A stretch of DNA of 64,000 nt from the NCBI RefSeq assembly GCF_021026375.1, contig NZ_JAJNDB010000003.1:310001-374000 (forward strand). The letters run 5' to 3'. Positions 1 to 64,000 of this stretch are shown piece after piece (positions within the stretch are counted from its first letter, which is position 1; each line of letters opens with the position of its first letter). The translations under genes and the position numbers were made by a program. The notes below the pieces were generated by a model, which ran no database searches, was not told where the DNA came from, and was given only the letters and a program-made list of their open reading frames with translations. This stretch comes from Actinomycetospora endophytica. Its GTDB lineage: Bacteria > Actinomycetota > Actinomycetes > Mycobacteriales > Pseudonocardiaceae.

Positions 1-1239
1 GTCGCCCTCGGCCCAGAAGAGCAGGTCGCCGGGCTTGCGCTGGTCCAGCGGGAGCTTCGGGCCCGCGTCCTCCTGGTAGCCGCTGTAGTGCGGCAGCGAC
101 TTCCCGGCGGCGGCGAACGCGTAGACCATCAGCCCCGAGCAGTCGAAGCCGGTCTTGTCGTAGTCGCCGAACGCGTCCGCCACCCCGCCGTCGTGGATGC
201 CCTGGGTGGGGCCGTTCGCGTCGCCGCCGCCCCAGGCGTAGGTGGTGCCCAGCTCCGAGAGGGCCCGGTCGATGACGGTCTGCGCCGGGTCCTGCCCGGA
301 CTGACCCGACGGGCTCGAGGGCGCGGTGGTGTCGGACGTCGACGGCGAGGGCGACGGCGTGGGGGTGCTGACGGCGGGCGCGGGCCCACGGGCGAGCCGG
401 GCCCGGGCGGCGTCGCGCGCCGCCGCGTCGGAGGCGTCCTGCGCGCGCTGCTGGGCCGCCTGCGCGGCCTCGGCCCGCTGACGCTGCGCGGCGAGCGCCG
501 CGTCGGAGGCCTCGAGCTGGGCGAGCCGGGCCTGGGCGGCGGTGCGCTGGGCGTTCACGCCGGCGATCTGGCGCTGACGGTCCGCGACGGCGTTGCGGGC
601 GGCGTCGAGCTCGTGGCTCGCGGCGTCGCGGGCGGTGGCCGCGCGGGCCGCGGCGTCGGCGGCCGCGGCGGCGTCGGCGCGGGCCCGGGAGTCGGAGTTC
701 GCGGCCTCGACCCTGGCGTTCTCGTAGCCCTGCAGGTCGGCGGACTGCTCGGCGGTGACCAGCCCCTGCAGCTGCAGCCGGTCCGCGACGTCCTGCGGGC
801 CCCGCGTCCCGGCCAGCGCGGCACCGATGCTCGCGGCGTCGGCCTGCTGGTACTGCGCGGCCACCCAGGTGTCGACCCGCGTGCGGGCGGCCTCGGCGTC
901 CGCGTCGACCCTGTCGGCGGCCGTGCGGCTGGCCGCCGCGGCCTGCCGGGTCTGTTCGACGCGGCCGCGGGCGGCGGTGTCGTCGGCGACGGCGCGGTTG
1001 GCCAGCTCCTGGCGGTCACCGGCCTGGGCGGCGAGGTCGTCGAGCTGGCTCTGCAGGGTGGAGAGCTGCGCGACCAGGCGTCCCACCTCCGCCCCTTCGG
1101 CCGCCGTGCCACCACCGGGCGGCGGGGGCGGCGCGGTCTGGGCGCTCGCCGGCACGCCGGCCAGCAATATCGCGACGGCACAGGCGAGGACGAGCCCCGT
1201 GGCCGCGCCGGTCCTTCTCCGACGGACCCCTCGCGCCAC
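1..1239 (-). CDS. Secreted NlpC/P60 peptidoglycan hydrolase (RipA-like), 3' end outside window
   Basis: Likely exported cell-wall endopeptidase that cuts peptidoglycan stem peptides during septum splitting; the cleavage site is family knowledge, not visible here. The 413 residues in the window start with a basic, hydrophobic signal peptide ending in Ala-Ser-Ala near residue 33. A long Ala/Gln/Arg-rich region of about residues 50-280 looks like a coiled coil, and a Pro/Ser/Thr linker follows. The NlpC/P60 core begins near residue 325 and contains the DCSGL motif with nucleophile Cys367. The catalytic His and third polar residue should lie beyond the left edge. The GTG start is chosen because a GGAGGAGG ribosome site lies six bases upstream. 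It is divergent from acnA, the same pairing as ripA and acn in mycobacteria. RipA itself is an inference; other D,L-endopeptidases share this layout. Confidence 0.9.
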   Translation of the reverse strand, partial: MARGVRRRRTGAATGLVLACAVAILLAGVPASAQTAPPPPPGGGTAAEGAEVGRLVAQLSTLQSQLDDLAAQAGDRQELANRAVADDTAARGRVEQTRQAAAASRTAADRVDADAEAARTRVDTWVAAQYQQADAASIGAALAGTRGPQDVADRLQLQGLVTAEQSADLQGYENARVEAANSDSRARADAAAAADAAARAATARDAASHELDAARNAVADRQRQIAGVNAQRTAAQARLAQLEASDAALAAQRQRAEAAQAAQQRAQDASDAAARDAARARLARGPAPAVSTPTPSPSPSTSDTTAPSSPSGQSGQDPAQTVIDRALSELGTTYAWGGGDANGPTQGIHDGGVADAFGDYDKTGFDCSGLMVYAFAAAGKSLPHYSGYQEDAGPKLPLDQRKPGDLLFWAEGD

Positions 1240-1766
1240 GGCGAACCTCCTCCACTGCCACGGCGGCCCTGGGCGGGATCGAGTGGATCACCTGGGCACA
1301 CCGAAGCGGTGGCACCACTCCGCCGTGGGCGTGTCCGGTTCACATGCCCCCGGCGACGGGCACCCGTCAGCTGGGTCGGGTCGGCATCGCTCAGGTGTGC
1401 TCGGTGATCATCGATCCGTCCGGGTGAGCCGCGGCACGCCGACGGTCGGACGTGATGGTCGTAACCTGGAAGGTGCAGGTCCGGGGGTGCGAGTGCGCCG
1501 CCGCTGACCGTGCGCGAGACTCCCGGCAGGACGGGATCGTCTCCGCACGGCACGCACGACGCGACGCGCCCGCGGGCCAGGCCGCGGGCCGGCGCGCGAG
1601 GGTGCTCCGACGGGTCACCGCGGATCGGTCCCGCACCCGCGGATCGACCGGTCGGCGTACCACCACCCCCCGGTCGGCCCACACATCCGACGGCTCGCAC
1701 GCACGGGCCGACCAGAGCAGCGGGCCGGTCCCCCACCACGGGACCGCCCCACCAGGGAGGACAGGC
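1240..1766. other. Divergent intergenic region between the wall hydrolase and acnA
   Basis: This 527-base gap carries the promoters of two divergent genes, but I could not place convincing -35/-10 pairs on either strand. A c-di-AMP (ydaO) riboswitch was considered because such RNAs precede some actinobacterial wall hydrolases. The conserved tail of that RNA is not recognisable. No credible small gene was seen. Confidence 0.4.
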
Positions 1767-4610
<2,844 letters not shown>

Positions 4611-4640
4611 TCACCCGCGCCGCTGATCAGTCCCCCGCTC

Positions 4641-4695
4641 CGGGACGAACGACTCGTTCGTGCACGTAGACGCCACGAACGAGTCGTTCGTCCCG
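4641..4695. terminator. Perfect 22-bp hairpin between convergent genes
   Basis: Arms 4641-4662 and 4674-4695 are perfect reverse complements around an 11-base loop. Each arm also contains a near-palindrome, CGAACGACTCGTTCG, differing from its own reverse complement only at the centre. It lies between the acnA stop and the stop of the leftward hypothetical gene, so it probably terminates both strands. No long U tract follows, as is usual in high-GC actinobacteria. Confidence 0.8.
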
Positions 4696-4708
4696 TCGAG
4701 GGGACCGG

Positions 4709-5425
4709 TCAGTCGTTCCGGGGGCCGATGTGCTGCGCCAGCCGCTCCTCGACGTCCTCCGGCAGCTCGGGCAGCGACTCCAGCCCGCTCTCGGCGAGCA
4801 TCCACCCGACGTCGTCCGTGGTCAGCGCCTCACCCGCGCCGTCGCGGTCGTCGAGCACGGTGCGCAGGTAGGCGACGAAGTCGGCCTCCGGGTCGGGCTC
4901 CTCGGCCGCGAGTGCGTGCTCGAGCACGGCGCCGAGATCGCTGCCCTGCTCCACGGCCTGCAGCGGCAGGGCGATGATCGTCGCGCCGAGGACGACCTGC
5001 GGGTGAGCCAGGACGCCGTCGTCGGGCTCCCAGTGGGCGTCGTCGCCGCGCTCGTCGAGGATCCGCCGCCCCAGCAGCAGCCCCACGTCGAGAGTGAGCG
5101 ACGGCGTGGCGGGGTCGGCCGGCCGCTCGACGAGCCAGGTCCCGATCGCGGTCCAGGAGGCCGGGTCGGCGTCGTGGGCGAGGCCCAGCCGGTCCAGCAG
5201 CGTGGTCACCGCGGCCACGCGGTCGGGCTCGGCGGCGATGAGTCTCCGCGCGACGGTGCGGGCACGGCCGTCGTCGACGGTCGCGCCCGGGGGTTCGTGG
5301 GGCGCGTCGTACGGCCGGTAGTCCCCGAGGTCCGCGGGGACCGGTTCGGCGGCGAGCCGGCGGTAGGTCGGCGTGCCCGGCACGCGGACCCAGGGCAGGA
5401 AGGTCGACCAGAGGAGGTCACGCAC
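4709..5425 (-). CDS. Hypothetical protein, 238 aa
   Basis: I do not recognise this family. The 238-residue product is acidic and Leu/Ala-rich, without a signal peptide or clear membrane segment. It starts MRDLLWSTFLPWVRVPGTPTY and ends with a run of Glu/Asp-rich helices (LESLPELPEDVEERL). High G/C at third codon positions and a position just ahead of a similarly oriented gene support real coding. Its start lies 27 bases downstream of the stop of the siderophore-interacting protein, so the two may be co-transcribed. It is convergent with acnA. No function is proposed. Confidence 0.7.
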   Translation of the reverse strand: MRDLLWSTFLPWVRVPGTPTYRRLAAEPVPADLGDYRPYDAPHEPPGATVDDGRARTVARRLIAAEPDRVAAVTTLLDRLGLAHDADPASWTAIGTWLVERPADPATPSLTLDVGLLLGRRILDERGDDAHWEPDDGVLAHPQVVLGATIIALPLQAVEQGSDLGAVLEHALAAEEPDPEADFVAYLRTVLDDRDGAGEALTTDDVGWMLAESGLESLPELPEDVEERLAQHIGPRND

Positions 5426-5452
5426 GTGTGAAGGATCGCAAGCGCGGGGCCG

Positions 5453-6304
5453 TCAGTTACCGTCGGTCCCCGCATCGTGTTCGGCCATCGCCTCCGCGGC
5501 GGCCTGATCCTCGCTGCGTCCGCGGCGCCAGTAGCCCTGGAACTGGACGTCGGCCCGGTCCACGCCGCGCTCCCGGACGAGGTGGCGGCGCAGGTCGCGC
5601 ACGCGGGACGCCTCCCCCGCCAGCCACACGTACGGCCGTCGCCCGGGCAGGTCGTTCTGGCGGACGACGTCGAGCAGGTCCGGTCCGCCGTGCACCCACG
5701 TCACCTCCACGCGGCCCGCGGTCTCCCAGCGCTGCACCTCCGCCGCCGTCGACACCTCGAGGACCACCTCGGCCCGCTGCCCCGGCCGGAGCGACTCGAC
5801 GATCGCGCCCGCCGCGGGGACGGCCGTCTCGTCGCCGACGAGGAGCAGCGCGTCGTGCTCCGGGCGCGGGGCGTAGAGGCCGTACGGACCGGTGAAGCAG
5901 AGCCGGTCGCCCGGTGCGGCGTCCCGGGCCCAGGTGCTCCCGGGGCCGTCGCCGTGCAGGATCAGGTCGACGTCGATCTCCACGCCGTCGGGGTGGTCCC
6001 GGCGTCGCCGCAGCGTGTAGGTCCGCATCGGGGGCCGCTCGCCGTCGGGCATGGCCAGGTAGGAGCGGTACCAGCGCCCGACGTCGCCGTCGGCCGGGAT
6101 CTCCGGCAGCACGGGGAGCTCGCCGCGGTTCCGGGGGAAGAACAGCTTGAGGTAGCCGTCGGGGGCCGCGGTCGGGAGGTCGTCCAGTGCCGGCCCGCCG
6201 AGGGTGACGCGCACGCTGCCCGGGCTGATCCGCCGGGCGTCGCGCACCTCCACCTGCCGCAGTGCAGAGGCCGTGGCCGGTCTCCTGGTCGCCTCCGCGG
6301 TCAT
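5453..6304 (-). CDS. Siderophore-interacting FAD-binding reductase (ViuB/SIP family)
   Basis: Cytoplasmic flavin reductase expected to release iron by reducing Fe(III)-siderophore. The 283-residue length fits the SIP family. The N-terminal half is a ferredoxin-reductase-like FAD barrel with the RTYTLR flavin motif at residues 94-99. The C-terminal half carries the NAD(P)H-binding fold (ALLLVGDETAVPA) and the family's closing GYWRRGRSE. The ATG start has a GAGGG ribosome site seven bases upstream. An IdeR/DtxR-like iron box sits 20-38 bases upstream, so the gene is probably repressed when iron is replete. No siderophore synthesis or uptake genes are in the window. Confidence 0.9.
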   Translation of the reverse strand: MTAEATRRPATASALRQVEVRDARRISPGSVRVTLGGPALDDLPTAAPDGYLKLFFPRNRGELPVLPEIPADGDVGRWYRSYLAMPDGERPPMRTYTLRRRRDHPDGVEIDVDLILHGDGPGSTWARDAAPGDRLCFTGPYGLYAPRPEHDALLLVGDETAVPAAGAIVESLRPGQRAEVVLEVSTAAEVQRWETAGRVEVTWVHGGPDLLDVVRQNDLPGRRPYVWLAGEASRVRDLRRHLVRERGVDRADVQFQGYWRRGRSEDQAAAEAMAEHDAGTDGN

Positions 6305-6323
6305 CGCGCCCTCCTTCAGTCGG

Positions 6324-6342
6324 TGAAGTAAGGCTAACCTAA
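6324..6342 (-). promoter_or_regulatory. IdeR/DtxR-type iron box
   Basis: Read on the minus strand this is TTAGGTTAGCCTTACTTCA. The first ten bases match the consensus TTAGGTTAGSCTAACCTAA, and the right half has three mismatches, giving 16 of 19. It lies directly upstream of the siderophore-interacting protein gene and overlaps the last codon of the acyltransferase gene. Iron-dependent repression is inferred from the match. Confidence 0.75.
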
Positions 6343-8126
6343 CCCAGCAGCGTCGTGATCTCGTCGGCGGCGGCGCGGAGTTCGACGGCGAAGCGGGACA
6401 TCTGCTCCCCCACCGCGGCCGCGGTGCTCAGGTGCACGATCCACCGGTCCGGCAGCAGCACGTAGGCGACCCCGATGCACTGCGTGCTGGTCGAGCCGAA
6501 CCCGAACACGCGCACGTTGACCGAGGGAGCGGAGCTGGTCGACATGAAGTCGTCGCGCATGATCCGCCAGCCCGGGGACTCGACGACGGCGAGCGGTTCC
6601 GACGCTCCCCTCCGCTGGTGGATCAGCGAGAGCTCCCACAGGTGCTGCTCCGGGGCCTCCCCCGCCTGGCACGCGCGGGCCCGGTTCCCGTGCGCGGTGG
6701 CCGCGGCGTCGAACGCGGCGCGACGGGCCCCGTCGTCGGAACCCGGGTCGTCCATGGCCGCCGTGAAGGCGAGGATCTCCGGGGTGACCACCCGCATCGC
6801 CTCGGTGCGCCCGTGGTGGAACTGCAGGGTCGCGATCGACTCGTAGGTCGCCCCGATGAAGCCCTTCGCGCGCCGGTGCGCGAGCTGGTACGCCATCTGT
6901 GCGAACGCGTCCGGGGACACGCCGAGCTCCTTGGCGCGCTCGCTGCCGTGTTCGAAGATCACCAGTTCGGTGGCGACGGAGTCGGCGAACGCGGTGAAGT
7001 CGTCGCCCGCGGCCCGGATGTCGGCGGCGCGCTCGTCGGTGATGCTCCACCCGATCTCGGTGGCGGTGGGCTCGCCCTGAGCGTGGGCGCCGAGGTGCTC
7101 GGCGTGCGCCGCCGTGGTCTCCGCGAAGATGCCGTCGACGAGGGCGAGGACGGTGGTCCCGTCGAGGCGGCAGTGCTCGGTGTTGATGCCTGCCGCCCCG
7201 TCGGCGAACACGACGAAGGTGACCGCCTTGTCGAACCACCGGTTCGCGGCGTTCCCGGCGAGCAGCTGCTTGCCGCGCGCGAGGTCCTCGCCGGGGGCGC
7301 CGTCCTCGAGGCTGACGCAGAACAGGGCCGTCTCGATCGTCTCGAGTGCCGCAGCGTTGTCGGGGTGCTCGTCGCGCAGCGCGCGCCGGCTCGCCGCCCA
7401 GGCGGCGCGGGCCTTCGTCGTGAGCTTCCCGACGGCGGGTCCGGGGCCGGTAACGCGGTCCCTCACGGCTCGGAGCGCGGCGGCGATCTCCGCGGCCGTG
7501 TGCGGGGTGCCGTCGGGTCCGAGGACGTCGAGGCGGACGGCGTGGCCGTTCGTGAACACGACGACGTGGCGCTCGCGGGAGGGGCCCGGCCAGGTGTCGG
7601 TGTACGGGGTGCGGGCGGTGTCCTGCTCGTCACCGGGGATGCGGGTCGCCGAGAACAGGAACTTGTGCTGGTCCATCGTCATCGGCGCCCCGCGGCGGGT
7701 GGTCGGCGGCAGGGTCTCGGTGTCGACCCGGTGCTTGTGGTCCAGCGCGCCGAGGATCAGCCCGGCGGCGCGTCCGGCCTGGTCCTGCTCCGCGGGATCG
7801 TCGCTCGGCCGGAAGAGGAAGAAGAAGTTGGCGTTCAGCGCGATGCGGTCGCGCCGCCCGAGGTAGCGGGACTCCCAGAACTCGTCGAGCCAGCTGTGGG
7901 TCGTCGGCGCGGCGGCGTACTCCTCGAGCGCAGCCTGGAGTCCCGGCCCCGGGCCGGTGACGAGCTGGTCGACGGCCGCCTTCGTCTGCGCGATCTGGTC
8001 GTCGTCGAGCAGCGGGGAGCACCACTCGAGGAACTGGGCGGCGCTGTCGGCCAGGGCGGGCACCGGGACGCGGGGCAGGTCGTCCTCGGCGTCGAAGGTG
8101 CCGATGGTGGGGGCGGCGTCGCTCAT
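6339..8126 (-). CDS. Choline/carnitine O-acyltransferase family protein
   Basis: Expected to move an acyl group between CoA and an amino-alcohol such as carnitine or choline. The family is mostly eukaryotic but occurs in some actinobacteria. The 595-residue length is normal for the single-chain fold. The catalytic histidine is His318 in EHCRLDGTTV, matching the EHxxxDG pattern. A later MSTSSAPSV stretch resembles the STS substrate motif, and FGFGST resembles the loop that follows it. The ATG has GGAGAGG upstream. The gene starts 26 bases after the stop of a 2-oxoglutarate oxygenase, so they likely form one transcript. The nearby BetA/BetB-like genes suggest a quaternary-amine substrate; that is inference. 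Confidence 0.88.
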   Translation of the reverse strand: MSDAAPTIGTFDAEDDLPRVPVPALADSAAQFLEWCSPLLDDDQIAQTKAAVDQLVTGPGPGLQAALEEYAAAPTTHSWLDEFWESRYLGRRDRIALNANFFFLFRPSDDPAEQDQAGRAAGLILGALDHKHRVDTETLPPTTRRGAPMTMDQHKFLFSATRIPGDEQDTARTPYTDTWPGPSRERHVVVFTNGHAVRLDVLGPDGTPHTAAEIAAALRAVRDRVTGPGPAVGKLTTKARAAWAASRRALRDEHPDNAAALETIETALFCVSLEDGAPGEDLARGKQLLAGNAANRWFDKAVTFVVFADGAAGINTEHCRLDGTTVLALVDGIFAETTAAHAEHLGAHAQGEPTATEIGWSITDERAADIRAAGDDFTAFADSVATELVIFEHGSERAKELGVSPDAFAQMAYQLAHRRAKGFIGATYESIATLQFHHGRTEAMRVVTPEILAFTAAMDDPGSDDGARRAAFDAAATAHGNRARACQAGEAPEQHLWELSLIHQRRGASEPLAVVESPGWRIMRDDFMSTSSAPSVNVRVFGFGSTSTQCIGVAYVLLPDRWIVHLSTAAAVGEQMSRFAVELRAAADEITTLLG

Positions 8127-8152
8127 GGACGTCCTCTCCGGGTGGGGCCTGG

Positions 8153-9037
8153 TCAGTCGAGCAGCGTGTCGGACCGGACCGAGGCCGCCGCGAGGTGGGC
8201 GGGATCGACCCGTCCGAACAGCTGCCGGGTGCGCGTCGGTGATCCCACCACCCCGGGCCGGTCGCTGTAGGCGAAGATCGCGGTGTGTCTGGCGGTCGGT
8301 CCCGCGACCGGGGTGACCCGGTGCAGCGAGTACCGCCCGCGGAAGAGCTGCAGGTCACCGGGGCGCAGGTCGAGGCTCCGGACCGGGCCGCGGTCGCCGT
8401 CGAGCACGGCGCGCACTCCGGCGAGGTTCTCCCCGTCCGGCGTGCGGATGCCGGGGCAGTACTCGAAGGAGCCACCCTCGTCGGGCGCCCGGGTGAGCAG
8501 GCTGACCGCGATCTCGTTGGTGTCGAAGTGCCAGGGGTGGTCGTCCCCTGGAGCGACGACGTTGAGGGTGAGCGCCGAGTACGGGTCCGCGAGCGGGTGG
8601 ACCGCGGGCAGCTCGAAGCAGGCGGCGAGGAGTTCTCGGAATCCTGCGTTCTGGTAGAGGGTCTGGATCAGGTGATCGGCCGGGATGTGGTCGCGGGCGA
8701 CGAACGCGTTGCGGCGGGTGAGGGCGACCCGGGACGGATGCTCGGGCGGGAGCGTCGGGTTCGGGTCGGTGTTGTAGACGTTGACCTGCGCGGTCGCGGT
8801 GTGGGCGTGCGGGGCGACGGCGTCGCCCTCGGCGCGCAGCCGGTCGCGCAGCTCGGGCCGGACGACGTCGCGCAGCACCGTCGCGCCCTCCGCCCGCAGG
8901 TCCCGACGGGCCTGCTCGACGACGGCGTCCCAGGCCGGGGCGCCCGGGTCGTCGAGGGGATAGCGGTCGGTGTCGATGATCCCGTCCACTGCCGCACCGC
9001 CGGTGACCACTGCGCCGTCGATCACGTTCGAGCCCAC
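8153..9037 (-). CDS. 2-oxoglutarate/Fe(II)-dependent oxygenase
   Basis: Predicted mononuclear iron hydroxylase. The iron facial triad is visible as His170 and Asp172 (HFDTN) with His239 (SLHRVTP), and RHTAIFAY supplies the likely 2-oxoglutarate Arg. Because Asp172 is present, it should hydroxylate rather than halogenate like HxG-type relatives. The GTG at 9037 is chosen for its AGAGGGGG site five bases upstream; an in-frame GTG at 9058 would add seven residues. It leads a two-gene unit with the carnitine-type acyltransferase, which hints at an amino acid or trimethylammonium substrate, as in carnitine biosynthesis. No close match to known gamma-butyrobetaine or trimethyllysine hydroxylases was recognised. 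Confidence 0.8.
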   Translation of the reverse strand: MGSNVIDGAVVTGGAAVDGIIDTDRYPLDDPGAPAWDAVVEQARRDLRAEGATVLRDVVRPELRDRLRAEGDAVAPHAHTATAQVNVYNTDPNPTLPPEHPSRVALTRRNAFVARDHIPADHLIQTLYQNAGFRELLAACFELPAVHPLADPYSALTLNVVAPGDDHPWHFDTNEIAVSLLTRAPDEGGSFEYCPGIRTPDGENLAGVRAVLDGDRGPVRSLDLRPGDLQLFRGRYSLHRVTPVAGPTARHTAIFAYSDRPGVVGSPTRTRQLFGRVDPAHLAAASVRSDTLLD

Positions 9038-9501
9038 GTCGGCCCCCTCTCGCCCCACGGGCGACCCTAGGGGTGATCTCCACGCGGCGGGACCGGGCGC
9101 TCGGGGAATTCCGATCAGTCCGCCGGTCGGGCCCGCCCGTCCGGGCGGGTGGTGGGCCCCGTCGGCCGTCGGTGGCGCTGAGCGCCTCGATCGTGCCCTG
9201 ACCTGCGGGATCGGTCGTTTCCGGCGTGACTGTCAGGGGGTCGCGCTAGCGTGCGGACCATGGTGGACGAACTGTGTTCGAAGCGCGGGAGATGCTCGCC
9301 GAGGTCATCGCCGGGCAGTACCCGCCCGCACCACCGGGAGGTCGAACGGATAGCCGGCGCCGGGAGCGTCGGACGCATCCAGCCCGAAACTGCTGCAGGA
9401 ACACCTCGGCCGACCCGGGCGGCAGCGCGTCGTCGGCGCTGCCCACCCGGGTACGGCCCGGTCCGCGCCGCGTTGTCACCCGCGGAGCATCGCAGGCGTG
9501 C
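9038..9501. other. Intergenic region, no confident gene
   Basis: This gap separates the start of the oxygenase gene from the 3' end of the GMC oxidoreductase gene. A short plus-strand stretch near 9260-9440 translates in two frames into protein-like pieces (FEAREMLAEVIAGQYPP, then REVERIAGAG), as if a small gene had been frame-shifted, but I cannot assign it. No hairpin or promoter stands out. Confidence 0.3.
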
Positions 9502-11088
9502 TCAGACTCCGCGGCGGATGAAGTCGGCGCACCGCTCGCCGATCATCATCGTCGTGATGCACGGGTTCACCGTGATCAGGTCGGGCATCACCGAGCCGTC
9601 GGCGACCCGGAGCCCGTCCACGCCCTTGAGCTTCAGCGTCGACGTCACCGGCGCCATCCGGTCGTCGTCGGCACCCATCTTCACCGTGCAGGAGGGGTGG
9701 TAGACGGTGTTGTGGGTGGTGCGGATGTACTCGAAGAGCTCCTCGTCGGTCGCGGCCGCATCCCCCGGGGCGAGCTCGGTGCCCACCCACTCCTTCAGCG
9801 CGGGCGCCGCGGCGATCTCCCGGGCCACCCGGATGCCGCGGATCATCACCTCGCGGTCGTGCTCGTGGCTGAAGTAGCGCGGGTCGACCTTCGGCTTGTC
9901 CTGGTACCCGCGCGTCGAGAGCCGCACCGTGCCCTTCGACCGGGCCCCGGTGACGTTCGGCGTGAGACAGAAGGCGTTCTCGGAGGACGGGTAGCCGTAG
10001 CGGGTCAGGTTGAGGTCGAACGGCACCGAGCCGTAGTGGAACATCAGGTCGGGCGTCGAGCGGCCCTCGGCGCCGGCGAAGATCCCGATCTGCCACCACT
10101 GCGTCGACGCCGTCGGCATCGGCTGCAGTGCCTCCCACTGCACGAGGCCCTCGGGGTGGTCCTGGAGGTTCTCCCCGACGCCGGGTGCGTCGACGACGAC
10201 CTCGACGCCCACCTCGCGCAGGTGATCGGCCGGCCCGATGCCCGAGAGCATCAGCAGCTTGGGGCCGTCGATCGCGCCCGCGGACAGGATCGTCTCGCGG
10301 CGCGCCGACACGTTCACCGCGTGACGCGTGTCCGGGGTCCGCAGCCGAGCACCGGTGATGCGGGGACGGCCCGGCGCGGTGGTGTCGACGTTGAGCTTCT
10401 CCGCCCGGTAGCCGGTCAGCACGGTCAGGTTCGGCCGCGACAGGTTCGGGTGGATGTAGGCCGACGAGGCCGAGGAGCGGCTGCCGTCGGGCTTGGCGTT
10501 GACCTGGAACCAGTTGGCACCGCGGTGCACCGTGCGCCCGGTGTTGAACGGCGTCGTGGGCAGCCCGACCTGCTCGCAGGCCTCGAGGAGGGCGACGCCG
10601 CACGGGTCCTGGTCGCCCACGGTGCGGATGGTGACCGGGCCGTCGGTGCCGCGGCCGGGCGCCTCCGCCTCCGCGGTCGTGTCCAGCGCCGTCTCGAGCT
10701 TGCGGTAGAACGGGTAGCACTCGGCGGCCGACCAGCCCGCCGCTCCGCCGGCCGCCCAGTCGTCGAGGTTCTCCTTCGGAGCCCAGAACGCGATCGCGGA
10801 GTTGTGCGACGAGCAGCCGCCCAGCACCTTGGCGCGGGCGTGACGCATGTAGGAGTTGCCCGAGGCCTGCGGCTCGATCGGGTAGTCCCAGTCGTAGCCC
10901 GACTCCAGCAGCTCCATCCAGCGCGAGAGGTCGAGGATCGCGTCGTCGCCCACGTCGGAGGGGCCCGCCTCGATGAGGCACACCGACACGTCGGCGTCCT
11001 CCGAGAGCCGGGCGGCGACGGCGCACCCCGCGGTGCCACCGCCGACCACCACGTAGTCGAACTCTGCCGGGAACGAGAGCGGCGGCAT
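9502..11088 (-). CDS. GMC-family FAD oxidoreductase (choline dehydrogenase-like)
   Basis: Predicted alcohol dehydrogenase or oxidase of the glucose-methanol-choline family; with the adjoining aldehyde dehydrogenase it could turn choline into glycine betaine. The 528 residues begin with the FAD dinucleotide site VVVGGGTAGCAVAARL. The second GMC signature is seen in VLGGCSSHNSAIAFW and ILSAGAIDGPKLLM. The active-site pair is His464 (YHPSCTVKMG) and Asn508 (VNPCITTMM). It is the last gene of a three-gene unit, beginning one base after the transporter stop. A BetA assignment is likely from context, but GMC substrates are hard to predict from sequence. Confidence 0.85.
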   Translation of the reverse strand: MPPLSFPAEFDYVVVGGGTAGCAVAARLSEDADVSVCLIEAGPSDVGDDAILDLSRWMELLESGYDWDYPIEPQASGNSYMRHARAKVLGGCSSHNSAIAFWAPKENLDDWAAGGAAGWSAAECYPFYRKLETALDTTAEAEAPGRGTDGPVTIRTVGDQDPCGVALLEACEQVGLPTTPFNTGRTVHRGANWFQVNAKPDGSRSSASSAYIHPNLSRPNLTVLTGYRAEKLNVDTTAPGRPRITGARLRTPDTRHAVNVSARRETILSAGAIDGPKLLMLSGIGPADHLREVGVEVVVDAPGVGENLQDHPEGLVQWEALQPMPTASTQWWQIGIFAGAEGRSTPDLMFHYGSVPFDLNLTRYGYPSSENAFCLTPNVTGARSKGTVRLSTRGYQDKPKVDPRYFSHEHDREVMIRGIRVAREIAAAPALKEWVGTELAPGDAAATDEELFEYIRTTHNTVYHPSCTVKMGADDDRMAPVTSTLKLKGVDGLRVADGSVMPDLITVNPCITTMMIGERCADFIRRGV

Positions 11089-11089
11089 G

Positions 11090-12655
11090 TCAGGCCTCCC
11101 CGAGGGCGGTGGTGTCGGTGGCGGTGGTGTCGGTGGCGGTCTCCTCGCGTGCGTGCGCGGCGACGACCCCGGTCTTGTGTCGCTGGACGAGCCAGTAGTA
11201 GGCGAACCCGGCGCCGAGGATGACCCCCGGGAGCAGGATGCCGCCGTACTGGAGATACCAGTGGAACGGCTCGGTGGCGTTGTAGACCTCGTTGCGCGGC
11301 CAGGCGAGGTTCACCGTCATGACCCCGCCCCAGATCACGGCGAGGATGTTGACGGGGATCCCCCAGCGGCCGAGCGAGAAGGCACCCTCGCGCGGCTCCC
11401 ACTGTCCGCGGAGCCGCTTGACGAGCATCGGCACCGTGACCAGCAGGTACGCCGTGTAGATCATGATGATCGCGATCGAGGTGACCACGGTGTAGATCTG
11501 CGGGCTGAACGTCACGAACAGCAGCACGACCGCGATGACGCCGATGGACACCGACGCGACGATCGGGGTGCCGAAGCGCGGGCTGATCGTGCACAGCCGC
11601 TCGCCCGCGGGCAGGTTGTTGTCCCGGCTCATCGCGAAGGCCAGCCGGATCGCGGCCGCGTGCACCGCCAGCGCGCAGACGATCACCGCGACGGCCACCG
11701 CCACGAGGATCACCTTGCCCAGCGGCCCGCCGAGCACGGCGAGGACCAGGGCCTGCAGACCGCCGAGCGAGCTGAACGCGGGATCGGACAGGTCCGGCGC
11801 CGACATCAGCGCGAACAGCAGGATCAGGCCGCCGAGCAGGAACGAGAAGAACAGCGCCCGCAGGATCGCCTTCGGGGCGTTGCGGCGCGGGTCGTGCGAC
11901 TCCTCGGCCAGCGACGACGCGGTGTCGAACCCGTACATGACGTACAGCGAGGCGAACATCGCCACGAGGAAGGCGCCCGCGTAGCCGAGTGGTCTGCCGC
12001 TCGCGTCGATACCGCCGGTGTCCAGCACCACCTGGGGACCGCGCACGATGTTGACGGCCAGCAGGATGATCAGCACGACGGCGGCGATGAGCTCGATGAA
12101 CACGCCCGCCGAGTTGATCTGCGCCATGAGCTTGGTGCCGAAGGCGTTGATCGCCGTGGTGAACACGATGAGCAGCGTCGCGAGGATGACCCCGTTGAGG
12201 GCCTCCGCGGTGGTGTCGTCGGGCCCGCTCTTGGCGATGAACTGGAAGCCCGACCAGAGCTGCGGCAGCGTGGCCTGCAGCGCCAGCGCGACCGCCGCGA
12301 TCGAGACGATGGACGCGGTGAGCATCGTCCAGCCGGCCAGCCACGCGATGTGCGGGCTGGTCAGCCGCTTCGTCCAGTTGTAGATCGACCCGGCGACGGG
12401 AAAGCGTGCCGCCAGTTCGCAGAAGCACAGCGCCACCATGAGCTGGCCGAGGAACACCATCGGCCACGACCACCAGTACGCCGGGCCGCCGCTGCCGAGC
12501 CCGAAGTAGAACAGCTGGAACGTGCCGGTCAGGATCGAGATGTAGCTGATCCCGGCGGCGAACGTGTGGAAGCTGCCGAGGGACCGGACGAGGCTGGGCT
12601 TGTAGCCGAACTCGTCGATGTCTGCGCTGTCGGTCGAGCCTTCGGTGCTGCTCAC
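11090..12655 (-). CDS. APC-family amino acid/amine permease
   Basis: Integral membrane secondary transporter of the amino acid-polyamine-organocation superfamily. The 521 residues hold about twelve hydrophobic segments, starting near residue 25 with SFHTFAAGISYISILTGTF and including the conserved CFCELAARFPVAGSIYNW region of helix 2. The GTG start is chosen because its GTGA overlaps the TGA stop of the upstream aldehyde dehydrogenase gene, and the GGGAG site is correctly spaced. Placement between aldehyde dehydrogenase and GMC oxidoreductase genes argues that it imports the substrate of that pathway, such as choline or a related amine. Canonical choline importers are BCCT or ABC types, so the substrate stays open. 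Confidence 0.88.
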   Translation of the reverse strand: MSSTEGSTDSADIDEFGYKPSLVRSLGSFHTFAAGISYISILTGTFQLFYFGLGSGGPAYWWSWPMVFLGQLMVALCFCELAARFPVAGSIYNWTKRLTSPHIAWLAGWTMLTASIVSIAAVALALQATLPQLWSGFQFIAKSGPDDTTAEALNGVILATLLIVFTTAINAFGTKLMAQINSAGVFIELIAAVVLIILLAVNIVRGPQVVLDTGGIDASGRPLGYAGAFLVAMFASLYVMYGFDTASSLAEESHDPRRNAPKAILRALFFSFLLGGLILLFALMSAPDLSDPAFSSLGGLQALVLAVLGGPLGKVILVAVAVAVIVCALAVHAAAIRLAFAMSRDNNLPAGERLCTISPRFGTPIVASVSIGVIAVVLLFVTFSPQIYTVVTSIAIIMIYTAYLLVTVPMLVKRLRGQWEPREGAFSLGRWGIPVNILAVIWGGVMTVNLAWPRNEVYNATEPFHWYLQYGGILLPGVILGAGFAYYWLVQRHKTGVVAAHAREETATDTTATDTTALGEA

Positions 12656-14142
12656 GAACCACTCCCTTGGCTGGAAGAGGGGAACCAGCCGGTCGGACCC
12701 GGCCGGGTGTTCGTCCAGATGTGCTTGGGCTCCTGGTACTCGGCCAGGCCGGCACGTCCGAGCTCGCGCCCGAACCCGGAGTGGCCGAAGCCGCCCCACT
12801 CCGCGGCGGGCACGTACGGCCCGAAGTCGTTGATCCAGATCGTGCCGTGCCGCAGGCGCGCGGCGACCTCCTCGCACGTCCCGTGGTCGGCGGAGAACAC
12901 CGCGCCGGCCAGGCCGTACTCGGTGTCGTTGCCGATGCGGACGGCGTCGTCGAGGTCGGTGAAGGTCTCGACGGTGAGCACCGGCCCGAACGACTCCTCG
13001 TGCACGACGGTCATGTCCTGGGTGCAGCCGTCGAGGATCGTCGGGGGGTAGAAGAAGCCGTCGGCCAGGCGCGGGTCCTTCGGGCGCTCACCGCCGCAGC
13101 GCAGCACCGCGCCCTCGGCGATCCCCTTCGCGACATAGGCCTCCACCTTGTCCCGGTGCGCCGCGGAGATCAGCGGGCCGGTCTCGGTGGCGGGGTCGTC
13201 GGGCCCGCCCATGACGATGCGTTGCGCGCGTTCGACCAGGTCGTCCACCACGCGGTCGTGCGCCGACTCCTCGACGACGAGCCGCGCGCCGGCCGAGCAC
13301 ACCTGCCCGGAGTGCAGGAAGATCGCGGTGAGGGCGTTGTCGACGGCGGTCTCGTGGTCGGCGTCGGCGAAGAGCACGAACGGGTTCTTCCCGCCGAGCT
13401 CCAGGGCGATCTTCTTGACGGTCGCCGCCGCGTTCGCCATGAGGATCTTCCCGGTGGCGAGGCCCCCGGTGAAGCTGACCATGTCGACGCGGGGGTCGGT
13501 CGACAGCGGGGCGCCCGCGGTGGCCCCGGGGCCCAGGACGAGGTTCGCGACGCCGGGCGGGACGCCCGCCTCCTCCAGCAGCTCGACGAGGATGATCGCG
13601 GTGTGCGGGGTGAGCTCGCTGGGCTTGAGCACGAACGTGCACCCGGCCCCGAGCGCGGGCGCGACCTTCCAGGCCGTCTGCAGCAGCGGGTAGTTCCACG
13701 GCGTGATCAGCGAGCACACGCCGACCGGGTCGTGGACGACCTTGCTGCGCGCGGTGGCGTTGCCGGTGTCGACGAGCCGTCCGTCGTCGGTCGCCGTGAG
13801 CTGTCCGAACCACCGGAAGCAGTTCGTGATGTCGTCCATGTCGATCTCGGACTCGGCGACCCGCTTGCCGGTGTCGAGGGTCTCGGCGCGGGCCAGCCGG
13901 TCGCGGTCGCGCTGGAGCAGGTCGGCGACGCGCAGCAGCAGCGCTCCGCGCTCGGGAGCGGGGACGTTCGACCAGCGCCCGTCGTCGAACGCGGTCCTGG
14001 CGGCTCCGATCGCGCGCTCGGTGTCCGCCGGCCCGGCCTCGCTGACCTCGGCCACGAGCCGGCCGTCGGCCGGACAGCGGATCTCGCGGTGGGCGCCGTC
14101 CTCGGCGTCCGTCCACGTCCCGTCGATGTAGAGCTGCCCCAC
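12652..14142 (-). CDS. NAD-dependent aldehyde dehydrogenase (betaine-aldehyde dehydrogenase-like)
   Basis: Predicted cytoplasmic oxidation of an aldehyde such as betaine aldehyde to the acid. The 496 residues match the ALDH family. Catalytic Cys282 is in GQVCSAG and general-base Glu248 in LELGGKNP. The usual FTGS nucleotide motif reads FTGG. The GTG start has a GGAGA site five bases upstream and gives the normal N-terminus (GQLYIDGTWTDAEDG). It is the first gene of the operon and shares a 4-base overlap with the permease. The promoter region holds a long inverted repeat facing a divergent TetR gene, as in bet regulons. BetB is favoured by context. Confidence 0.88.
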   Translation of the reverse strand: MGQLYIDGTWTDAEDGAHREIRCPADGRLVAEVSEAGPADTERAIGAARTAFDDGRWSNVPAPERGALLLRVADLLQRDRDRLARAETLDTGKRVAESEIDMDDITNCFRWFGQLTATDDGRLVDTGNATARSKVVHDPVGVCSLITPWNYPLLQTAWKVAPALGAGCTFVLKPSELTPHTAIILVELLEEAGVPPGVANLVLGPGATAGAPLSTDPRVDMVSFTGGLATGKILMANAAATVKKIALELGGKNPFVLFADADHETAVDNALTAIFLHSGQVCSAGARLVVEESAHDRVVDDLVERAQRIVMGGPDDPATETGPLISAAHRDKVEAYVAKGIAEGAVLRCGGERPKDPRLADGFFYPPTILDGCTQDMTVVHEESFGPVLTVETFTDLDDAVRIGNDTEYGLAGAVFSADHGTCEEVAARLRHGTIWINDFGPYVPAAEWGGFGHSGFGRELGRAGLAEYQEPKHIWTNTRPGPTGWFPSSSQGSGS

Positions 14143-14174
14143 GGTTCTCCTGCCAGGGTCGATGTGAGCTGGGC

Positions 14175-14207
14175 GTACGAACGTACAACCGGGGTGTACG
14201 TATGTAC
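14175..14207. promoter_or_regulatory. Inverted-repeat operator between aldehyde dehydrogenase and TetR genes
   Basis: Arms 14175-14187 (GTACGAACGTACA) and 14195-14207 (TGTACGTATGTAC) are inverted copies with two mismatches across a 7-base spacer. The right arm with the next base is itself a near palindrome, TGTACGTATGTACA. The site lies 33 bases upstream of the dehydrogenase start and just upstream of a TATACT -10 box for the divergent regulator. It probably binds the TetR protein encoded next door and represses both directions. Confidence 0.75.
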
Positions 14208-14233
14208 AGGTGCGGTACCGCGGTCGGTATACT
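14203..14233 (+). promoter_or_regulatory. Promoter of the TetR/BetI-like regulator
   Basis: TATACT at 14228-14233 is a good -10 box. TGTACA at 14203-14208 is a possible -35 at a long 19-base spacing and lies inside the right arm of the inverted repeat. Repressor binding there would block RNA polymerase, giving autoregulation. The expected start site near 14240 excludes translation from the ATG at 14210. Confidence 0.55.
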
Positions 14234-14269
14234 CGTCGTGCCGATCTTGCGACGGAGAGTGACACGGAG

Positions 14270-14857
14270 ATGCGGGAAGCACCTTGGGACACGGCGGGCC
14301 GGCCGGCGGTGCGGGCCGACCCCTCCCGCCGTGAGCGGATCGCGCGCGCGGCCATCTCGGTGGTGGCCGAGCGCGGCGTCGACGGGCTCACCCACCGCGC
14401 TGTGGCGGCCGCCGCCGACGTCCCGCTCGGCTCGACCACCTACCACTTCCAGACCCTCGACGATCTCCTCGAGGAGGCCCTGCGACACGCCGCCGACGAC
14501 AACATCGGCGCGATCCGTGCCTGGGAGTCGGGCCTCGCCCCGGACGGGGCCTTCGCCGAGGCCATGACCGATCTCGTGATGGGCTACGTCGGCGAGAACC
14601 GGAGCCACACGGTCGTCGAGTACGACCTCTACATCGCCGCCCTCCATCGGCCGGCCCTCCGACCGGTCAGCGCGGCGTGGGACAACGCCCTCGTCGAGGT
14701 GTTCGGCCGCCGGACCGACCCGCTGACCGGCCGGGTGCTCGCGGGACTCTTCTGTGGCCTGCTGATGCAGTCGGCGATGGCCGATCCGCCCCCGTCCGCC
14801 GAGGCGATCCGGGAGGTCTTCCGCCGCGCCATCGAGGGTCCGCACACGGCCGCCTGA
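14270..14857 (+). CDS. TetR-family regulator, BetI-like by context
   Basis: DNA-binding repressor of 195 residues. The helix-turn-helix is at about residues 35-65 (LTHRAVAAAADVPLGSTTYHF), and the C-terminal helical half should bind an effector. The ATG at 14270 is preferred over an in-frame ATG at 14210 because the predicted -10 box lies between them and a GGAGAG site sits ten bases upstream. It is divergent from the aldehyde dehydrogenase operon and probably controls it through the shared inverted repeat. By analogy with BetI the effector could be choline or betaine aldehyde; that is inference. Confidence 0.85.
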   Translation: MREAPWDTAGRPAVRADPSRRERIARAAISVVAERGVDGLTHRAVAAAADVPLGSTTYHFQTLDDLLEEALRHAADDNIGAIRAWESGLAPDGAFAEAMTDLVMGYVGENRSHTVVEYDLYIAALHRPALRPVSAAWDNALVEVFGRRTDPLTGRVLAGLFCGLLMQSAMADPPPSAEAIREVFRRAIEGPHTAA

Positions 14858-14920
14858 TCCGTGCCCCTACGATCCCGGCCACACCGGCGACGTCCGCCGG
14901 TCGTCTCACCAGGGGGACGC

Positions 14921-15307
14921 ATGGGGCGCAGGGCATGGGTCCGGTCGGTCGGCGCACTCGTAGGGGCCGCGGCGGTCCTGATCGTGGGTGCCTGTTCCAG
15001 CGACCCTCCCCCGCCCGGACCCCAGCACACCGTCGAGTTCTCGGCGACGGGGACGGCCGGTGGCACCGCCTTCGGCCGCTACGTGGGGGTCGGCTACCTC
15101 GGCAGCACGTCCGAGACCACGTTCAGCGGCCTGCCCTTCGACCTCACCCTCCCGCTGGGCTACGTGCCGCAGCCGAAGATGCAGGTGTCGCTGGTCGGCG
15201 TGCCGCCGAACTCCCGGATCTCGTGCCGGATCACGGTCGACGGGCGGGTGGTGGCGGCGCAGACCGTGACGGCGCCCGGCCAGGACGCGGTCTGCGCCGG
15301 CTCTTGA
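14921..15307 (+). CDS. MmpS-like lipoprotein
   Basis: Small exported lipoprotein of 128 residues. The N-terminus is basic (MGRRAWVRSVG), followed by a hydrophobic stretch and a lipobox-like IVGAC, so Cys25 should be lipidated. The mature part resembles the beta-rich MmpS domain, with the SCRITVDGRVVAAQTV pattern typical of that family near the C-terminus. MmpS proteins assist MmpL exporters in mycobacteria, but no MmpL gene is here. The ATG is chosen for its AGGGGGA site; an upstream in-frame start would add 20 Arg/Pro-rich residues ahead of the signal. It ends three bases before the convergent hydrolase gene. Confidence 0.75.
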   Translation: MGRRAWVRSVGALVGAAAVLIVGACSSDPPPPGPQHTVEFSATGTAGGTAFGRYVGVGYLGSTSETTFSGLPFDLTLPLGYVPQPKMQVSLVGVPPNSRISCRITVDGRVVAAQTVTAPGQDAVCAGS

Positions 15308-15310
15308 CCC

Positions 15311-16561
15311 TCACACCGGCGGCGCGAGCTCGTGCCGCTCGGCCAGCCAGGTCTCGATCTCGTCCGCGGCCAGCTGGTTGCCCGTCGGCTCGCCGGGCGC
15401 GATCGCCCCGCCGAAGTGGGTCCCGCGCACCGCGACGTGGGTGAGGTCGTCCGCGCCGAGCGCCCCGACCATGCGTGCCGAGTCGGCCGGGAACGCCGCC
15501 TGGTCGCCCGTGAGCTCGACGAACAGCGTCGGGACCCGGACGCCCGGGGCGCAGCGCGCGAAGTCCGCGTACGAGCTCAGTCCCGACCACGTCGAGAGCC
15601 AGGCCTCCGGCGTGGTGAGCCGGCCGAACCCGACCTGCCCGTAGTTGATCAGGTCCGGCCGTGCGCCGAACAGCGATCCGTAGGGCCGTTCGCTGGGGTC
15701 GAGCGAGAGGTCGACCGTCCGCGGGTCGGCGTCGGTGCGGAACACCGTGATCAGCTGCGGGGCGAGGGCGCGGCGCCGGTCGGCGGCGGTACCGGTGCGC
15801 TGGTGGGCGGCCCGGGCGTCCGCGGTGCGGGCCACCAGGGCGCGGGCGGTGGCGTCGATGCGGGCGACCCGGTCGTGCTGGGCCGCGCGGTAGCGCGCCA
15901 GGAACTCCGGCGCGTACGACGAGCTCGCGGGCGGCTCCGCGAACCCGTTGGCCGGGTCGAACGGGTCCAGCTCTCCGACCGCGGCCAGCGGATCGCGCTC
16001 GTCCGACACCGAAGGGTCGATGCAGCCGAGCAGCAGGCGCCCCTGCCCCGGGTGCGGCGCGAGGAAGACGACGCCGTCGGTCATCGGCATCTCGGCGTCG
16101 GCGAGCTTCGTCGGCCGGCCGCCCGGGGTGGTGGCGATCCGGTCGCGTCCCGCCAGCCCGGCCTGCTCGAGGTAGTAGGCGAACAGCGTGCCGCCCCCGG
16201 AGTGCCCGAGCGGCACGATCGCGGCGAACCCCTGCTCGCGCAGGAAGACCATGCCCGCCGCGACGTCGAGCAGGGCCTGCTCGTGCACCAGCGTCAGGTC
16301 GTTGTTCACCGAGCGGGTGTGCTGGGTCCAGACCGCCACGCCCGCCGCGAGCAGGGCGGGCACCAGGGCGTGGTGCGTGAGGTCCTGGCGCGGGTGCATC
16401 AGGCAGACCACCGTCCGCGCTCCCGGCACCGTGGCCAGCACGCCGCGCACCGTCGCGCCGTCCGCCGTCGTCAGCTCGTGGACGCCGGTGACGGTGGCCG
16501 CGGGCCGCTCCCCCGCGGCGATGTAGCGGCCGGCGCCGAGCTGGGAGGTGGGCGTGCTCAT
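15311..16561 (-). CDS. Alpha/beta-hydrolase fold protein
   Basis: Predicted esterase, thioesterase or C-C bond hydrolase; the substrate is unknown. The 416-residue protein carries the nucleophile elbow GHSGGGTLF with Ser in the centre, an early VVCLMHPRQDLTHHALVPALL strand-loop, a likely Asp/Glu in LFVELTGDQAAFP and a likely catalytic His in GTHFGG. The ATG overlaps the TGA of an 81-residue unknown gene by four bases, so the two are translationally coupled. It is the last gene of the leftward catabolic operon that begins with the HyuA-type gene. A role in a late hydrolytic step of that pathway is an inference from position. Confidence 0.82.
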   Translation of the reverse strand: MSTPTSQLGAGRYIAAGERPAATVTGVHELTTADGATVRGVLATVPGARTVVCLMHPRQDLTHHALVPALLAAGVAVWTQHTRSVNNDLTLVHEQALLDVAAGMVFLREQGFAAIVPLGHSGGGTLFAYYLEQAGLAGRDRIATTPGGRPTKLADAEMPMTDGVVFLAPHPGQGRLLLGCIDPSVSDERDPLAAVGELDPFDPANGFAEPPASSSYAPEFLARYRAAQHDRVARIDATARALVARTADARAAHQRTGTAADRRRALAPQLITVFRTDADPRTVDLSLDPSERPYGSLFGARPDLINYGQVGFGRLTTPEAWLSTWSGLSSYADFARCAPGVRVPTLFVELTGDQAAFPADSARMVGALGADDLTHVAVRGTHFGGAIAPGEPTGNQLAADEIETWLAERHELAPPV

Positions 16562-16803
16562 GCCGGGTCGACCCGCAGGGCGTTCTTGTCGTGCTGCACG
16601 ATCCGCCCGCCCCCCACACCCGCGACGCAGCTGTACCAGACCGCGTGCCGGCAGCCGGTCGCGCGGCGGTCGACGACGATCGCGCCGTCGGCGGAGATCT
16701 CGAAGTACGGTCCGAGCTTCCCGACGGTGACCGCGGGGTCCTCGGCGGCGACCTTCGCCACCGTGGTGTTCTCCGGGACGTCGAGGACGTAGAGCGCGGT
16801 CAC
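16558..16803 (-). CDS. Small conserved-looking protein of unknown function, 81 aa
   Basis: I do not recognise this family. The 81-residue protein starts VTALYVLDVPENTTVAKVAAE and has two cysteines, in TGCRHAVWYSCVAG. No signal peptide or membrane segment is seen. It is joined by 4-base overlaps to both neighbours: its GTGA overlaps the VOC gene stop and its TGA overlaps the hydrolase ATG. This tight coupling argues that it is a real gene working with them, perhaps as a small subunit or cofactor-handling partner. That role is speculation. Confidence 0.7.
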   Translation of the reverse strand: MTALYVLDVPENTTVAKVAAEDPAVTVGKLGPYFEISADGAIVVDRRATGCRHAVWYSCVAGVGGGRIVQHDKNALRVDPA

Positions 16804-17465
16804 TGCCGGGCCCCCTCGGTGGTCCGGGACAGCTCCCAGTCCGCCGCCCGCTCGACGATCAGCTCGGCCTTGCGGGCCAGGAGCTTGCCGAAGCTGGGCT
16901 CCGGCTCGGCCACGACGTCGAGCAGCGCGTCGATCGTCAGGGTGGCGTCGAGGTCCTCCTGCGGCGTCACCGGGCGCATCGCGCGGGTGAACTCGACCAT
17001 GTAGCCGTTCGGGTCGTGCGTGTAGATCGACTCGATGGTCTCGTGCTGGATCTGCATCTCGACCGGCCACGCGGAGTCGTCCAGCCGCCGGCGGTACTCG
17101 AGCAGGTCGTCTTGGTCGTCGACGTGGATCGCCAGGTGCCGCGACCGGACGAAGAACTCCGGCACCTCGGGCCCGAAGCCCGCGTAGACGTCCCCGCGCT
17201 CCCGGTCGTGGATCGGCTCGAGGCCGAAGTAGTAGAAGAACGCGATCCGGTCGTCGTTGCCGATGTCGAAGAAGAAGTGGATGAAGTCCGGGTGGTCCTC
17301 CGGGCCCCAGCCCGCGGCGCAGATCGAGTGCACCACCGGGAACCCGAGGGTGTCGCGGTAGAACCGCACCGTCGCCGCCGGATCGAACGTGGGGAACGCG
17401 GTGTGGTCCACCCCGCGGACCTTGTGCTCGAGCCCCGTGGCGTCCCGGCTCGTCCCGTCTGTCAT
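16800..17465 (-). CDS. VOC-superfamily protein (extradiol dioxygenase/glyoxalase-like)
   Basis: Vicinal-oxygen-chelate fold protein of 221 residues, likely metal dependent. Candidate metal ligands are the His in GVDHTAFP near residue 19, the His in RHLAIHVDD and the Glu in GYMVEFTRA, the spacing expected of one VOC module pair. A C-terminal extension of about 50 residues is helical. In an aromatic catabolic operon a ring-cleaving extradiol dioxygenase is a natural guess, but isomerases and glyoxalases share this fold. The ATG is the first Met giving a normal VOC N-terminus; a longer upstream frame is Arg/Pro-rich. It overlaps the 81-residue gene by four bases and lies 74 bases after the TetR stop. 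Confidence 0.82.
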   Translation of the reverse strand: MTDGTSRDATGLEHKVRGVDHTAFPTFDPAATVRFYRDTLGFPVVHSICAAGWGPEDHPDFIHFFFDIGNDDRIAFFYYFGLEPIHDRERGDVYAGFGPEVPEFFVRSRHLAIHVDDQDDLLEYRRRLDDSAWPVEMQIQHETIESIYTHDPNGYMVEFTRAMRPVTPQEDLDATLTIDALLDVVAEPEPSFGKLLARKAELIVERAADWELSRTTEGARQ

Positions 17466-17539
17466 GTCCTCGACCTCCCGCGTCGTCGCACGATCGTCCT
17501 CGGCAACGAGGTCGAGAGTACGGTCGTTCGGCGCTGGCG

Positions 17540-18277
17540 TCAATCTTTCGACGGTGGCGACGAAGTCGTGATGATGTGCTCGAGGTAGTCGAGGTCCTGG
17601 CGCAGCAGGTGCAGGGCGGCGGCGGGGTCGTCTGGGCGGGGTGACTCCGGCGTGCGGTCCGGGCTCTGGGCGACGAGCGCCACGGCCATCTCCGCCATCT
17701 GGTCGGCGACCTCGTCGGCCGACTGGGCGCCGCCGGGGTGGAACCACCAGGCGACCCAGTTGCACATCCCGATGAGCGCCAGCGCGGTGGTCCGGACCGG
17801 CCGCGGCCGGAACTCCCCGCTGCGCACGCCCTGGTCGACCACGCGGACGAAGCCGTCGAGCACCCGTCGCTTCGCGGTCTCGTGCGCCGTCGCCAGCTCC
17901 GGCGGCAGCTCCGACTCGGAGCGGATGACGAGTCGGAACCGCGCGGAGTGGTCCGCCTGCCGGGCGGCGATCAGCCGGACGAGCTCGCGCAGCTTGTCCG
18001 GGGCGTCGAGATCGCGCCCGGCGATCTCCTCGGCGGCGTCGGCGGGACCCGAGGTGATCTCGGTGACCAGCTGGGCGAGCAGCTGGTCCTTGTTCTTGAC
18101 GTAGTAGTAGAGCGCCGAGCGGGTCATGCCCATGGCGTCGGCGACGTCCTGCAGGCTCGTCCCCGCGAAGCCCCGCTCGGCGAACAGCCGCGTGGCCTGC
18201 TCGTATATCTGGGCCTCGACGAGCTCACGGCGGGCCGACGCACGACCGTGGGGAGCGACGGATTCCGCGGAGCTCAT
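17540..18277 (-). CDS. TetR-family transcriptional regulator
   Basis: Predicted repressor of 245 residues. The N-terminal DNA-binding domain includes GTSLQDVADAMGMTRSALYY at about residues 40-60, followed by YVKNKDQLL, the usual link to the ligand-binding helices. The C-terminal part matches the long TetR types that often bind CoA esters, though this cannot be read from sequence alone. It sits inside the leftward operon, 25 bases after the maleate-isomerase-like gene and 74 bases before the VOC gene. It is therefore the best candidate to control the promoter ahead of the HyuA-type gene. Confidence 0.88.
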   Translation of the reverse strand: MSSAESVAPHGRASARRELVEAQIYEQATRLFAERGFAGTSLQDVADAMGMTRSALYYYVKNKDQLLAQLVTEITSGPADAAEEIAGRDLDAPDKLRELVRLIAARQADHSARFRLVIRSESELPPELATAHETAKRRVLDGFVRVVDQGVRSGEFRPRPVRTTALALIGMCNWVAWWFHPGGAQSADEVADQMAEMAVALVAQSPDRTPESPRPDDPAAALHLLRQDLDYLEHIITTSSPPSKD

Positions 18278-18302
18278 GACGGGCGACGATACCGACGCCG
18301 GA

Positions 18303-19058
18303 TCAGCGGACCGGCGTCCCGGAGCGCTGCCGCAGCAGGGACCCGGCGTCGGGGAGGTCGGCGCGCACACCGAGGCTGCGCAGCAGGCAGAACGCCCCCG
18401 CCGTCGCCGCCGAGAGCACCGGCAGGCCGAACTCCGCCTCGGCGACCGGGATCAATGGGAGCGACGGCATCTGCACGCAGGCGGAGATCACCAGCGCCTC
18501 CGCCCCGGTCAGGTCGAGACCGCGGGCGGCCGCCATCACGCGGTCGCCCGGGATGCACCCCACGTCGGCGTTGTCGGCCACCTCGAGCGCGACCCAGTCG
18601 AGCACCTCCAGACCCTCGGCCTCCAGGTAGGCGACCACCTGCTCGGCGAGCGGGCGCATGTACGGCGTCACGAGTGCGATGCGCCGTGCCGGCATCGCGT
18701 GGAGCGCCTCCACGAGAGCGCCGGCGCTGGAGACGAGCCCGGCCGGCAGGCCCCGCTCCCGCAGCTGCGCCGCGACCTCCTCCTCGACCCGTCGGTGCTC
18801 GCCGGGACCGGCTGCCATCACCGCCACCAGGCACGCGTAGAGCAGCGCGTCCACGCCGGCGTCGGCGAGCTCGTCCACGCAGCGTCCGCGCTGGGCGTTC
18901 ATCGCGGCGAGCTCCTCCGGCGACACCGTGTGCATCCGCATCCGGCTGCCGTGGAAGGAGAACGTCGCGTCCGCGTGGTGGGCGAGCAGGGCCGGGATCT
19001 CGGTCTCGACCGTGACGTTCGAGCTCGGGACGATCATCCCGATGCGGTGGTGAGTCAC
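18303..19058 (-). CDS. Asp/Glu racemase superfamily protein, maleate isomerase-like
   Basis: Predicted cofactor-free isomerase, with maleate to fumarate as the most likely reaction. The 251 residues open with IGMIVPSSNVTVETEIPALL, the phrase typical of maleate cis-trans isomerases. Two candidate active-site cysteines are seen in LYACLVAVMAAG and VISACVQMPSL, as the two-cysteine mechanism requires. Arylmalonate decarboxylase and ectoine-pathway EutA relatives share the fold, so the exact reaction is not certain. The GTG start overlaps the stop of the ligase gene by four bases. Maleate is an end product of gentisate-type and nicotinate-type ring degradation, which fits the operon. Confidence 0.82.
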   Translation of the reverse strand: MTHHRIGMIVPSSNVTVETEIPALLAHHADATFSFHGSRMRMHTVSPEELAAMNAQRGRCVDELADAGVDALLYACLVAVMAAGPGEHRRVEEEVAAQLRERGLPAGLVSSAGALVEALHAMPARRIALVTPYMRPLAEQVVAYLEAEGLEVLDWVALEVADNADVGCIPGDRVMAAARGLDLTGAEALVISACVQMPSLPLIPVAEAEFGLPVLSAATAGAFCLLRSLGVRADLPDAGSLLRQRSGTPVR

Positions 19059-20779
19059 GTCAGGGCTCCTTCTGCACGCAGGGTCTCGGTGATGTCCGCC
19101 GCCATCGCCTTCTTGTCGAGCTTGCCGATCCTGGTGCGGACCATCTCGGCGACGACCTCCACCCGCTCGGGCCACTTGAAGGTGGCGACCTCGAGTGCCC
19201 GCAGGTGGGCGCGGACGTCGTCGAGCGTGATCGGAGTGCCGTCGGTGACGACGAAGGCGCAGCCCCGCTCCCCCAGCCGCGGGTCCGGCATCGCGACGAG
19301 CGCCGCCTCGACGATCCGCGGGTGCCGCAGGAGGAGGAGCTCGACCTCCTCGGCGTTGATCTTCTCGCCGCCGCGGTTGATGAGGTCCTTGATGCGGCCC
19401 TCGATCGAGATCGCCCGGTAACCGTCGAGCAGCCGCACCGCCGCGAGGTCCCCGGTGCGGTAGAAGCCGGTGGACGTGAACGCCCCGCCCTCCGCGCCCG
19501 GGACGTTGCGCTCCTCGGCCGCGTAGTAGCCCCGCAGGGTGTACGGACCCCGCGCGCAGAGCTCCCCCACGCCGCCGTCGGGCACCGGCTCCTCGGTCCC
19601 CGGCTCGAGCAGGACGACCTCGTCGTGGGTCGAGATCGGGACGCCGACGGTGGTGCGGCGCAGCTCTGGTGAGGTGCCCAGCGGCGTCACCAGGAACAGG
19701 CCCTCGGCCATCCCGAACAGCTGGCCCACCCAGGCCCCGTGGCCGGTCACCGTCGCGAAGAGGTCCTCGGAGACCTTCGCCCCGGAGAGCACGACGATCC
19801 GCAGCGACCGCGCGAGCTCGGGGTAGGCGGGGTGGTCCGGCGCGCGGTAGTGCACGTGGCCGAACAGCACCGACGTCGTCCGCTCGGCCGCGAGCAGCGG
19901 CAGCGCGGTGTCCAGGTCGTGGCCGGTCAGCACCAGGCACGCTCCGACCGTGTGGGGCGCGTGCACGCCGCACACGACCCCGGCGTTGTGGATCACCGGG
20001 ATGAGGTGCCCGACGCGGTCGTGCTCGGTCCAGCCGAGCGTCCCGGCGTAGGCGCGGGCGTTGTACCAGTACTCGGCGTGGGCCCGCGGGATGAGTTTCG
20101 GGACGCCGGTGGTGCCGCCGGAGAGCTGGAAGACCGCGACGTCGTCCGGGTTGAGACCGGACTGGATCGCCTCGACCCGGGCGCGGGCGTCCGCCGGGTC
20201 GATCTCCGTACCGAGCTCGAGCAGGTCGACGGCGTCGTCCGGGAGCGGGCCGTCGGCGCCGAGGACGAGGATCCGTCCCAGCGTCGGGTGGTCCCGGGCC
20301 TGCTCGACGGCGAACGCGACCAGGTCGATGCCACCCAGAGATCGACCATGTGACAGCCCGGCCTCGACGAGGTGGGCCCGCGCGCCGACCGTCCGGCTGA
20401 TCTGGCCGACCTCGTGGCCGCGGTGCGCCGCGAGCGTCGCGACCGGGACGAGGCCGGCCTTGAGCATCGCGTACCAGGCGATCACGGTCTCGAGCCGGTT
20501 CGTGGCCTGCACGATCACCGGGTCGCCCGGTTCGAGGCCCGTCCCCGCCAGGCCGGCGGCGATCCGGTCGGTCCGGGCGTCGAGCTCGGCGTAGGTCAGT
20601 CGCCCCTCGGCGGCGACGACGGCGTCGCGGTCGGCGAAGCGCAGCGCGGCGGCATGGAGCTCCTCGCCGAGGGTCCGCGTGCCCCACAGCCCGGCGTCCC
20701 GGAAGGTCGTGACGAGGTCGTCGGGGTAGCGGACCCGGAGGGCGTCCCAGCGCGAGCGGTGGGCCTGGTCGGTGCTCAC
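19055..20779 (-). CDS. Aryl acid AMP/CoA ligase (2,3-dihydroxybenzoate or salicylate ligase-like)
   Basis: ANL-superfamily enzyme expected to activate a carboxylic acid with ATP, giving an acyl-AMP or acyl-CoA. The 574 residues contain the P-loop SGGTTGVPKLIPRAH, an adenylation core and the C-terminal GKLDKK with the likely catalytic lysine. Phrases such as AMLKAGLVPVATLAAHRGHE resemble EntE-type dihydroxybenzoate and salicylate ligases. The GTG start overlaps the flavoprotein stop by four bases, so ligase and hydroxylase should be made together. In Streptomyces the salicylate-to-gentisate route (sdgA-sdgC) uses such a ligase before a CoA-level 5-hydroxylase, which this pair resembles. The true acid is unknown. 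Confidence 0.85.
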   Translation of the reverse strand: MSTDQAHRSRWDALRVRYPDDLVTTFRDAGLWGTRTLGEELHAAALRFADRDAVVAAEGRLTYAELDARTDRIAAGLAGTGLEPGDPVIVQATNRLETVIAWYAMLKAGLVPVATLAAHRGHEVGQISRTVGARAHLVEAGLSHGRSLGGIDLVAFAVEQARDHPTLGRILVLGADGPLPDDAVDLLELGTEIDPADARARVEAIQSGLNPDDVAVFQLSGGTTGVPKLIPRAHAEYWYNARAYAGTLGWTEHDRVGHLIPVIHNAGVVCGVHAPHTVGACLVLTGHDLDTALPLLAAERTTSVLFGHVHYRAPDHPAYPELARSLRIVVLSGAKVSEDLFATVTGHGAWVGQLFGMAEGLFLVTPLGTSPELRRTTVGVPISTHDEVVLLEPGTEEPVPDGGVGELCARGPYTLRGYYAAEERNVPGAEGGAFTSTGFYRTGDLAAVRLLDGYRAISIEGRIKDLINRGGEKINAEEVELLLLRHPRIVEAALVAMPDPRLGERGCAFVVTDGTPITLDDVRAHLRALEVATFKWPERVEVVAEMVRTRIGKLDKKAMAADITETLRAEGALT

Positions 20780-22368
20780 GGCTGCTCCTCCCGGACGGCC
20801 ACGAGATGGGTGCGGTCGGCGGCGAGCCCGTCGGCGAGGTCGGTGCGCAGGTCGGCCGGCCCGACCACCACGACGAGGGCGTCGGTCCGGCGCCGGACCA
20901 GCTCGGCGACCTCGAAGCGGGTCAGGACGCTGCCGCGGTCGTCGCCGCCGTCGAACCACACGACGTCGGCGGTGGCCGCGGCCAGCTCCGCGCGGCGGAC
21001 CGCGTCGTCGACGTGCTGCTCGGTCCCCGCCGGCCGGGCGTCGGTACCGAGGTCGACGACGGCGGCGCCGAGCGCCTCGGGATCGTCGGGGACGGTCCGG
21101 GAGTCGAAGCCGCGGGAGCCGAGGGGGTCGCCCTCGGCCAGCGGTTCCTGGCCGGGCGCCGACGGCCGCAGCGGCCGCGCGAGCACCCACTCCGCCAGGG
21201 AGTCGCCGCTCGGCTCCTCCCCCGCCCACTGCGTCAGCGCCGCGTGCACGACCTCCGGCGAACCGCCGGCGAACCGGTCGAGCGGCACGTTTCCCGCCCG
21301 GCTCATGTACGCGACGAGCAGCTGCTCGACCGGCAGTTCCACCCGCTCCGGGAACGTCTCCCACCAGCGGCGCGAGCGTTCGGCGATGTCCTGCAGCCGC
21401 GCGACGGCGGGTCGGCGGACCGCGGTGTAGGCCTCCAGCGCCGCCTCGAGGTCGTCGTGGGCACCGAGGGCGTCGACCAGCGCGATCGCGTCCTCCATGG
21501 CCAGCTTCGTGCCGGAGCCCACCGAGTAGTGCGCGGTGTGGGCGGCGTCGCCGAGCAGCACGACGTTGCCGTGGTGCCAGTGCTCGCAGCGCACCGTCCG
21601 GAACTGCAGCCAGCGGGTGCGGTTGCCGATCAGGCGATGGCCCCCGAGGTGCTCGGCGAACGCCTCCGACAGGTAGGCCAGCGCGGTCTCGTCCGACTCG
21701 TCCGCCGGGGTGGCCGCGGTGGTCTCGTCGAACCCGGCCGCCCGCCACGTCGCCTCGTCGGTCTCGACCAGGAAGGTGCTCCGGGTCGGCGAGTACGGGT
21801 AGGCGTGCGTGACGAACGTGCCGTGCTCGGTGTGGGCCGGCGCGAACAACGCGTGGTCGAGCGCGACGTCCGTGCCGGCCCAGAGGTACCAGCCGGAGCC
21901 GGTCTCGACCTCGGCGCCGAAGGCCTCCGGTGCGGCGGCGCGGGTGGCGCTGCCGACGCCGTCGGCCGCGATCACGAGGTCGGCGTCGAGGTCCTCGGCC
22001 CGGCGGCGCACACCGAACTCGAGCTTGACCCCGGCGTCCTCGGCATGACGCTGCAGGACCGCCAGCAGCTCCGCCCGCCCGACGGCGACCAGGCTCGAGA
22101 CGTCCATCCCGGCCTCGCGGCCGGCGACCCGCATCCGCATGTCGTGCGAGTACGAGCACGCGAGGATGTCGTGCAGGGTCGCGGGGTCGGCCTCGGAGAG
22201 CTTCCGCTGGGTGCGGGCGGCGAGACCCACCCCGAACCCGAAGGTCTGGTCGGGCACGCCCTGCTCGTGGACGACGACCTCGCAGTCGGGCCGGGCGAGC
22301 TTGAGCAGCCGCGCGGCGTAGAGCCCTCCGGGGCCCCCGCCGAGCACGGCGACGCGGTGCAGCGTCAT
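20776..22368 (-). CDS. FAD monooxygenase, salicylyl-CoA 5-hydroxylase / 2-aminobenzoyl-CoA monooxygenase-like
   Basis: Predicted flavin hydroxylase acting on an aryl-CoA. The 530 residues start with the FAD motif VAVLGGGPGGLYAARLLK and carry FGFGVGLAART, EHGTFVTHAYPY, STFLVETDEATW, FRTVRCEHWHHGNVVLLGDA and SVGSGTKLAMEDA. This string of phrases is characteristic of salicylyl-CoA 5-hydroxylase and the monooxygenase domain of 2-aminobenzoyl-CoA monooxygenase/reductase. The C-terminal 130 residues look degenerate and do not form a recognisable oxidoreductase domain, so this is closer to the stand-alone hydroxylase. It lies 13 bases after the HyuB-type gene and overlaps the ligase gene by four bases. 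Confidence 0.87.
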   Translation of the reverse strand: MTLHRVAVLGGGPGGLYAARLLKLARPDCEVVVHEQGVPDQTFGFGVGLAARTQRKLSEADPATLHDILACSYSHDMRMRVAGREAGMDVSSLVAVGRAELLAVLQRHAEDAGVKLEFGVRRRAEDLDADLVIAADGVGSATRAAAPEAFGAEVETGSGWYLWAGTDVALDHALFAPAHTEHGTFVTHAYPYSPTRSTFLVETDEATWRAAGFDETTAATPADESDETALAYLSEAFAEHLGGHRLIGNRTRWLQFRTVRCEHWHHGNVVLLGDAAHTAHYSVGSGTKLAMEDAIALVDALGAHDDLEAALEAYTAVRRPAVARLQDIAERSRRWWETFPERVELPVEQLLVAYMSRAGNVPLDRFAGGSPEVVHAALTQWAGEEPSGDSLAEWVLARPLRPSAPGQEPLAEGDPLGSRGFDSRTVPDDPEALGAAVVDLGTDARPAGTEQHVDDAVRRAELAAATADVVWFDGGDDRGSVLTRFEVAELVRRRTDALVVVVGPADLRTDLADGLAADRTHLVAVREEQP

Positions 22369-22381
22369 GGGACGGCGTCTC

Positions 22382-24703
22382 CTAACGGGAAGCGTCGGCG
22401 AGCACGCGGCTGGTGCGGACGACGTCGTCGACGTGGTCGACCGGCACGACGGCCGTCCACAGCGCGGTGAAGCAGCCGGGGCAGCAGTACTGGCGGAAGT
22501 GGACGGCCTGGTCGACGTAGAGCTCGGCCGACGACGCGACCTGCGGTCCCGCCTCGGTCACCGGGCCCTCGTGGCGCACCAGGTCGAGGTCGCCGACCGA
22601 GCCCGACCCGAGCACCGTCGAGCAGTGCCGGCAGGCGACCTGCGCGTCCGCGCCGTGGCCGACCGCGACGAGGTTGTCGTCGAGGCGGCGCCCGTCGGCG
22701 ACGTCCACGGTGGTCCGGGACGCCTCGCCGGCGCCGGCGCGGGTGCGGCGCACCTCGCGCAGTTCCTCCCGACGTCGGCGGGTGGCGTCGAGATCCGGCG
22801 CCCCGGTGGCGTCGAGGATGACGCCGTAGCCCACGGTGGCGTGCTCGGCGCTGACCTTCTGCTCGCGCACGTCGCGGGCGACGTCCTCGGGCTCACGCGT
22901 CAGCGGGTCGCCGTAGCCGCCGCCGCCCTGCCAGAACATGGTGAAGACCTCGCCGGGCGCGACGTAGGTCTCGCCGTAGCAGGGGCAGAGCTCCTGCTCG
23001 CCGCCGACCTCGTCGAGCCCGGCGGGCAGTCGGCCGCCGGCCAGCATCGTCGTGAGGTCGCTCCCGCGGGCGATCTTCTCCACGCCGGTGTTGCCGGGGT
23101 AGCCGCCGGCGAGGCCGTTGTTCTGGCTGACGGCCTTGCCCGCCGAGGCCAGGACCAGCCCGATCGGGAAGCTGGTGCCGTGCGGGGTGATCGCCATGCT
23201 CGCGGCGACGCCGCCACGACGTCGTCCGGGGCCGCCGGAGTCGGGCTCCTCCCGGCGCCACAGGGCGAGGACCGGGTAGAGGAACTCGGTCATCTCGACG
23301 TCCGGGACGCGACCGAGCGGGATGCAGAACAGCCCGCCGGTGTCCATGCCGTCGGCCTGCGGCTGGGCCCCGTAGCCGCCCGCCATCGGGTCCATCATGA
23401 TCGACAGGAACGGGTTCGGGACCGGGCCGCGCTCGTCGAGCCCGGCGATCACCGCGGTGTCCCAGGTGCCGCAGCAGGTGGCCTGCACGTGGGCGTCGAG
23501 CGCCGTCGACTGGTCGAGCATCTGGCTCAGACACTCGGCGACGAGGTTGCCGGTCAGCCACGCCGGGCCGATCGGGCCGCGGCTCACCGCGGCCGGGAAG
23601 CTCGCGTTGTTGATCGTGCCTTCCTCGGCGACCAGGTCGAAGCAGCGCATCAGCCCGCCGGCCGACCACGGGATGTCCCCGGCGAGGATCGGCAGCAGCG
23701 CGAGCATGACCCCGCCGCGCATCCCGGCGTAGGTGCAGTTGATGACGCCGGCCTGCGGGTCGGTGCCGGTGAAGTCGAGCGTGAGGTGGTCGTCGGCCTT
23801 CGTCATCGCGACGGTGATCTTGTGCAGGTTCCGGTCGCCGGTGTGCGACTGGTCCTGGTAGCCGGTGGCGTGCCACGTCCCGTCGGGCAGGTCGCGCAGC
23901 TTCCCGCGCAGCCGCGACTCGGCGTCGGACATCATCCGCTTCATCACGGCCTTGACGGTGTCCGCGCCGTACTGGGCGATGACTGCGAGCAGCCGGTCCC
24001 GGCCGACGGTGTTGGCGCCGACCTTCGCGCGCAGGTCGAGTCCGATCATCATCGGCACCCGCGAGCGGCGGACCCACATGTCGGCCACGTCGTCCTGCAG
24101 CAGCCCGTCCCGCACGACCTTGACCGGTGGGGTGGGCAGCGACTCGGAGAACACGTCCTGCGCGGCCGGGGAGAACGACCCGAGCCCGACGCCGCCGAGG
24201 TCGGGCTGGTGGGCGATCGCCGAGGTCCAGCCGAAGAGCTTCCCCTCCCAGAACACCGGCTGGTAGACCATCGCGTCGTTCTGGTGCAGCCCGCCGCCCA
24301 CCCACGGGTCGTTGGTCAGGAACATGTCGCCCTCGACGATGCCGGGGTTCGTCGCGCGGTGCTGCAGCGTCCAGTAGATCGCCAGGTCGACGGCGCCGAC
24401 CAGCATCGTGTTGTAGAGCCCGACCTGGACCTCCTGGCCCAGCTCGTCGCTGACCGCGAAGTCGAAGTCGTTGGCGTCGGTGACGATCGGCGAGCCGGAC
24501 ATGCGCTTGAGCGCCTCGCCCATCTCGTCGGTGACCGACCAGAGCCGGTGGCGCACCACCTCGTAGGTCAGCGGGTCCAGGGCGTCGATCTGCTCCTGGG
24601 TCACGGTGTGGACCGGGAGGCTCGCCGGCAGCTGGGCGGCCAGCGTGGCGGGGTCGGTCGGGCGGCTCGAGAACCTCTCGGAGCCGGGGACGGCCATGGT
24701 CAT
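22382..24703 (-). CDS. Hydantoinase B/acetone carboxylase alpha-like subunit with gamma-like zinc-ribbon tail
   Basis: Large subunit of an ATP-dependent hydantoinase, oxoprolinase or carboxylase-type complex. The 773 residues contain an HyuB core (about residues 35-665; landmarks DMFLTNDPWVGGGLHQND, GWTSAIAHQPDLGG and WQGGGGYGDPLTREPEDVA). A separate C-terminal domain of about 90 residues has a CRHC pair and, some 50 residues on, a CCPGC group in FRQYCCPGCFTALW, resembling the free gamma subunit of acetone carboxylase. Such a fusion points to a carboxylase of acetone or acetophenone type more than to a hydantoinase. The ATG has GGGAG upstream and lies two bases after the HyuA-type stop. Substrate unknown. 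Confidence 0.85.
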   Translation of the reverse strand: MTMAVPGSERFSSRPTDPATLAAQLPASLPVHTVTQEQIDALDPLTYEVVRHRLWSVTDEMGEALKRMSGSPIVTDANDFDFAVSDELGQEVQVGLYNTMLVGAVDLAIYWTLQHRATNPGIVEGDMFLTNDPWVGGGLHQNDAMVYQPVFWEGKLFGWTSAIAHQPDLGGVGLGSFSPAAQDVFSESLPTPPVKVVRDGLLQDDVADMWVRRSRVPMMIGLDLRAKVGANTVGRDRLLAVIAQYGADTVKAVMKRMMSDAESRLRGKLRDLPDGTWHATGYQDQSHTGDRNLHKITVAMTKADDHLTLDFTGTDPQAGVINCTYAGMRGGVMLALLPILAGDIPWSAGGLMRCFDLVAEEGTINNASFPAAVSRGPIGPAWLTGNLVAECLSQMLDQSTALDAHVQATCCGTWDTAVIAGLDERGPVPNPFLSIMMDPMAGGYGAQPQADGMDTGGLFCIPLGRVPDVEMTEFLYPVLALWRREEPDSGGPGRRRGGVAASMAITPHGTSFPIGLVLASAGKAVSQNNGLAGGYPGNTGVEKIARGSDLTTMLAGGRLPAGLDEVGGEQELCPCYGETYVAPGEVFTMFWQGGGGYGDPLTREPEDVARDVREQKVSAEHATVGYGVILDATGAPDLDATRRRREELREVRRTRAGAGEASRTTVDVADGRRLDDNLVAVGHGADAQVACRHCSTVLGSGSVGDLDLVRHEGPVTEAGPQVASSAELYVDQAVHFRQYCCPGCFTALWTAVVPVDHVDDVVRTSRVLADASR

Positions 24704-24705
24704 GG

Positions 24706-26823
24706 TCAGGCTCCCTGGTTCTGGGTCGGGCGGATGGTGAGGTTGCCGAGCTGGTCGACGGTGCCGGTGCGTCCGGCGGGCACGACGACGGTGGTGGTGG
24801 GGACCTCGATCACCGCGGGCCCGGTGATGACGTGGCCGGCCCGCAGCGCGGCGTAGTCGTAGATCGGGGTGTCCTCGTAGCCGCGGCCCACCTGCAGGAA
24901 CACCGGCCGGCGGGACGCCTCGGCGACGGCGGGGTCCGGGCCGTCGCCCGCGTCGAGGGGCGGCAGCTCGGGGGAGAACGGCAGCACGCCCCGGCCGCGG
25001 ACGCGGTAGGTGATCGCCTGCACGCCGGCCTCGCGGAAGCCCGAGCCCTGGCCGAAGAGCTCGGCGTAGCGGGTCTCGAAGCGCGCTGCCGCCTCGTCGA
25101 GCGCCGCCGCGTCGAGCGGGCCGCCGGTGACCGGGACGGTGACCTCGGCCAGCTGCATCGCGTAGCGCATGTCGAGCTCGCGGGTGATCTCGACGGCGTC
25201 GAACTTCAGTCCCTGGCGGTCGAGGCCCTGCCGGACCTGGTCCTCGAGCTGCGCGAACGACTTCTCCGCGCGGACCGGGTCGATCGGCAGCGTGGCGGGG
25301 TCGGAGAGCTCGGCGGCGAGCTCGATGTCCGACGAGGCCAGGCCGTAGGCCGAGAACGCCGACGCGACCGCGCCCAGCGGGACGACGACCTCCTCGACGC
25401 CCAGGTGCGCGGCGTACGCGGCGCAGAACGCGGGCCCGGAGCCGCCGAAGGCGTAGAGCACGAAGTCGCGGGGGTCGTAGCCGGCCTCGACGACGGTCTT
25501 GCGCAGCAGGTCGCCGGTCTGGGCGTTCTGCGCGGCGTGGATGGCGGCCGCGGCGTCCTCGACGGACAGTCCGAGCGGCTCGGCGATCCGGGTGCGGATG
25601 GCCTTGCGGGCCTTCTCCACGTTCAGGGCCTTGCGGCCGCCGAGCAGACCCGTCGTCGGGAGGATGCCGAGCACGAGGTTGGCGTCGGTGTTGGTCGGCT
25701 CGGTGCCGCCCTGGTCGTACGACGCCGGGCCGGGGACCGCGCCCGCGCTGTGCGGCCCGATCCGCAGGTTGCCGCCCGGGTCGACCCAGGCGATCGCGCC
25801 GCCGCCCGACCCGATGGCGTGCACCCGCAGCGTCGGGACGTTGATCGGGTGGTGGTTGATGACCGTCGTCGTCTCGCGCTCCGGCTCGCCGTCGACGACC
25901 ATGCCGACGAGGAACGTGGTGCCGCCCACGTCGGTCGAGATGATGTTGCGGTGCCCGAGCCGGCGGCCGAGCGCGACCGAGCCGATCACACCGCCGGTGA
26001 GGACCGAGCCGACGGTGCTGATGGCCTGGGCGGGTGCCTCGGCGGCGGCGACCGCTCCCCCGTTGCTCTGCATGACGAGCAGCGGTCCGGAGAGTCCGCG
26101 CTCGCGCAGGCTCGACTCGAGGTTGGTCAGGTAGTCGCGCAGCCCGGGCCCGACCTGCGTGCTCATGATCGTCGTGGAGTGCCGGGCGAACTCGCGGATG
26201 CGGGGGCTGACCTCGCTGGAGAGCGCGACGAACACGTCGGGGTCGATCTCGTGGACGAGCTCACGGATGCGGCGCTCGTGGGTCGGGTTGCGGAACGCCC
26301 AGAGCAGCGAGACCGCGATGGCGCGGACGCCGTCGGCCAGCAGCGTGCGGACGCGGTCGCGGGCCTCGTCCTCGTCGAGCGCGACGACGACCTCGCCGTC
26401 GCGGTCGATCCGCTCGGTGACCTCGAGGGCGTGCCGTTTGGGGAGCAGGTGGTGCTGCTTGTCCTGGGCGAGGACGTGCTGCAGTTCGTGCGGGGAGCGG
26501 CCCAGGTACCGGCCCTCGACGTTCATGATGAAGATCGAGTCCCGGTGGCCCCGCGTCGTCAGGAACCCGACCTCGGGGACCTTGCGCTGCACGAGCGCGT
26601 TGAGCGACGAGGTCGTGCCGTGGGCGATGTGGTGGGTCTCGGCCAGCATCGCCTCCACCGACTTCCCGAGCTGCTCGGCGAGCAGGTCGAGCACGTCGAG
26701 GACCCCTTGCGAGTAGTCGGGAGGGGTCGACGGGGCCTTGGCGGCGACGATCGAGCCGGAGTCGTCGTCGAGTACCGCGTCGGTGAACGTCCCGCCCACG
26801 TCGACGCCGATCACGTAGGCCAT
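24706..26823 (-). CDS. Hydantoinase A/oxoprolinase family ATPase subunit (acetone carboxylase beta-like)
   Basis: ATP-using partner of the downstream HyuB-type protein; together they should phosphorylate a carbonyl or enol substrate for carboxylation or ring opening. The 705 residues begin with YVIGVDVGGTFTDAVLDDD (HyuA N-terminal ASKHA-type phosphate motif). A second DVGGTTFLVGMV follows near residue 300, then VHAIGSGGGAIAWVDPGG and VPGPASYDQGG, typical of HyuA and acetone carboxylase beta. The ATG at 26823 is chosen over a GTG two codons upstream because GAGGAG is then seven bases away. It is the first gene of the operon, behind a good promoter with 20-base-spaced repeats. Confidence 0.87.
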   Translation of the reverse strand: MAYVIGVDVGGTFTDAVLDDDSGSIVAAKAPSTPPDYSQGVLDVLDLLAEQLGKSVEAMLAETHHIAHGTTSSLNALVQRKVPEVGFLTTRGHRDSIFIMNVEGRYLGRSPHELQHVLAQDKQHHLLPKRHALEVTERIDRDGEVVVALDEDEARDRVRTLLADGVRAIAVSLLWAFRNPTHERRIRELVHEIDPDVFVALSSEVSPRIREFARHSTTIMSTQVGPGLRDYLTNLESSLRERGLSGPLLVMQSNGGAVAAAEAPAQAISTVGSVLTGGVIGSVALGRRLGHRNIISTDVGGTTFLVGMVVDGEPERETTTVINHHPINVPTLRVHAIGSGGGAIAWVDPGGNLRIGPHSAGAVPGPASYDQGGTEPTNTDANLVLGILPTTGLLGGRKALNVEKARKAIRTRIAEPLGLSVEDAAAAIHAAQNAQTGDLLRKTVVEAGYDPRDFVLYAFGGSGPAFCAAYAAHLGVEEVVVPLGAVASAFSAYGLASSDIELAAELSDPATLPIDPVRAEKSFAQLEDQVRQGLDRQGLKFDAVEITRELDMRYAMQLAEVTVPVTGGPLDAAALDEAAARFETRYAELFGQGSGFREAGVQAITYRVRGRGVLPFSPELPPLDAGDGPDPAVAEASRRPVFLQVGRGYEDTPIYDYAALRAGHVITGPAVIEVPTTTVVVPAGRTGTVDQLGNLTIRPTQNQGA

Positions 26824-26865
26824 GACCACACTCCTCGTTGAGGCAGCGCGTGACCCAGGCCACGC

Positions 26866-26911
26866 GTTTGACGGATGCGTGGATTGTTTGACACCAGCGC
26901 CGACAAGTCAA
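26866..26911 (-). promoter_or_regulatory. Promoter of the HyuA/HyuB operon with direct-repeat operator
   Basis: On the minus strand TTGACT (26911-26906) and AACAAT (26888-26883) are 17 bases apart, a good sigma-70-type promoter. The plus-strand heptamer GTTTGAC occurs at 26866-26872 and 26886-26892, exactly 20 bases apart, covering the -10 box and the expected start site. CCACGC and GCGTGG also form a short inverted pair there. The arrangement suits a repressor, most simply the TetR protein encoded in the operon. Confidence 0.6.
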
Positions 26912-26942
26912 GAGGTGGTTCGGCGATGACGACGGCAGCTCC

Positions 26943-27041
26943 GTGTGCGGGACGCGCACGGATCGGGGCGGTCGCCACTGTCGCCATCCGCTGTGTGCGG
27001 GATGCGCACCGATCCGTGCGGTCACCACGGCCCCGATCCGT
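26943..27041. repeat. Degenerate ~50-base tandem repeat, about two copies
   Basis: GTGTGCGGGACGCGCAC at 26943 recurs as GTGTGCGGGATGCGCAC at 26993, and the similarity continues through GATC and GCGGTC at the same 50-base spacing. A third partial unit begins near 27042. ACGGATCGGGGC (26958-26969) and GCCCCGATCCGT (27030-27041) are also exact inverted partners. It lies upstream of the operon promoter and shows no credible coding. Confidence 0.6.
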
Positions 27042-27106
27042 CGTGTGCTGGACCCCATGCGGTGTCAGGGTGGGGCGCAGCCGGTCCTGCCCCATCGTTC
27101 AGCCGG

Positions 27107-27253
27107 TCAGCTCAGACGGAGCTTCTCCGCGTCGCGCGCCATCTCGTCCGACGCCGCGGCCCGTTTACCGAGCTCTTCGGCCTGCGCGGCGACGATCTTG
27201 GCGTGTCCCTCGAGCTGCGCTCGGAACCTGGCCTGCGTCACGACCTTTGACAC
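27107..27253 (-). CDS. Very small helical protein, 48 aa, unknown function
   Basis: I do not recognise this family. The GTG-started frame encodes 48 residues (VSKVVTQARFRAQLEGHAKI, then VAAQAEELGKRAA, ending DAEKLRLS). It is charged, without Pro or Gly-rich breaks, and should be one or two amphipathic helices or a short coiled coil. About 85% of its third codon positions are G or C, like real genes here. No good ribosome site was seen, which lowers confidence. It follows the 63-residue gene by 89 bases in the same direction. An antitoxin-like or adaptor role is possible but unsupported. Confidence 0.4.
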   Translation of the reverse strand: MSKVVTQARFRAQLEGHAKIVAAQAEELGKRAAASDEMARDAEKLRLS

Positions 27254-27342
27254 GGGCGAGTGAGGCGAGGGTGTTGCGGATCGTCCGTGCCTCGCCCGCG
27301 AGCGCCCTCTGCGATCTCACGAGCGCCGCGGCGGCGCCTCCG

Positions 27343-27534
27343 TCAGTCCGCCTGCTCGCGCGCGGCCTCGGCTCGACGATCGGCGAGGAGCTCGTCCACG
27401 ACCGACCCGACGACGCCGGCGCTCGCGATGTCCCGCCGGGTCCGCGCGGCGAGCTGGTCACGGGGCTCGACGACCGGGCGCCCGTCCTCGACGTGCGCGA
27501 TCGTCAGGGCCGTCGTCTCCCACATCCTGCACAT
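27343..27534 (-). CDS. Small protein of unknown function, 63 aa
   Basis: I do not recognise this family. The 63 residues read as a short beta-like start (MWETTALTIAHVEDGRPVVE) followed by helices with many Arg, Ala and Asp residues (LAARTRRDIASAGVVGSVV). Third codon positions are almost all G or C, supporting true coding. Translation could begin at the first ATG or at the fourth codon, also ATG; neither has a strong ribosome site. It lies 19 bases after the methyltransferase stop and may be transcribed with it. Size and composition recall small regulatory or antitoxin proteins, but there is no partner toxin nearby. Confidence 0.5.
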   Translation of the reverse strand: MCRMWETTALTIAHVEDGRPVVEPRDQLAARTRRDIASAGVVGSVVDELLADRRAEAAREQAD

Positions 27535-27553
27535 GAAGGCCGGCGACGTGGAG

Positions 27554-28096
27554 TCAGTTCCGGCGGGCGACCAAGTGTGCCTCGCCGTGCCCCTCCTCGT
27601 CGACGAGCACCTCGAGGTGGCTGAACGCCGCGCGCAGCTCCCCCGGCGCGGCGCGGTACGAGCCGCCCTCGTCGCCGACCGTCGAGAGCACCGACACCAC
27701 GAGCAGCCCGCCCGGCGCGAGCAACCGCTCCAACGCCGGGTAGAGCCGTGGGTCGCGGAACCGCTGGCACACGACCACGTCGAACGGTCCGACGACCGCT
27801 GCGGGCAGACCGTCGTCGAGATCGGCGCCGACAGTGGTGACGTCGACGCCCAGGGAGGAGGCCAGCTCCGTCGTCAGCCGCAGCGCCTCCGGTGAGACGT
27901 CGACGGCCGTCGTCGCGAGCCCGCGTCCGGCGAGCCACACCGCGACGGTGCCGCGCCCGCACGCGACGTCGAGGGCGCGGGCGGGGCCGTCGGGCACCAG
28001 CTCCTCCCGCCCGACGAGCACGGACGGCGGGCCGGGCAGGCCGGGACCGACGGTCGCGAACCGCCGGTCCCAGCGCTCCCGGTCCTGCGTGCTCAC
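27554..28096 (-). CDS. Class I SAM-dependent methyltransferase
   Basis: Predicted small-molecule methyltransferase of 180 residues with the Rossmann fold. Motif I is ALDVACGRGTVAVWLA at about residues 41-56, the acidic end of strand 2 is TTAVDVSPEAL, and the later PFDVVVCQRF and LLAPGGLLVVSVL are motifs II and III. It resembles TehB/UbiE-like stand-alone enzymes; the substrate cannot be read from sequence. It starts 16 bases after the egtD stop in the same direction, so it may be the last member of the ergothioneine transcript, although EgtD alone makes trimethylhistidine. Confidence 0.85.
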   Translation of the reverse strand: MSTQDRERWDRRFATVGPGLPGPPSVLVGREELVPDGPARALDVACGRGTVAVWLAGRGLATTAVDVSPEALRLTTELASSLGVDVTTVGADLDDGLPAAVVGPFDVVVCQRFRDPRLYPALERLLAPGGLLVVSVLSTVGDEGGSYRAAPGELRAAFSHLEVLVDEEGHGEAHLVARRN

Positions 28097-28112
28097 CCCC
28101 GGGATTCTCCGC

Positions 28113-29096
28113 TCAGCGCCGCCGCGCGAGCGTCAGCCCGAAGCGCGCGCCGGGGTCGGTGACCCAGTGCGCGACGTCGAACCCGGCGGTGTCGAGCTCG
28201 GCGGCCACGCCCTCGCGCGTGAACTTCGTCGAGATCTCGGTGCGCATCTCCTCGCCCGCCGCGAACTCGACGGTGAGGTCGAGCGCCGGGACCTGCACCG
28301 TCATCGGGCGACGGGCGCGCACCCGCATCTCGATCCGGCTCGCCTGCGGCACCCACACCGCCGCGTAGGAGAACCCGTCGACGTCGAAGTCCGCTCCGAG
28401 CACCCGGTTCAGCACGGTCAGCGCGTTGAGCTCGAACTCCGCGGTGACCCCGGCCGCGTCGTCGTAGGCCGCGACGAGCGTCTCCTCGTCCTTGATCAGA
28501 TCGGTGCCGACGAGGAAGTGCTCCCCGGGATCGAGTGTCTCGGAGAGCGCCTCGAGGAAGCGGCGGCGGTCGTCGGGCTCGAAGTTGCCGATGGTCCCGC
28601 CGAGCAGCACCACCAGCCGGCTGCCGACCTTCGGGACGCTGCGGAGGTCCGCGATGAAGTCCCCGACGACGCCGTGCACGTCGAGATCCGGGTAGTCGGC
28701 GACGAGCCCGGGGACGGCCTCCTCGAGCGCCGACGCCGAGACGTCGACCGGGATGTAGTGGCGCAGGTTCCCGGTCCGGGAGAGCGCGTCGAGCAGCAGC
28801 GTCGTCTTGGTCGACGACCCCGAGCCGAGCTCGACGAAGGTGTCGGCACCGGTCAGGCGGGCGATGTCCTCCGCCCCGAGCGCGAGGGCGTCGCGCTCGG
28901 CGGTGAACGGGTAGTACTCGGGCAGCGCGGTGATCTGCTCGAACAGCTCCGAGCCGCGCGCGTCGTAGAGCCACTGCGGCCGCAGGACCTTCGGGGTCGA
29001 TGTCAGGCCGGTGCGGGCGTCGGCGCGCAGGGCGGCGTCCGCGTCGGCCTCGGTGAGGTGTACGTCCAGGGCGGCCAGGGTCCCAGGAGTGTTCAC
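28113..29096 (-). CDS. egtD: L-histidine N-alpha-methyltransferase EgtD
   Basis: First enzyme of ergothioneine synthesis: it adds three methyl groups to histidine using SAM, giving hercynine. The 327 residues match the DUF2260/EgtD family. LRPQWLYDARGSELFEQITA and LPEYYPFTAERDAL form the family signature near the N-terminus, FVELGSGSSTKT is the SAM loop, and LVVLLGGTIGNFEPD follows. The GTG start gives the usual length but has no strong ribosome site. It lies 105 bases after egtC and probably belongs to the egtABCD unit. Confidence 0.94.
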   Translation of the reverse strand: MNTPGTLAALDVHLTEADADAALRADARTGLTSTPKVLRPQWLYDARGSELFEQITALPEYYPFTAERDALALGAEDIARLTGADTFVELGSGSSTKTTLLLDALSRTGNLRHYIPVDVSASALEEAVPGLVADYPDLDVHGVVGDFIADLRSVPKVGSRLVVLLGGTIGNFEPDDRRRFLEALSETLDPGEHFLVGTDLIKDEETLVAAYDDAAGVTAEFELNALTVLNRVLGADFDVDGFSYAAVWVPQASRIEMRVRARRPMTVQVPALDLTVEFAAGEEMRTEISTKFTREGVAAELDTAGFDVAHWVTDPGARFGLTLARRR

Positions 29097-29201
29097 GGCG
29101 GGATGTCACGTCCGATCGGTCACGGCTCGTCCGGGCAGGGACGGGCCTGGTTCACGTCGTCGGGAACGGCGTCGGCGTGCGGCCCGGGCGGCCGCGCGGG
29201 A

Positions 29202-29966
29202 TCAGGTCAGCGGGGTGACCTCGGGGGTGGCGTCGTGACCACGCACGACGACGGCGGAGAGGTCGGGCACGGAGGTCCAGCCGGGGTCGTCGTCGAGCGG
29301 CTCCGAGGCGACGGTGACCCCGTCGTCTCCGACGAGGTAGGACAGCGCGTGATCCACCGCGGTCGCCACCAGGGTGGGCTCGCCGCGCTCGTCCGCGATC
29401 AGCAGCAGCAGGTTGAGGCGCGATCCGGGGGCGGCCGCGAGAGCCCGCGTCACGACGTCGACCACGGCGTCGGCCGGGTCCTTGCCCGCGTCGAGGTGCC
29501 GGCGCACGAGTGCCCACAGGACGGCGGAGTCGGTGGGGGCGTCCAGCGTCATCAGGGTCTCGGTGTCGAGCTCGGCGGCGAGGTCGGCCAGGCTCGCCGG
29601 CCAGCCCCGCACGACGCCGTTGTGGCTGAAGATCCGGGTGCCGTCCCGGAAGGGCGCGCAGGCGCCGACCGAGACCGGCATCCCGACAGTGGCCGAGCGG
29701 ACCGCCGCGACGAACGCCGTGCTGCGCACCGCTGTCGCGAGGTCCAGGAACGACGCGTCGGTCCACATCGGCACCGGCTGCCGGTAGGAGTGGCCGGCGC
29801 CGTCCTCGGCGAGCCAGCCCACGCCGAACCCGTCGGCGTTGACCGTCCCGCCGCCGCGCATGTCCGCCGGGGCGTAGGCCTGCACGAGCAGCGAGTGCGG
29901 CGGCTCGGTCACCCGGGACGCCAGCGTCACCGGCCGCGGCCCGACGTGGGCCAGATGTCGACACAT
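29202..29966 (-). CDS. egtC: Gamma-glutamyl-hercynylcysteine S-oxide hydrolase EgtC
   Basis: Class II glutamine-amidotransferase-fold hydrolase that removes the glutamyl group from the EgtB product. The 254 residues start MCRHLAHVG, so Cys2 becomes the N-terminal nucleophile after Met removal. NADGFGVGWL and IFSHNGVVRGWP are the expected Ntn-hydrolase landmarks. It begins 12 bases after the egtB stop, in the standard mycobacterial gene order. Similar folds occur in other amidases, but the four-gene context makes EgtC secure. Confidence 0.94.
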   Translation of the reverse strand: MCRHLAHVGPRPVTLASRVTEPPHSLLVQAYAPADMRGGGTVNADGFGVGWLAEDGAGHSYRQPVPMWTDASFLDLATAVRSTAFVAAVRSATVGMPVSVGACAPFRDGTRIFSHNGVVRGWPASLADLAAELDTETLMTLDAPTDSAVLWALVRRHLDAGKDPADAVVDVVTRALAAAPGSRLNLLLLIADERGEPTLVATAVDHALSYLVGDDGVTVASEPLDDDPGWTSVPDLSAVVVRGHDATPEVTPLT

Positions 29967-29978
29967 GGGGGCGCCGGG

Positions 29979-31358
29979 TCAGGCGTGCTCGGCTGATCGT
30001 GCGCAGCGGAACCCGGAGAAGATCTGCCGACGGATCGGCAGGTCCCAGTTCCGGAACGTGGTGCGCGCGTTGACGGCGCCGACCCCGAACGACGAGCCCC
30101 GCAACATGCGGAAGTCGCCGCCGAAGAAGACTTCGGAGTACTCCTTGTACGGGAACGGCGCGAAGCCCGGGTAGCCCTCGAAGCCGGAGTCGCACCACTC
30201 CCAGACGTCGCCGATGAGCTGGTGCACGCCCAGCGGGGACGCGCCGTCGGGATAGGCGCCGACGGGAGCGGGCTGCAGGTGCCGCCCGTCGAGGTTCGCG
30301 CGCTCCGGCGACGGGTCGTCGTCGCCCCACGGGAAGCGGCGGGTGCTGCCCGTCGTCGGGTCGAACCGCGCGGCGTACTCCCACTCGACCTCGGTGGGCA
30401 GGCGCTTGCCCGCCCACGTCGCGTACGCCAGGGCCTCGTGGAAGCAGACGTGCAGGACGGGCTGGTCGGCGACGCCGCTGATCGCCTCGCGCTCCCCGAA
30501 CGACGTCCGGTACCAGGCACCGTCGACGTTCTCCCAGGTCATCGGCGCGGACCAGCCCTCGCCGGTGATGTGCTCCCACCCGGCGTCGGACCACAGCTCG
30601 CGCCGGGAGTACCCGCCGTCGTCGACGAAGCGGGCGAACTCGGCGTTGGTCACCGGGGCCGCGTCGAGGTGGAAGGCGGCGACCTCGACCCGGTGGGCCG
30701 GGCGCTCGTTGTCCAGCGCGTAGACGTCCGGGCCTCCTGCGTCGGTGCCCATCGTGAAGGTCCCGGCGGGGTGGAACACCTCGCTGCCGATCAGGTCCCG
30801 GGCCTGCGACGAGGTCGGCGGCGGGTCGGCCCGCAGCGCCCGGGGACCCTGCCGCAGCTGATGGGTGGCGAGCATCGTCTCGACGTGCTGCTGCTCGTGC
30901 TGGGCGATCATGCCGAACACGAACCCGTCGTCGAGCAGGGCACGGCCGTCGGTGCCCGCCTCCTCGAGGATCTGCAGGGCGCGCTCGCGCACCGTGGCCC
31001 CGTAGGCGCGGGCCTCCACCGGGTCGAGCAGCGGCAGCTCCGGGCGCCCGGACCGCGGGTTGGTGAACGCGTCGTAGAGGTGGTCGATGTCCTCACGAAC
31101 GCCGGGGCTCGCGGTCTCCCCCGGGGTCGCCCGGCGCACCAGCCAGAAGTCCTCCATGTTCGCGATGTGCGCCACGTCCCAGTGCAGCGGCGACATCAGC
31201 GGGGAGTGCTGCTGCATCAGCTCGGCGTCGTCGACGGCGTCGGTGAGGGCCTGCGTCCGGTCGCGCGCGGTGGCGAGCTCGGCGGCGAGGCGCCGGCGCA
31301 GAGCGTCCGGGTAGCGGGCGGCGGACAGGGGTCGGTCGGTGTCGGCGTCGCTGGTCAT
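29979..31358 (-). CDS. egtB: Hercynine oxygenase EgtB
   Basis: Non-heme iron sulfoxide synthase joining hercynine to gamma-glutamylcysteine with O2. The 459 residues contain an N-terminal DinB-like helical domain with likely iron ligands His64 (WDVAHIANMEDFW), His154 and His158 (QHEQQHVETM). The C-terminal formylglycine-generating-enzyme-like domain is marked by HPAGTFTMGTDAGG, GKRLPTEVEWEYAARF, GDVWEWCDSGF and LRGSSFGVG. The ATG overlaps the egtA stop by four bases. Use of gamma-glutamylcysteine is inferred from egtA beside it. Confidence 0.95.
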   Translation of the reverse strand: MTSDADTDRPLSAARYPDALRRRLAAELATARDRTQALTDAVDDAELMQQHSPLMSPLHWDVAHIANMEDFWLVRRATPGETASPGVREDIDHLYDAFTNPRSGRPELPLLDPVEARAYGATVRERALQILEEAGTDGRALLDDGFVFGMIAQHEQQHVETMLATHQLRQGPRALRADPPPTSSQARDLIGSEVFHPAGTFTMGTDAGGPDVYALDNERPAHRVEVAAFHLDAAPVTNAEFARFVDDGGYSRRELWSDAGWEHITGEGWSAPMTWENVDGAWYRTSFGEREAISGVADQPVLHVCFHEALAYATWAGKRLPTEVEWEYAARFDPTTGSTRRFPWGDDDPSPERANLDGRHLQPAPVGAYPDGASPLGVHQLIGDVWEWCDSGFEGYPGFAPFPYKEYSEVFFGGDFRMLRGSSFGVGAVNARTTFRNWDLPIRRQIFSGFRCARSAEHA

Positions 31359-32713
31359 CCGTGGTCGCCTCCGGGGAGGGGGTCGTCCGGGTACGGGCTC
31401 TCGTCGGCGGGTCGGAGCTCGCCCTCGCCGGGCTCGCCGACCGGCTCGTCGGCGGGGCAGCGACCGCGCAGGACACGGCGCTCGGCGACGTCGCCGACGA
31501 GGGCGGCGAGGTCGGGGTCGGTGGTGAGCAGGCGCTGGTGGGCGAGCTCGACGAGGGTGCCCGCCGCGCGGCGCAGCACACCGTCGGCGAGCCCGTGCCG
31601 GGCTGCGGCGGCCCAGCGGTCCTGCGCGGGGGCGACGGCGTCGCGGGCGCGGTCGAGCGTGGCGCGGTCCGAGAGCAGCGCCGTGACCACCGCGACCGGG
31701 ACCGCCCACTCGTCCCCCGGCTGCTGGTCGAGGTAGCGGACCTCGACGTGCCCGTGCGGGCGGACCGGCGGGAAGAGCGTCGTCAGGTGGTAGTCCAGGT
31801 CGGCCCGGGTGGGGCGGAAGGCGATCCCGCCGTGGCCCTCGATCCAGTCGCCGAAGGTCACGGCGGGCGGGGCGCTCCACGTGTCGCCGTGCGGCACGCA
31901 GAGCAGGCTGGTGTCCAGGGCGCGCCGCGCCCACTCCTCCGCCGGGTCCGGGCCGAGGGTCGCCGGTGGGCTGGTCCGCTCCGGGTCGAGCGACAGCCAG
32001 CTCGCCATGCGGGACGACTTCCAGCCGGTGCGCCTGCCGTGGACCGCGGGCGAGTTCGCGAAGGTGGCGACCAGCGTCGGCCCGAACTCGTGCAGCGCCT
32101 GCCACCGCTCGGTGACCGCGGCGCCCTCGCCGGCGTCGACGCAGACCTGGACCGCGGAGGTGGAGCACATCATCGTGCGTCCGTGCGGGCCGACGCGGTC
32201 GAACGCCGCCTCCATCGCCGCGTAGCGCGGGACCTTGAGGATGCGGCGGGGCGGACGCAGCGGGTCGGACGCGCGACCGGAGAGCACGAGGCCCTCGGCG
32301 TCGAGCAGCGCCCGGATCGCGTGGGTGTCGGCGCGTACCGCGTCGACGAGCGAGGACAGACCGTCCAGCGGCGGCGTCGCGATCTCGACCTGGCCCCCCG
32401 GCTCGACGGTCACCGTGCTCCCGGCGGGGAGCGGTTCCGGAGCATCGGAGGGGACTGGCACCGGTCCCGCGCCGGTGTCGGCGGGGACCGAGGAGAGGAG
32501 CGTGCCGGGGGCGTGGGGGCCGAGGGCACGGAGGAGTGCGGCGGGATCGAGACGTTCGGTCGGGCGGGTCGCGGAGCGGACGAGCCATTCGAGCTCGGCG
32601 CCCAGGAGCCGCGGCGGACCGTGCTTGAAGCAGATCGACGCGACGTAGGCCGCCGCGGCCGCACGGTCCGGGATCGGCGCGGCGGGGTCGAGCTCGATCA
32701 CGGGCGCTGCCAT
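31355..32713 (-). CDS. egtA: Glutamate-cysteine ligase EgtA
   Basis: ATP-dependent ligase making gamma-glutamylcysteine for ergothioneine synthesis. The 452 residues belong to the GCS2-type family: LGAELEWLVR near residue 40, VEPGGQVEIATPP near residue 100, TMMCSTSAVQVCVDAGEG near 155 and GHVEVRYLDQQPG near 310. The ATG at 32713 is chosen because an AGAGGAG site is six bases away; an in-frame GTG five codons upstream lacks that. It is the first gene of egtABCD. No egtE lyase gene is in the window, so the last step must be encoded elsewhere. Confidence 0.94.
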   Translation of the reverse strand: MAAPVIELDPAAPIPDRAAAAAYVASICFKHGPPRLLGAELEWLVRSATRPTERLDPAALLRALGPHAPGTLLSSVPADTGAGPVPVPSDAPEPLPAGSTVTVEPGGQVEIATPPLDGLSSLVDAVRADTHAIRALLDAEGLVLSGRASDPLRPPRRILKVPRYAAMEAAFDRVGPHGRTMMCSTSAVQVCVDAGEGAAVTERWQALHEFGPTLVATFANSPAVHGRRTGWKSSRMASWLSLDPERTSPPATLGPDPAEEWARRALDTSLLCVPHGDTWSAPPAVTFGDWIEGHGGIAFRPTRADLDYHLTTLFPPVRPHGHVEVRYLDQQPGDEWAVPVAVVTALLSDRATLDRARDAVAPAQDRWAAAARHGLADGVLRRAAGTLVELAHQRLLTTDPDLAALVGDVAERRVLRGRCPADEPVGEPGEGELRPADESPYPDDPLPGGDHG

Positions 32714-32964
32714 CCCCGCTCCTCTCACCGAACCGCGTCGTCCGCTGCTGCTGGTACCCCGGCAGACCGGGTGACCGAACGTGTCACTCCTCCCACGGCC
32801 CCGGGGGACCGTCGGAGCGCTGCTGCGTCCCTCGAGTCCCAGGGACCCCGGGAGACACGGCGAAGGACGCTACACGGCGCGATGGTCCATCGCAGGTGTT
32901 CGTGCCTTCGGTGTTCGGTGTATCACCGACCCCTGACAACGTCACCCAACGTGATCGACTTCGG

Positions 32965-34836
32965 TCAGGCCGCGGGGGCGAACTGCGTGTGGTGCAGGTC
33001 GGCGTAGCGGCCCCCGCGCGCCAACAGGGATCCGTGCGGACCCTGCTCGACGACCCGTCCGTCCTCGACGACGGCGATGGTGTCGGCACTGCGGATCGTC
33101 GAGAGTCGATGCGCGATCACGACCGCGGTCCGCCCGACCAGCGCTTCCGCCAGCGCCTCCTGCACCGCCACCTCCGACTCCGAGTCGAGGTGCGCGGTGG
33201 CCTCGTCGAGGATCACGACCCGGGGCGCGGCGAGCAGCAGCCGCGCGATGGTGAGGCGCTGGCGCTCCCCGCCCGAGAGTCGGTAGCCGCGCTCGCCGAT
33301 CACGGTGTCGAGGCCCTCGGGGAGCTGGCGCAGCAGCGGACCGAGACGGGCGCGCTCCAGTGCGGCGACCAGTTCCGCGTCGGTGGCCCCGGGCTTCGCG
33401 TAGCGCAGGTTGCCCGCGACGGTGTCGTGGAACAGGTGGCCGTCCTGCGTGACCACGCCGACCGTGCCGCGCAGGTCGGCGAAGGACAGGTCGCGGACGT
33501 CGGTCCACCGGGTGTCCCCGGCCCCGCCCGACCAGCCGACCTCGACGGCCCCGGAGTCGACGTCGTAGAGCCGCGGCACGAGGGACGCGATCGTCGACTT
33601 CCCCGCCCCCGACGGGCCCACGAGCGCGAGCATCTGCCCCGGCTCGACCTCGAGGTCCACGCCGTGCAGGACCTCGGAGTTCTCGACGTGGTCGAGGGTG
33701 GCGACCTCCTCCAGGCTCGCCAGCGAGACGTCCTCGGCGCTCGGGTACGTGAAGCGCACCCCGCGCAGGCGCACGCCGACGGCCTGGCCGGCGGGCACCG
33801 GCGTCGGGTCGGGACGCTCGACGATCGTCGGGGGCAGGTCGAGGACCTCGAACACCCGCTCGAAGCTGACCAGCGCGCTCATGACGTCCACGCGGGCGTT
33901 CGCCAGCTGGGTCAGCGGACCGTAGAGCCGGGTCAGCAGCAGGGCGAGGCTCACGACGGTGCCCGCGTCGATCCGCCCGGTGATCGCGAGCCAGCCGCCG
34001 ACCCCGTAGACCATCGCCTGGGCGAGCTGGCTGACCAGGGTGAGGCTGGTCATGAACACCCGGTTGGCCATCGCGGTGCGCACGCCGATCGCCCGCACCC
34101 GGTCGGCCCGGTCCCCGAACTCCGCCGCCTCGGCCTCGGGGTGCCCGAACAGCTTGACGAGGGTCGCGCCGCCGGCCGAGAACCGTTCGGTCATCTGGCC
34201 GGTCATCGCCGCGTTGAGGTTGGCCGACTCGCGCTGCAGGCTCGCGATCGTCCGTCCGACCCGCCGTGCCGGGAGGATGAAGATCGGGAGCAGGACGAGG
34301 GCCAGCAGCGTCACCTGCCAGGCCAACGTGATCATCACGGCGACCGTCAGCACGAGCTGGATGACGTTGGTGACCAGGCCGGACAGCGTCGAGGTGAACG
34401 CCCGCTGGGCGCCGATGACGTCGTTGTTGAGGCGGCTGACGAGCGAGCCGGTCCGCGTCCGGGTGAAGAACGCGATCGGCATCGACTGCACGTGCCCGAA
34501 CACCGCGCGCCGGAGGTCGTAGATCAGCCCCTCCCCGATCCGCGAGCTCATCCAGCGCTCGAGCAGTCCGGACAGGGAGTCGACGACGGCCAGCGCGGCG
34601 ATCGCCGCGGCGATGACGATGACCGTGCCCAGTCCGCTGCGGTGGACGATCGCGTCGACGACCTGCCCGGCGAGCACCGGGACGCCCACCGCGATGACCG
34701 CCGACACCGTGGTCAGCGCGAGGAACGCGTAGAGCATCTTGTGGTGCGCCCCGGCGAAGCGCCAGATGCGCCCGAGGGTGCCGCGGGGGACGGAGCGCGG
34801 CAGCTTGTCGTCGCGCGCCATCGACATCATCAACAT
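32965..34836 (-). CDS. ABC exporter, fused permease and ATPase
   Basis: Half-transporter working as a homodimer or heterodimer in the inner membrane, probably exporting a drug, lipid or peptide. The 623 residues have six membrane helices in about residues 30-300, then a nucleotide-binding domain with Walker A GPSGAGKST, signature YRLSGGERQRL, Walker B VVILDEATAHLD and switch IAHRLST. The ATG at 34836 follows GGAG by nine bases; an in-frame GTG nine codons upstream is an alternative. A nearly perfect palindrome lies about 57 bases upstream and may bind a MerR-type regulator. The cargo is unknown; the ergothioneine operon downstream is probably unrelated. Confidence 0.88.
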   Translation of the reverse strand: MLMMSMARDDKLPRSVPRGTLGRIWRFAGAHHKMLYAFLALTTVSAVIAVGVPVLAGQVVDAIVHRSGLGTVIVIAAAIAALAVVDSLSGLLERWMSSRIGEGLIYDLRRAVFGHVQSMPIAFFTRTRTGSLVSRLNNDVIGAQRAFTSTLSGLVTNVIQLVLTVAVMITLAWQVTLLALVLLPIFILPARRVGRTIASLQRESANLNAAMTGQMTERFSAGGATLVKLFGHPEAEAAEFGDRADRVRAIGVRTAMANRVFMTSLTLVSQLAQAMVYGVGGWLAITGRIDAGTVVSLALLLTRLYGPLTQLANARVDVMSALVSFERVFEVLDLPPTIVERPDPTPVPAGQAVGVRLRGVRFTYPSAEDVSLASLEEVATLDHVENSEVLHGVDLEVEPGQMLALVGPSGAGKSTIASLVPRLYDVDSGAVEVGWSGGAGDTRWTDVRDLSFADLRGTVGVVTQDGHLFHDTVAGNLRYAKPGATDAELVAALERARLGPLLRQLPEGLDTVIGERGYRLSGGERQRLTIARLLLAAPRVVILDEATAHLDSESEVAVQEALAEALVGRTAVVIAHRLSTIRSADTIAVVEDGRVVEQGPHGSLLARGGRYADLHHTQFAPAA

Positions 34837-34892
34837 CCAGGCGTTCTCCACGCCGCTCACCCCGTTCGCTCGGACCTCGGCGCCGAGCGTGC

Positions 34893-34916
34893 GACCTCGA
34901 CAATTGTTGAGGTCAA
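34893..34916 (-). promoter_or_regulatory. MerR/SoxR-like palindromic promoter of the ABC exporter
   Basis: Bases 34893-34914 form a 22-base palindrome with one mismatched pair: GACCTC, a variable base, ACAATTGT, a variable base, GAGGTC. On the minus strand the -35 box TTGACC (34916-34911) overlaps its left edge, and the palindrome fills the spacer, as in SoxR-type promoters (CCTCAA...TTGAGG). No good -10 box was seen, which fits an activator-dependent promoter. The regulator gene is not in the window. Confidence 0.55.
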
Positions 34917-35079
34917 GCGGGACGAGCAGGCGCTGGTCGCGTCCGGCGGGTGGTGGTCCGCCGATCCGCGCGTCAAGTATCCGTGAGGGAGCGGGATCAC
35001 GCTCGCGTTCGGAGGTCGCGTTCGCGCTGGGCGGAGCGCCCGGCGCGCCCGGGTGCGTGTGGTGGCGGCGCCCTGCCCC

Positions 35080-35151
35080 GATCATGAGGAGCACCTGGCG
35101 CAGGAGTCAGCGGCGCGTGGGATGCGTGGCGTGCCCCTCGTGCTCGGAAGC
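35080..35151 (+). repeat. Interspersed repeat, copy A
   Basis: The head GATCATGAGGAGCACCTGGC and tail GGCGTGCCCCTCGTGCTCGG match the family whose best heads are at 35174 and 53395. About 72 bases long, in intergenic DNA. It is more diverged than copy B. Confidence 0.6.
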
Positions 35152-35173
35152 GGCGGGAACCGCGGCAGCCGAC

Positions 35174-35245
35174 GATGATCAGGAGCACGTCAGGCAGCCG
35201 CCACCGGCTCGCCGGATGCCTGGTGTGCCCTTCGTGCTCGGGAGC
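35174..35245 (+). repeat. Interspersed repeat, copy B
   Basis: The head includes TGATCAGGAGCACGTCAGGC. Bases 35174-35195 are identical over 22 bases to those at 53395-53416. The tail GGTGTGCCCTTCGTGCTCGG matches copy A closely. About 72 bases long. Confidence 0.75.
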
Positions 35246-35404
35246 GCAGGAGCGGCTCACGCCCAGCACAGGGCCGACTCGCTCCCGCTGCGAGGTCGTC
35301 GGCCTACGCCGCGACCCGCACCCCGATCATGCGCACACGTGCACACCGCACCCGCCCCGGCGCGCTTCCGTGATCTCCGGCCGGACGGATCGCCGGCCCG
35401 GAGC

Positions 35405-35614
35405 TCAGGACTTCTTGGTGCGCGTGGCTCCGCCGCGCCCGCGCAGCGTGACGCCGGACTCCGAGAGCACCCGGTGCACGAAGCCGTACGACCGGCCCGT
35501 CGACTCGGCGAGCGAGCGAATGCTCGCGCCCTTCTCGTACTTCTTCTTGAGATCCGTGGCGAGCTTGTCGCGCTGGTCGCCCGTGATGCGGGCGCCCTTC
35601 TTCAGATCGGCCAT
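35405..35614 (-). CDS. Small helix-turn-helix protein, 69 aa
   Basis: Likely DNA-binding protein of an actinobacterial family. The 69 residues carry a basic N-terminus (MADLKKGARITGDQRDKLAT), then a helix-turn-helix in EKGASIRSLAESTGRSYGFV, and end in a Gly/Arg/Lys-rich tail (LRGRGGATRTKKS). The ATG is chosen for its strong GGGAGGGG site. It follows the ABC-F gene by about 197 bases in the same direction. Homologues are usually single small regulators of unknown target; no ligand-binding domain is present. Confidence 0.8.
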   Translation of the reverse strand: MADLKKGARITGDQRDKLATDLKKKYEKGASIRSLAESTGRSYGFVHRVLSESGVTLRGRGGATRTKKS

Positions 35615-35811
35615 GGTTCGGTCCACCCCTCCCCCGGACGGTGCCCGGTGGACCCATGATGATCGTGAATGCCGGTGTGCGCCACGGCACATTCCACATG
35701 ATCGGTGAGCGGTTGCGCCGTTCGGAGCGTGATCCGCCCGGGAGGACCAGCGCCTGATCGTTCCAGCTCACGAAGGCCCTACGCCGCGCGGCGGGGTCGG
35801 GCCGGTCGCGC

Positions 35812-37434
<1,623 letters not shown>

Positions 37435-37720
37435 AGGGGGCCTTCCGGGTCGTGGTCGCGGCGTGGTGCGGCGATGACGGGCGCCGAGCGGCCCGCCGCC
37501 GCCTCCAGGGCGGCCCCACCGGCACGGCCGGGGCTCGGCGACGCTCCGCCGCGGGCGCGTACGCCGGGTTCCAGTGTAGGTGAGGGGTTCGCGCCACCCC
37601 CGGGTGTCCGGGCGTCGAGTGACCGAGGTCGGGGTGTCACGCGCGTCACCGCGGGGTGGCGGACCTCACGCACGGCGATCTCTTCACACGCCTCTGCCGG
37701 ACCTCGGGGACACTGGGGCC

Positions 37721-38122
37721 ATGGGCCTGTTCAGCTGGTTGCGCGGGAGCGGCACGTCGGGTTCCTCCGGCGTGGGCGCCGACGGGCGTCGCCAGGTCCT
37801 CGATCGTGAGGGCGGCCCGGCGGACCTGGACCACCTGCGCTCGTTCGCCAAGACCCGGCGTGGCGTGGAGTTCTTCGTCGAGCCGGAGACCACGGCGACC
37901 GACACCACCGTCGTCGCGGTGGCCGTCGACGGCGAGTGGACCCGGCGTCGCGTCGGGACGCCGCGGGCCGCCGAGCGCCTCGCCCGCAAGTGCGGCGTGC
38001 CGGTCTACGACGTCACCGTCACCGGCTACCCGCAGGCCATGCGGGACTGGAACGAGCGGGCCAAGCGCGACCGCGAGACGCTCCGCTCGTGGGACCGCGA
38101 GCTGGGCACCGGGGAGAGCTGA
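37721..38122 (+). CDS. Conserved actinobacterial hypothetical protein, 133 aa
   Basis: Unknown function. The 133 residues begin MGLFSWLRGSGTSGSS and contain HLRSFAKTRRGVEFFVEPET, then TTVVAVAVDGEWTRRRVG and GVPVYDVTVTGYPQAMRDWN. I recall similar proteins in many actinobacteria, without an assigned role. No signal peptide or membrane segment is present. The ATG lies after a clear drop in coding quality upstream. Its end overlaps the start region of the lycopene-cyclase-family gene, suggesting coupled translation. It is divergent from the ABC-F gene. Confidence 0.75.
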   Translation: MGLFSWLRGSGTSGSSGVGADGRRQVLDREGGPADLDHLRSFAKTRRGVEFFVEPETTATDTTVVAVAVDGEWTRRRVGTPRAAERLARKCGVPVYDVTVTGYPQAMRDWNERAKRDRETLRSWDRELGTGES

Positions 38123-39333
38123 GCCCGGCCGACCTGCTGGTGGCGGGCGGCGGCCCGGCCGGCTGGTCCGCGGCACGGGCGTGTGCCCGGCGCGGGCTCG
38201 ACGTCGTGCTCGTCGACCCCCGCCCGGACCGGACCTGGCGTCACACCTACGGCGCGTGGGCCCACGAGCTGCCGCGATCCGGGCCGGACGCGCTGCCGCC
38301 CGAGGTCGTGGCCGCGCAGGACGTCGGCTGGGCGATCGCCACCCGCACCCACCGCCTCGACGACGAGTACGCCGTCCTCGACACCCCCGCGCTGCAGCGG
38401 GCCCTGTACGACGACGGGGTCCGGGTCGTCCGCGGACGGGTGGTCACCGCCGGGGCCGGGCGCGCGGTGCTGGCCGACGGCCGCGAGTGCCGGGCCGGTC
38501 TCGTCGCCGACGCGACGGGCGCGCCGCAGGCCCTGAGCGCCCACCGCGGGCGGGGACGGCGGGCCGAGCAGACCGCCGTCGGCGTCGTCGTGGACGAGGC
38601 GACGGCGGCGCGGGTCACCGGGGGCCGGTTGTTGTTCATGGACTGGCGCCCGCTGCACGGCGTCCCCGGCTGGCCCACGTTCCTCTACGCCGTGCCGCTC
38701 GGCGGCGGTCGGGTGCTGCTCGAGGAGACCTCGCTGGCCCGGCGACCCGGTCTGCCGCTGCCCGATCTCAGCGAGCGCCTCCGGCGTCGGCTGCTCGCCG
38801 CGGGCCTGCGTGGGGCCGAGATCCCGCTCGACGACCCCGCCCGGGTGGAGCACGTCCGGTTCCCGGTCGACACCCCGGATCATCGCCCGCCCGACGGTGT
38901 CGTCGCGCTCGGCGCCGCCGCGCCCCTCGTGCACCCGGCGACGGGGTTCTCGGTGGCGCGGTCGCTGCGCGTGGCCACTCGTCTGGCTGACGCGTGTGTC
39001 GCTCGATCGGATCATCCAGCGGTGATCGACGGGTCCGGTGGAGCGGCCTGGGCCCGGCGCGCCGTGCGGGGTGGATCGGCCGGGATCGTCCACGCGATGC
39101 GCGGCCGGGGCCTCGACGTTCTCCTGCGTCTCCCGCCCGGAGAGGTGCCCGAGTTCTTCGACCGCTTCTTCTCGCTCCCGACGGCCCCGCGGCGGGCCTA
39201 CCTGGGCGCCGACGACGACGTGGCGGAGTCGCTGCGGGCGATGGTGTGGGTGTTCGCACGTCTGACGCCGCGTCTGCGCGGGCATCTGATCATCGGGTCG
39301 CTGGCCGGACCCGGACCCGCCCAGCGGCCCTGA
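38089..39333 (+). CDS. Lycopene cyclase family flavoprotein
   Basis: FAD-binding protein like bacterial lycopene beta-cyclases, which close the ends of lycopene to ionone rings. The core starts DLLVAGGGPAGWSAARAC (dinucleotide site). RHTYGAWAHELP matches the family's TYG.W motif, and FMDWRPLH and FLYAVPLGGGRVLLEETSLA match the later CrtY/CrtL motifs. The N-terminus is uncertain: GTG at 38089 gives 414 residues and overlaps the previous gene by 34 bases, while a CTG at 38119 would make an exact CTGA overlap behind GGGGAGAG. No other carotenoid genes are in the window, so the substrate may differ. Confidence 0.75.
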   Translation: MGPRAGHRGELSPADLLVAGGGPAGWSAARACARRGLDVVLVDPRPDRTWRHTYGAWAHELPRSGPDALPPEVVAAQDVGWAIATRTHRLDDEYAVLDTPALQRALYDDGVRVVRGRVVTAGAGRAVLADGRECRAGLVADATGAPQALSAHRGRGRRAEQTAVGVVVDEATAARVTGGRLLFMDWRPLHGVPGWPTFLYAVPLGGGRVLLEETSLARRPGLPLPDLSERLRRRLLAAGLRGAEIPLDDPARVEHVRFPVDTPDHRPPDGVVALGAAAPLVHPATGFSVARSLRVATRLADACVARSDHPAVIDGSGGAAWARRAVRGGSAGIVHAMRGRGLDVLLRLPPGEVPEFFDRFFSLPTAPRRAYLGADDDVAESLRAMVWVFARLTPRLRGHLIIGSLAGPGPAQRP

Positions 39334-39358
39334 GGGCCCGGCACACGGGGGGTCGACG

Positions 39359-39394
39359 TCGTCCGATCGGACGATCGCGATACCATCCGCGATC
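39359..39394 (+). promoter_or_regulatory. Palindromes and possible promoter upstream of the stress-protein gene
   Basis: TCGTCCGATCGGACGA (39359-39374) is a perfect 16-base palindrome. Next to it GATCGCG (39373-39379) and CGCGATC (39388-39394) form a second inverted pair around TACCAT, a plausible -10 box. Both lie 60-95 bases upstream of the universal stress protein start. A regulator binding here would cover the promoter. The regulator is unknown. Confidence 0.45.
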
Positions 39395-39451
39395 TCCGGG
39401 CCACCCTTCGTTCCCCATGTCCGGAGAGACCCCCAGATCGGAGTACGCATC

Positions 39452-39898
39452 ATGGGCGCCTACCAGCTCGTCGCCGTCGGCACCGACGGTTCCGACTCCT
39501 CCTTCCGCGCCGTCGACCGCGCGGCCAGCGTGGCCGCCGACTCGGCGGCCGCCCTCCTGATCATCTGCGCCTACCACCCGGCGAAGAACACCAACTCGGC
39601 CCAGGACCAGCTGGGTGAGGACGCCGCGTACCACGTGGTCGGCTCGACCCCGGCCGAGGAGACGCTGCGCGACGCCAAGGAGCGCGCGTCCCGCAAGGGC
39701 GTCGGCGATGTCCAGACCCTGGCCGTCGAGGGCGACCCCATCGAGGCCGTCACCGACGTCGTCAACGACCGCAAGGTCGACCTGCTCGTCATCGGCAACC
39801 GCGGGCTGAACAGCCTGTCCGGCCGACTGCTCGGCTCGGTGCCGCAGGGCATCTCCCGCAAGGCGCCGACGGACGTCCTCATCGTCCACACCACGTGA
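39452..39898 (+). CDS. Universal stress protein (UspA family)
   Basis: Small cytoplasmic ATP-binding stress protein of 148 residues, single domain. The strand-1 start LVAVGTDGSDSSFRAV and the C-terminal GNRGLNSLSGRLLGSVP give the G-2x-G-9x-G(S/T) ATP motif, so it should bind ATP. The ATG has GGAG eight bases upstream. The cyclase gene begins inside its stop codon (GTGA overlap), so the two proteins are made together. Because the partner makes a cyclic nucleotide, a link between ATP or cAMP sensing and stress is an attractive inference. Confidence 0.93.
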   Translation: MGAYQLVAVGTDGSDSSFRAVDRAASVAADSAAALLIICAYHPAKNTNSAQDQLGEDAAYHVVGSTPAEETLRDAKERASRKGVGDVQTLAVEGDPIEAVTDVVNDRKVDLLVIGNRGLNSLSGRLLGSVPQGISRKAPTDVLIVHTT

Positions 39899-40989
39899 GT
39901 CGTCCGCCGCGGAACGCACGACACCGCGCGGGTGCGGGCCCGCGCGACGACCGCGGTGAGGACGACGTGGATCCGCCCGCTCCGGGGCCCGACGACGGGT
40001 CGGGCCCCTGGAGCGAGGCGCAGCGCGAGGTCGAGGAGTTCCTCCTCGGCGGCGAGCGCTTCCTGCGTCGCGGCGACATCGCCGGGCGTTCCGGGGTGTC
40101 CCTGGAACAGACCTCGCGGCTGTGGAGCGCGCTCGGGTTCCCGAGCGTGCCCGACGACGTGTCCGCGTTCGGCCAGGCCGACCTGGACGCGCTCGAGCTC
40201 GTGCAGGAGCTGCTCGGGGACGAGGCGCTCGACGAGGCCGAGGCCCTCGCGATCGCGCGGACCCTGGGCCAGAGCATGGCGCGGCTCGCCGAGTGGCAGT
40301 CCAACCTGCTGCGGCGCAGCATCGCCGACCGCGGCACCGCCGGCGAGCCGGACGCCGTCGTCGACTCCGTCCGGACCCTGGTCCCGCTGCTGGAGAAGCT
40401 GCAGGCCTACACGTGGCGGCGCCACCTCGCGGTGACCGCCGGGCGCATGATGTCCGCGATCGCCGAGTCGGAGTCCGAGGACGACCCGCGGGCGACACCC
40501 ACGACCGTCGGCTTCGCGGACCTCGTCGGGTTCACGTCGATGTCGCGGCAGGTCGACGCCGACGAGCTGCGCTCACTGCTGGAGCGGTTCGAGGGCGTCA
40601 GCACCGACGTGGTCTCGCGGCACGGCGGGCGCATCGTCAAGACCCTCGGCGACGAGGTGCTCTTCGTCTGCTCCGACGTCCGCTCGGCCCTGCAGATCGC
40701 CTTCGACCTGCACGCCGACGTCCCGGACGACGACGGCCGTCTCACGCTGCGGATCGGCCTGGCCCACGGGGAGGTCCTCCCCCGCTACGGCGACGTGTAC
40801 GGCCCGGTGGTCAACATCGCGAGCCGGCTGACCTCGCACGCGCGCCCGGGCACGACGCTGCTCGACGACGACCTCACCGACGCGGTGCGCGACCTCGGCC
40901 TCGACGTCGAGCTCCGCTCGGTGCCCCCGCTGGCGGTTCGGGGCTACAAGCACCTGAAGCCGCACGTGGTGCGGCCGCGTTCGAGCTGA
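39895..40989 (+). CDS. Class III adenylate/guanylate cyclase
   Basis: Soluble nucleotide cyclase of 364 residues, likely making cAMP. The C-terminal catalytic domain (about residues 195-360) has metal aspartates Asp209 (FADLVGFTSM) and Asp253 (KTLGDEVLFV) and the transition-state region YGPVVNIASRLTSHA with Asn and Arg. The N-terminal half (about residues 35-180) resembles the regulatory helical region found in mycobacterial pH- or lipid-sensing cyclases (EEFLLGGERFLRRGDIAGRS), starting like a MerR-type winged helix. No membrane segments are seen. The GTG start overlaps the stress-protein stop by four bases. A hairpin follows the gene. Confidence 0.9.
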   Translation: MSRPPRNARHRAGAGPRDDRGEDDVDPPAPGPDDGSGPWSEAQREVEEFLLGGERFLRRGDIAGRSGVSLEQTSRLWSALGFPSVPDDVSAFGQADLDALELVQELLGDEALDEAEALAIARTLGQSMARLAEWQSNLLRRSIADRGTAGEPDAVVDSVRTLVPLLEKLQAYTWRRHLAVTAGRMMSAIAESESEDDPRATPTTVGFADLVGFTSMSRQVDADELRSLLERFEGVSTDVVSRHGGRIVKTLGDEVLFVCSDVRSALQIAFDLHADVPDDDGRLTLRIGLAHGEVLPRYGDVYGPVVNIASRLTSHARPGTTLLDDDLTDAVRDLGLDVELRSVPPLAVRGYKHLKPHVVRPRSS

Positions 40990-41044
40990 CGCTCCCGTGC
41001 GTGCGTTTCCGTGCTCAGGCTCGACTTGGTGCGCTCGTGATCAA

Positions 41045-41093
41045 GGAGTCGCTGCAAGGGTGAGCAAAGATTCGATCGGCACGCAGCGACTCC
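41045..41093 (+). terminator. Hairpin after the cyclase gene
   Basis: GGAGTCGCTGC (41045-41055) and GCAGCGACTCC (41083-41093) are perfect 11-base inverted partners with a 27-base loop, 55 bases after the cyclase stop. It may end that transcript or mark the edge of the lower-GC insert that follows. The long loop makes it weaker than the other terminators here. Confidence 0.45.
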
Positions 41094-41175
41094 CTCGCCC
41101 TGTTGCGGGGGCGAGCTTCGACCTCTAAGTCGGAAAACTAGAGTACTGCTCGTGCACGGCGACGTGGTTACCGAG

Positions 41176-42084
41176 ATGCCGACCTGGGAGGGCTTCCTCC
41201 GGCCGATTCTGACCGCGCTGGAAGACGGCGAACCCCACCTGGCGCGAGAGTTGGGAGATACCGCGGCGGACATCGCGGGTCTGACGGCGGAACACCGACT
41301 CGAGACGCTCAACTCCGGCCTGACCAGGTACCGAGATAGAGCTGGCTGGGCGATGTCGGCCCTCGCTCGGGCAGGTGCCGTTGACAGGCCCAAGCGTGGA
41401 ACCTACGTCATCAACAAGACCGGCCGGATGCTGTTGGAGGCCTTCCCTCACGGGTTTACCGAGAAGCACCTCCTGCAGCAGACCCCCGGCTATCCGATTG
41501 CTGGGGGCGCGCATGGCGGTGCAGGCCCGACGCCGCCCGTTGCAGGCCCGGGTGATCCCCTGAACCCGCGTGAACAGATCGCCGCCGGCGTCGATCGGCT
41601 CCACGCGAGCGTGGCGACCGACCTGCTCCAGCGTCTACGGAGCGTGGACCCGACATTCTTCGAGACCACTGTCCTGGCCCTGCTGGTGGCAATGGGGTAC
41701 GGCGGCGCCGACGAGGACCGTGCTCGCCGTATCGGTGGTAGCGGTGACGGCGGTGTGGACGGCGTCATCGACCAGGACCCGCTTGGTCTCGGCCGTATCT
41801 ACGTTCAGGCCAAACGCTACGCATCAGATAACGTCGTCGGTCGTCCGCAGATTCAAGGGTTCGTTGGCGCTCTACACGGTCAACAAGCCAGCCAAGGTGT
41901 CTTCATCACCACGAGCAGCTTCACCAAAGAGGCTACGGAATACGCTCGTCAGGTCAATGCATCCGTCGTACTCATCGATGGCGCGCGCTTGGCGAACCTG
42001 ATGATCCGGTACGGGGTAGGCGTCCAAGTCGAGAACACCTACACCGTTGTGGGAGTCGATGAAGACTTCTTCGAGAAGGCATAG
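41176..42084 (+). CDS. mrr: Mrr-type (type IV) restriction endonuclease
   Basis: Predicted endonuclease that cuts methylated foreign DNA. The protein closely follows E. coli Mrr in plan: an N-terminal winged-helix domain (MPTWEGFLRPILTALEDGEP) and a C-terminal PD-(D/E)xK domain with GGSGDGGVDGVI (Asp195) and VQAKRY (Gln211, Lys213), then GVFITTSSFTKEA. The ATG at 41176 aligns with the usual start; an in-frame GTG at 41152 would add eight residues. Sampled 60-base stretches are about 57-58% GC against about 77% in the cyclase gene, so it looks recently acquired. No DNA methyltransferase is nearby, as expected for type IV. A strong hairpin ends it. Confidence 0.93.
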   Translation: MPTWEGFLRPILTALEDGEPHLARELGDTAADIAGLTAEHRLETLNSGLTRYRDRAGWAMSALARAGAVDRPKRGTYVINKTGRMLLEAFPHGFTEKHLLQQTPGYPIAGGAHGGAGPTPPVAGPGDPLNPREQIAAGVDRLHASVATDLLQRLRSVDPTFFETTVLALLVAMGYGGADEDRARRIGGSGDGGVDGVIDQDPLGLGRIYVQAKRYASDNVVGRPQIQGFVGALHGQQASQGVFITTSSFTKEATEYARQVNASVVLIDGARLANLMIRYGVGVQVENTYTVVGVDEDFFEKA

Positions 42085-42086
42085 CT

Positions 42087-42126
42087 GTGAGCACTAATCG
42101 GTGCTATGGCACTGATTAGTGCTCAC
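42087..42126. terminator. Strong hairpin between mrr and sufT
   Basis: Arms 42087-42104 and 42109-42126 are inverted partners over 18 bases with one G-U-type mismatch and a four-base loop (TATG). It starts two bases after the mrr stop and ends 15 bases before the sufT stop on the other strand, so it can terminate both. Confidence 0.85.
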
Positions 42127-42141
42127 GAGCGCGGAGCGCAC

Positions 42142-42540
42142 CTACACGGTGAAGCCGAGCGCGCGCAGCTGCTCGCGGCCGTCCTCGGTGATCTTGTCCG
42201 GGCCCCACGGCGGCATCCAGACCCAGTTGATCCGGACGTCGTTCACGAGGCCGCCGCCCGGGCCCTTGGTCAGCGCCGCCCGCGACTGGTCCTCGATGAC
42301 GTCGGTCAGCGGGCAGGCCGCCGACGTCAGCGTCAGGTCCAGGGTCGCGACGGTGCCGACGTCCTCGCTGTCGACGTGGATGCCGTAGAGCAGGCCCAGG
42401 TCGACGACGTTGATCCCCAGCTCGGGGTCGACGACGTCGCGCATGGCCTCCTCGAGGTCGTCGATCGACGGCATCTCGGCCCTGGGGGCGCTCGTCTCGG
42501 GCATGCCCTCGGCGCCACGGGGCGTCTCGGTCTCGGTCAC
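42142..42540 (-). CDS. sufT: SufT-like iron-sulfur assembly protein (DUF59/MIP18)
   Basis: Small cytoplasmic factor of 132 residues helping to mature Fe-S proteins. The DUF59 domain is marked by VVDPELGINVVDLGLLYGI near residue 40 and SAACPLTDVIED near residue 80, with its conserved cysteine. About 30 N-terminal residues are extra and Glu/Pro-rich. The GTG start overlaps the sufU stop by four bases. It is the last gene of sufRBDCSUT, the order found in mycobacteria. Confidence 0.9.
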   Translation of the reverse strand: MTETETPRGAEGMPETSAPRAEMPSIDDLEEAMRDVVDPELGINVVDLGLLYGIHVDSEDVGTVATLDLTLTSAACPLTDVIEDQSRAALTKGPGGGLVNDVRINWVWMPPWGPDKITEDGREQLRALGFTV

Positions 42541-43010
42541 TGGTGTTCCTCCAGCTCGGGAGCGTTGTCGTCAGCCTGCGCCACTGCGTCCTTGAACGCG
42601 AACCAGCCCAGCAGCGCGCATTTGACGCGCGCCGGGTAGGCGGCGACGCCGGCGAAGGCGACGGCGTCGTCGAGCACGTCCTCGTCGGGCTCGACCTTGC
42701 CACGGCCCTGGACCATCTTCTGGTACTCGGCCAGGACGTCGAACGACTCGCCGACGGTGCGCCCGACGACGAGGTCGTTGAGCACCGACGTCGCGGCCTG
42801 GCTGATCGAGCAGCCCATCGCGTCGTAGGAGACGTCGACGACCTTCGCGTCCGGACCGGAGCCGTCGAGGTGCACCCGCAGGGTCACCTCGTCGCCGCAG
42901 GTCGGGTTCACGTGGTGGACCTCGGCGTCGAACGGGTCCCGCAGCCCGTGGCCGTGCGGGTTGCGGTAGTGGTCCAGGATGATCTCCTGGTACATCGTCT
43001 CGAGCTTCAC
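42537..43010 (-). CDS. sufU: SufU iron-sulfur cluster assembly sulfurtransferase
   Basis: Zinc-containing IscU-like protein that takes persulfide sulfur from SufS in gram-positive-type SUF systems. The 157 residues show zinc ligands Cys38 and Asp40 (PTCGDEVTL), Cys67 (AMGCSISQA) and Cys131 (VKCALLGW). The insert between the second and third cysteine sites (GRTVGESFDVLAEYQKMVQG) is typical of SufU and not IscU. The GTG at 43010 has GGAGGGG seven bases away and is preferred over a longer frame. It starts 16 bases after the sufS stop. Confidence 0.94.
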   Translation of the reverse strand: MKLETMYQEIILDHYRNPHGHGLRDPFDAEVHHVNPTCGDEVTLRVHLDGSGPDAKVVDVSYDAMGCSISQAATSVLNDLVVGRTVGESFDVLAEYQKMVQGRGKVEPDEDVLDDAVAFAGVAAYPARVKCALLGWFAFKDAVAQADDNAPELEEHQ

Positions 43011-43026
43011 GGCGTCACCCCTCCAC

Positions 43027-45131
<2,105 letters not shown>

Positions 45132-45179
45132 CAAGCCTCTTTCACTGACGCGTTCGTGTGGTGGTGGGGAGCGGCGTGC

Positions 45180-46385
45180 TCAGGCGCCGACGGCTTCGAG
45201 CTCGGCCTCGATGGCCGCCTCGAGCCGGTCGCGCAGGGCGGGCACGCGGACCTTCTGGATGACCTCGCCGAAGAACCCGCGCACGACGAGCCGTCGGGCC
45301 GCCGCCTCGGGGACGCCGCGGGACATCAGGTAGAACAGCTGCTCGTCGTCGAACCGGCCGGTCGCGGAGGCGTGGCCGGCACCGACGATCTCGCCGGTCT
45401 CGATCTCGAGGTTCGGCACCGAGTCGGCCCGCGCGTTGTCGGTGAGCAGCAGGTTCCGGTTGAGCTCGTAGGTGTCGGTGCCTTCGGCCGCCTTGCGGAT
45501 CAGCACGTCGCCGATCCAGACGGTGTGGGCCGCCGTCCCGCCCTCGACTCCCTGCAGCGCGCCCTTGTACATCACGCGCGACCGGCAGTTCACCACCGAG
45601 TGGTCCACGAGCAGGCGCTGCTCGAAGTGCTGCCCGCCGTCGGCGAAGTACAGCCCGTCGAGCTCGGCGTCGCCGCCCGGCGCCCGGTAGTTGATCACCG
45701 GCGAGAGGCGGACGAGGTCGCCGCCGAGCGTCACCGACGTGTGCCGGATCGTCGCGTCGCGGCCCACCGAGAGGTGCTGGGCCCCGACGTAGACCGCGTC
45801 GTCGGCCCAGTCGTGCACCTCGACGATCTCGAGCTTCGCGCCGTCGGCGACGACGAACTCGGTGTTCGCCGCGACCGTGCCGGAGCCCCGGTGGTCGAGG
45901 ACGACGACGGCCTCGGCGTGGTGCTCCAGGCGCAGCTGCAGGTGCGCGTACGCCGTCGAGCCCTGGCCGGGGCCGGTGACGGTGATCGTCAGCGGCTCGT
46001 CGTCGGAACGGGCCTCGTTCACGGTGACCACGTGGGCCCGCGTGAACCCGGACCACGCCTGCGCCGCGACGCGGTCGGCGGGGATGCCGCCGTCGCCGAG
46101 GCGCGGGTCGTCGCGGCCGACGGTCTCGTGCCGGACGCCGCCGAGGTCGGACGACGCGGCGTCGCCGAACCCGGAGACGACCGCGACGTCGATCTGGCCG
46201 TCGACGGACGCGGAGCCGTCGTGCAGACCGCGCAGGCGCCGCAGCGGCGTGAACCGCCACTGCTCCTCACGTCCGCCGGGGACCTCGAAGGCCTCGACGT
46301 CGTAGGAGGTGAAGCGCTCCTCCCACGGAGCGGTCTTGACCGCGGCTGCCGTCGGGATTCCGGGGTCCGTGTCCTGGACCGTCAT
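45180..46385 (-). CDS. sufD: SufD scaffold subunit
   Basis: Beta-helix partner of SufB in the SufBCD cluster scaffold. The 401 residues show the UPF0051 core: [78 protein letters not shown] and [20 protein letters not shown]. The N-terminal 80 residues ([20 protein letters not shown]) are SufD-like. The ATG overlaps the sufB stop by four bases. It lacks the cysteine-rich features of SufB, consistent with a structural role. Confidence 0.95.
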
Positions 46386-47827
46386 CCGACAGCACCCTCC
46401 ATCTGCAGCTCGATCAGGCGGTTGAGCTCGAGCGCGTACTCCATGGGGAGCTCGCGCGCGATGGGCTCGACGAACCCACGCACGATCATCGCCATGGCCT
46501 CGTCCTCGGTGAGGCCGCGGGACATCAGGTAGAAGAGCTGGTCCTCGCTGACCTTCGAGACGGTCGCCTCGTGGCCCATCGTCACGTCGTCCTCGCGGAC
46601 GTCGACGTACGGGTACGTGTCGCTGCGGCTGATCGTGTCGACGAGCAGCGCGTCGCACTTCACCGTCGACCGCGAGTGGTGCGCACCCTTGTTCACCCGC
46701 ACCAGGCCGCGGTAGGAGGTCCGTCCGCCGCCGCGGGCCACCGACTTCGAGATGATCGTCGACGACGTGTGCGGCGCGAGGTGCACCATCTTGGCACCGG
46801 CGTCCTGGTGCTGGCCCTCGCCGGAGAACGCCACCGAGAGCACCTCGCCCTTGGCGTGCGGACCGGTCAGCCAGACGGCCGGGTACTTCATGGTCACCTT
46901 GGAGCCGATGTTGCCGTCGACCCACTCCATGGTCGCGCCCTCTTCCGCCTTGGCGCGCTTGGTGACCAGGTTGTAGACGTTGTTCGACCAGTTCTGGATG
47001 GTCGTGTAGCGGCAGCGGCCGCCCTTCTTCACGACGATCTCGACGACCGCGGAGTGCAGCGAGTCCGACGAGTAGATCGGCGCCGTGCAGCCCTCGACGT
47101 AGTGGACGTAGGCGTCCTCGTCGACGATGATCAGCGTCCGCTCGAACTGGCCCATGTTCTCGGTGTTGATCCGGAAGTAGGCCTGCAGCGGGATGTCCAC
47201 GTGGACGCCCTTGGGCACGTAGATGAACGAGCCGCCGGACCACACCGCGGAGTTCAGCGCGGAGAACTTGTTGTCCCCGGCCGGGATCACCGACCCGAAG
47301 TACTCCTCGAACAGCTCCGGGTGCTCGCGCAGCCCGGTGTCGGTGTCCATGAAGATGACGCCCTGCTGCTCCAGGTCCTCGCGGATCTGGTGGTACACGA
47401 CCTCGGACTCGTACTGCGCGGCCACACCCGCGACGAGGCGCTCCTTCTCGGCCTCGGGGATGCCGAGCTTGTCGTACGTCGCCTTGATGTCCTCGGGCAG
47501 GTCCTCCCAGGAGGCGGCCTGCTTCTCCGTCGAGCGGACGAAGTACTTGATGTTGTCGAAGTGGATGCCCGACAGGTCCGAGCCCCACTGCGGCATCGGC
47601 TTCTTGTCGAACAGGCCCAGCGCCTTCAGTCGGCTCTGGAGCATCCAGTCGGGCTCGTCCTTCTTGGACGAGATGTCGCGGACGACCGCCTCGTTCAGGC
47701 CGCGCTGGGCGCTCGCGCCCGCGTCGTCGCTGTCGTGCCAGCCGAACTGGTAGCTCCCCAGGGAGGCGAGGGTCTCCTCCTGGCTGAGGGGCTCCTGCGG
47801 TGTGGTCCGCTCCGCAGCGGTGGTCAT
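46382..47827 (-). CDS. sufB: SufB scaffold subunit
   Basis: Main scaffold on which new Fe-S clusters are built. The 481 residues are collinear with SufB proteins: [99 protein letters not shown] and [14 protein letters not shown]. Cys residues in EGCTAP and STVKCDALL are the likely cluster and sulfur-transfer sites. The M. tuberculosis SufB gene is interrupted by an intein; this one is continuous. The ATG overlaps the sufR stop by four bases. Confidence 0.96.
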
Positions 47828-48636
47828 ACGACCTGCCTTCCCTTGACGTCGGGCCCCGCACCGGTGGTGGCGGCGGGGGTGGTGCCCGTCTGGTCGTGCT
47901 GCTCGTCCGCCCCGCGCGCCTGCTGCGCCGGGACGTGGGTGGTGCACGCGGCGTCGCCGCGCGCGATCGTGGCGAGCCGCTGGACGTGGGTGCCCAGCAG
48001 TTCGGCGAACACCTCGGCCTCGGCCTCGCACAGCGCCGGGAACTCCGCGGCGACGTCGGCGACGGGGCAGTGGTGCTGGCAGAGCTGCTCGCCCGTCACC
48101 CGGGCGTCGAGGCCGTCGTCCGCGCCGGCGCCCCGCGTGGTCGCGGCGTAGCCCTCCGCGGTGAGCGCCCCGGCCAGCCGGGCCGCGCGCTCGGCGCGGT
48201 CGGTTCCGGCGAGGACGTGCTCGCGGTGCTCCCCCACCATCGCGAGGGCCCGCTCCCGGGCGAAGGCCTTCACGGCCTCCTCCCCGGCGGCCTCGCCGAG
48301 CCGGCGCAGGGCGGCCACCGCGAGCTCAGCGGGGCCGTCCTCCCCTCGCCCGACCCGGGCGCGGCCGCTCGCCGTCAGGAGGAACTGGCGCGCGGGGCGG
48401 CCCCGCTTGCGGCCCGCGGCCTGCGGGGCGTCCCGGGTCGCGACGCTGCCCTCGGCCACCAGGGCGTCGAGGTGGCGCCGCACGCCCGGACCGGAGAGGT
48501 GGAGCTGGTCGGCGAGCACACCCGCCGTCGTCGGGCCCTGCTCGAGGAGTACGCGCACGACGGCGTCGCGGGTGCGGCCGTCGGCCGCCGACCGGGCGTG
48601 CTCGGCGTGGGCCGCGTCGGGCTGGTCCACCACCAC
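47824..48636 (-). CDS. sufR: SufR iron-sulfur transcriptional repressor
   Basis: Fe-S-sensing repressor controlling the suf operon. The 270 residues contain an N-terminal winged helix-turn-helix ([20 protein letters not shown] and [17 protein letters not shown]) and a C-terminal region with [14 protein letters not shown] and a further cysteine in FPALCEAE, the expected cluster ligands. The GTG at 48636 is chosen for its GGAGG site eight bases upstream; an ATG at 48690 would add 18 residues. The stop overlaps the sufB ATG. It is divergent from mptB. A half-palindrome near its -10 box may be its own operator. Confidence 0.9.
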
Positions 48637-48712
48637 GTCGTCCACCTCCGTCCGCTCCGATCGATGATGTCCGGGTCCACGGCCGATCATGAACCTCGGG
48701 CCCGGCTTTTGA

Positions 48713-48732
48713 CAACACCAGTCTTGCGTATA
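48713..48732 (-). promoter_or_regulatory. Candidate sufR promoter and operator
   Basis: On the minus strand TATACG (48732-48727) is a possible -10 box, followed by CAAGACTGGTGTTG (48726-48713), an imperfect dyad covering the expected start site. Repressor binding there would give autoregulation of sufR and the operon. No clear -35 box was identified, and the match to known SufR sites is only general. Confidence 0.45.
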
Positions 48733-48830
48733 TCCGCGAGGGCGGCAAAGCCGGTGCCCACGGGCGTGTCACGGGTCACCCGAGCGGGCCTCGAACAGGC
48801 GGGTCACGGGCCCTCGGTATCGTTCCCGAG

Positions 48831-50459
48831 GTGACGGCCACGGCACCGACGGCCCCCTCGGAGGAGTCCTCGCCGTCGGGACCCTCCCCGGCGGAGAGCG
48901 ACGTGCGGCGCGCCGAGGCTCCCGCCACCCCCGACGAGCGTCGCCGGCTGCGGTTCTGCCGGCGCTTCGGGTTCACCGGCTCGCTGCTCATGGCGGTCGG
49001 CGCGCTCGGCTGCGGCGCCACCCCCGCCTCGGCGTACAACCCGCTGCTCGGCGTCCGGGTGCTCGGCCTGCCCGCGCGGCTGCCGACGGTCTCGCTCGCG
49101 ATCGCCTACGTCGGCATGGGCATGATGGTGCTGGCCTGGCTGTGGCTGGGCCGGCTCGCCTGGCCGGGGCGGGTCCGGCTCACCGTCCGCCAGCTCACCC
49201 GCATCCTCGTCATGTGGGCGGCGCCGCTCGCCGTCGCGCCGCCGCTGTTCTCCACCGACGTCTACGGCTACCTCTCGCAGTCCGAGGTGGTCTCCCGCGG
49301 GTTCGACCCGTACGTCTTCGGCGCCGCGCAGGCGCTGGGGCTCGACGATCCCCTCGTCGCGAGCATCCCGACGATATGGCGCACCACGCCGTCGCCGTAC
49401 GGCCCCGGCTTCCTCACGTTCGGCCGGCTGGTCACCGCGATCGCGGGCGACGACATCGTGCTCGGCGTCTACCTGCACCGGGTCCTGGCGCTGGTCGGCA
49501 TCGGCCTGGTGATCTGGGCGGCGCCGCACCTGGCCCGCCGCGCGGGCGTCGAGCCGATCGCGGCGCTGTGGCTGGCGATCAGCCCGCTGGTGCTGTTCCA
49601 CCTGGTCTCGGGCATCCACAACGACGCGATCATGCTCGGCGTCGTGTTCTTCGGTCTCGAGATCGGTTTCCGCCGTTCCTGGATCCTCGGCGCGGTGATC
49701 ATCGGGCTGGGGGCCTCGGGGAAGATTCCGGCGATCCTGGCGCTGGCGTTCCTGGCCGCGCACGTCGCGCGGGAGCGCTGCCTCGCCTCCGGCCGGGACC
49801 CGCAGGGCAAGGACGGGATCCTCGCGCTGGTGCGCTGGGGCGCGCTCGTGTCGGCCACCGGTCTGGCCGTGGTGGCCGCGGTGTCGGTGTTCTCGGGCCT
49901 GGGCTTCGGGTGGATCGCCGCGCTGTCGGTGCCGAACCTGCTGCGCAGCTGGCTGTCGGTCACCACCGACCTCGGCGTGCTCGGCGGGCAGGTCGGCATC
50001 GCGCTGCAGCTCGGCGACCACACCGACGCCGTCCTCGCGCTCACCCGCTCGGCCGGGCTCGGCGTCGCGGCGCTGGTGTGCGCGCTGCTGGTGCTCGCGG
50101 TCCTGCGCGGGCGGCTGCACCCGGTGGCGGGCGTCGCGTACGGGTTCGGGGCGGTCTTCCTGGCCGGCCCGGTGCTGCACCCCTGGTACCTGCTGTGGCT
50201 GATGGTCCCGCTGGCCGCGTCGGTCACCGCGCCGCGCATCCGGGGGGTGGCCGTGGCCGTCTGTGCCTCGGTGGCGCTGCTCGTGCCGCCGACCGGCAAC
50301 GACTTCACCTTCCGCGCCTACCAGCTCCCGATGGCGATCTTCGCCGCGCTCGCGGTGGCCGTGGTCCCGCTGCTCGCCTCGCGCGGCCACACCCCGCGCA
50401 TCCCGCCCCGGCGCACCGACGAGGACACCGAGCAGCCGGTCACCGAGGAGGTCTCCTGA
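48831..50459 (+). CDS. mptB: Polyprenol-phosphate-mannose-dependent mannosyltransferase (MptB-like, GT-C)
   Basis: Integral membrane glycosyltransferase expected to extend the alpha-1,6-mannan core of lipomannan and lipoarabinomannan in the envelope. The 542 residues have about twelve hydrophobic segments. The first extracellular loop carries FSTDVYGYLSQSEVVSRGFD, with the Asp/Tyr pattern of GT-C active sites, followed by HLVSGIHNDAIMLG. The N-terminal 40 residues are Ser/Pro-rich and the C-terminus ends Asp/Glu-rich. In M. tuberculosis mptB (Rv1459c) is also divergent from the suf operon. MptA and other family members share these features, so the assignment leans on synteny. Confidence 0.82.
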   Translation: MTATAPTAPSEESSPSGPSPAESDVRRAEAPATPDERRRLRFCRRFGFTGSLLMAVGALGCGATPASAYNPLLGVRVLGLPARLPTVSLAIAYVGMGMMVLAWLWLGRLAWPGRVRLTVRQLTRILVMWAAPLAVAPPLFSTDVYGYLSQSEVVSRGFDPYVFGAAQALGLDDPLVASIPTIWRTTPSPYGPGFLTFGRLVTAIAGDDIVLGVYLHRVLALVGIGLVIWAAPHLARRAGVEPIAALWLAISPLVLFHLVSGIHNDAIMLGVVFFGLEIGFRRSWILGAVIIGLGASGKIPAILALAFLAAHVARERCLASGRDPQGKDGILALVRWGALVSATGLAVVAAVSVFSGLGFGWIAALSVPNLLRSWLSVTTDLGVLGGQVGIALQLGDHTDAVLALTRSAGLGVAALVCALLVLAVLRGRLHPVAGVAYGFGAVFLAGPVLHPWYLLWLMVPLAASVTAPRIRGVAVAVCASVALLVPPTGNDFTFRAYQLPMAIFAALAVAVVPLLASRGHTPRIPPRRTDEDTEQPVTEEVS

Positions 50460-50521
50460 GCGGGCCGTCCGGTCGTACCCGTGCACCCCTGTCCGCTTCC
50501 CCGCGACCTAGGGTGGTCGCC

Positions 50522-51444
<923 letters not shown>

Positions 51445-51448
<4 letters not shown>

Positions 51449-52242
51449 GCACCGAGACTCCCCCGGGCACGCCGTTCCCGAGCGGCACCTTCACCCCCGA
51501 CCCCGGTATCGGCTCGCGGGCCCGCATGCTCGCCGTCCACACCCGGACCGAGACGCTGCTCGCGCTGCGCCACTCCGAGCAGCTGCTCCTCACGCTGGTC
51601 ATCCCGCTCGCGCTGCTCGTCGGGCTGACGCTACTGCGCGGCCTGGTCGACCTGCCCGACCCGCGGGTGAACGCCGCGCTCGGTACCGTGCTCGCCCTGG
51701 CGATGATGTCCACCGGTTTCACCAGCCAGGCCATCGCGCTCGGCTTCGACCGCCGCTACGGGCTCATGCGCCGGCTGGCCGCGACGGCGATCCCCCGCTG
51801 GCTCGTGATCACCGGACGACTCGGCGGGATGGCCGCCGTCGTCCTCATCCAGGTCGTCGTGCTGGGCGGGGTCGGGCTGCTGCTCGGGTGGCGGCCGGAG
51901 GCGGCGGCGATCGGCTGGGCGCTGCTGCTCGTGGTGCTCGGCGCCGCGGCGTTCGGGGCGTGCGGGCTGCTGCTCGGCGGAGCGGTACGGGCGGACCTCG
52001 TGCTGGTGATCGCGAACGTGGTGTGGTTCGTGCTGCTGTTCGTGGGCGGGATCGTGGTGCCGGCCGACCAGCTGCCCGGCGGGTTGGGCGCGGTGGTCGA
52101 ACTGCTGCCGAGCGGGGCGCTCGCCGAGGGGCTGCGCGCCGTGCTGCTGGGCGGCACGCCCGGGGTGTCGCACGTGGTGGTGCTCGTGGTCTGGGGGGTC
52201 GTCGCCGGGCTCGTGGCGGCGCGGACGCTGCGGTGGGACTGA
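51445..52242 (+). CDS. ABC-2 type transporter permease
   Basis: Membrane partner of the preceding ATPase. The 265 residues have about six membrane segments, beginning after a 45-residue cytoplasmic start with LLTLVIPLALLVGLTLL, and include VVWFVLLFVGGIVVPADQLP and the closing VVVLVVWGVVAGLVAART. The pattern is DrrB-like. GTGA overlap with the ATPase stop shows translational coupling. It matches Rv1457c in position. Promoter sequences for ctaA start right after it. Confidence 0.9.
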
Positions 52243-52253
52243 CCGTGCCGGCT

Positions 52254-52273
52254 CTCCTACCGACTGTCGTAGG
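52254..52273 (+). promoter_or_regulatory. Motif upstream of ctaA, shared with ctaB
   Basis: CTCCTACCGACTGTCGTAGG lies 12 bases ahead of the ctaA start. Sixteen of 20 bases match CTCCTACACGCTGTCGTCGG upstream of ctaB (55527-55546). CCTAC and GTAGG form an inverted pair. It may be a common regulator site or a shared promoter element for heme A synthesis. Only these two copies were noticed. Confidence 0.4.
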
Positions 52274-52285
52274 CTGGCCCGCGTG

Positions 52286-53245
52286 ATGACACGGTGGTCC
52301 ACGCCCCCGGTGCTCATGCGCGTGCTCGCGGTGCTCGCCGTCGTCGGGCAGGGCGGCATCGCCGTCACCGGCGCCGTCGTCCGCGTCACCGGATCCGGGC
52401 TGGGCTGTCCGACGTGGCCGGAGTGCTTCCCCGGCAGCCTCGTGCCGAAGCCGAACCCCGAGGTCGCGGCGCTGCACCAGTGGGTGGAGTTCTCGAACCG
52501 GCTGCTCGGGATCGGGCTGGTGCTGGTCACGGGCGCGTGCGTGATCGCGGCGCTGTTCGTGCGTCCCCGCCGTCGTCGGCTGCTGTGGTTGGCGTGCGCC
52601 ATGCCCCTCGGCGTGGTGGCGCAGGCCGTGCTGGGCGGGATCACGGTGCTGACGGGGCTCGCCTGGTACACCGTCGCCCCGCACTTCCTGGTGTCGATCC
52701 CGCTCGTGTGGCTGGCCGTGCTGCTCGCGCGCGACGCGTGGGCGCTGGACCGTGGGTCCTCGGAGCGCGTGCCGACCGTCGGCCGCTCGGTGCGCGGACT
52801 GCTCGCGGTGAGCGCGACGGTCCTCGGGGCGCTGCTCGTCGTCGGGACCCTCGTGACCTCCGCCGGCCCGCACGCCGGCGACGCCTCGACCCCCCGGCTG
52901 GAAGCGCTGTCGGTGCCGCAGCTCGCGACCGCCCACGCGGACCTGCTGTTCGCGTTCCTCGGGCTGCTGGTGGGGCTCGGGTTCCTGCTGCACGCCGTCG
53001 GGGCGCCGCGGCCGGTGGTCGTGCGCTTCCGGGTGCTCGTGCTCGTGACGCTCGCGCAGGGCGCGCTGGGCGGGATCCAGTACGCGCTCGGCGTGCCCGA
53101 GGTGCTGGTCGCCTTCCACGTGCTAGGCGCGATGGTGACGACGGCGGCCATGGCCTGGCTGTGGGCGGCGACGACGGAGCCGGCTCACGCGCTGCCGTCC
53201 GGCGGGGCGGACGCGGTGGCGGCGCCGGCGTTGTCGGCGCGGTAG
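52286..53245 (+). CDS. ctaA: Heme A synthase CtaA
   Basis: Membrane enzyme oxidising heme O to heme A for cytochrome c oxidase. The 319 residues have eight hydrophobic segments in two four-helix halves. Candidate heme ligands are His in LHQWVEFSNRLLG, APHFLVSIPLVW, ATAHADLLFAF and AFHVLGAMV. GCPTWPECFPG supplies the paired cysteines of actinobacterial CtaA. A GTG one codon before the chosen ATG is also possible. Position matches Rv1456c, often mis-annotated as a transporter. It lies 43 bases after the permease stop. Confidence 0.93.
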   Translation: MTRWSTPPVLMRVLAVLAVVGQGGIAVTGAVVRVTGSGLGCPTWPECFPGSLVPKPNPEVAALHQWVEFSNRLLGIGLVLVTGACVIAALFVRPRRRRLLWLACAMPLGVVAQAVLGGITVLTGLAWYTVAPHFLVSIPLVWLAVLLARDAWALDRGSSERVPTVGRSVRGLLAVSATVLGALLVVGTLVTSAGPHAGDASTPRLEALSVPQLATAHADLLFAFLGLLVGLGFLLHAVGAPRPVVVRFRVLVLVTLAQGALGGIQYALGVPEVLVAFHVLGAMVTTAAMAWLWAATTEPAHALPSGGADAVAAPALSAR

Positions 53246-53304
53246 GGGTTCGCTCTCGGGGCGCTGGGCTCTCTGCCCCTCGCCCGCCTCGCCTCGCCCT
53301 CTGC

Positions 53305-53371
53305 TGATCAACAGCACATGGCGCAGGTAGAGCGCGTTGCGGGCCTGCGTGATGTGCCCGTCATCAGGTGG
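53305..53371 (+). repeat. Interspersed repeat, copy C
   Basis: The head TGATCAACAGCACATGGCGC and tail CTGCGTGATGTGCCCGTC are family-like; the 18-base tail is identical to copy D. It lies between ctaA and the DUF559-type gene. Confidence 0.65.
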
Positions 53372-53394
53372 GTGAGCGCCGCCGACACCAGCCT

Positions 53395-53466
53395 GATGAT
53401 CAGGAGCACGTCAGGCCTGTCCGGCGGCCGCTCGGGCTGCGTGATGTGCCCGTCGTCGAGCCAGGG
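53395..53466 (+). repeat. Interspersed repeat, copy D
   Basis: The first 22 bases are identical to copy B 18 kb away (core TGATCAGGAGCACGTCAGGC). The tail CTGCGTGATGTGCCCGTC is identical to copy C. It lies 32 bases upstream of the DUF559-type gene. Confidence 0.75.
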
Positions 53467-53498
53467 AACCGAAGACGCGACGCGGGGCTCCAAGAGGC

Positions 53499-54371
53499 AT
53501 GGAGGACATCGCTGGGCCGTTCCGGGCGAGCGAGGCGATCGCGGCCGGGAAGATCAGCCGCGGTCGGGTGGCCGGTCCGTCGGTCGAGCGGCTCTTCCCG
53601 GACGTGCACGTCCTGAGCGACCAGGTCGCGGGCCCGGCCGACCTCGCGGGGCGGGCGGCCGAGGCCGCGCTCTACGTCGAGGGGGCTGTGATCGGCGGGT
53701 ACGCGGCGGCGGAGCTCCTCGGGGCGAGCTGTGGGCGTCGGACGGCGCCGGTGGACCTCGTCGTCGGGCGGCGGCGGGTCCGTCCGCGGCCGGGCCTGCG
53801 GATTCGTCAGGACGTGCTCGCGCCCGCCGAGATCGAGCAGGTCGAGGGCCTGCTGGTCACCACCGCACTGCGGACCGCGTGGGATCTCGTCCGCGAGCTT
53901 GACCCGATCGAGGGAGTCGTGGCACTGGACGCACTCGCCCGGAGAGGTGGCTTCGACCCGACGGAGCTGCTGGCGACGGTGGAGTCCCGGCCACGATCCC
54001 GCGGCGCGAGCCGGGTGCCCGAGGCGGTGGCCCGGGCGGACCGTCGGTCCGGCTCGCCCCCGGAGACCCGGATGCGGCTCGGGCTCGTCGATCACGGGGT
54101 GCCGCCGCCGGTGCCACAGCTGGAGGTGTGCGACGGCGAGGGCTGGTTCGTCGGGCACGTCGACCTCGGCTGGGAGGAGGCGAAGGTGGCCGCCGAGTAC
54201 CAGGGGGATCACCACCGCACCGATCGCGACCAGTGGATGCACGACCAGGCGCGGTTCGCCGAGCTCGCGGGCGCCGGCTGGCTCGTGCTCCCCTGCACGG
54301 CGCAGGACCTCCGCTTCCCCCGTGCGTTCGCGAAGCGGGTCCTCGCGGCGCTGGCCGCACGGAAGCCCTGA
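53499..54371 (+). CDS. DUF559-type (Vsr-like nuclease fold) protein with AbiEi-like N-terminus
   Basis: Unknown role. The 290 residues split into an N-terminal region similar to AbiEi-type antitoxin proteins (VHVLSDQVAGPADLAGRAAE, AVIGGYAAAELLGAS) and a C-terminal DUF559 domain with SPPETRMRLGL, GHVDLGWEEAKVAAEY and QGDHHRTDRDQW. Glu, Asp and Glu-x-Gln-Gly are the likely nuclease-fold residues. Such proteins are numerous and often strain-specific in actinobacteria. It is inserted between ctaA and ctaB, with interspersed repeats on both sides; its stop codon is the first part of copy E. No cognate toxin gene is nearby. Confidence 0.72.
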   Translation: MEDIAGPFRASEAIAAGKISRGRVAGPSVERLFPDVHVLSDQVAGPADLAGRAAEAALYVEGAVIGGYAAAELLGASCGRRTAPVDLVVGRRRVRPRPGLRIRQDVLAPAEIEQVEGLLVTTALRTAWDLVRELDPIEGVVALDALARRGGFDPTELLATVESRPRSRGASRVPEAVARADRRSGSPPETRMRLGLVDHGVPPPVPQLEVCDGEGWFVGHVDLGWEEAKVAAEYQGDHHRTDRDQWMHDQARFAELAGAGWLVLPCTAQDLRFPRAFAKRVLAALAARKP

Positions 54372-54410
54372 TCAGGGCCACGTCAGGCGGGCGCACCGCG
54401 TGTCACACGT
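54368..54410 (+). repeat. Interspersed repeat, partial copy E
   Basis: CTGATCAGGGCCACGTCAGG matches the head of copies B and D with few changes and overlaps the stop codon of the DUF559-type gene. The tail half is not recognisable, so this is a partial copy. Confidence 0.5.
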
Positions 54411-54507
54411 GCGTGGTTTACCCCTGGCGAGGTGGCCGGGCGGAGCGAACGAGCGCAGCCGCCCCACCTCAGCCGTCCCAGCCCCGCCAACAGACCGAGG
54501 AAGAGCC

Positions 54508-55464
54508 CTAGAAGGGCCACCCCAGCGCCGGCCACCCGAACGCCGAGTCCACCGCGACCGCCACGAAGAGCCCCGTGAGGTAGGTGTTCGACAGGTGGAA
54601 CAGCCGCATCGAGTTGACGACCTCGTCGCGGTGCACGGCCCGGTCGAGCCGGTGCGCCGCGATCAGGAACCAGAGCCCGCCGACGACGGCCGTCCCCAGG
54701 TAGATCCACGAGGTCGCCGGGATCAGCAGCGCCGACCAGGCCACCATCGCCCACGAGTAGAGGACGATCTGCCGGCTCACCCGCTGGGGCGAGGCCACCA
54801 CCGGGAGCATCGGCACCCCGGCCGCCGCGTACTCGTCGCGGTACCGCATCGCGAGGGCCCAGAAGTGGGGCGGCGTCCAGAAGAAGATGATCCCGAAGAG
54901 CACGAGCGCCGGCCAGCCGACGGTGCCCGTCACGGCCGCCCAGCCGATCACGACGGGCATGCAGCCGGCGGCGCCGCCCCAGACGATGTTCTGCGAGGTC
55001 CGGCGCTTGAGCACCAGCGTGTAGACGACGATGTAGAAGGCGATCGCCGCGACCGAGAGGCCGGCCGCGACCCAGTTCGCCGTGAGTCCCAGCCACACCG
55101 CGGAGCCGGCGCCGAGCACCAGTCCGAACACCAGCGCGTGGGAGCGGGGCACCGCGTCGCGCGCCAGCGGCCGCTTGCGGGTGCGGGCCATCTTGGCGTC
55201 GATGTCCGCGTCGATGACGCAGTTGAGGGCGTGCGCGCTGGCCGCGGCCGCGGCACCGCCCACGAGGACGGCGAGCACGAGCCACAGCGACGGCACCGCC
55301 CGCTGCGCGAGCATCATCGCCGGGACCGTGACCACCAGCAGTTGCTCGATGATCCGGGCCTTCGTCAGCGCGAGGTACGCGCGGACGGTGGCCACGGAGC
55401 GGGCCCACAGCCCACCGAGCCTGGTCCGGTCCCCCGTCGGCGCCGGACCGACCGCCGTGCTCAC
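54508..55464 (-). CDS. ctaB: Protoheme IX farnesyltransferase (heme O synthase) CtaB
   Basis: Membrane UbiA-family prenyltransferase adding farnesyl to heme B, the step before CtaA. The 318 residues have about nine hydrophobic segments. Prenyl-diphosphate motifs are NCVIDADIDAKMARTRKRPL near residue 85 and MRYRDEYAAAGVPMLP near residue 215, and FFWTPPHFWALA is a family mark. GTG at 55464 is chosen to avoid an upstream Pro/Arg-rich extension. It is divergent from tkt, as ctaB and tkt are neighbours in M. tuberculosis. Confidence 0.94.
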   Translation of the reverse strand: MSTAVGPAPTGDRTRLGGLWARSVATVRAYLALTKARIIEQLLVVTVPAMMLAQRAVPSLWLVLAVLVGGAAAAASAHALNCVIDADIDAKMARTRKRPLARDAVPRSHALVFGLVLGAGSAVWLGLTANWVAAGLSVAAIAFYIVVYTLVLKRRTSQNIVWGGAAGCMPVVIGWAAVTGTVGWPALVLFGIIFFWTPPHFWALAMRYRDEYAAAGVPMLPVVASPQRVSRQIVLYSWAMVAWSALLIPATSWIYLGTAVVGGLWFLIAAHRLDRAVHRDEVVNSMRLFHLSNTYLTGLFVAVAVDSAFGWPALGWPF

Positions 55465-55916
55465 CCGATCACCCGGTCCTCTCCCGCGTCCCGCCGGCGG
55501 CGCCTCGGGAGTCACCCGACCGCCACCTCCTACACGCTGTCGTCGGTGCAGTCTGCACCCCGGGCGTCCGGCCCGCTCGCCCGGCCCCCGCGCGTGTTCC
55601 ACGCGTGCGAGGCAGCTCACCGACGCCGCGCGTCGGAGGGCCTGGCCGGAGCAGGCGCCGATCCTAGGCGGCGGGTGTCCTCGCGCGCGGGAACGGGTAG
55701 TCGCCGGGCAGGCCCCGATGGTGCACCTGCGGGACACCTCGGCGTGGCAACATGGGTTCCCGACGGGCATTCGGGATCGATCCAGCCGCACCCCGGCTGA
55801 TCGTGACCCCGAGTCCCCCGCCGGCAGGTTCGAGCCGGTGGTTCGAGAGGGACCGGGACACACCGAGCCGTGGGCATCCGCGCCGCGGCTCACGACGCAC
55901 CAGGGAGAGCAGGTTC
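55465..55916. promoter_or_regulatory. Divergent ctaB/tkt intergenic region
   Basis: The ctaB side holds the 20-base motif shared with ctaA at 55527-55546, overlapping a perfect 15-base palindrome (GGTGCAG, T, CTGCACC; 55545-55559). The rest, up to the tkt start, shows no confident promoter pair, gene or RNA. GGTTCGAGCC near 55830 looks tRNA-arm-like but no cloverleaf can be formed. Confidence 0.4.
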
Positions 55917-58055
55917 GTGACCACGACCGACGCTGGAAGCGCTGCCAGCACCCCGCTCAGTGAATCGCCGGCGGAGATCGCCGCCCTCACCACACCGAAC
56001 CGCCCGGACGACTGGTCCGACCTCGACCAGCGCACGGTCGACACCGTGCGCGTCCTGGCCGCCGACGCGGTGCAGAAGGTCGGCAACGGGCACCCGGGCA
56101 CGGCCATGTCGCTGGCCCCGCTGGCGTACACGCTGTTCCAGCACACCATGCGCCACGACCCGGCCGACCCGAGCTGGCCCGGACGCGACCGCTTCGTCCT
56201 CTCGGCCGGTCACTCCAGCCTCACGCTCTACATCCAGCTCTTCCTCGCCGGCTACGGCCTGGAGCTGAAGGATCTCGAGGCGCTGCGCACCTGGGGCTCG
56301 CTGACCCCGGGCCACCCCGAGTACCAGCACACCAAGGGCGTCGAGATCACGACCGGCCCGCTGGGCCAGGGGCTCGCGTCGTCGGTGGGCATGGCGATGT
56401 CGGCGCGTCGCGAGCGCGGCCTGTTCGACCCGGACGCCGCGCCGGGCGAGAGCCCGTTCGACCACTTCATCTACGTCATCGCCTCGGACGGGGACATCGA
56501 GGAGGGCGTGACGGCGGAGGCGAGCTCGATCGCCGGCCGCCAGCAGCTCGGCAACCTCGTCGTCTTCTACGACGACAACCACATCTCGATCGAGGACGAC
56601 ACCACGGTGGCGCTCTCGGAGGACGTGGTCGGGCGCTACGAGGCCTACGGCTGGCACACCCAGGTGGTGCGCGGCGGCGAGAACGTCGTCGGCATCCGCG
56701 AGGCGATCGACAACGCCAAGGCGGTCACCGACCGGCCGAGCTTCATCGCGCTGCGCACCGTGATCGGCTACCCGGCGCCCGACAAGATGAACTCCGGCGC
56801 CGCGCACGGTGCCGCCCTCGGCGCCGACGAGGTCGCCGCCGTCAAGAAGATCCTGGGCTTCGACCCCGACAAGTCGTTCCAGGTCGAGGACGAGGTCCTC
56901 GCCCACGCCCGCAAGGTCGGCGAGCGCTCGAAGGTCTCCCACGACGCGTGGACCAAGGTGTTCGACGACTGGTCGGCGGCCAACCCGCAGCGCCGGGCGC
57001 TGTTCGACCGGATGGCCAAGCGCGAGCTGCCCGCCGGCTGGGCCGATGCCCTGCCGACCTGGGGCACCGACGAGAAGCCGCTGGCCACCCGCAAGGCGCT
57101 GCAGAAGATCCTCGGGAACATCGGGCCGGAGCTGCCCGAGCTCTGGGGTGGCTCGGCCGACCTCGCGGAGAGCAACAACACGACGATCGCCGGCGCCGAC
57201 TCGTTCGGCCCGTCCACGGTCACCACCGAGATGTGGGGGCAGATGAGCCCCTACGGCCGCACCCTGCACTTCGGGGTCCGCGAGCACGCGATGGGCTCGA
57301 TCCTCAACGGGATCGCCCTGCACGGCGGGACGCGGCCCTACGGCGGCACCTTCCTCATCTTCTCCGACTACATGCGGCCCCCGGTCCGCCTGGCGGCGCT
57401 GATGAACCTGCCGACGATGTACGTCTGGACCCACGACTCGATCGGTCTCGGCGAGGACGGCCCGACCCACCAGCCGATCGAGCAGCTCGCGAGCCTGCGC
57501 GCGATCCCGCGGATGTCGGTCGTCCGCCCTGGCGACCCGAACGAGACCGCGCACGCCGTCAAGGCGGTGCTCGACAACCCGACCGGCCCGGCGGGCCTCG
57601 CTCTCACCCGGCAGAACCTGCCGGTCCTGGAGGGCACCTCGGCCGAGGGCGTCGCGAAGGGCGGCTACGTGCTGGCCGACGCGACCGGCGGCGACCCGCG
57701 GGTGGTCCTCATCGCCACCGGCTCCGAGCTCCAGCTGGCCGTCGAGGCCCGCACGACGCTCGAGGCCGACGGCGTCCCCACCCGTGTGGTGTCGATGCCC
57801 TGCCTCGACTGGTTCGAGAACCAGGACGAGGCCTACCGCGAGAGCGTGATCCCCGCGAAGGTCACCGCACGGGTCTCGGTCGAGGCCGGGGTCGCCCAGC
57901 CCTGGTACCGGCTGATCGGCACCGTCGGCGAGCCCGTCTCGATCGAGCACTTCGGGGCGAGCGCCGACTACAAGACCCTGTTCGAGAAGTTCGGCTTCAC
58001 CGCCGAGGCCGTCGTGGACGCGGCGCGCCGCACGCTGGCCCGTACGTCGTCCTGA
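55917..58055 (+). CDS. tkt: Transketolase
   Basis: Thiamine-diphosphate enzyme of the non-oxidative pentose phosphate pathway, transferring two-carbon units. The 712 residues carry the ThDP motif [15 protein letters not shown]...NHISIE, the [16 protein letters not shown] start, and [20 protein letters not shown] in the pyrimidine-binding half. GTG at 55917 is preferred because AGGGAGAG precedes it. It begins the operon tkt-tal-pgi-zwf-opcA-pgl, conserved in mycobacteria apart from pgi. Confidence 0.97.
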
Positions 58056-58086
58056 CCCGGCCAACACCGTCCATCCGGAGGACATC

Positions 58087-59208
58087 ATGAGCACGACCCC
58101 CCTGGCCGACCTCTCAGCCGCCGGTGTCTCCATCTGGCTCGACGACCTCTCCCGCAAGCGGATCGAGACCGGCAACCTGGCGTCGCTGATCTCCGAGAAG
58201 CACGTCGTCGGGGTCACCTCGAACCCGACGATCTTCGCGGGCGCCCTGGCCGACGCCGCCGGTTACGCCGACCAGCTCGACGACCTCGCCCGCCGCGGCG
58301 CCTCGGTCGACGACGCGGTCCGCGAGATCACCACCGACGACGTCCGCCGCGCCTGCGACGTGTTCCGCGGCGTGTTCACCGAGACCGGTGGCGTCGACGG
58401 CCGCGTCTCGCTCGAGGTGGACCCGCGCAAGGCCCACCAGACCGACGCGACCGTCAGCGAGGCGATCGACCTCTGGAAGACGGTCGACCGGCCCAACCTG
58501 ATGATCAAGATTCCGGCGACGCCGGAGGGCCTCCCCGCGATCACCCGCACGCTCGCGGAGGGGATCAGCGTCAACGTCACGCTGATCTTCTCGGTCGACC
58601 GTTACCGCGCCGTCATGGACGCGTTCCTCGCCGGCATGGAGCAGGCGCGGGCCAACGGCCACGACCTCACGACGATGGGGTCGGTCGCCTCGTTCTTCGT
58701 CTCGCGCGTGGACTCCGAGGTCGACAAGCGCCTGGACAAGATCGGCACCGACGCCGCCCTCGCGCTGCGCGGGACGGCCGCCGTCGCGAACGCCCGGCTG
58801 GCCTACCAGGCCTACCTCGACGTGTTCGGCACCGAGCGGTGGGCGACGCTGCAGGGCGCGGGGGCGAAGGCCCAGCGGCCGCTGTGGGCGTCCACGGGCG
58901 TCAAGAACAAGGCGTACCCGGACACGCTCTACGTGACCGAGCTGGTCGCCCCGAACACCGTCAACACGATGCCCGAGGCCACCCTCGACGCCTTCGCCGA
59001 CCACGGCGAGCTGCACGGCGACGCGGTCTCCGGCACGGCGAGCGCCGCGGCGGAGGTCTTCGCCGCCCTGGCCGAGGTCGGGATCGACGTCGGCGACGTC
59101 TACCAGGTGCTCGAGAACGAGGGCGTCGACAAGTTCGACGGTTCCTGGAAGGAGCTCCTCGACACCGTGTCGGAGCAGCTGACGAGCCGTTCCCCGGAGC
59201 AGTCGTGA
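58087..59208 (+). CDS. tal: Transaldolase
   Basis: Pentose phosphate enzyme moving dihydroxyacetone units. The 373 residues match the TalB-type long family of actinobacteria: [20 protein letters not shown] near residue 40, the Schiff-base lysine in [15 protein letters not shown], and [20 protein letters not shown]. The ATG has GGAGGA upstream. It lies 31 bases after tkt and its stop is shared in a GTGA overlap with pgi. In some bacteria tal and pgi form one fused protein. Confidence 0.96.
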
Positions 59209-60854
59209 GCGCCGGCGGGGTCTCGGTCTCGCTGGTCGACCCGCAGCTGGCCGACGCCGCCGCGGCGCTGGTCGAGAAGCTCGTCGGCGACGGCGTCGCG
59301 TCCGCGCTGGCCCGTCAGGACGCCACGCTGTGGGGCCCGGACGCGCAGAGCGAGGCGTCCAGGCGGCTGAGCTGGGTGTCGCTGCACGAGTCGTCGCGCC
59401 CGCTGGTCGACCGTCTCACCGCCCTGCGCGGGGACCTGCACGCCGAGGGCGTCGACCGCGTCGTCCTCGCGGGCATGGGCGGCTCGTCGCTGGCGCCCGA
59501 GGTCATCTGCCACACCCGCTCCGGCTCGGCGGTCGGCGGCGAGCACCCGATCACGGTGCTCGACACCACCGACCCCGGCCAGGTCTCCGACGCGCTCGCA
59601 GGTGACCTCTCGCGGACCGTGCTGGTGGTGAGCTCGAAGTCCGGCGGCACCGTCGAGACCGACAGCCAGCGTCGCACGTTCGCGCAGGTGTTCGCCGCGA
59701 ACGGCATCGACGCCGCGAGCCGGATGGTCGTGGTGACCGACCCGGGCACCAAGCTCGAGGAGCTCGCGGGGAACCTGGGCTACCGCGCCACGATCGAGGC
59801 CGACCCGGACGTCGGCGGGCGCTACTCGGCGCTCACCGCGTTCGGGCTGGTGCCCTCGGCGCTCGCCGGGGTCGACGTCGGCGCCCTGCTCGGCGAGGCC
59901 GCCGCGGCCGCGCCCGCGCTGGCGGCCGACAGCGCCGACAACCCGGCGGTCCTGCTGGGTGCCGCCCTCGCCGCGGCCCACAACGCGGGTGCCGAGAAGG
60001 TCGTGCTGGCCGACTCCGGCTCCGGGCTGATCGGCTTCGGCGACTGGGCCGAGCAGCTCATCGCCGAGTCCACCGGCAAGCAGGGCCTCGGGCTCCTGCC
60101 GGTCGTCGTCGAGAACCCCGACGCCCCCGGCTTCGTCGACCACGGCAGCGACGCCACCGTGGTGACCATCGGACCCGCCGTCGGGAACGCCCAGATCGCC
60201 GCCGAGGGCACCCTCGGCGGCCAGTTCCTGCTCTGGGAGACCGCGGTCGCCCTCGCCGGACGGCTGATCGGGATCAACCCGTTCGACCAGCCCGACGTCG
60301 AGTCCGCGAAGCAGGCCACCCGTGACCTGCTCGCCGAGGCCGACTCCGGCTCGGCGCCCTCGAAGGACGAGGCGCCGGTGCTCGTCGACGGGTCGGTCGA
60401 GGTCCGCGGCGGCCCGTGGCTCGGCAGCCCGGGCACGCTCGCCGAGGCGATCCAGACGCTGGTCAACGCCGCACCGGACCACGGCTACGTCGCCGTGCAG
60501 GCCTACCTGGACCGGCTCGACGACGCGTCCGCGATCGTGCTGCGCGCCGAGGTCGCGGCCCGCACCGGCCTGCAGACCACCTTCGGCTGGGGTCCCCGGT
60601 TCCTGCACTCCACCGGGCAGTACCACAAGGGCGGCCACCAGAACGGCGTGTTCCTGCAGATCACGGGCTCGGTGGCGGACGACCTGGCCATCCCCGACCA
60701 GCCCTTCACGTTCGGGCAGCTCCAGCACGCGCAGGCGGCGGGCGACGCGCAGGTCCTCACCGACCACGGACGTCCCGTCCTCCGTGTGCACCTGGCCGAC
60801 CGTGCCGCCGGGCTGGTGGCCCTGGCGAACGCGGTCACGGAGGTGACGCGGTGA
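59205..60854 (+). CDS. pgi: Glucose-6-phosphate isomerase
   Basis: SIS-fold enzyme linking glucose-6-phosphate and fructose-6-phosphate. The 549 residues contain [48 protein letters not shown] and [20 protein letters not shown]. These landmarks match the Pgi half of fused transaldolase/isomerase proteins better than the classical E. coli-type Pgi. The GTG start overlaps the tal stop by four bases and the stop overlaps zwf by four. Its insertion between tal and zwf distinguishes this operon from the M. tuberculosis one. Confidence 0.9.
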
Positions 60855-62398
60855 GCCTCACCGGCTCCCCGACGATGTCCTGGGACAACCCGCTGCGCGA
60901 CGCGCGGGACAAGCGGCTGCCGCGGATCGCGGGGCCGAGCGGGCTCGTGCTGTTCGGCGTGACCGGCGATCTCGCGCGCAAGAAGCTCATGCCTGCGATC
61001 TACGACCTCGCGAACCGGGGGCTGCTGCCGCCCGGCTTCGCGCTCGTCGGGTTCGCCCGGCGGGACTGGGCGCACGAGGACTTCGCCGAGGTCGTGCACG
61101 ACGCCGTGCGCGAGCACGCCCGCACGCCGTTCCGGTCCGAGGTGTGGGACCGGCTGGCGGAGGGCCTGCGCTTCGTGCAGGGCACCTTCGACGACGACGA
61201 CGCGTTCGACCGGCTCGCGGCGACCGTCGGCGAGCTGGACTCCGAGCGGGGCACGAACGGCAACCACGCCTTCTACCTCTCGATCCCGCCGGACGCATTC
61301 CCGACCGTGTGCAAGCAGCTCTCCCGTGCCGGGCTCGCCGAGTCGACCGAGGAGGCGTGGCGCCGCGTCGTCATCGAGAAGCCCTTCGGCCACGACCTCG
61401 GCTCCGCGCGGGAGCTCAACGGCATCGTCAACGACGTCTTCCCCGAGGAGTCGGTGTTCCGCATCGACCACTACCTCGGCAAGGAGACGGTGCAGAACCT
61501 GCTGGCGCTGCGGTTCGCCAACGAGCTGTTCGAGCCGATCTGGAACTCCCACCACGTCGACCACGTGCAGATCACGATGGCCGAGGACATCGGGGTGGGC
61601 GGCCGGGCCGGCTACTACGACGGCATCGGCGCCGCCCGCGACGTCATCCAGAACCACCTGTTGCAGCTGCTCGCGCTGACCGCGATGGAGGAGCCGCTGT
61701 CGTTCTCCCCGCACGACCTGCGCGAGGAGAAGATCAAGGTGCTGTCGGCGACGAAGCTCGCCGAGCCGATGGACGAGACCACCGCGCGCGGGCAGTACGC
61801 CGCCGGCTGGCAGGGCTCGAGCGAGGTCAAGGGCCTGCAGCAGGAGGACGGCTTCCCGCCCGACTCCGTCACCGAGACCTACGCCGCGATCACCTGCGAG
61901 GTGAACACCCGCCGGTGGGCGGGCGTGCCGTTCTACCTGCGCACCGGCAAGCGGCTGGGACGGCGCGTCACCGAGATCGCCGTGGTGTTCAAGCGGGCGC
62001 CGCACCTGCCGTTCGACCAGACGATGACCGAGGAGCTCGGACAGAACGCGCTGGTCGTGCGGGTCCAGCCCGACGAGGGCGTGACGCTGCGGTTCGGCTC
62101 GAAGGTCCCCGGCTCGGGGATGGAGGTCCGCGACGTCACGATGGACTTCGGGTACGGCAGCGCGTTCACCGAGGCCTCCCCCGAGGCCTACGAGCGCCTG
62201 CTGCTCGACGTCCTGCTCGGTGAGCCGTCGCTGTTCCCGACCAACACCGAGGTCGAGCTCTCGTGGCGCATCCTCGACCCGGTGATCGAGAAGTGGCACC
62301 GCGAGGGGACCCCCGACGCGTACGCCGCGGGCACCTGGGGCCCGCGCTCCGCCGACGAGCTCCTCTCGCGCACCGGCCGCACCTGGAGGAGGCCCTAG
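60851..62398 (+). CDS. zwf: Glucose-6-phosphate dehydrogenase
   Basis: First enzyme of the oxidative pentose phosphate branch, making NADPH. The 515 residues have the dinucleotide site LFGVTGDLARKKLMPAIYDL near residue 35, the active-site FRIDHYLGKETVQN near residue 205, and EKPFGHDLGSA. GTG at 60851 overlaps the pgi stop; an in-frame ATG eight codons later (MSWDNPLRD) is also possible. OpcA, encoded next, is its assembly partner. Confidence 0.96.
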   Translation: MSLTGSPTMSWDNPLRDARDKRLPRIAGPSGLVLFGVTGDLARKKLMPAIYDLANRGLLPPGFALVGFARRDWAHEDFAEVVHDAVREHARTPFRSEVWDRLAEGLRFVQGTFDDDDAFDRLAATVGELDSERGTNGNHAFYLSIPPDAFPTVCKQLSRAGLAESTEEAWRRVVIEKPFGHDLGSARELNGIVNDVFPEESVFRIDHYLGKETVQNLLALRFANELFEPIWNSHHVDHVQITMAEDIGVGGRAGYYDGIGAARDVIQNHLLQLLALTAMEEPLSFSPHDLREEKIKVLSATKLAEPMDETTARGQYAAGWQGSSEVKGLQQEDGFPPDSVTETYAAITCEVNTRRWAGVPFYLRTGKRLGRRVTEIAVVFKRAPHLPFDQTMTEELGQNALVVRVQPDEGVTLRFGSKVPGSGMEVRDVTMDFGYGSAFTEASPEAYERLLLDVLLGEPSLFPTNTEVELSWRILDPVIEKWHREGTPDAYAAGTWGPRSADELLSRTGRTWRRP

Positions 62399-62412
62399 AT
62401 GGTGGTCAGCCA

Positions 62413-63363
62413 GTGATCGTGGACCTGCCGTCGACCGACACGTCGGCGGTCAACCGCAAGATGGTGGAGCTGCGCGAGAGCGCGGGTGCCGTGGCCCTCG
62501 GCCGGGTGCTCACTCTCGTGATCTCCACCGAGGACGGGCCGGACGCGGAAGCCGCGATCCAGGCGGCCAACGACGCCTCGCGCGAGCACCCGTGCCGGGT
62601 CCTGGTGCTGGCCAAGGGCGCCCGGCGCGCCGCCTCCCGCCTGGACGCCCAGATCCGCATCGGCGGTGACGCCGGGGCGAGCGAGGTGATCGTGCTGCGG
62701 ATGTACGGGCCGCTGTCCGACCAGGGCGGGAGCATCATCGTGCCGCTCCTGCTTCCCGACGCCCCGATCGTCGCGTGGTGGCCCGGCGAGCCCCCGGCCT
62801 CGCCGGCGGAGGACCCGGTCGGCTCGGTCGCGGGCCGGCGGATCACCGACGTCGCCACGACGCGCTCGCCGTCGAAGACGCTCGCCAAGCTGGCGGCGCG
62901 CTACCACCCGGGCGACACCGACCTCGCCTGGACCCGCATCACCTCCTGGCGGGGCCTGCTCACGGCGGCGGTCGACGAGCCGCCGCACGAGAGCGTCACG
63001 CGGGTCGCGGTGTCCGGCGAGGCGGACTCGGCCTCCGCGGACCTGCTGGCCGGGTGGCTCGCGTCCCGGCTCGGCGTGCCGGTCGAGTGCAGCGTCGCCG
63101 AGGTCCCGGGCGGCGGCATCGGCGCGGTGGTCCTCGAGCGTCCCTCCGGGGCGGTGGAGCTCCGCCGGGTCGACAGCAAGACCGCCCGCCTCTCCCAGCC
63201 CGGTCAGCCGACCCGTCGTGTGGCGCTGGCGCGTCGCACGGTGCGGGAGTGCCTCGCCGAGGAGCTGCGCCGCCTGGACCCCGACGAGATCTTCCGGGAG
63301 GCCCTCGAGTCCGTCCCGCGGTCCGGGGCCCGTCGCTCGTCGCGCGCGAAGGCGAAGGCATGA
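62413..63363 (+). CDS. opcA: OpcA, glucose-6-phosphate dehydrogenase assembly protein
   Basis: Protein that helps assemble or activate Zwf in actinobacteria and cyanobacteria. The 316 residues start VIVDLPSTDTSAVNRKMVEL, then AGAVALGRVLTLVI, and contain LPLLLPDAPIVAWWPGEPP-like segments (IIVPLLLPDAPIVAWWPGE) and ITDVATTRSPSKTLAKLA, all family marks. GTG at 62413 is chosen because the upstream frame runs into zwf with no family similarity; its ribosome site is weak. It shares an ATGA overlap with pgl. Confidence 0.94.
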   Translation: MIVDLPSTDTSAVNRKMVELRESAGAVALGRVLTLVISTEDGPDAEAAIQAANDASREHPCRVLVLAKGARRAASRLDAQIRIGGDAGASEVIVLRMYGPLSDQGGSIIVPLLLPDAPIVAWWPGEPPASPAEDPVGSVAGRRITDVATTRSPSKTLAKLAARYHPGDTDLAWTRITSWRGLLTAAVDEPPHESVTRVAVSGEADSASADLLAGWLASRLGVPVECSVAEVPGGGIGAVVLERPSGAVELRRVDSKTARLSQPGQPTRRVALARRTVRECLAEELRRLDPDEIFREALESVPRSGARRSSRAKAKA

Positions 63364-64000
63364 GCGCCGGCGCCCGCATCGTGGCGGGCCGCGAGGTGGT
63401 CGTGCACGACGACGAGGAGGCGGTGGCCACCGACGGCGCCGCCCGCCTGATCGCGGCGCTGGCCGCGGCGCAGGCGGCGCGCGGTCACGCGTCGGTGGTG
63501 CTGACCGGCGGGGGAGTCGGCATCGCGATGCTGCGCGCCGTCGCCGCGTCCGCCGACCGGGACACCGTGGACTGGACGCGGGTCGAGGTGTTCTGGGGCG
63601 ACGAGCGCTTCGTGCCCGCCGGGGACGCCGAGCGCAACGACGCCCAGGCCCGCGAGGCGCTGCTCGACGCGCTCCCGCTCGACCCCGCCCGGGTGCACCC
63701 GATGGCGTCGTCGACCCCGGGTCACGCCGCGCTCGAGGCCGGTGACCTCGAACTGGTGGGCTCCGCCGACCCGGACCAGGGCGCCGGCGCGTACGCGCAG
63801 ATCCTCACCGCGGCCGCCGCGCGGCTCGGTGAGTCGCGCGAGGTGCCCGGCATCCCGGCGTTCGACGTGCTGCTCGCCGGCTGCGGGCCCGAGGGCCACA
63901 CGCTCTCGGTCTTCCCCGACTCCCCCGCCGTGCACGCCACGGCGCCCGGGGTCGTCGCGGTCCGGGACTGCCCCAAGCCGCCGCCGACGCGCATCTCGCT
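63360..64000 (+). CDS. pgl: 6-phosphogluconolactonase, 3' end outside window
   Basis: Hydrolase opening 6-phosphogluconolactone after Zwf. About 213 residues are in the window. VEVFWGDERFVPAGDAERND matches the DevB/Pgl signature, and LLAGCGPEGHTLSVFPDSPA replaces the usual GMGPDGHTASLFP with conservative changes. The ATG overlaps the opcA stop by four bases. A few dozen residues are missing at the right edge. Confidence 0.93.
   Translation, partial: MSAGARIVAGREVVVHDDEEAVATDGAARLIAALAAAQAARGHASVVLTGGGVGIAMLRAVAASADRDTVDWTRVEVFWGDERFVPAGDAERNDAQAREALLDALPLDPARVHPMASSTPGHAALEAGDLELVGSADPDQGAGAYAQILTAAAARLGESREVPGIPAFDVLLAGCGPEGHTLSVFPDSPAVHATAPGVVAVRDCPKPPPTRIS

Follow-up and report, generated by a model that had tools for sequence, protein, structure and literature searches.

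A conserved cluster of nine genes in Actinomycetospora endophytica, found within a 64,000-nucleotide stretch of DNA (hereafter the window), joins an acetone-carboxylase-like enzyme (HyuAB) to the genes of an aryl-CoA pathway. It looks like an uncharacterised route, in which an aromatic pathway is fed by a carboxylase and lacks the usual ring-cleaving enzyme, and a description of such a cluster was not found in the literature that we searched (titles and the beginnings of abstracts, with most subscription journals outside its scope). We put at roughly 45% the probability that the cluster encodes a CoA-level catabolic route that is fed by an ATP-dependent carboxylase and ends, via maleate, in fumarate.

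In such a route, HyuA (the kinase, or alpha subunit) and HyuB (beta plus gamma) would phosphorylate an enolisable substrate and add bicarbonate, giving a carboxylic acid, which by the chemistry of the family should be either a beta-keto acid or, as the aromatic counterpart, an o-hydroxyaryl acid. We favour a phenol-type substrate, which would yield a salicylate-type acid: a phenol can be regarded as an enol locked in place, and salicylate as an aromatic beta-keto acid, so that acetone-carboxylase chemistry would deliver the type of acid used by the ligase and hydroxylase families. The EntE-like ligase would then form the CoA thioester, the SdgC-like flavoprotein would hydroxylate the ring to a gentisyl-CoA-type product, and the VOC protein, perhaps together with an 81-residue protein (u81), would open it. 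A maleylpyruvate-like product (free or as a thioester) would be split by the hydrolase into maleate and a pyruvate unit, and the maleate isomerase would produce fumarate. The textbook order after gentisate ring cleavage is to isomerise and then to hydrolyse; here these last steps would be swapped. The most specific version of this scheme, with an aerobic actinobacterial two-gene alpha/beta-gamma enzyme that adds CO2 ortho to a phenol hydroxyl at the expense of ATP, followed by a CoA-level gentisate-type route, ring opening by a small VOC-type dioxygenase and its MmoB-like partner, maleate and fumarate, is rather unlikely to hold in every part.

Layout and conservation of the cluster

The preliminary description listed nine leftward genes, many with 4-base overlaps, and all nine were indeed found on the minus strand (Table 1), with such overlaps at four of the eight junctions and gaps of 2, 13, 25 and 74 bases at the rest. 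Pfam and NCBIfam matches back HyuA, HyuB, an FAD monooxygenase, a ligase of the DHB-AMP-ligase type, the Amdase family, TetR and VOC; NCBIfam cut-offs were reached by none of the nine proteins.

Table 1 Features of the cluster, with positions counted from the first base of the window.
Feature	Position	Strand	Length (aa)	Family or basis
Nine-gene cluster (HyuA, HyuB, hydroxylase, ligase, maleate isomerase, TetR, VOC, u81, hydrolase)	26823-15311	-		
HyuA	24706..26823	-		Pfam, NCBIfam
HyuB, beta subunit with fused C-terminal gamma domain	22382..24703	-	773	
HyuB fused gamma domain, four-cysteine zinc-ribbon type (C691, C694, C741, C744)	22385..22786	-		hhalign
SdgC-like FAD monooxygenase, probable aryl-CoA hydroxylase, variable C-terminal extension	20776..22368	-	530	
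EntE/DhbE-type acyl-adenylate ligase, probable aryl-acid CoA ligase	19055..20779	-	574	
Maleate cis-trans isomerase	18303..19058	-	251	Amdase family; 2xec
TetR-family regulator	17540..18277	-	245	PF00440 + PF17932
Single-domain VOC protein, candidate ring-cleaving dioxygenase	16800..17465	-	221	PF00903
u81, MmoB/DmpM-like effector candidate	16558..16803	-	81	
Alpha/beta-hydrolase-like protein, candidate C-C or thioester hydrolase	15311..16561	-	416	

A search for co-occurrence of the block in actinobacterial genomes, which had been suggested earlier, showed it to be conserved. In 200 genomes of the order, searched with the hydroxylase, all seven matches with ≥57% identity in genomes other than the organism's own adjoin the other eight genes (the HyuB of G026 included). 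All nine genes were also present in 52 of 80 VOC-centred stretches, which are the best 80 of at least 134 confirmed relatives and hence biased to near relatives. The complete set occurs in Actinomycetospora, Pseudonocardia, Amycolatopsis, Rhodococcus, Gordonia, Williamsia, Nocardia, Mycolicibacterium and other actinobacterial genera, and this co-occurrence goes far beyond what chance would produce. Of the 58 complete loci, 30 have their genes split into two divergent runs, HyuA-HyuB-ligase-hydroxylase-TetR and isomerase-VOC-u81-hydrolase, arranged as an upper and a lower route might be. Among the same best 80 of at least 134 relatives, the isomerase was absent from six stretches and the hydroxylase from seven (partly due to truncation), and a TetR match was found in 77 (paralogues being possible). 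The counts of gene content, neighbours, thiolase and the propane-monooxygenase set given here and below take the best tblastn match per stretch, which may be a paralogue, especially for TetR. Nine of the named stretches fall below 20.5 kb (L051, L071, L073, L103, L107, L109, L116, L124, L128), and in L050, L051, L052, L055 and L056 the cluster crosses the edge, so HyuAB may sit just beyond it. Of 15 genomes with a HyuAB-less stretch, seven carry a HyuB match (E ≤1e-80) elsewhere, three of them at 74–88% identity. Family tallies in the relatives are lower bounds, since gene calling was weak at lower GC (no calls in L113 and L121), and the residue-conservation rows used below comprise proteins with at least 70% of the length of their counterpart in the window.

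Probable ligase and hydroxylase, and the possible source of the acid

The superfamilies originally named for the ligase and the flavoprotein were both confirmed, with model cut-offs missed. The ligase scores 363 bits on TIGR02275 (cut-off 724), its closest solved structures are 2,3-dihydroxybenzoate- and salicylate-AMP ligases, and H264 and N265 (89/89 rows) and K553 (88/88) are invariant, which points to a probable aryl-acid CoA ligase. The flavoprotein, a probable aryl-CoA hydroxylase, reaches 325 bits on NF006101 with its residues 5-362 (cut-off 1078) and is nearest to the salicylyl-CoA 5-hydroxylase PRK08255; in a tree made by a quick method (23 of 66 type-A rows) its clade is distinct from those of the classical sdg-type and the OYE-fused enzymes. 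The known precedent is sdgA-sdgC, the salicylate-to-gentisate route. Clusters of this type (L046, L048, L049) likewise hold an EntE-like ligase and an SdgC-like flavoprotein close together, but all three add a CoA-synthetase-like and a gentisate-dioxygenase-like gene, and L046 and L048 also FAH and maleylpyruvate-isomerase-like genes, none of which occur in the window cluster. The latter instead adds HyuAB with its gamma domain, VOC, u81, the hydrolase and the maleate isomerase, and its hydroxylase belongs to a separate clade; of the sdg pathway it thus retains the ligase and the SdgC-like hydroxylase and lacks the gentisate 1,2-dioxygenase.

The joining of a carboxylase-like enzyme to this aryl-CoA route, the central point of the preliminary description, is borne out by the conserved unit, by the place of HyuAB among the gamma-bearing members of its family and by the ligase motif. 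HyuAB accompanies 66 of 71 ligases with an S/T-G-x-K motif and one of 12 with a GGQ motif (ligases of ≤450 aa left out, shared ancestry uncorrected), and this tracking suggests that HyuAB acts upstream, making the acid that the ligase activates. Alternative acid-making enzymes are more often found in GGQ-class than in S/T-G-x-K-class stretches, namely ALDH (7/12 vs 4/71), esterase (3/12 vs 0/71) and ADH (2/12 vs 0/71) genes. AAHS-type transporters accompany both classes (12/71 for S/T-G-x-K and 4/12 for GGQ), so the imported compound may be an acid already.

The hydroxylases that go with the two ligase classes share one clade, and it is the ligase motif that varies with HyuAB. This pattern would also be explained if HyuAB carboxylated an aryl methyl ketone (e.g., 4-hydroxyacetophenone) to an aroylacetate, which the ligase would convert to aroylacetyl-CoA. 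Thiolysis or hydrolysis would then supply the hydroxylase with an aroyl-CoA substrate, and an NIH shift, known from the literature, might lead to gentisyl-CoA. Acetophenone carboxylase (ApcABCDE) resembles HyuAB in its gamma homologue and a beta core of similar length; it carboxylates acetophenone, and its operon includes a CoA ligase gene, for benzoylacetate (PMC5214803). The window cluster differs in having one HyuA gene and lacking alpha-prime and epsilon genes, and its proteins miss the NCBIfam Apc cut-offs. The Hpe pathway of Rhodococcus rhodochrous GD02 is, like our proposal, an aerobic actinobacterial carboxylation, here of hydroxyphenyl ketones, and it likewise involves an acyl-CoA ligase, together with a beta-keto hydrolase; it uses a biotin-dependent carboxylase and a separate kinase, and the accessible parts of its sources mention no hydroxylase, VOC protein or maleate isomerase (PMC9618137, PMC13101465). 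A thiolase similar to two queries was, however, found in only three of 69 HyuAB-bearing stretches, and the cluster hydrolase also occurs where HyuAB is absent and is therefore not aroylacetate-specific. We consider a ketone substrate unlikely and lean towards the phenol-type reading.

Possible ring cleavage and the proposed lower route

The earlier statement that no gentisate dioxygenase is present is true of the cluster, where none of the nine genes was recognised as a gentisate 1,2-dioxygenase by Pfam or NCBIfam; in the organism's own genome, which is 96.67% complete, the top-scoring match is partial, with 33.5 bits over 64 positions against a cut-off of 442.1. The enzyme of the classical sdg-like locus L048 also remains below this cut-off, at 276.6 bits. 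Six residues of the VOC protein (H21, H63, H110, H141, Y148 and E158), which we take to be extradiol-type and to include the 2-His-1-Glu triad, are invariant in all 88 rows, and this makes ring cleavage by the VOC protein plausible. It carries the residue pattern of type I extradiol dioxygenases and misses the score of their curated models (TIGR03213, 19.6 of 366 bits; HsaC, 19.2 of 450; E ~5e-4), its matches to FosF/FosK being as weak.

The stronger claim that the VOC protein has to cleave the ring is less secure. On a Streptomyces chartreusis plasmid (L201), isomerase-VOC-u81-hydrolase-ligase adjoins genes that carry the annotations cupin, FAH and mycothiol-dependent maleylpyruvate isomerase, so that this block, found here beside the other lower route, does not necessarily take the place of the gentisate route. 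A plasmid of M. avium has VOC and u81 next to a P450 and its reductase, with no isomerase, hydrolase or ligase. Both loci would suit a block that has no part in gentisate-type ring cleavage, with VOC and u81 acting on a CoA ester or a P450 product while an unlinked dioxygenase opens the ring. The partial dioxygenase match in the organism's own genome and the invariant extradiol-type residues speak against this improbable arrangement, and we keep the VOC protein as the candidate for ring opening.

Its neighbour u81 had been listed as an unknown; the gene was confirmed, and a weak similarity to MmoB/DmpM is now seen, at 17.2 bits on PF02406 (gathering cut-off 25; six of nine members match at E ≤1) and 78.6% in hhalign (score 31.6, with 30 shuffles at ≤14.9), the latter over the N-terminal half only. 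For the hydrolase, no Pfam or NCBIfam family was found, a scan at E ≤10 giving chance-level matches only, so the earlier assignment is upheld instead by a GHSGG elbow with S121 (89/89 rows), D353 and H382 (both 88/88), presumably the alpha/beta hydrolase signature, and by homologues annotated as alpha/beta hydrolase on two plasmids in PLSDB. The maleate-isomerase-like protein was named correctly: it matches the solved "putative maleate isomerase" 2xec at E 5e-103 and keeps C76 and C194, which we take to be the catalytic cysteines, in 83 of 83 rows (the position aligned with C194 is C in 2xec and A in 2xed).

HyuAB and its fused gamma domain

HyuA conserves D8 and D15 (59/59), D298 (62/62) and R138 (61/61 of the rows with a residue at the position), and in its GxxPGP motif the first Gly is unaligned (5/62) and the later Gly aligned (62/62); these family motifs are those given in PMC8453981. 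HyuB retains a metal tetrad (D79, H140, D143, H165) and the four gamma-domain cysteines in 63 of 63 rows. Against ten PF08882 acetone-carboxylase gamma segments, hhalign gave 97.8% (E 1.3e-12, score 73.8), with 20 column shuffles at ≤13.9 and a reversed profile at 17.8, the controls being shuffles and reversal rather than other zinc-ribbon families. The homology is visible by profile-profile comparison and not by plain search: a plain scan of five of the 13 rows found no PF08882 match, and the 13-row profile found no carboxylase chain in the PDB. The gamma subunit is a feature of carboxylases that is absent from hydantoinases (PMC5214803), and in an unrooted tree of HyuB with long branches all gamma-bearing proteins lie on one side of a 100/99 branch. 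The label "acetone-carboxylase-like" therefore fits, and on sequence grounds HyuAB belongs to the carboxylase side of its family. Like acetone carboxylase AcxABC, it has one alpha, one beta and a four-cysteine gamma, in the order alpha-beta-gamma, with the beta metal tetrad; unlike AcxABC, its gamma is fused to beta, it forms a separate clade and it adjoins aryl-CoA genes. A GGYP/ADxxELLAAG-like stretch is common to HyuB, Acx and Apc and gapped in the CapB alignment.

The best NCBIfam scores nevertheless fall to caprolactamase (HyuA, 529.6 bits on CapA, cut-off 1000, vs 422.8 on ApcC, cut-off 1500; HyuB, 224.3 on CapB, cut-off 1000, vs 187.3 on ApcD, cut-off 1500), as would fit an ATP-dependent enzyme that hydrolyses a lactam, imide or hydantoin and so converts an N-heterocycle into an acid or a maleamate-type compound, within a pathway for the breakdown of nitrogen heterocycles. 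CapAB and hydantoinases share the alpha-beta fold and the ATP and metal sites, and maleate isomerase, which occurs in nicotinate-type pathways, would suit such a substrate. These two-subunit enzymes lack the gamma domain that HyuB carries (PMC5214803) and that sets it on the gamma-bearing side of the tree, Pfam and NCBIfam revealed no amidase family in any of the nine proteins, and our literature search for a citrazinate-like or nicotinate-like route returned no supporting match; we judge this reading quite unlikely. The better fit of HyuA to the caprolactamase than to the Apc models and the weak model matches of VOC do count against the carboxylase-fed route, as do the HyuB matches elsewhere in genomes with a HyuAB-less stretch and the stretches that lack the isomerase or the hydroxylase. 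A link to propane monooxygenase, raised by amidohydrolase-like, DUF59-like and ADH-like genes near L038 and L094, was rejected, as the set occurs in only two of 69 HyuAB-bearing stretches and no gene readable as a monooxygenase was found in the upstream part of L038. The organism's own genome holds an apparently complete propane-monooxygenase set on another contig.

If the carboxylase-fed route operates as proposed, the cluster would extend aerobic ATP-dependent carboxylation to aromatics, beyond ketone metabolism, and would give a gentisate-type route an alternative ending. It would also add a beta-gamma fused branch to a family with few characterised members (PMC5214803).

Conservation and layout of the nine-gene set

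All nine genes of the leftward operon outlined in the preliminary description were found on the minus strand, in the order HyuA, HyuB, an SdgC-like flavoprotein (hydroxylase), an EntE-like ligase, maleate isomerase, TetR, a VOC protein, an 81-aa protein (u81) and a hydrolase. Its many 4-base overlaps held for hydroxylase-ligase, ligase-isomerase, VOC-u81 and u81-hydrolase, while the other four junctions are gaps (HyuA-HyuB, 2 bases; HyuB-hydroxylase, 13; isomerase-TetR, 25; TetR-VOC, 74). By NCBIfam, the flanks look unrelated to the nine genes. A literature search, judged by titles and abstract starts, found no description of the cluster.

Features of the window and of comparison stretches from other genomes (L-numbers)
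Feature	Position	Remarks
Nine-gene cluster	window 15311-26823	minus strand
Hydroxylase C-terminal extension	window 20776-21282	by eye, varies far more than the FAD domain of the enzyme
egtD, egtC, egtB, egtA (ergothioneine genes)	window 28113-32701	directly upstream of cluster; all four above NCBIfam cut-offs
Choline-dehydrogenase-like, urea-carboxylase-system-permease-like and betaine-aldehyde-dehydrogenase-like genes, one run	within window 9502-14857	downstream of cluster; NCBIfam, below cut-offs
Gene read as TetR-like	window 14309-14857	points away from the choline-dehydrogenase-like run; without NCBIfam match
suf Fe-S assembly cluster-like run	window 42142-48645	reading of gene calls
Further ligase and flavoprotein combination	L047:4147-10639	with FAH-like and VOC-like genes
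FAH-like/VOC-like pair (fam45, fam44)	L088:16842-18662	near cluster; pair as in L047
VOC-u81 pair, M. avium plasmid	L199:9974-10866	beside P450 and PDR/VanB reductase

When the hydroxylase was searched against 200 genomes of the order, 42 of them (own counted) had matches at E <= 1e-60, with a top tier outside the own genome of seven matches at 57-61% identity (about 500 residues or more covered in six, 410 of 530 in one) and a next tier of full-length matches at 42-44%. The co-occurrence check proposed earlier was borne out, as all seven 20-kb stretches around the top-tier matches contain the other eight genes, counting those cut by a stretch edge (L039, L041 and L044 have part of HyuA, L040 part of the hydrolase and L043 part of HyuB) and the HyuB of the genome holding L044, just beyond the edge of its stretch. 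Around a 44% hydroxylase match (L045), seven genes are present and HyuAB is absent, and no HyuB match at E <= 1e-80 was found in that genome.

A VOC-profile scan confirmed 134 loci, and among the best 80 of these u81 and the hydrolase are matched in 80 each, TetR in 77, the ligase in 76, the isomerase in 74, the hydroxylase in 73, HyuB in 61 and HyuA in 59, with the complete set in 52. Together with six others, these 52 gave 58 complete loci showing nine gene orders; the commonest (30/58) has TetR-hydroxylase-ligase-HyuB-HyuA divergent from isomerase-VOC-u81-hydrolase, and that of the window is common to three. The 4-base overlap is found in 83 of 88 loci for VOC-u81 and in 77 of 88 for u81-hydrolase. 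Because content is constant while gene order is shuffled, the nine-gene set is most likely a functional unit.

Proposed lower route and comparison with classical clusters

The isomerase matches 2xec, a maleate isomerase of known structure, at E 5e-103, and its two cysteines are kept in 83/83 rows, while the hydrolase retains S121, D353 and H382. In the single-domain VOC protein, H21, H63, H110, H141, Y148 and E158 occur in 88/88 rows, and we take them to be the three metal ligands, together with the acid-base residues, of a type I extradiol dioxygenase. In NCBIfam it draws weak hits of more than one kind, to extradiol models at E 5e-4 and to Fos models of fosfomycin resistance at E 5e-5 and 3e-4, and its best solved match, 9u42, is labelled just "Glyoxalase". 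The N-terminal half of u81 is weakly related to MmoB/DmpM effectors (compared with 11 segments from 10/149 genomes), an odd likeness, since none of the nine genes was recognised as coding for a diiron hydroxylase. The earlier remark that gentisate dioxygenase is missing holds for the cluster, and the best match to the gentisate dioxygenase model in the own genome (96.67% complete) reached 33.5 bits over 64 positions. HbzF of P. alcaligenes, according to an excerpt of its description, hydrolyses maleylpyruvate directly to maleate and pyruvate (PMC5658364).

Classical-looking salicylate-to-gentisate clusters of the same bacterial order (L046, L048, L049) all hold a ligase, a flavoprotein, a CoA-synthetase-like gene and a dioxygenase-like gene, and L046 and L048 also FAH-like and maleylpyruvate-isomerase-like genes. 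Models were run for the L048 genes, giving 276.6 bits for gentisate dioxygenase (cut-off 442), 107.5 bits for the maleylpyruvate isomerase family (cut-off 50) and scores below cut-offs for the FAH-type and acetate-CoA-ligase-type genes. Two plasmid loci count against reading the isomerase-VOC-u81-hydrolase block as the ring-cleaving lower route. On an S. chartreusis plasmid, an annotated cupin, FAH and mycothiol-dependent maleylpyruvate isomerase adjoin isomerase-VOC-u81-hydrolase-ligase, with two transposase genes between; these two lower routes may serve separate substrates, or may form a recent mosaic. The M. avium plasmid stretch L199 gave no isomerase, hydrolase or ligase matches.

Placement of HyuAB on the carboxylase side

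HyuB is 773 aa long, and its final 130 residues (gamma) carry C691-x2-C694 and C741-x2-C744, kept in 13/13 aligned rows and in 63/63 of a larger set. The HyuA and HyuB-gamma genes span window 26823-22382, and L095 (Rhodococcus jostii NBRC 16295) holds homologues. Plain searches with this C-terminal domain found no carboxylase. Profile-profile comparison with ten PF08882 (acetone-carboxylase gamma) segments, from 6/149 genomes of the phylum, gave a probability of 97.8% (E 1.3e-12, score 73.8), against at most 13.9 for 20 column shuffles and 17.8 for the reversed profile. One of the ten PF08882 segments, L139/L150 (44.9 bits, cut-off 21), is a bridging case, since it closes a HyuB-like reading frame 801 codons long. 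As far as an excerpt of PMC5214803 goes, acetophenone carboxylase (Apc) and acetone carboxylase (Acx) have a gamma part with four conserved cysteines, which no hydantoinase complex has.

In a 53-row tree of HyuB cores, a 100/99 branch separates the Acx, Apc and fused-gamma rows, joined by L157 and L162 of the rows labelled "Hyd" (fused gamma not seen), from the other 22 "Hyd" rows. The cluster rows form a single 100/99 clade with their close relatives L108 and L154, where gamma is a separate reading frame. This gamma homology and tree placement sustain the earlier "acetone-carboxylase-like" label, and by sequence the class of HyuAB-gamma is the carboxylase side. HyuA phosphate-site aspartates and the HyuB metal tetrad are conserved in the larger set, so the complex is equipped for kinase and coupling chemistry; the top NCBIfam scores of HyuA and HyuB are nevertheless to caprolactamase models, far below cut-offs.

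HyuB-gamma fusions or adjoining separate gamma frames also occur in other actinobacterial contexts (L150, L154, L108, L155, L156), a branch of the carboxylase family on which nothing was found. The neighbours of the L154 HyuB-type genes (L183) are presumably protocatechuate-pathway genes.

Hydroxylase, ligase classes and the proposed source of the acid

By a quick tree method, one clade (SH-aLRT 99), separate from classical sdg-type and OYE-fused enzymes, takes in the hydroxylases from HyuAB clusters along with those from five AAHS clusters that lack HyuAB (L067, L097, L115, L122, L124); the hydroxylases of the diverged HyuAB clusters L060 and L073 fall outside it. Judged by eye, the C-terminal extension might be what is left of an OYE-type domain that related enzymes carry in larger form.

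Acx and Apc convert ketones to beta-keto acids via an enol phosphate, as excerpts of two papers have it (PMC8453981, PMC5214803). A phenol is a fixed enol, and its ortho-carboxylation by HyuAB-gamma would give a salicylate-type acid, the expected input for the ligase and then the hydroxylase; phenols are the substrate class that we favour, by inference. An oxidation step preceding or alongside the route is possible, since an L053-like P450 (30-100% identity) occurs in 8/69 HyuAB-bearing stretches. HyuAB-gamma could instead carboxylate an aryl methyl ketone to an aroylacetate, which would account better than a phenol for the ligase change described below, but linked thiolases similar to the two queries occur in just 3/69 HyuAB-bearing stretches.

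The His-Asn motif that would suit the EntE-like ligase to a salicylate-type acid is conserved in 89/89 rows. A second motif, which we take to line the acid pocket, divides the ligases of 83 VOC-bearing stretches into 71 S/T-G-x-K and 12 GGQ, the latter class being represented in L122. By Fisher tests that ignore ancestry, the two classes differ in HyuAB in the same stretch (66/71 vs 1/12, p 3e-9), aldehyde dehydrogenases (4/71 vs 7/12, p 5e-5), an esterase family (0/71 vs 3/12, p 0.002) and alcohol dehydrogenase (0/71 vs 2/12, p 0.02), with p 0.23 for AAHS-type transporters (12/71 vs 4/12), so named from a model match below cut-off. Five S/T ligases have no HyuAB in the stretch (L050, L056, L100, L113, L127), L050 and L056 being at a stretch edge. 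Among 15 genomes whose stretch had no HyuAB, seven hold a HyuB match at E <= 1e-80 elsewhere, three of these at 74, 75 and 88% identity; absence of HyuAB nearby is not absence from the genome. All gene counts except that of the transporter fit a common core supplied by alternative acid-making routes, of which HyuAB is one.
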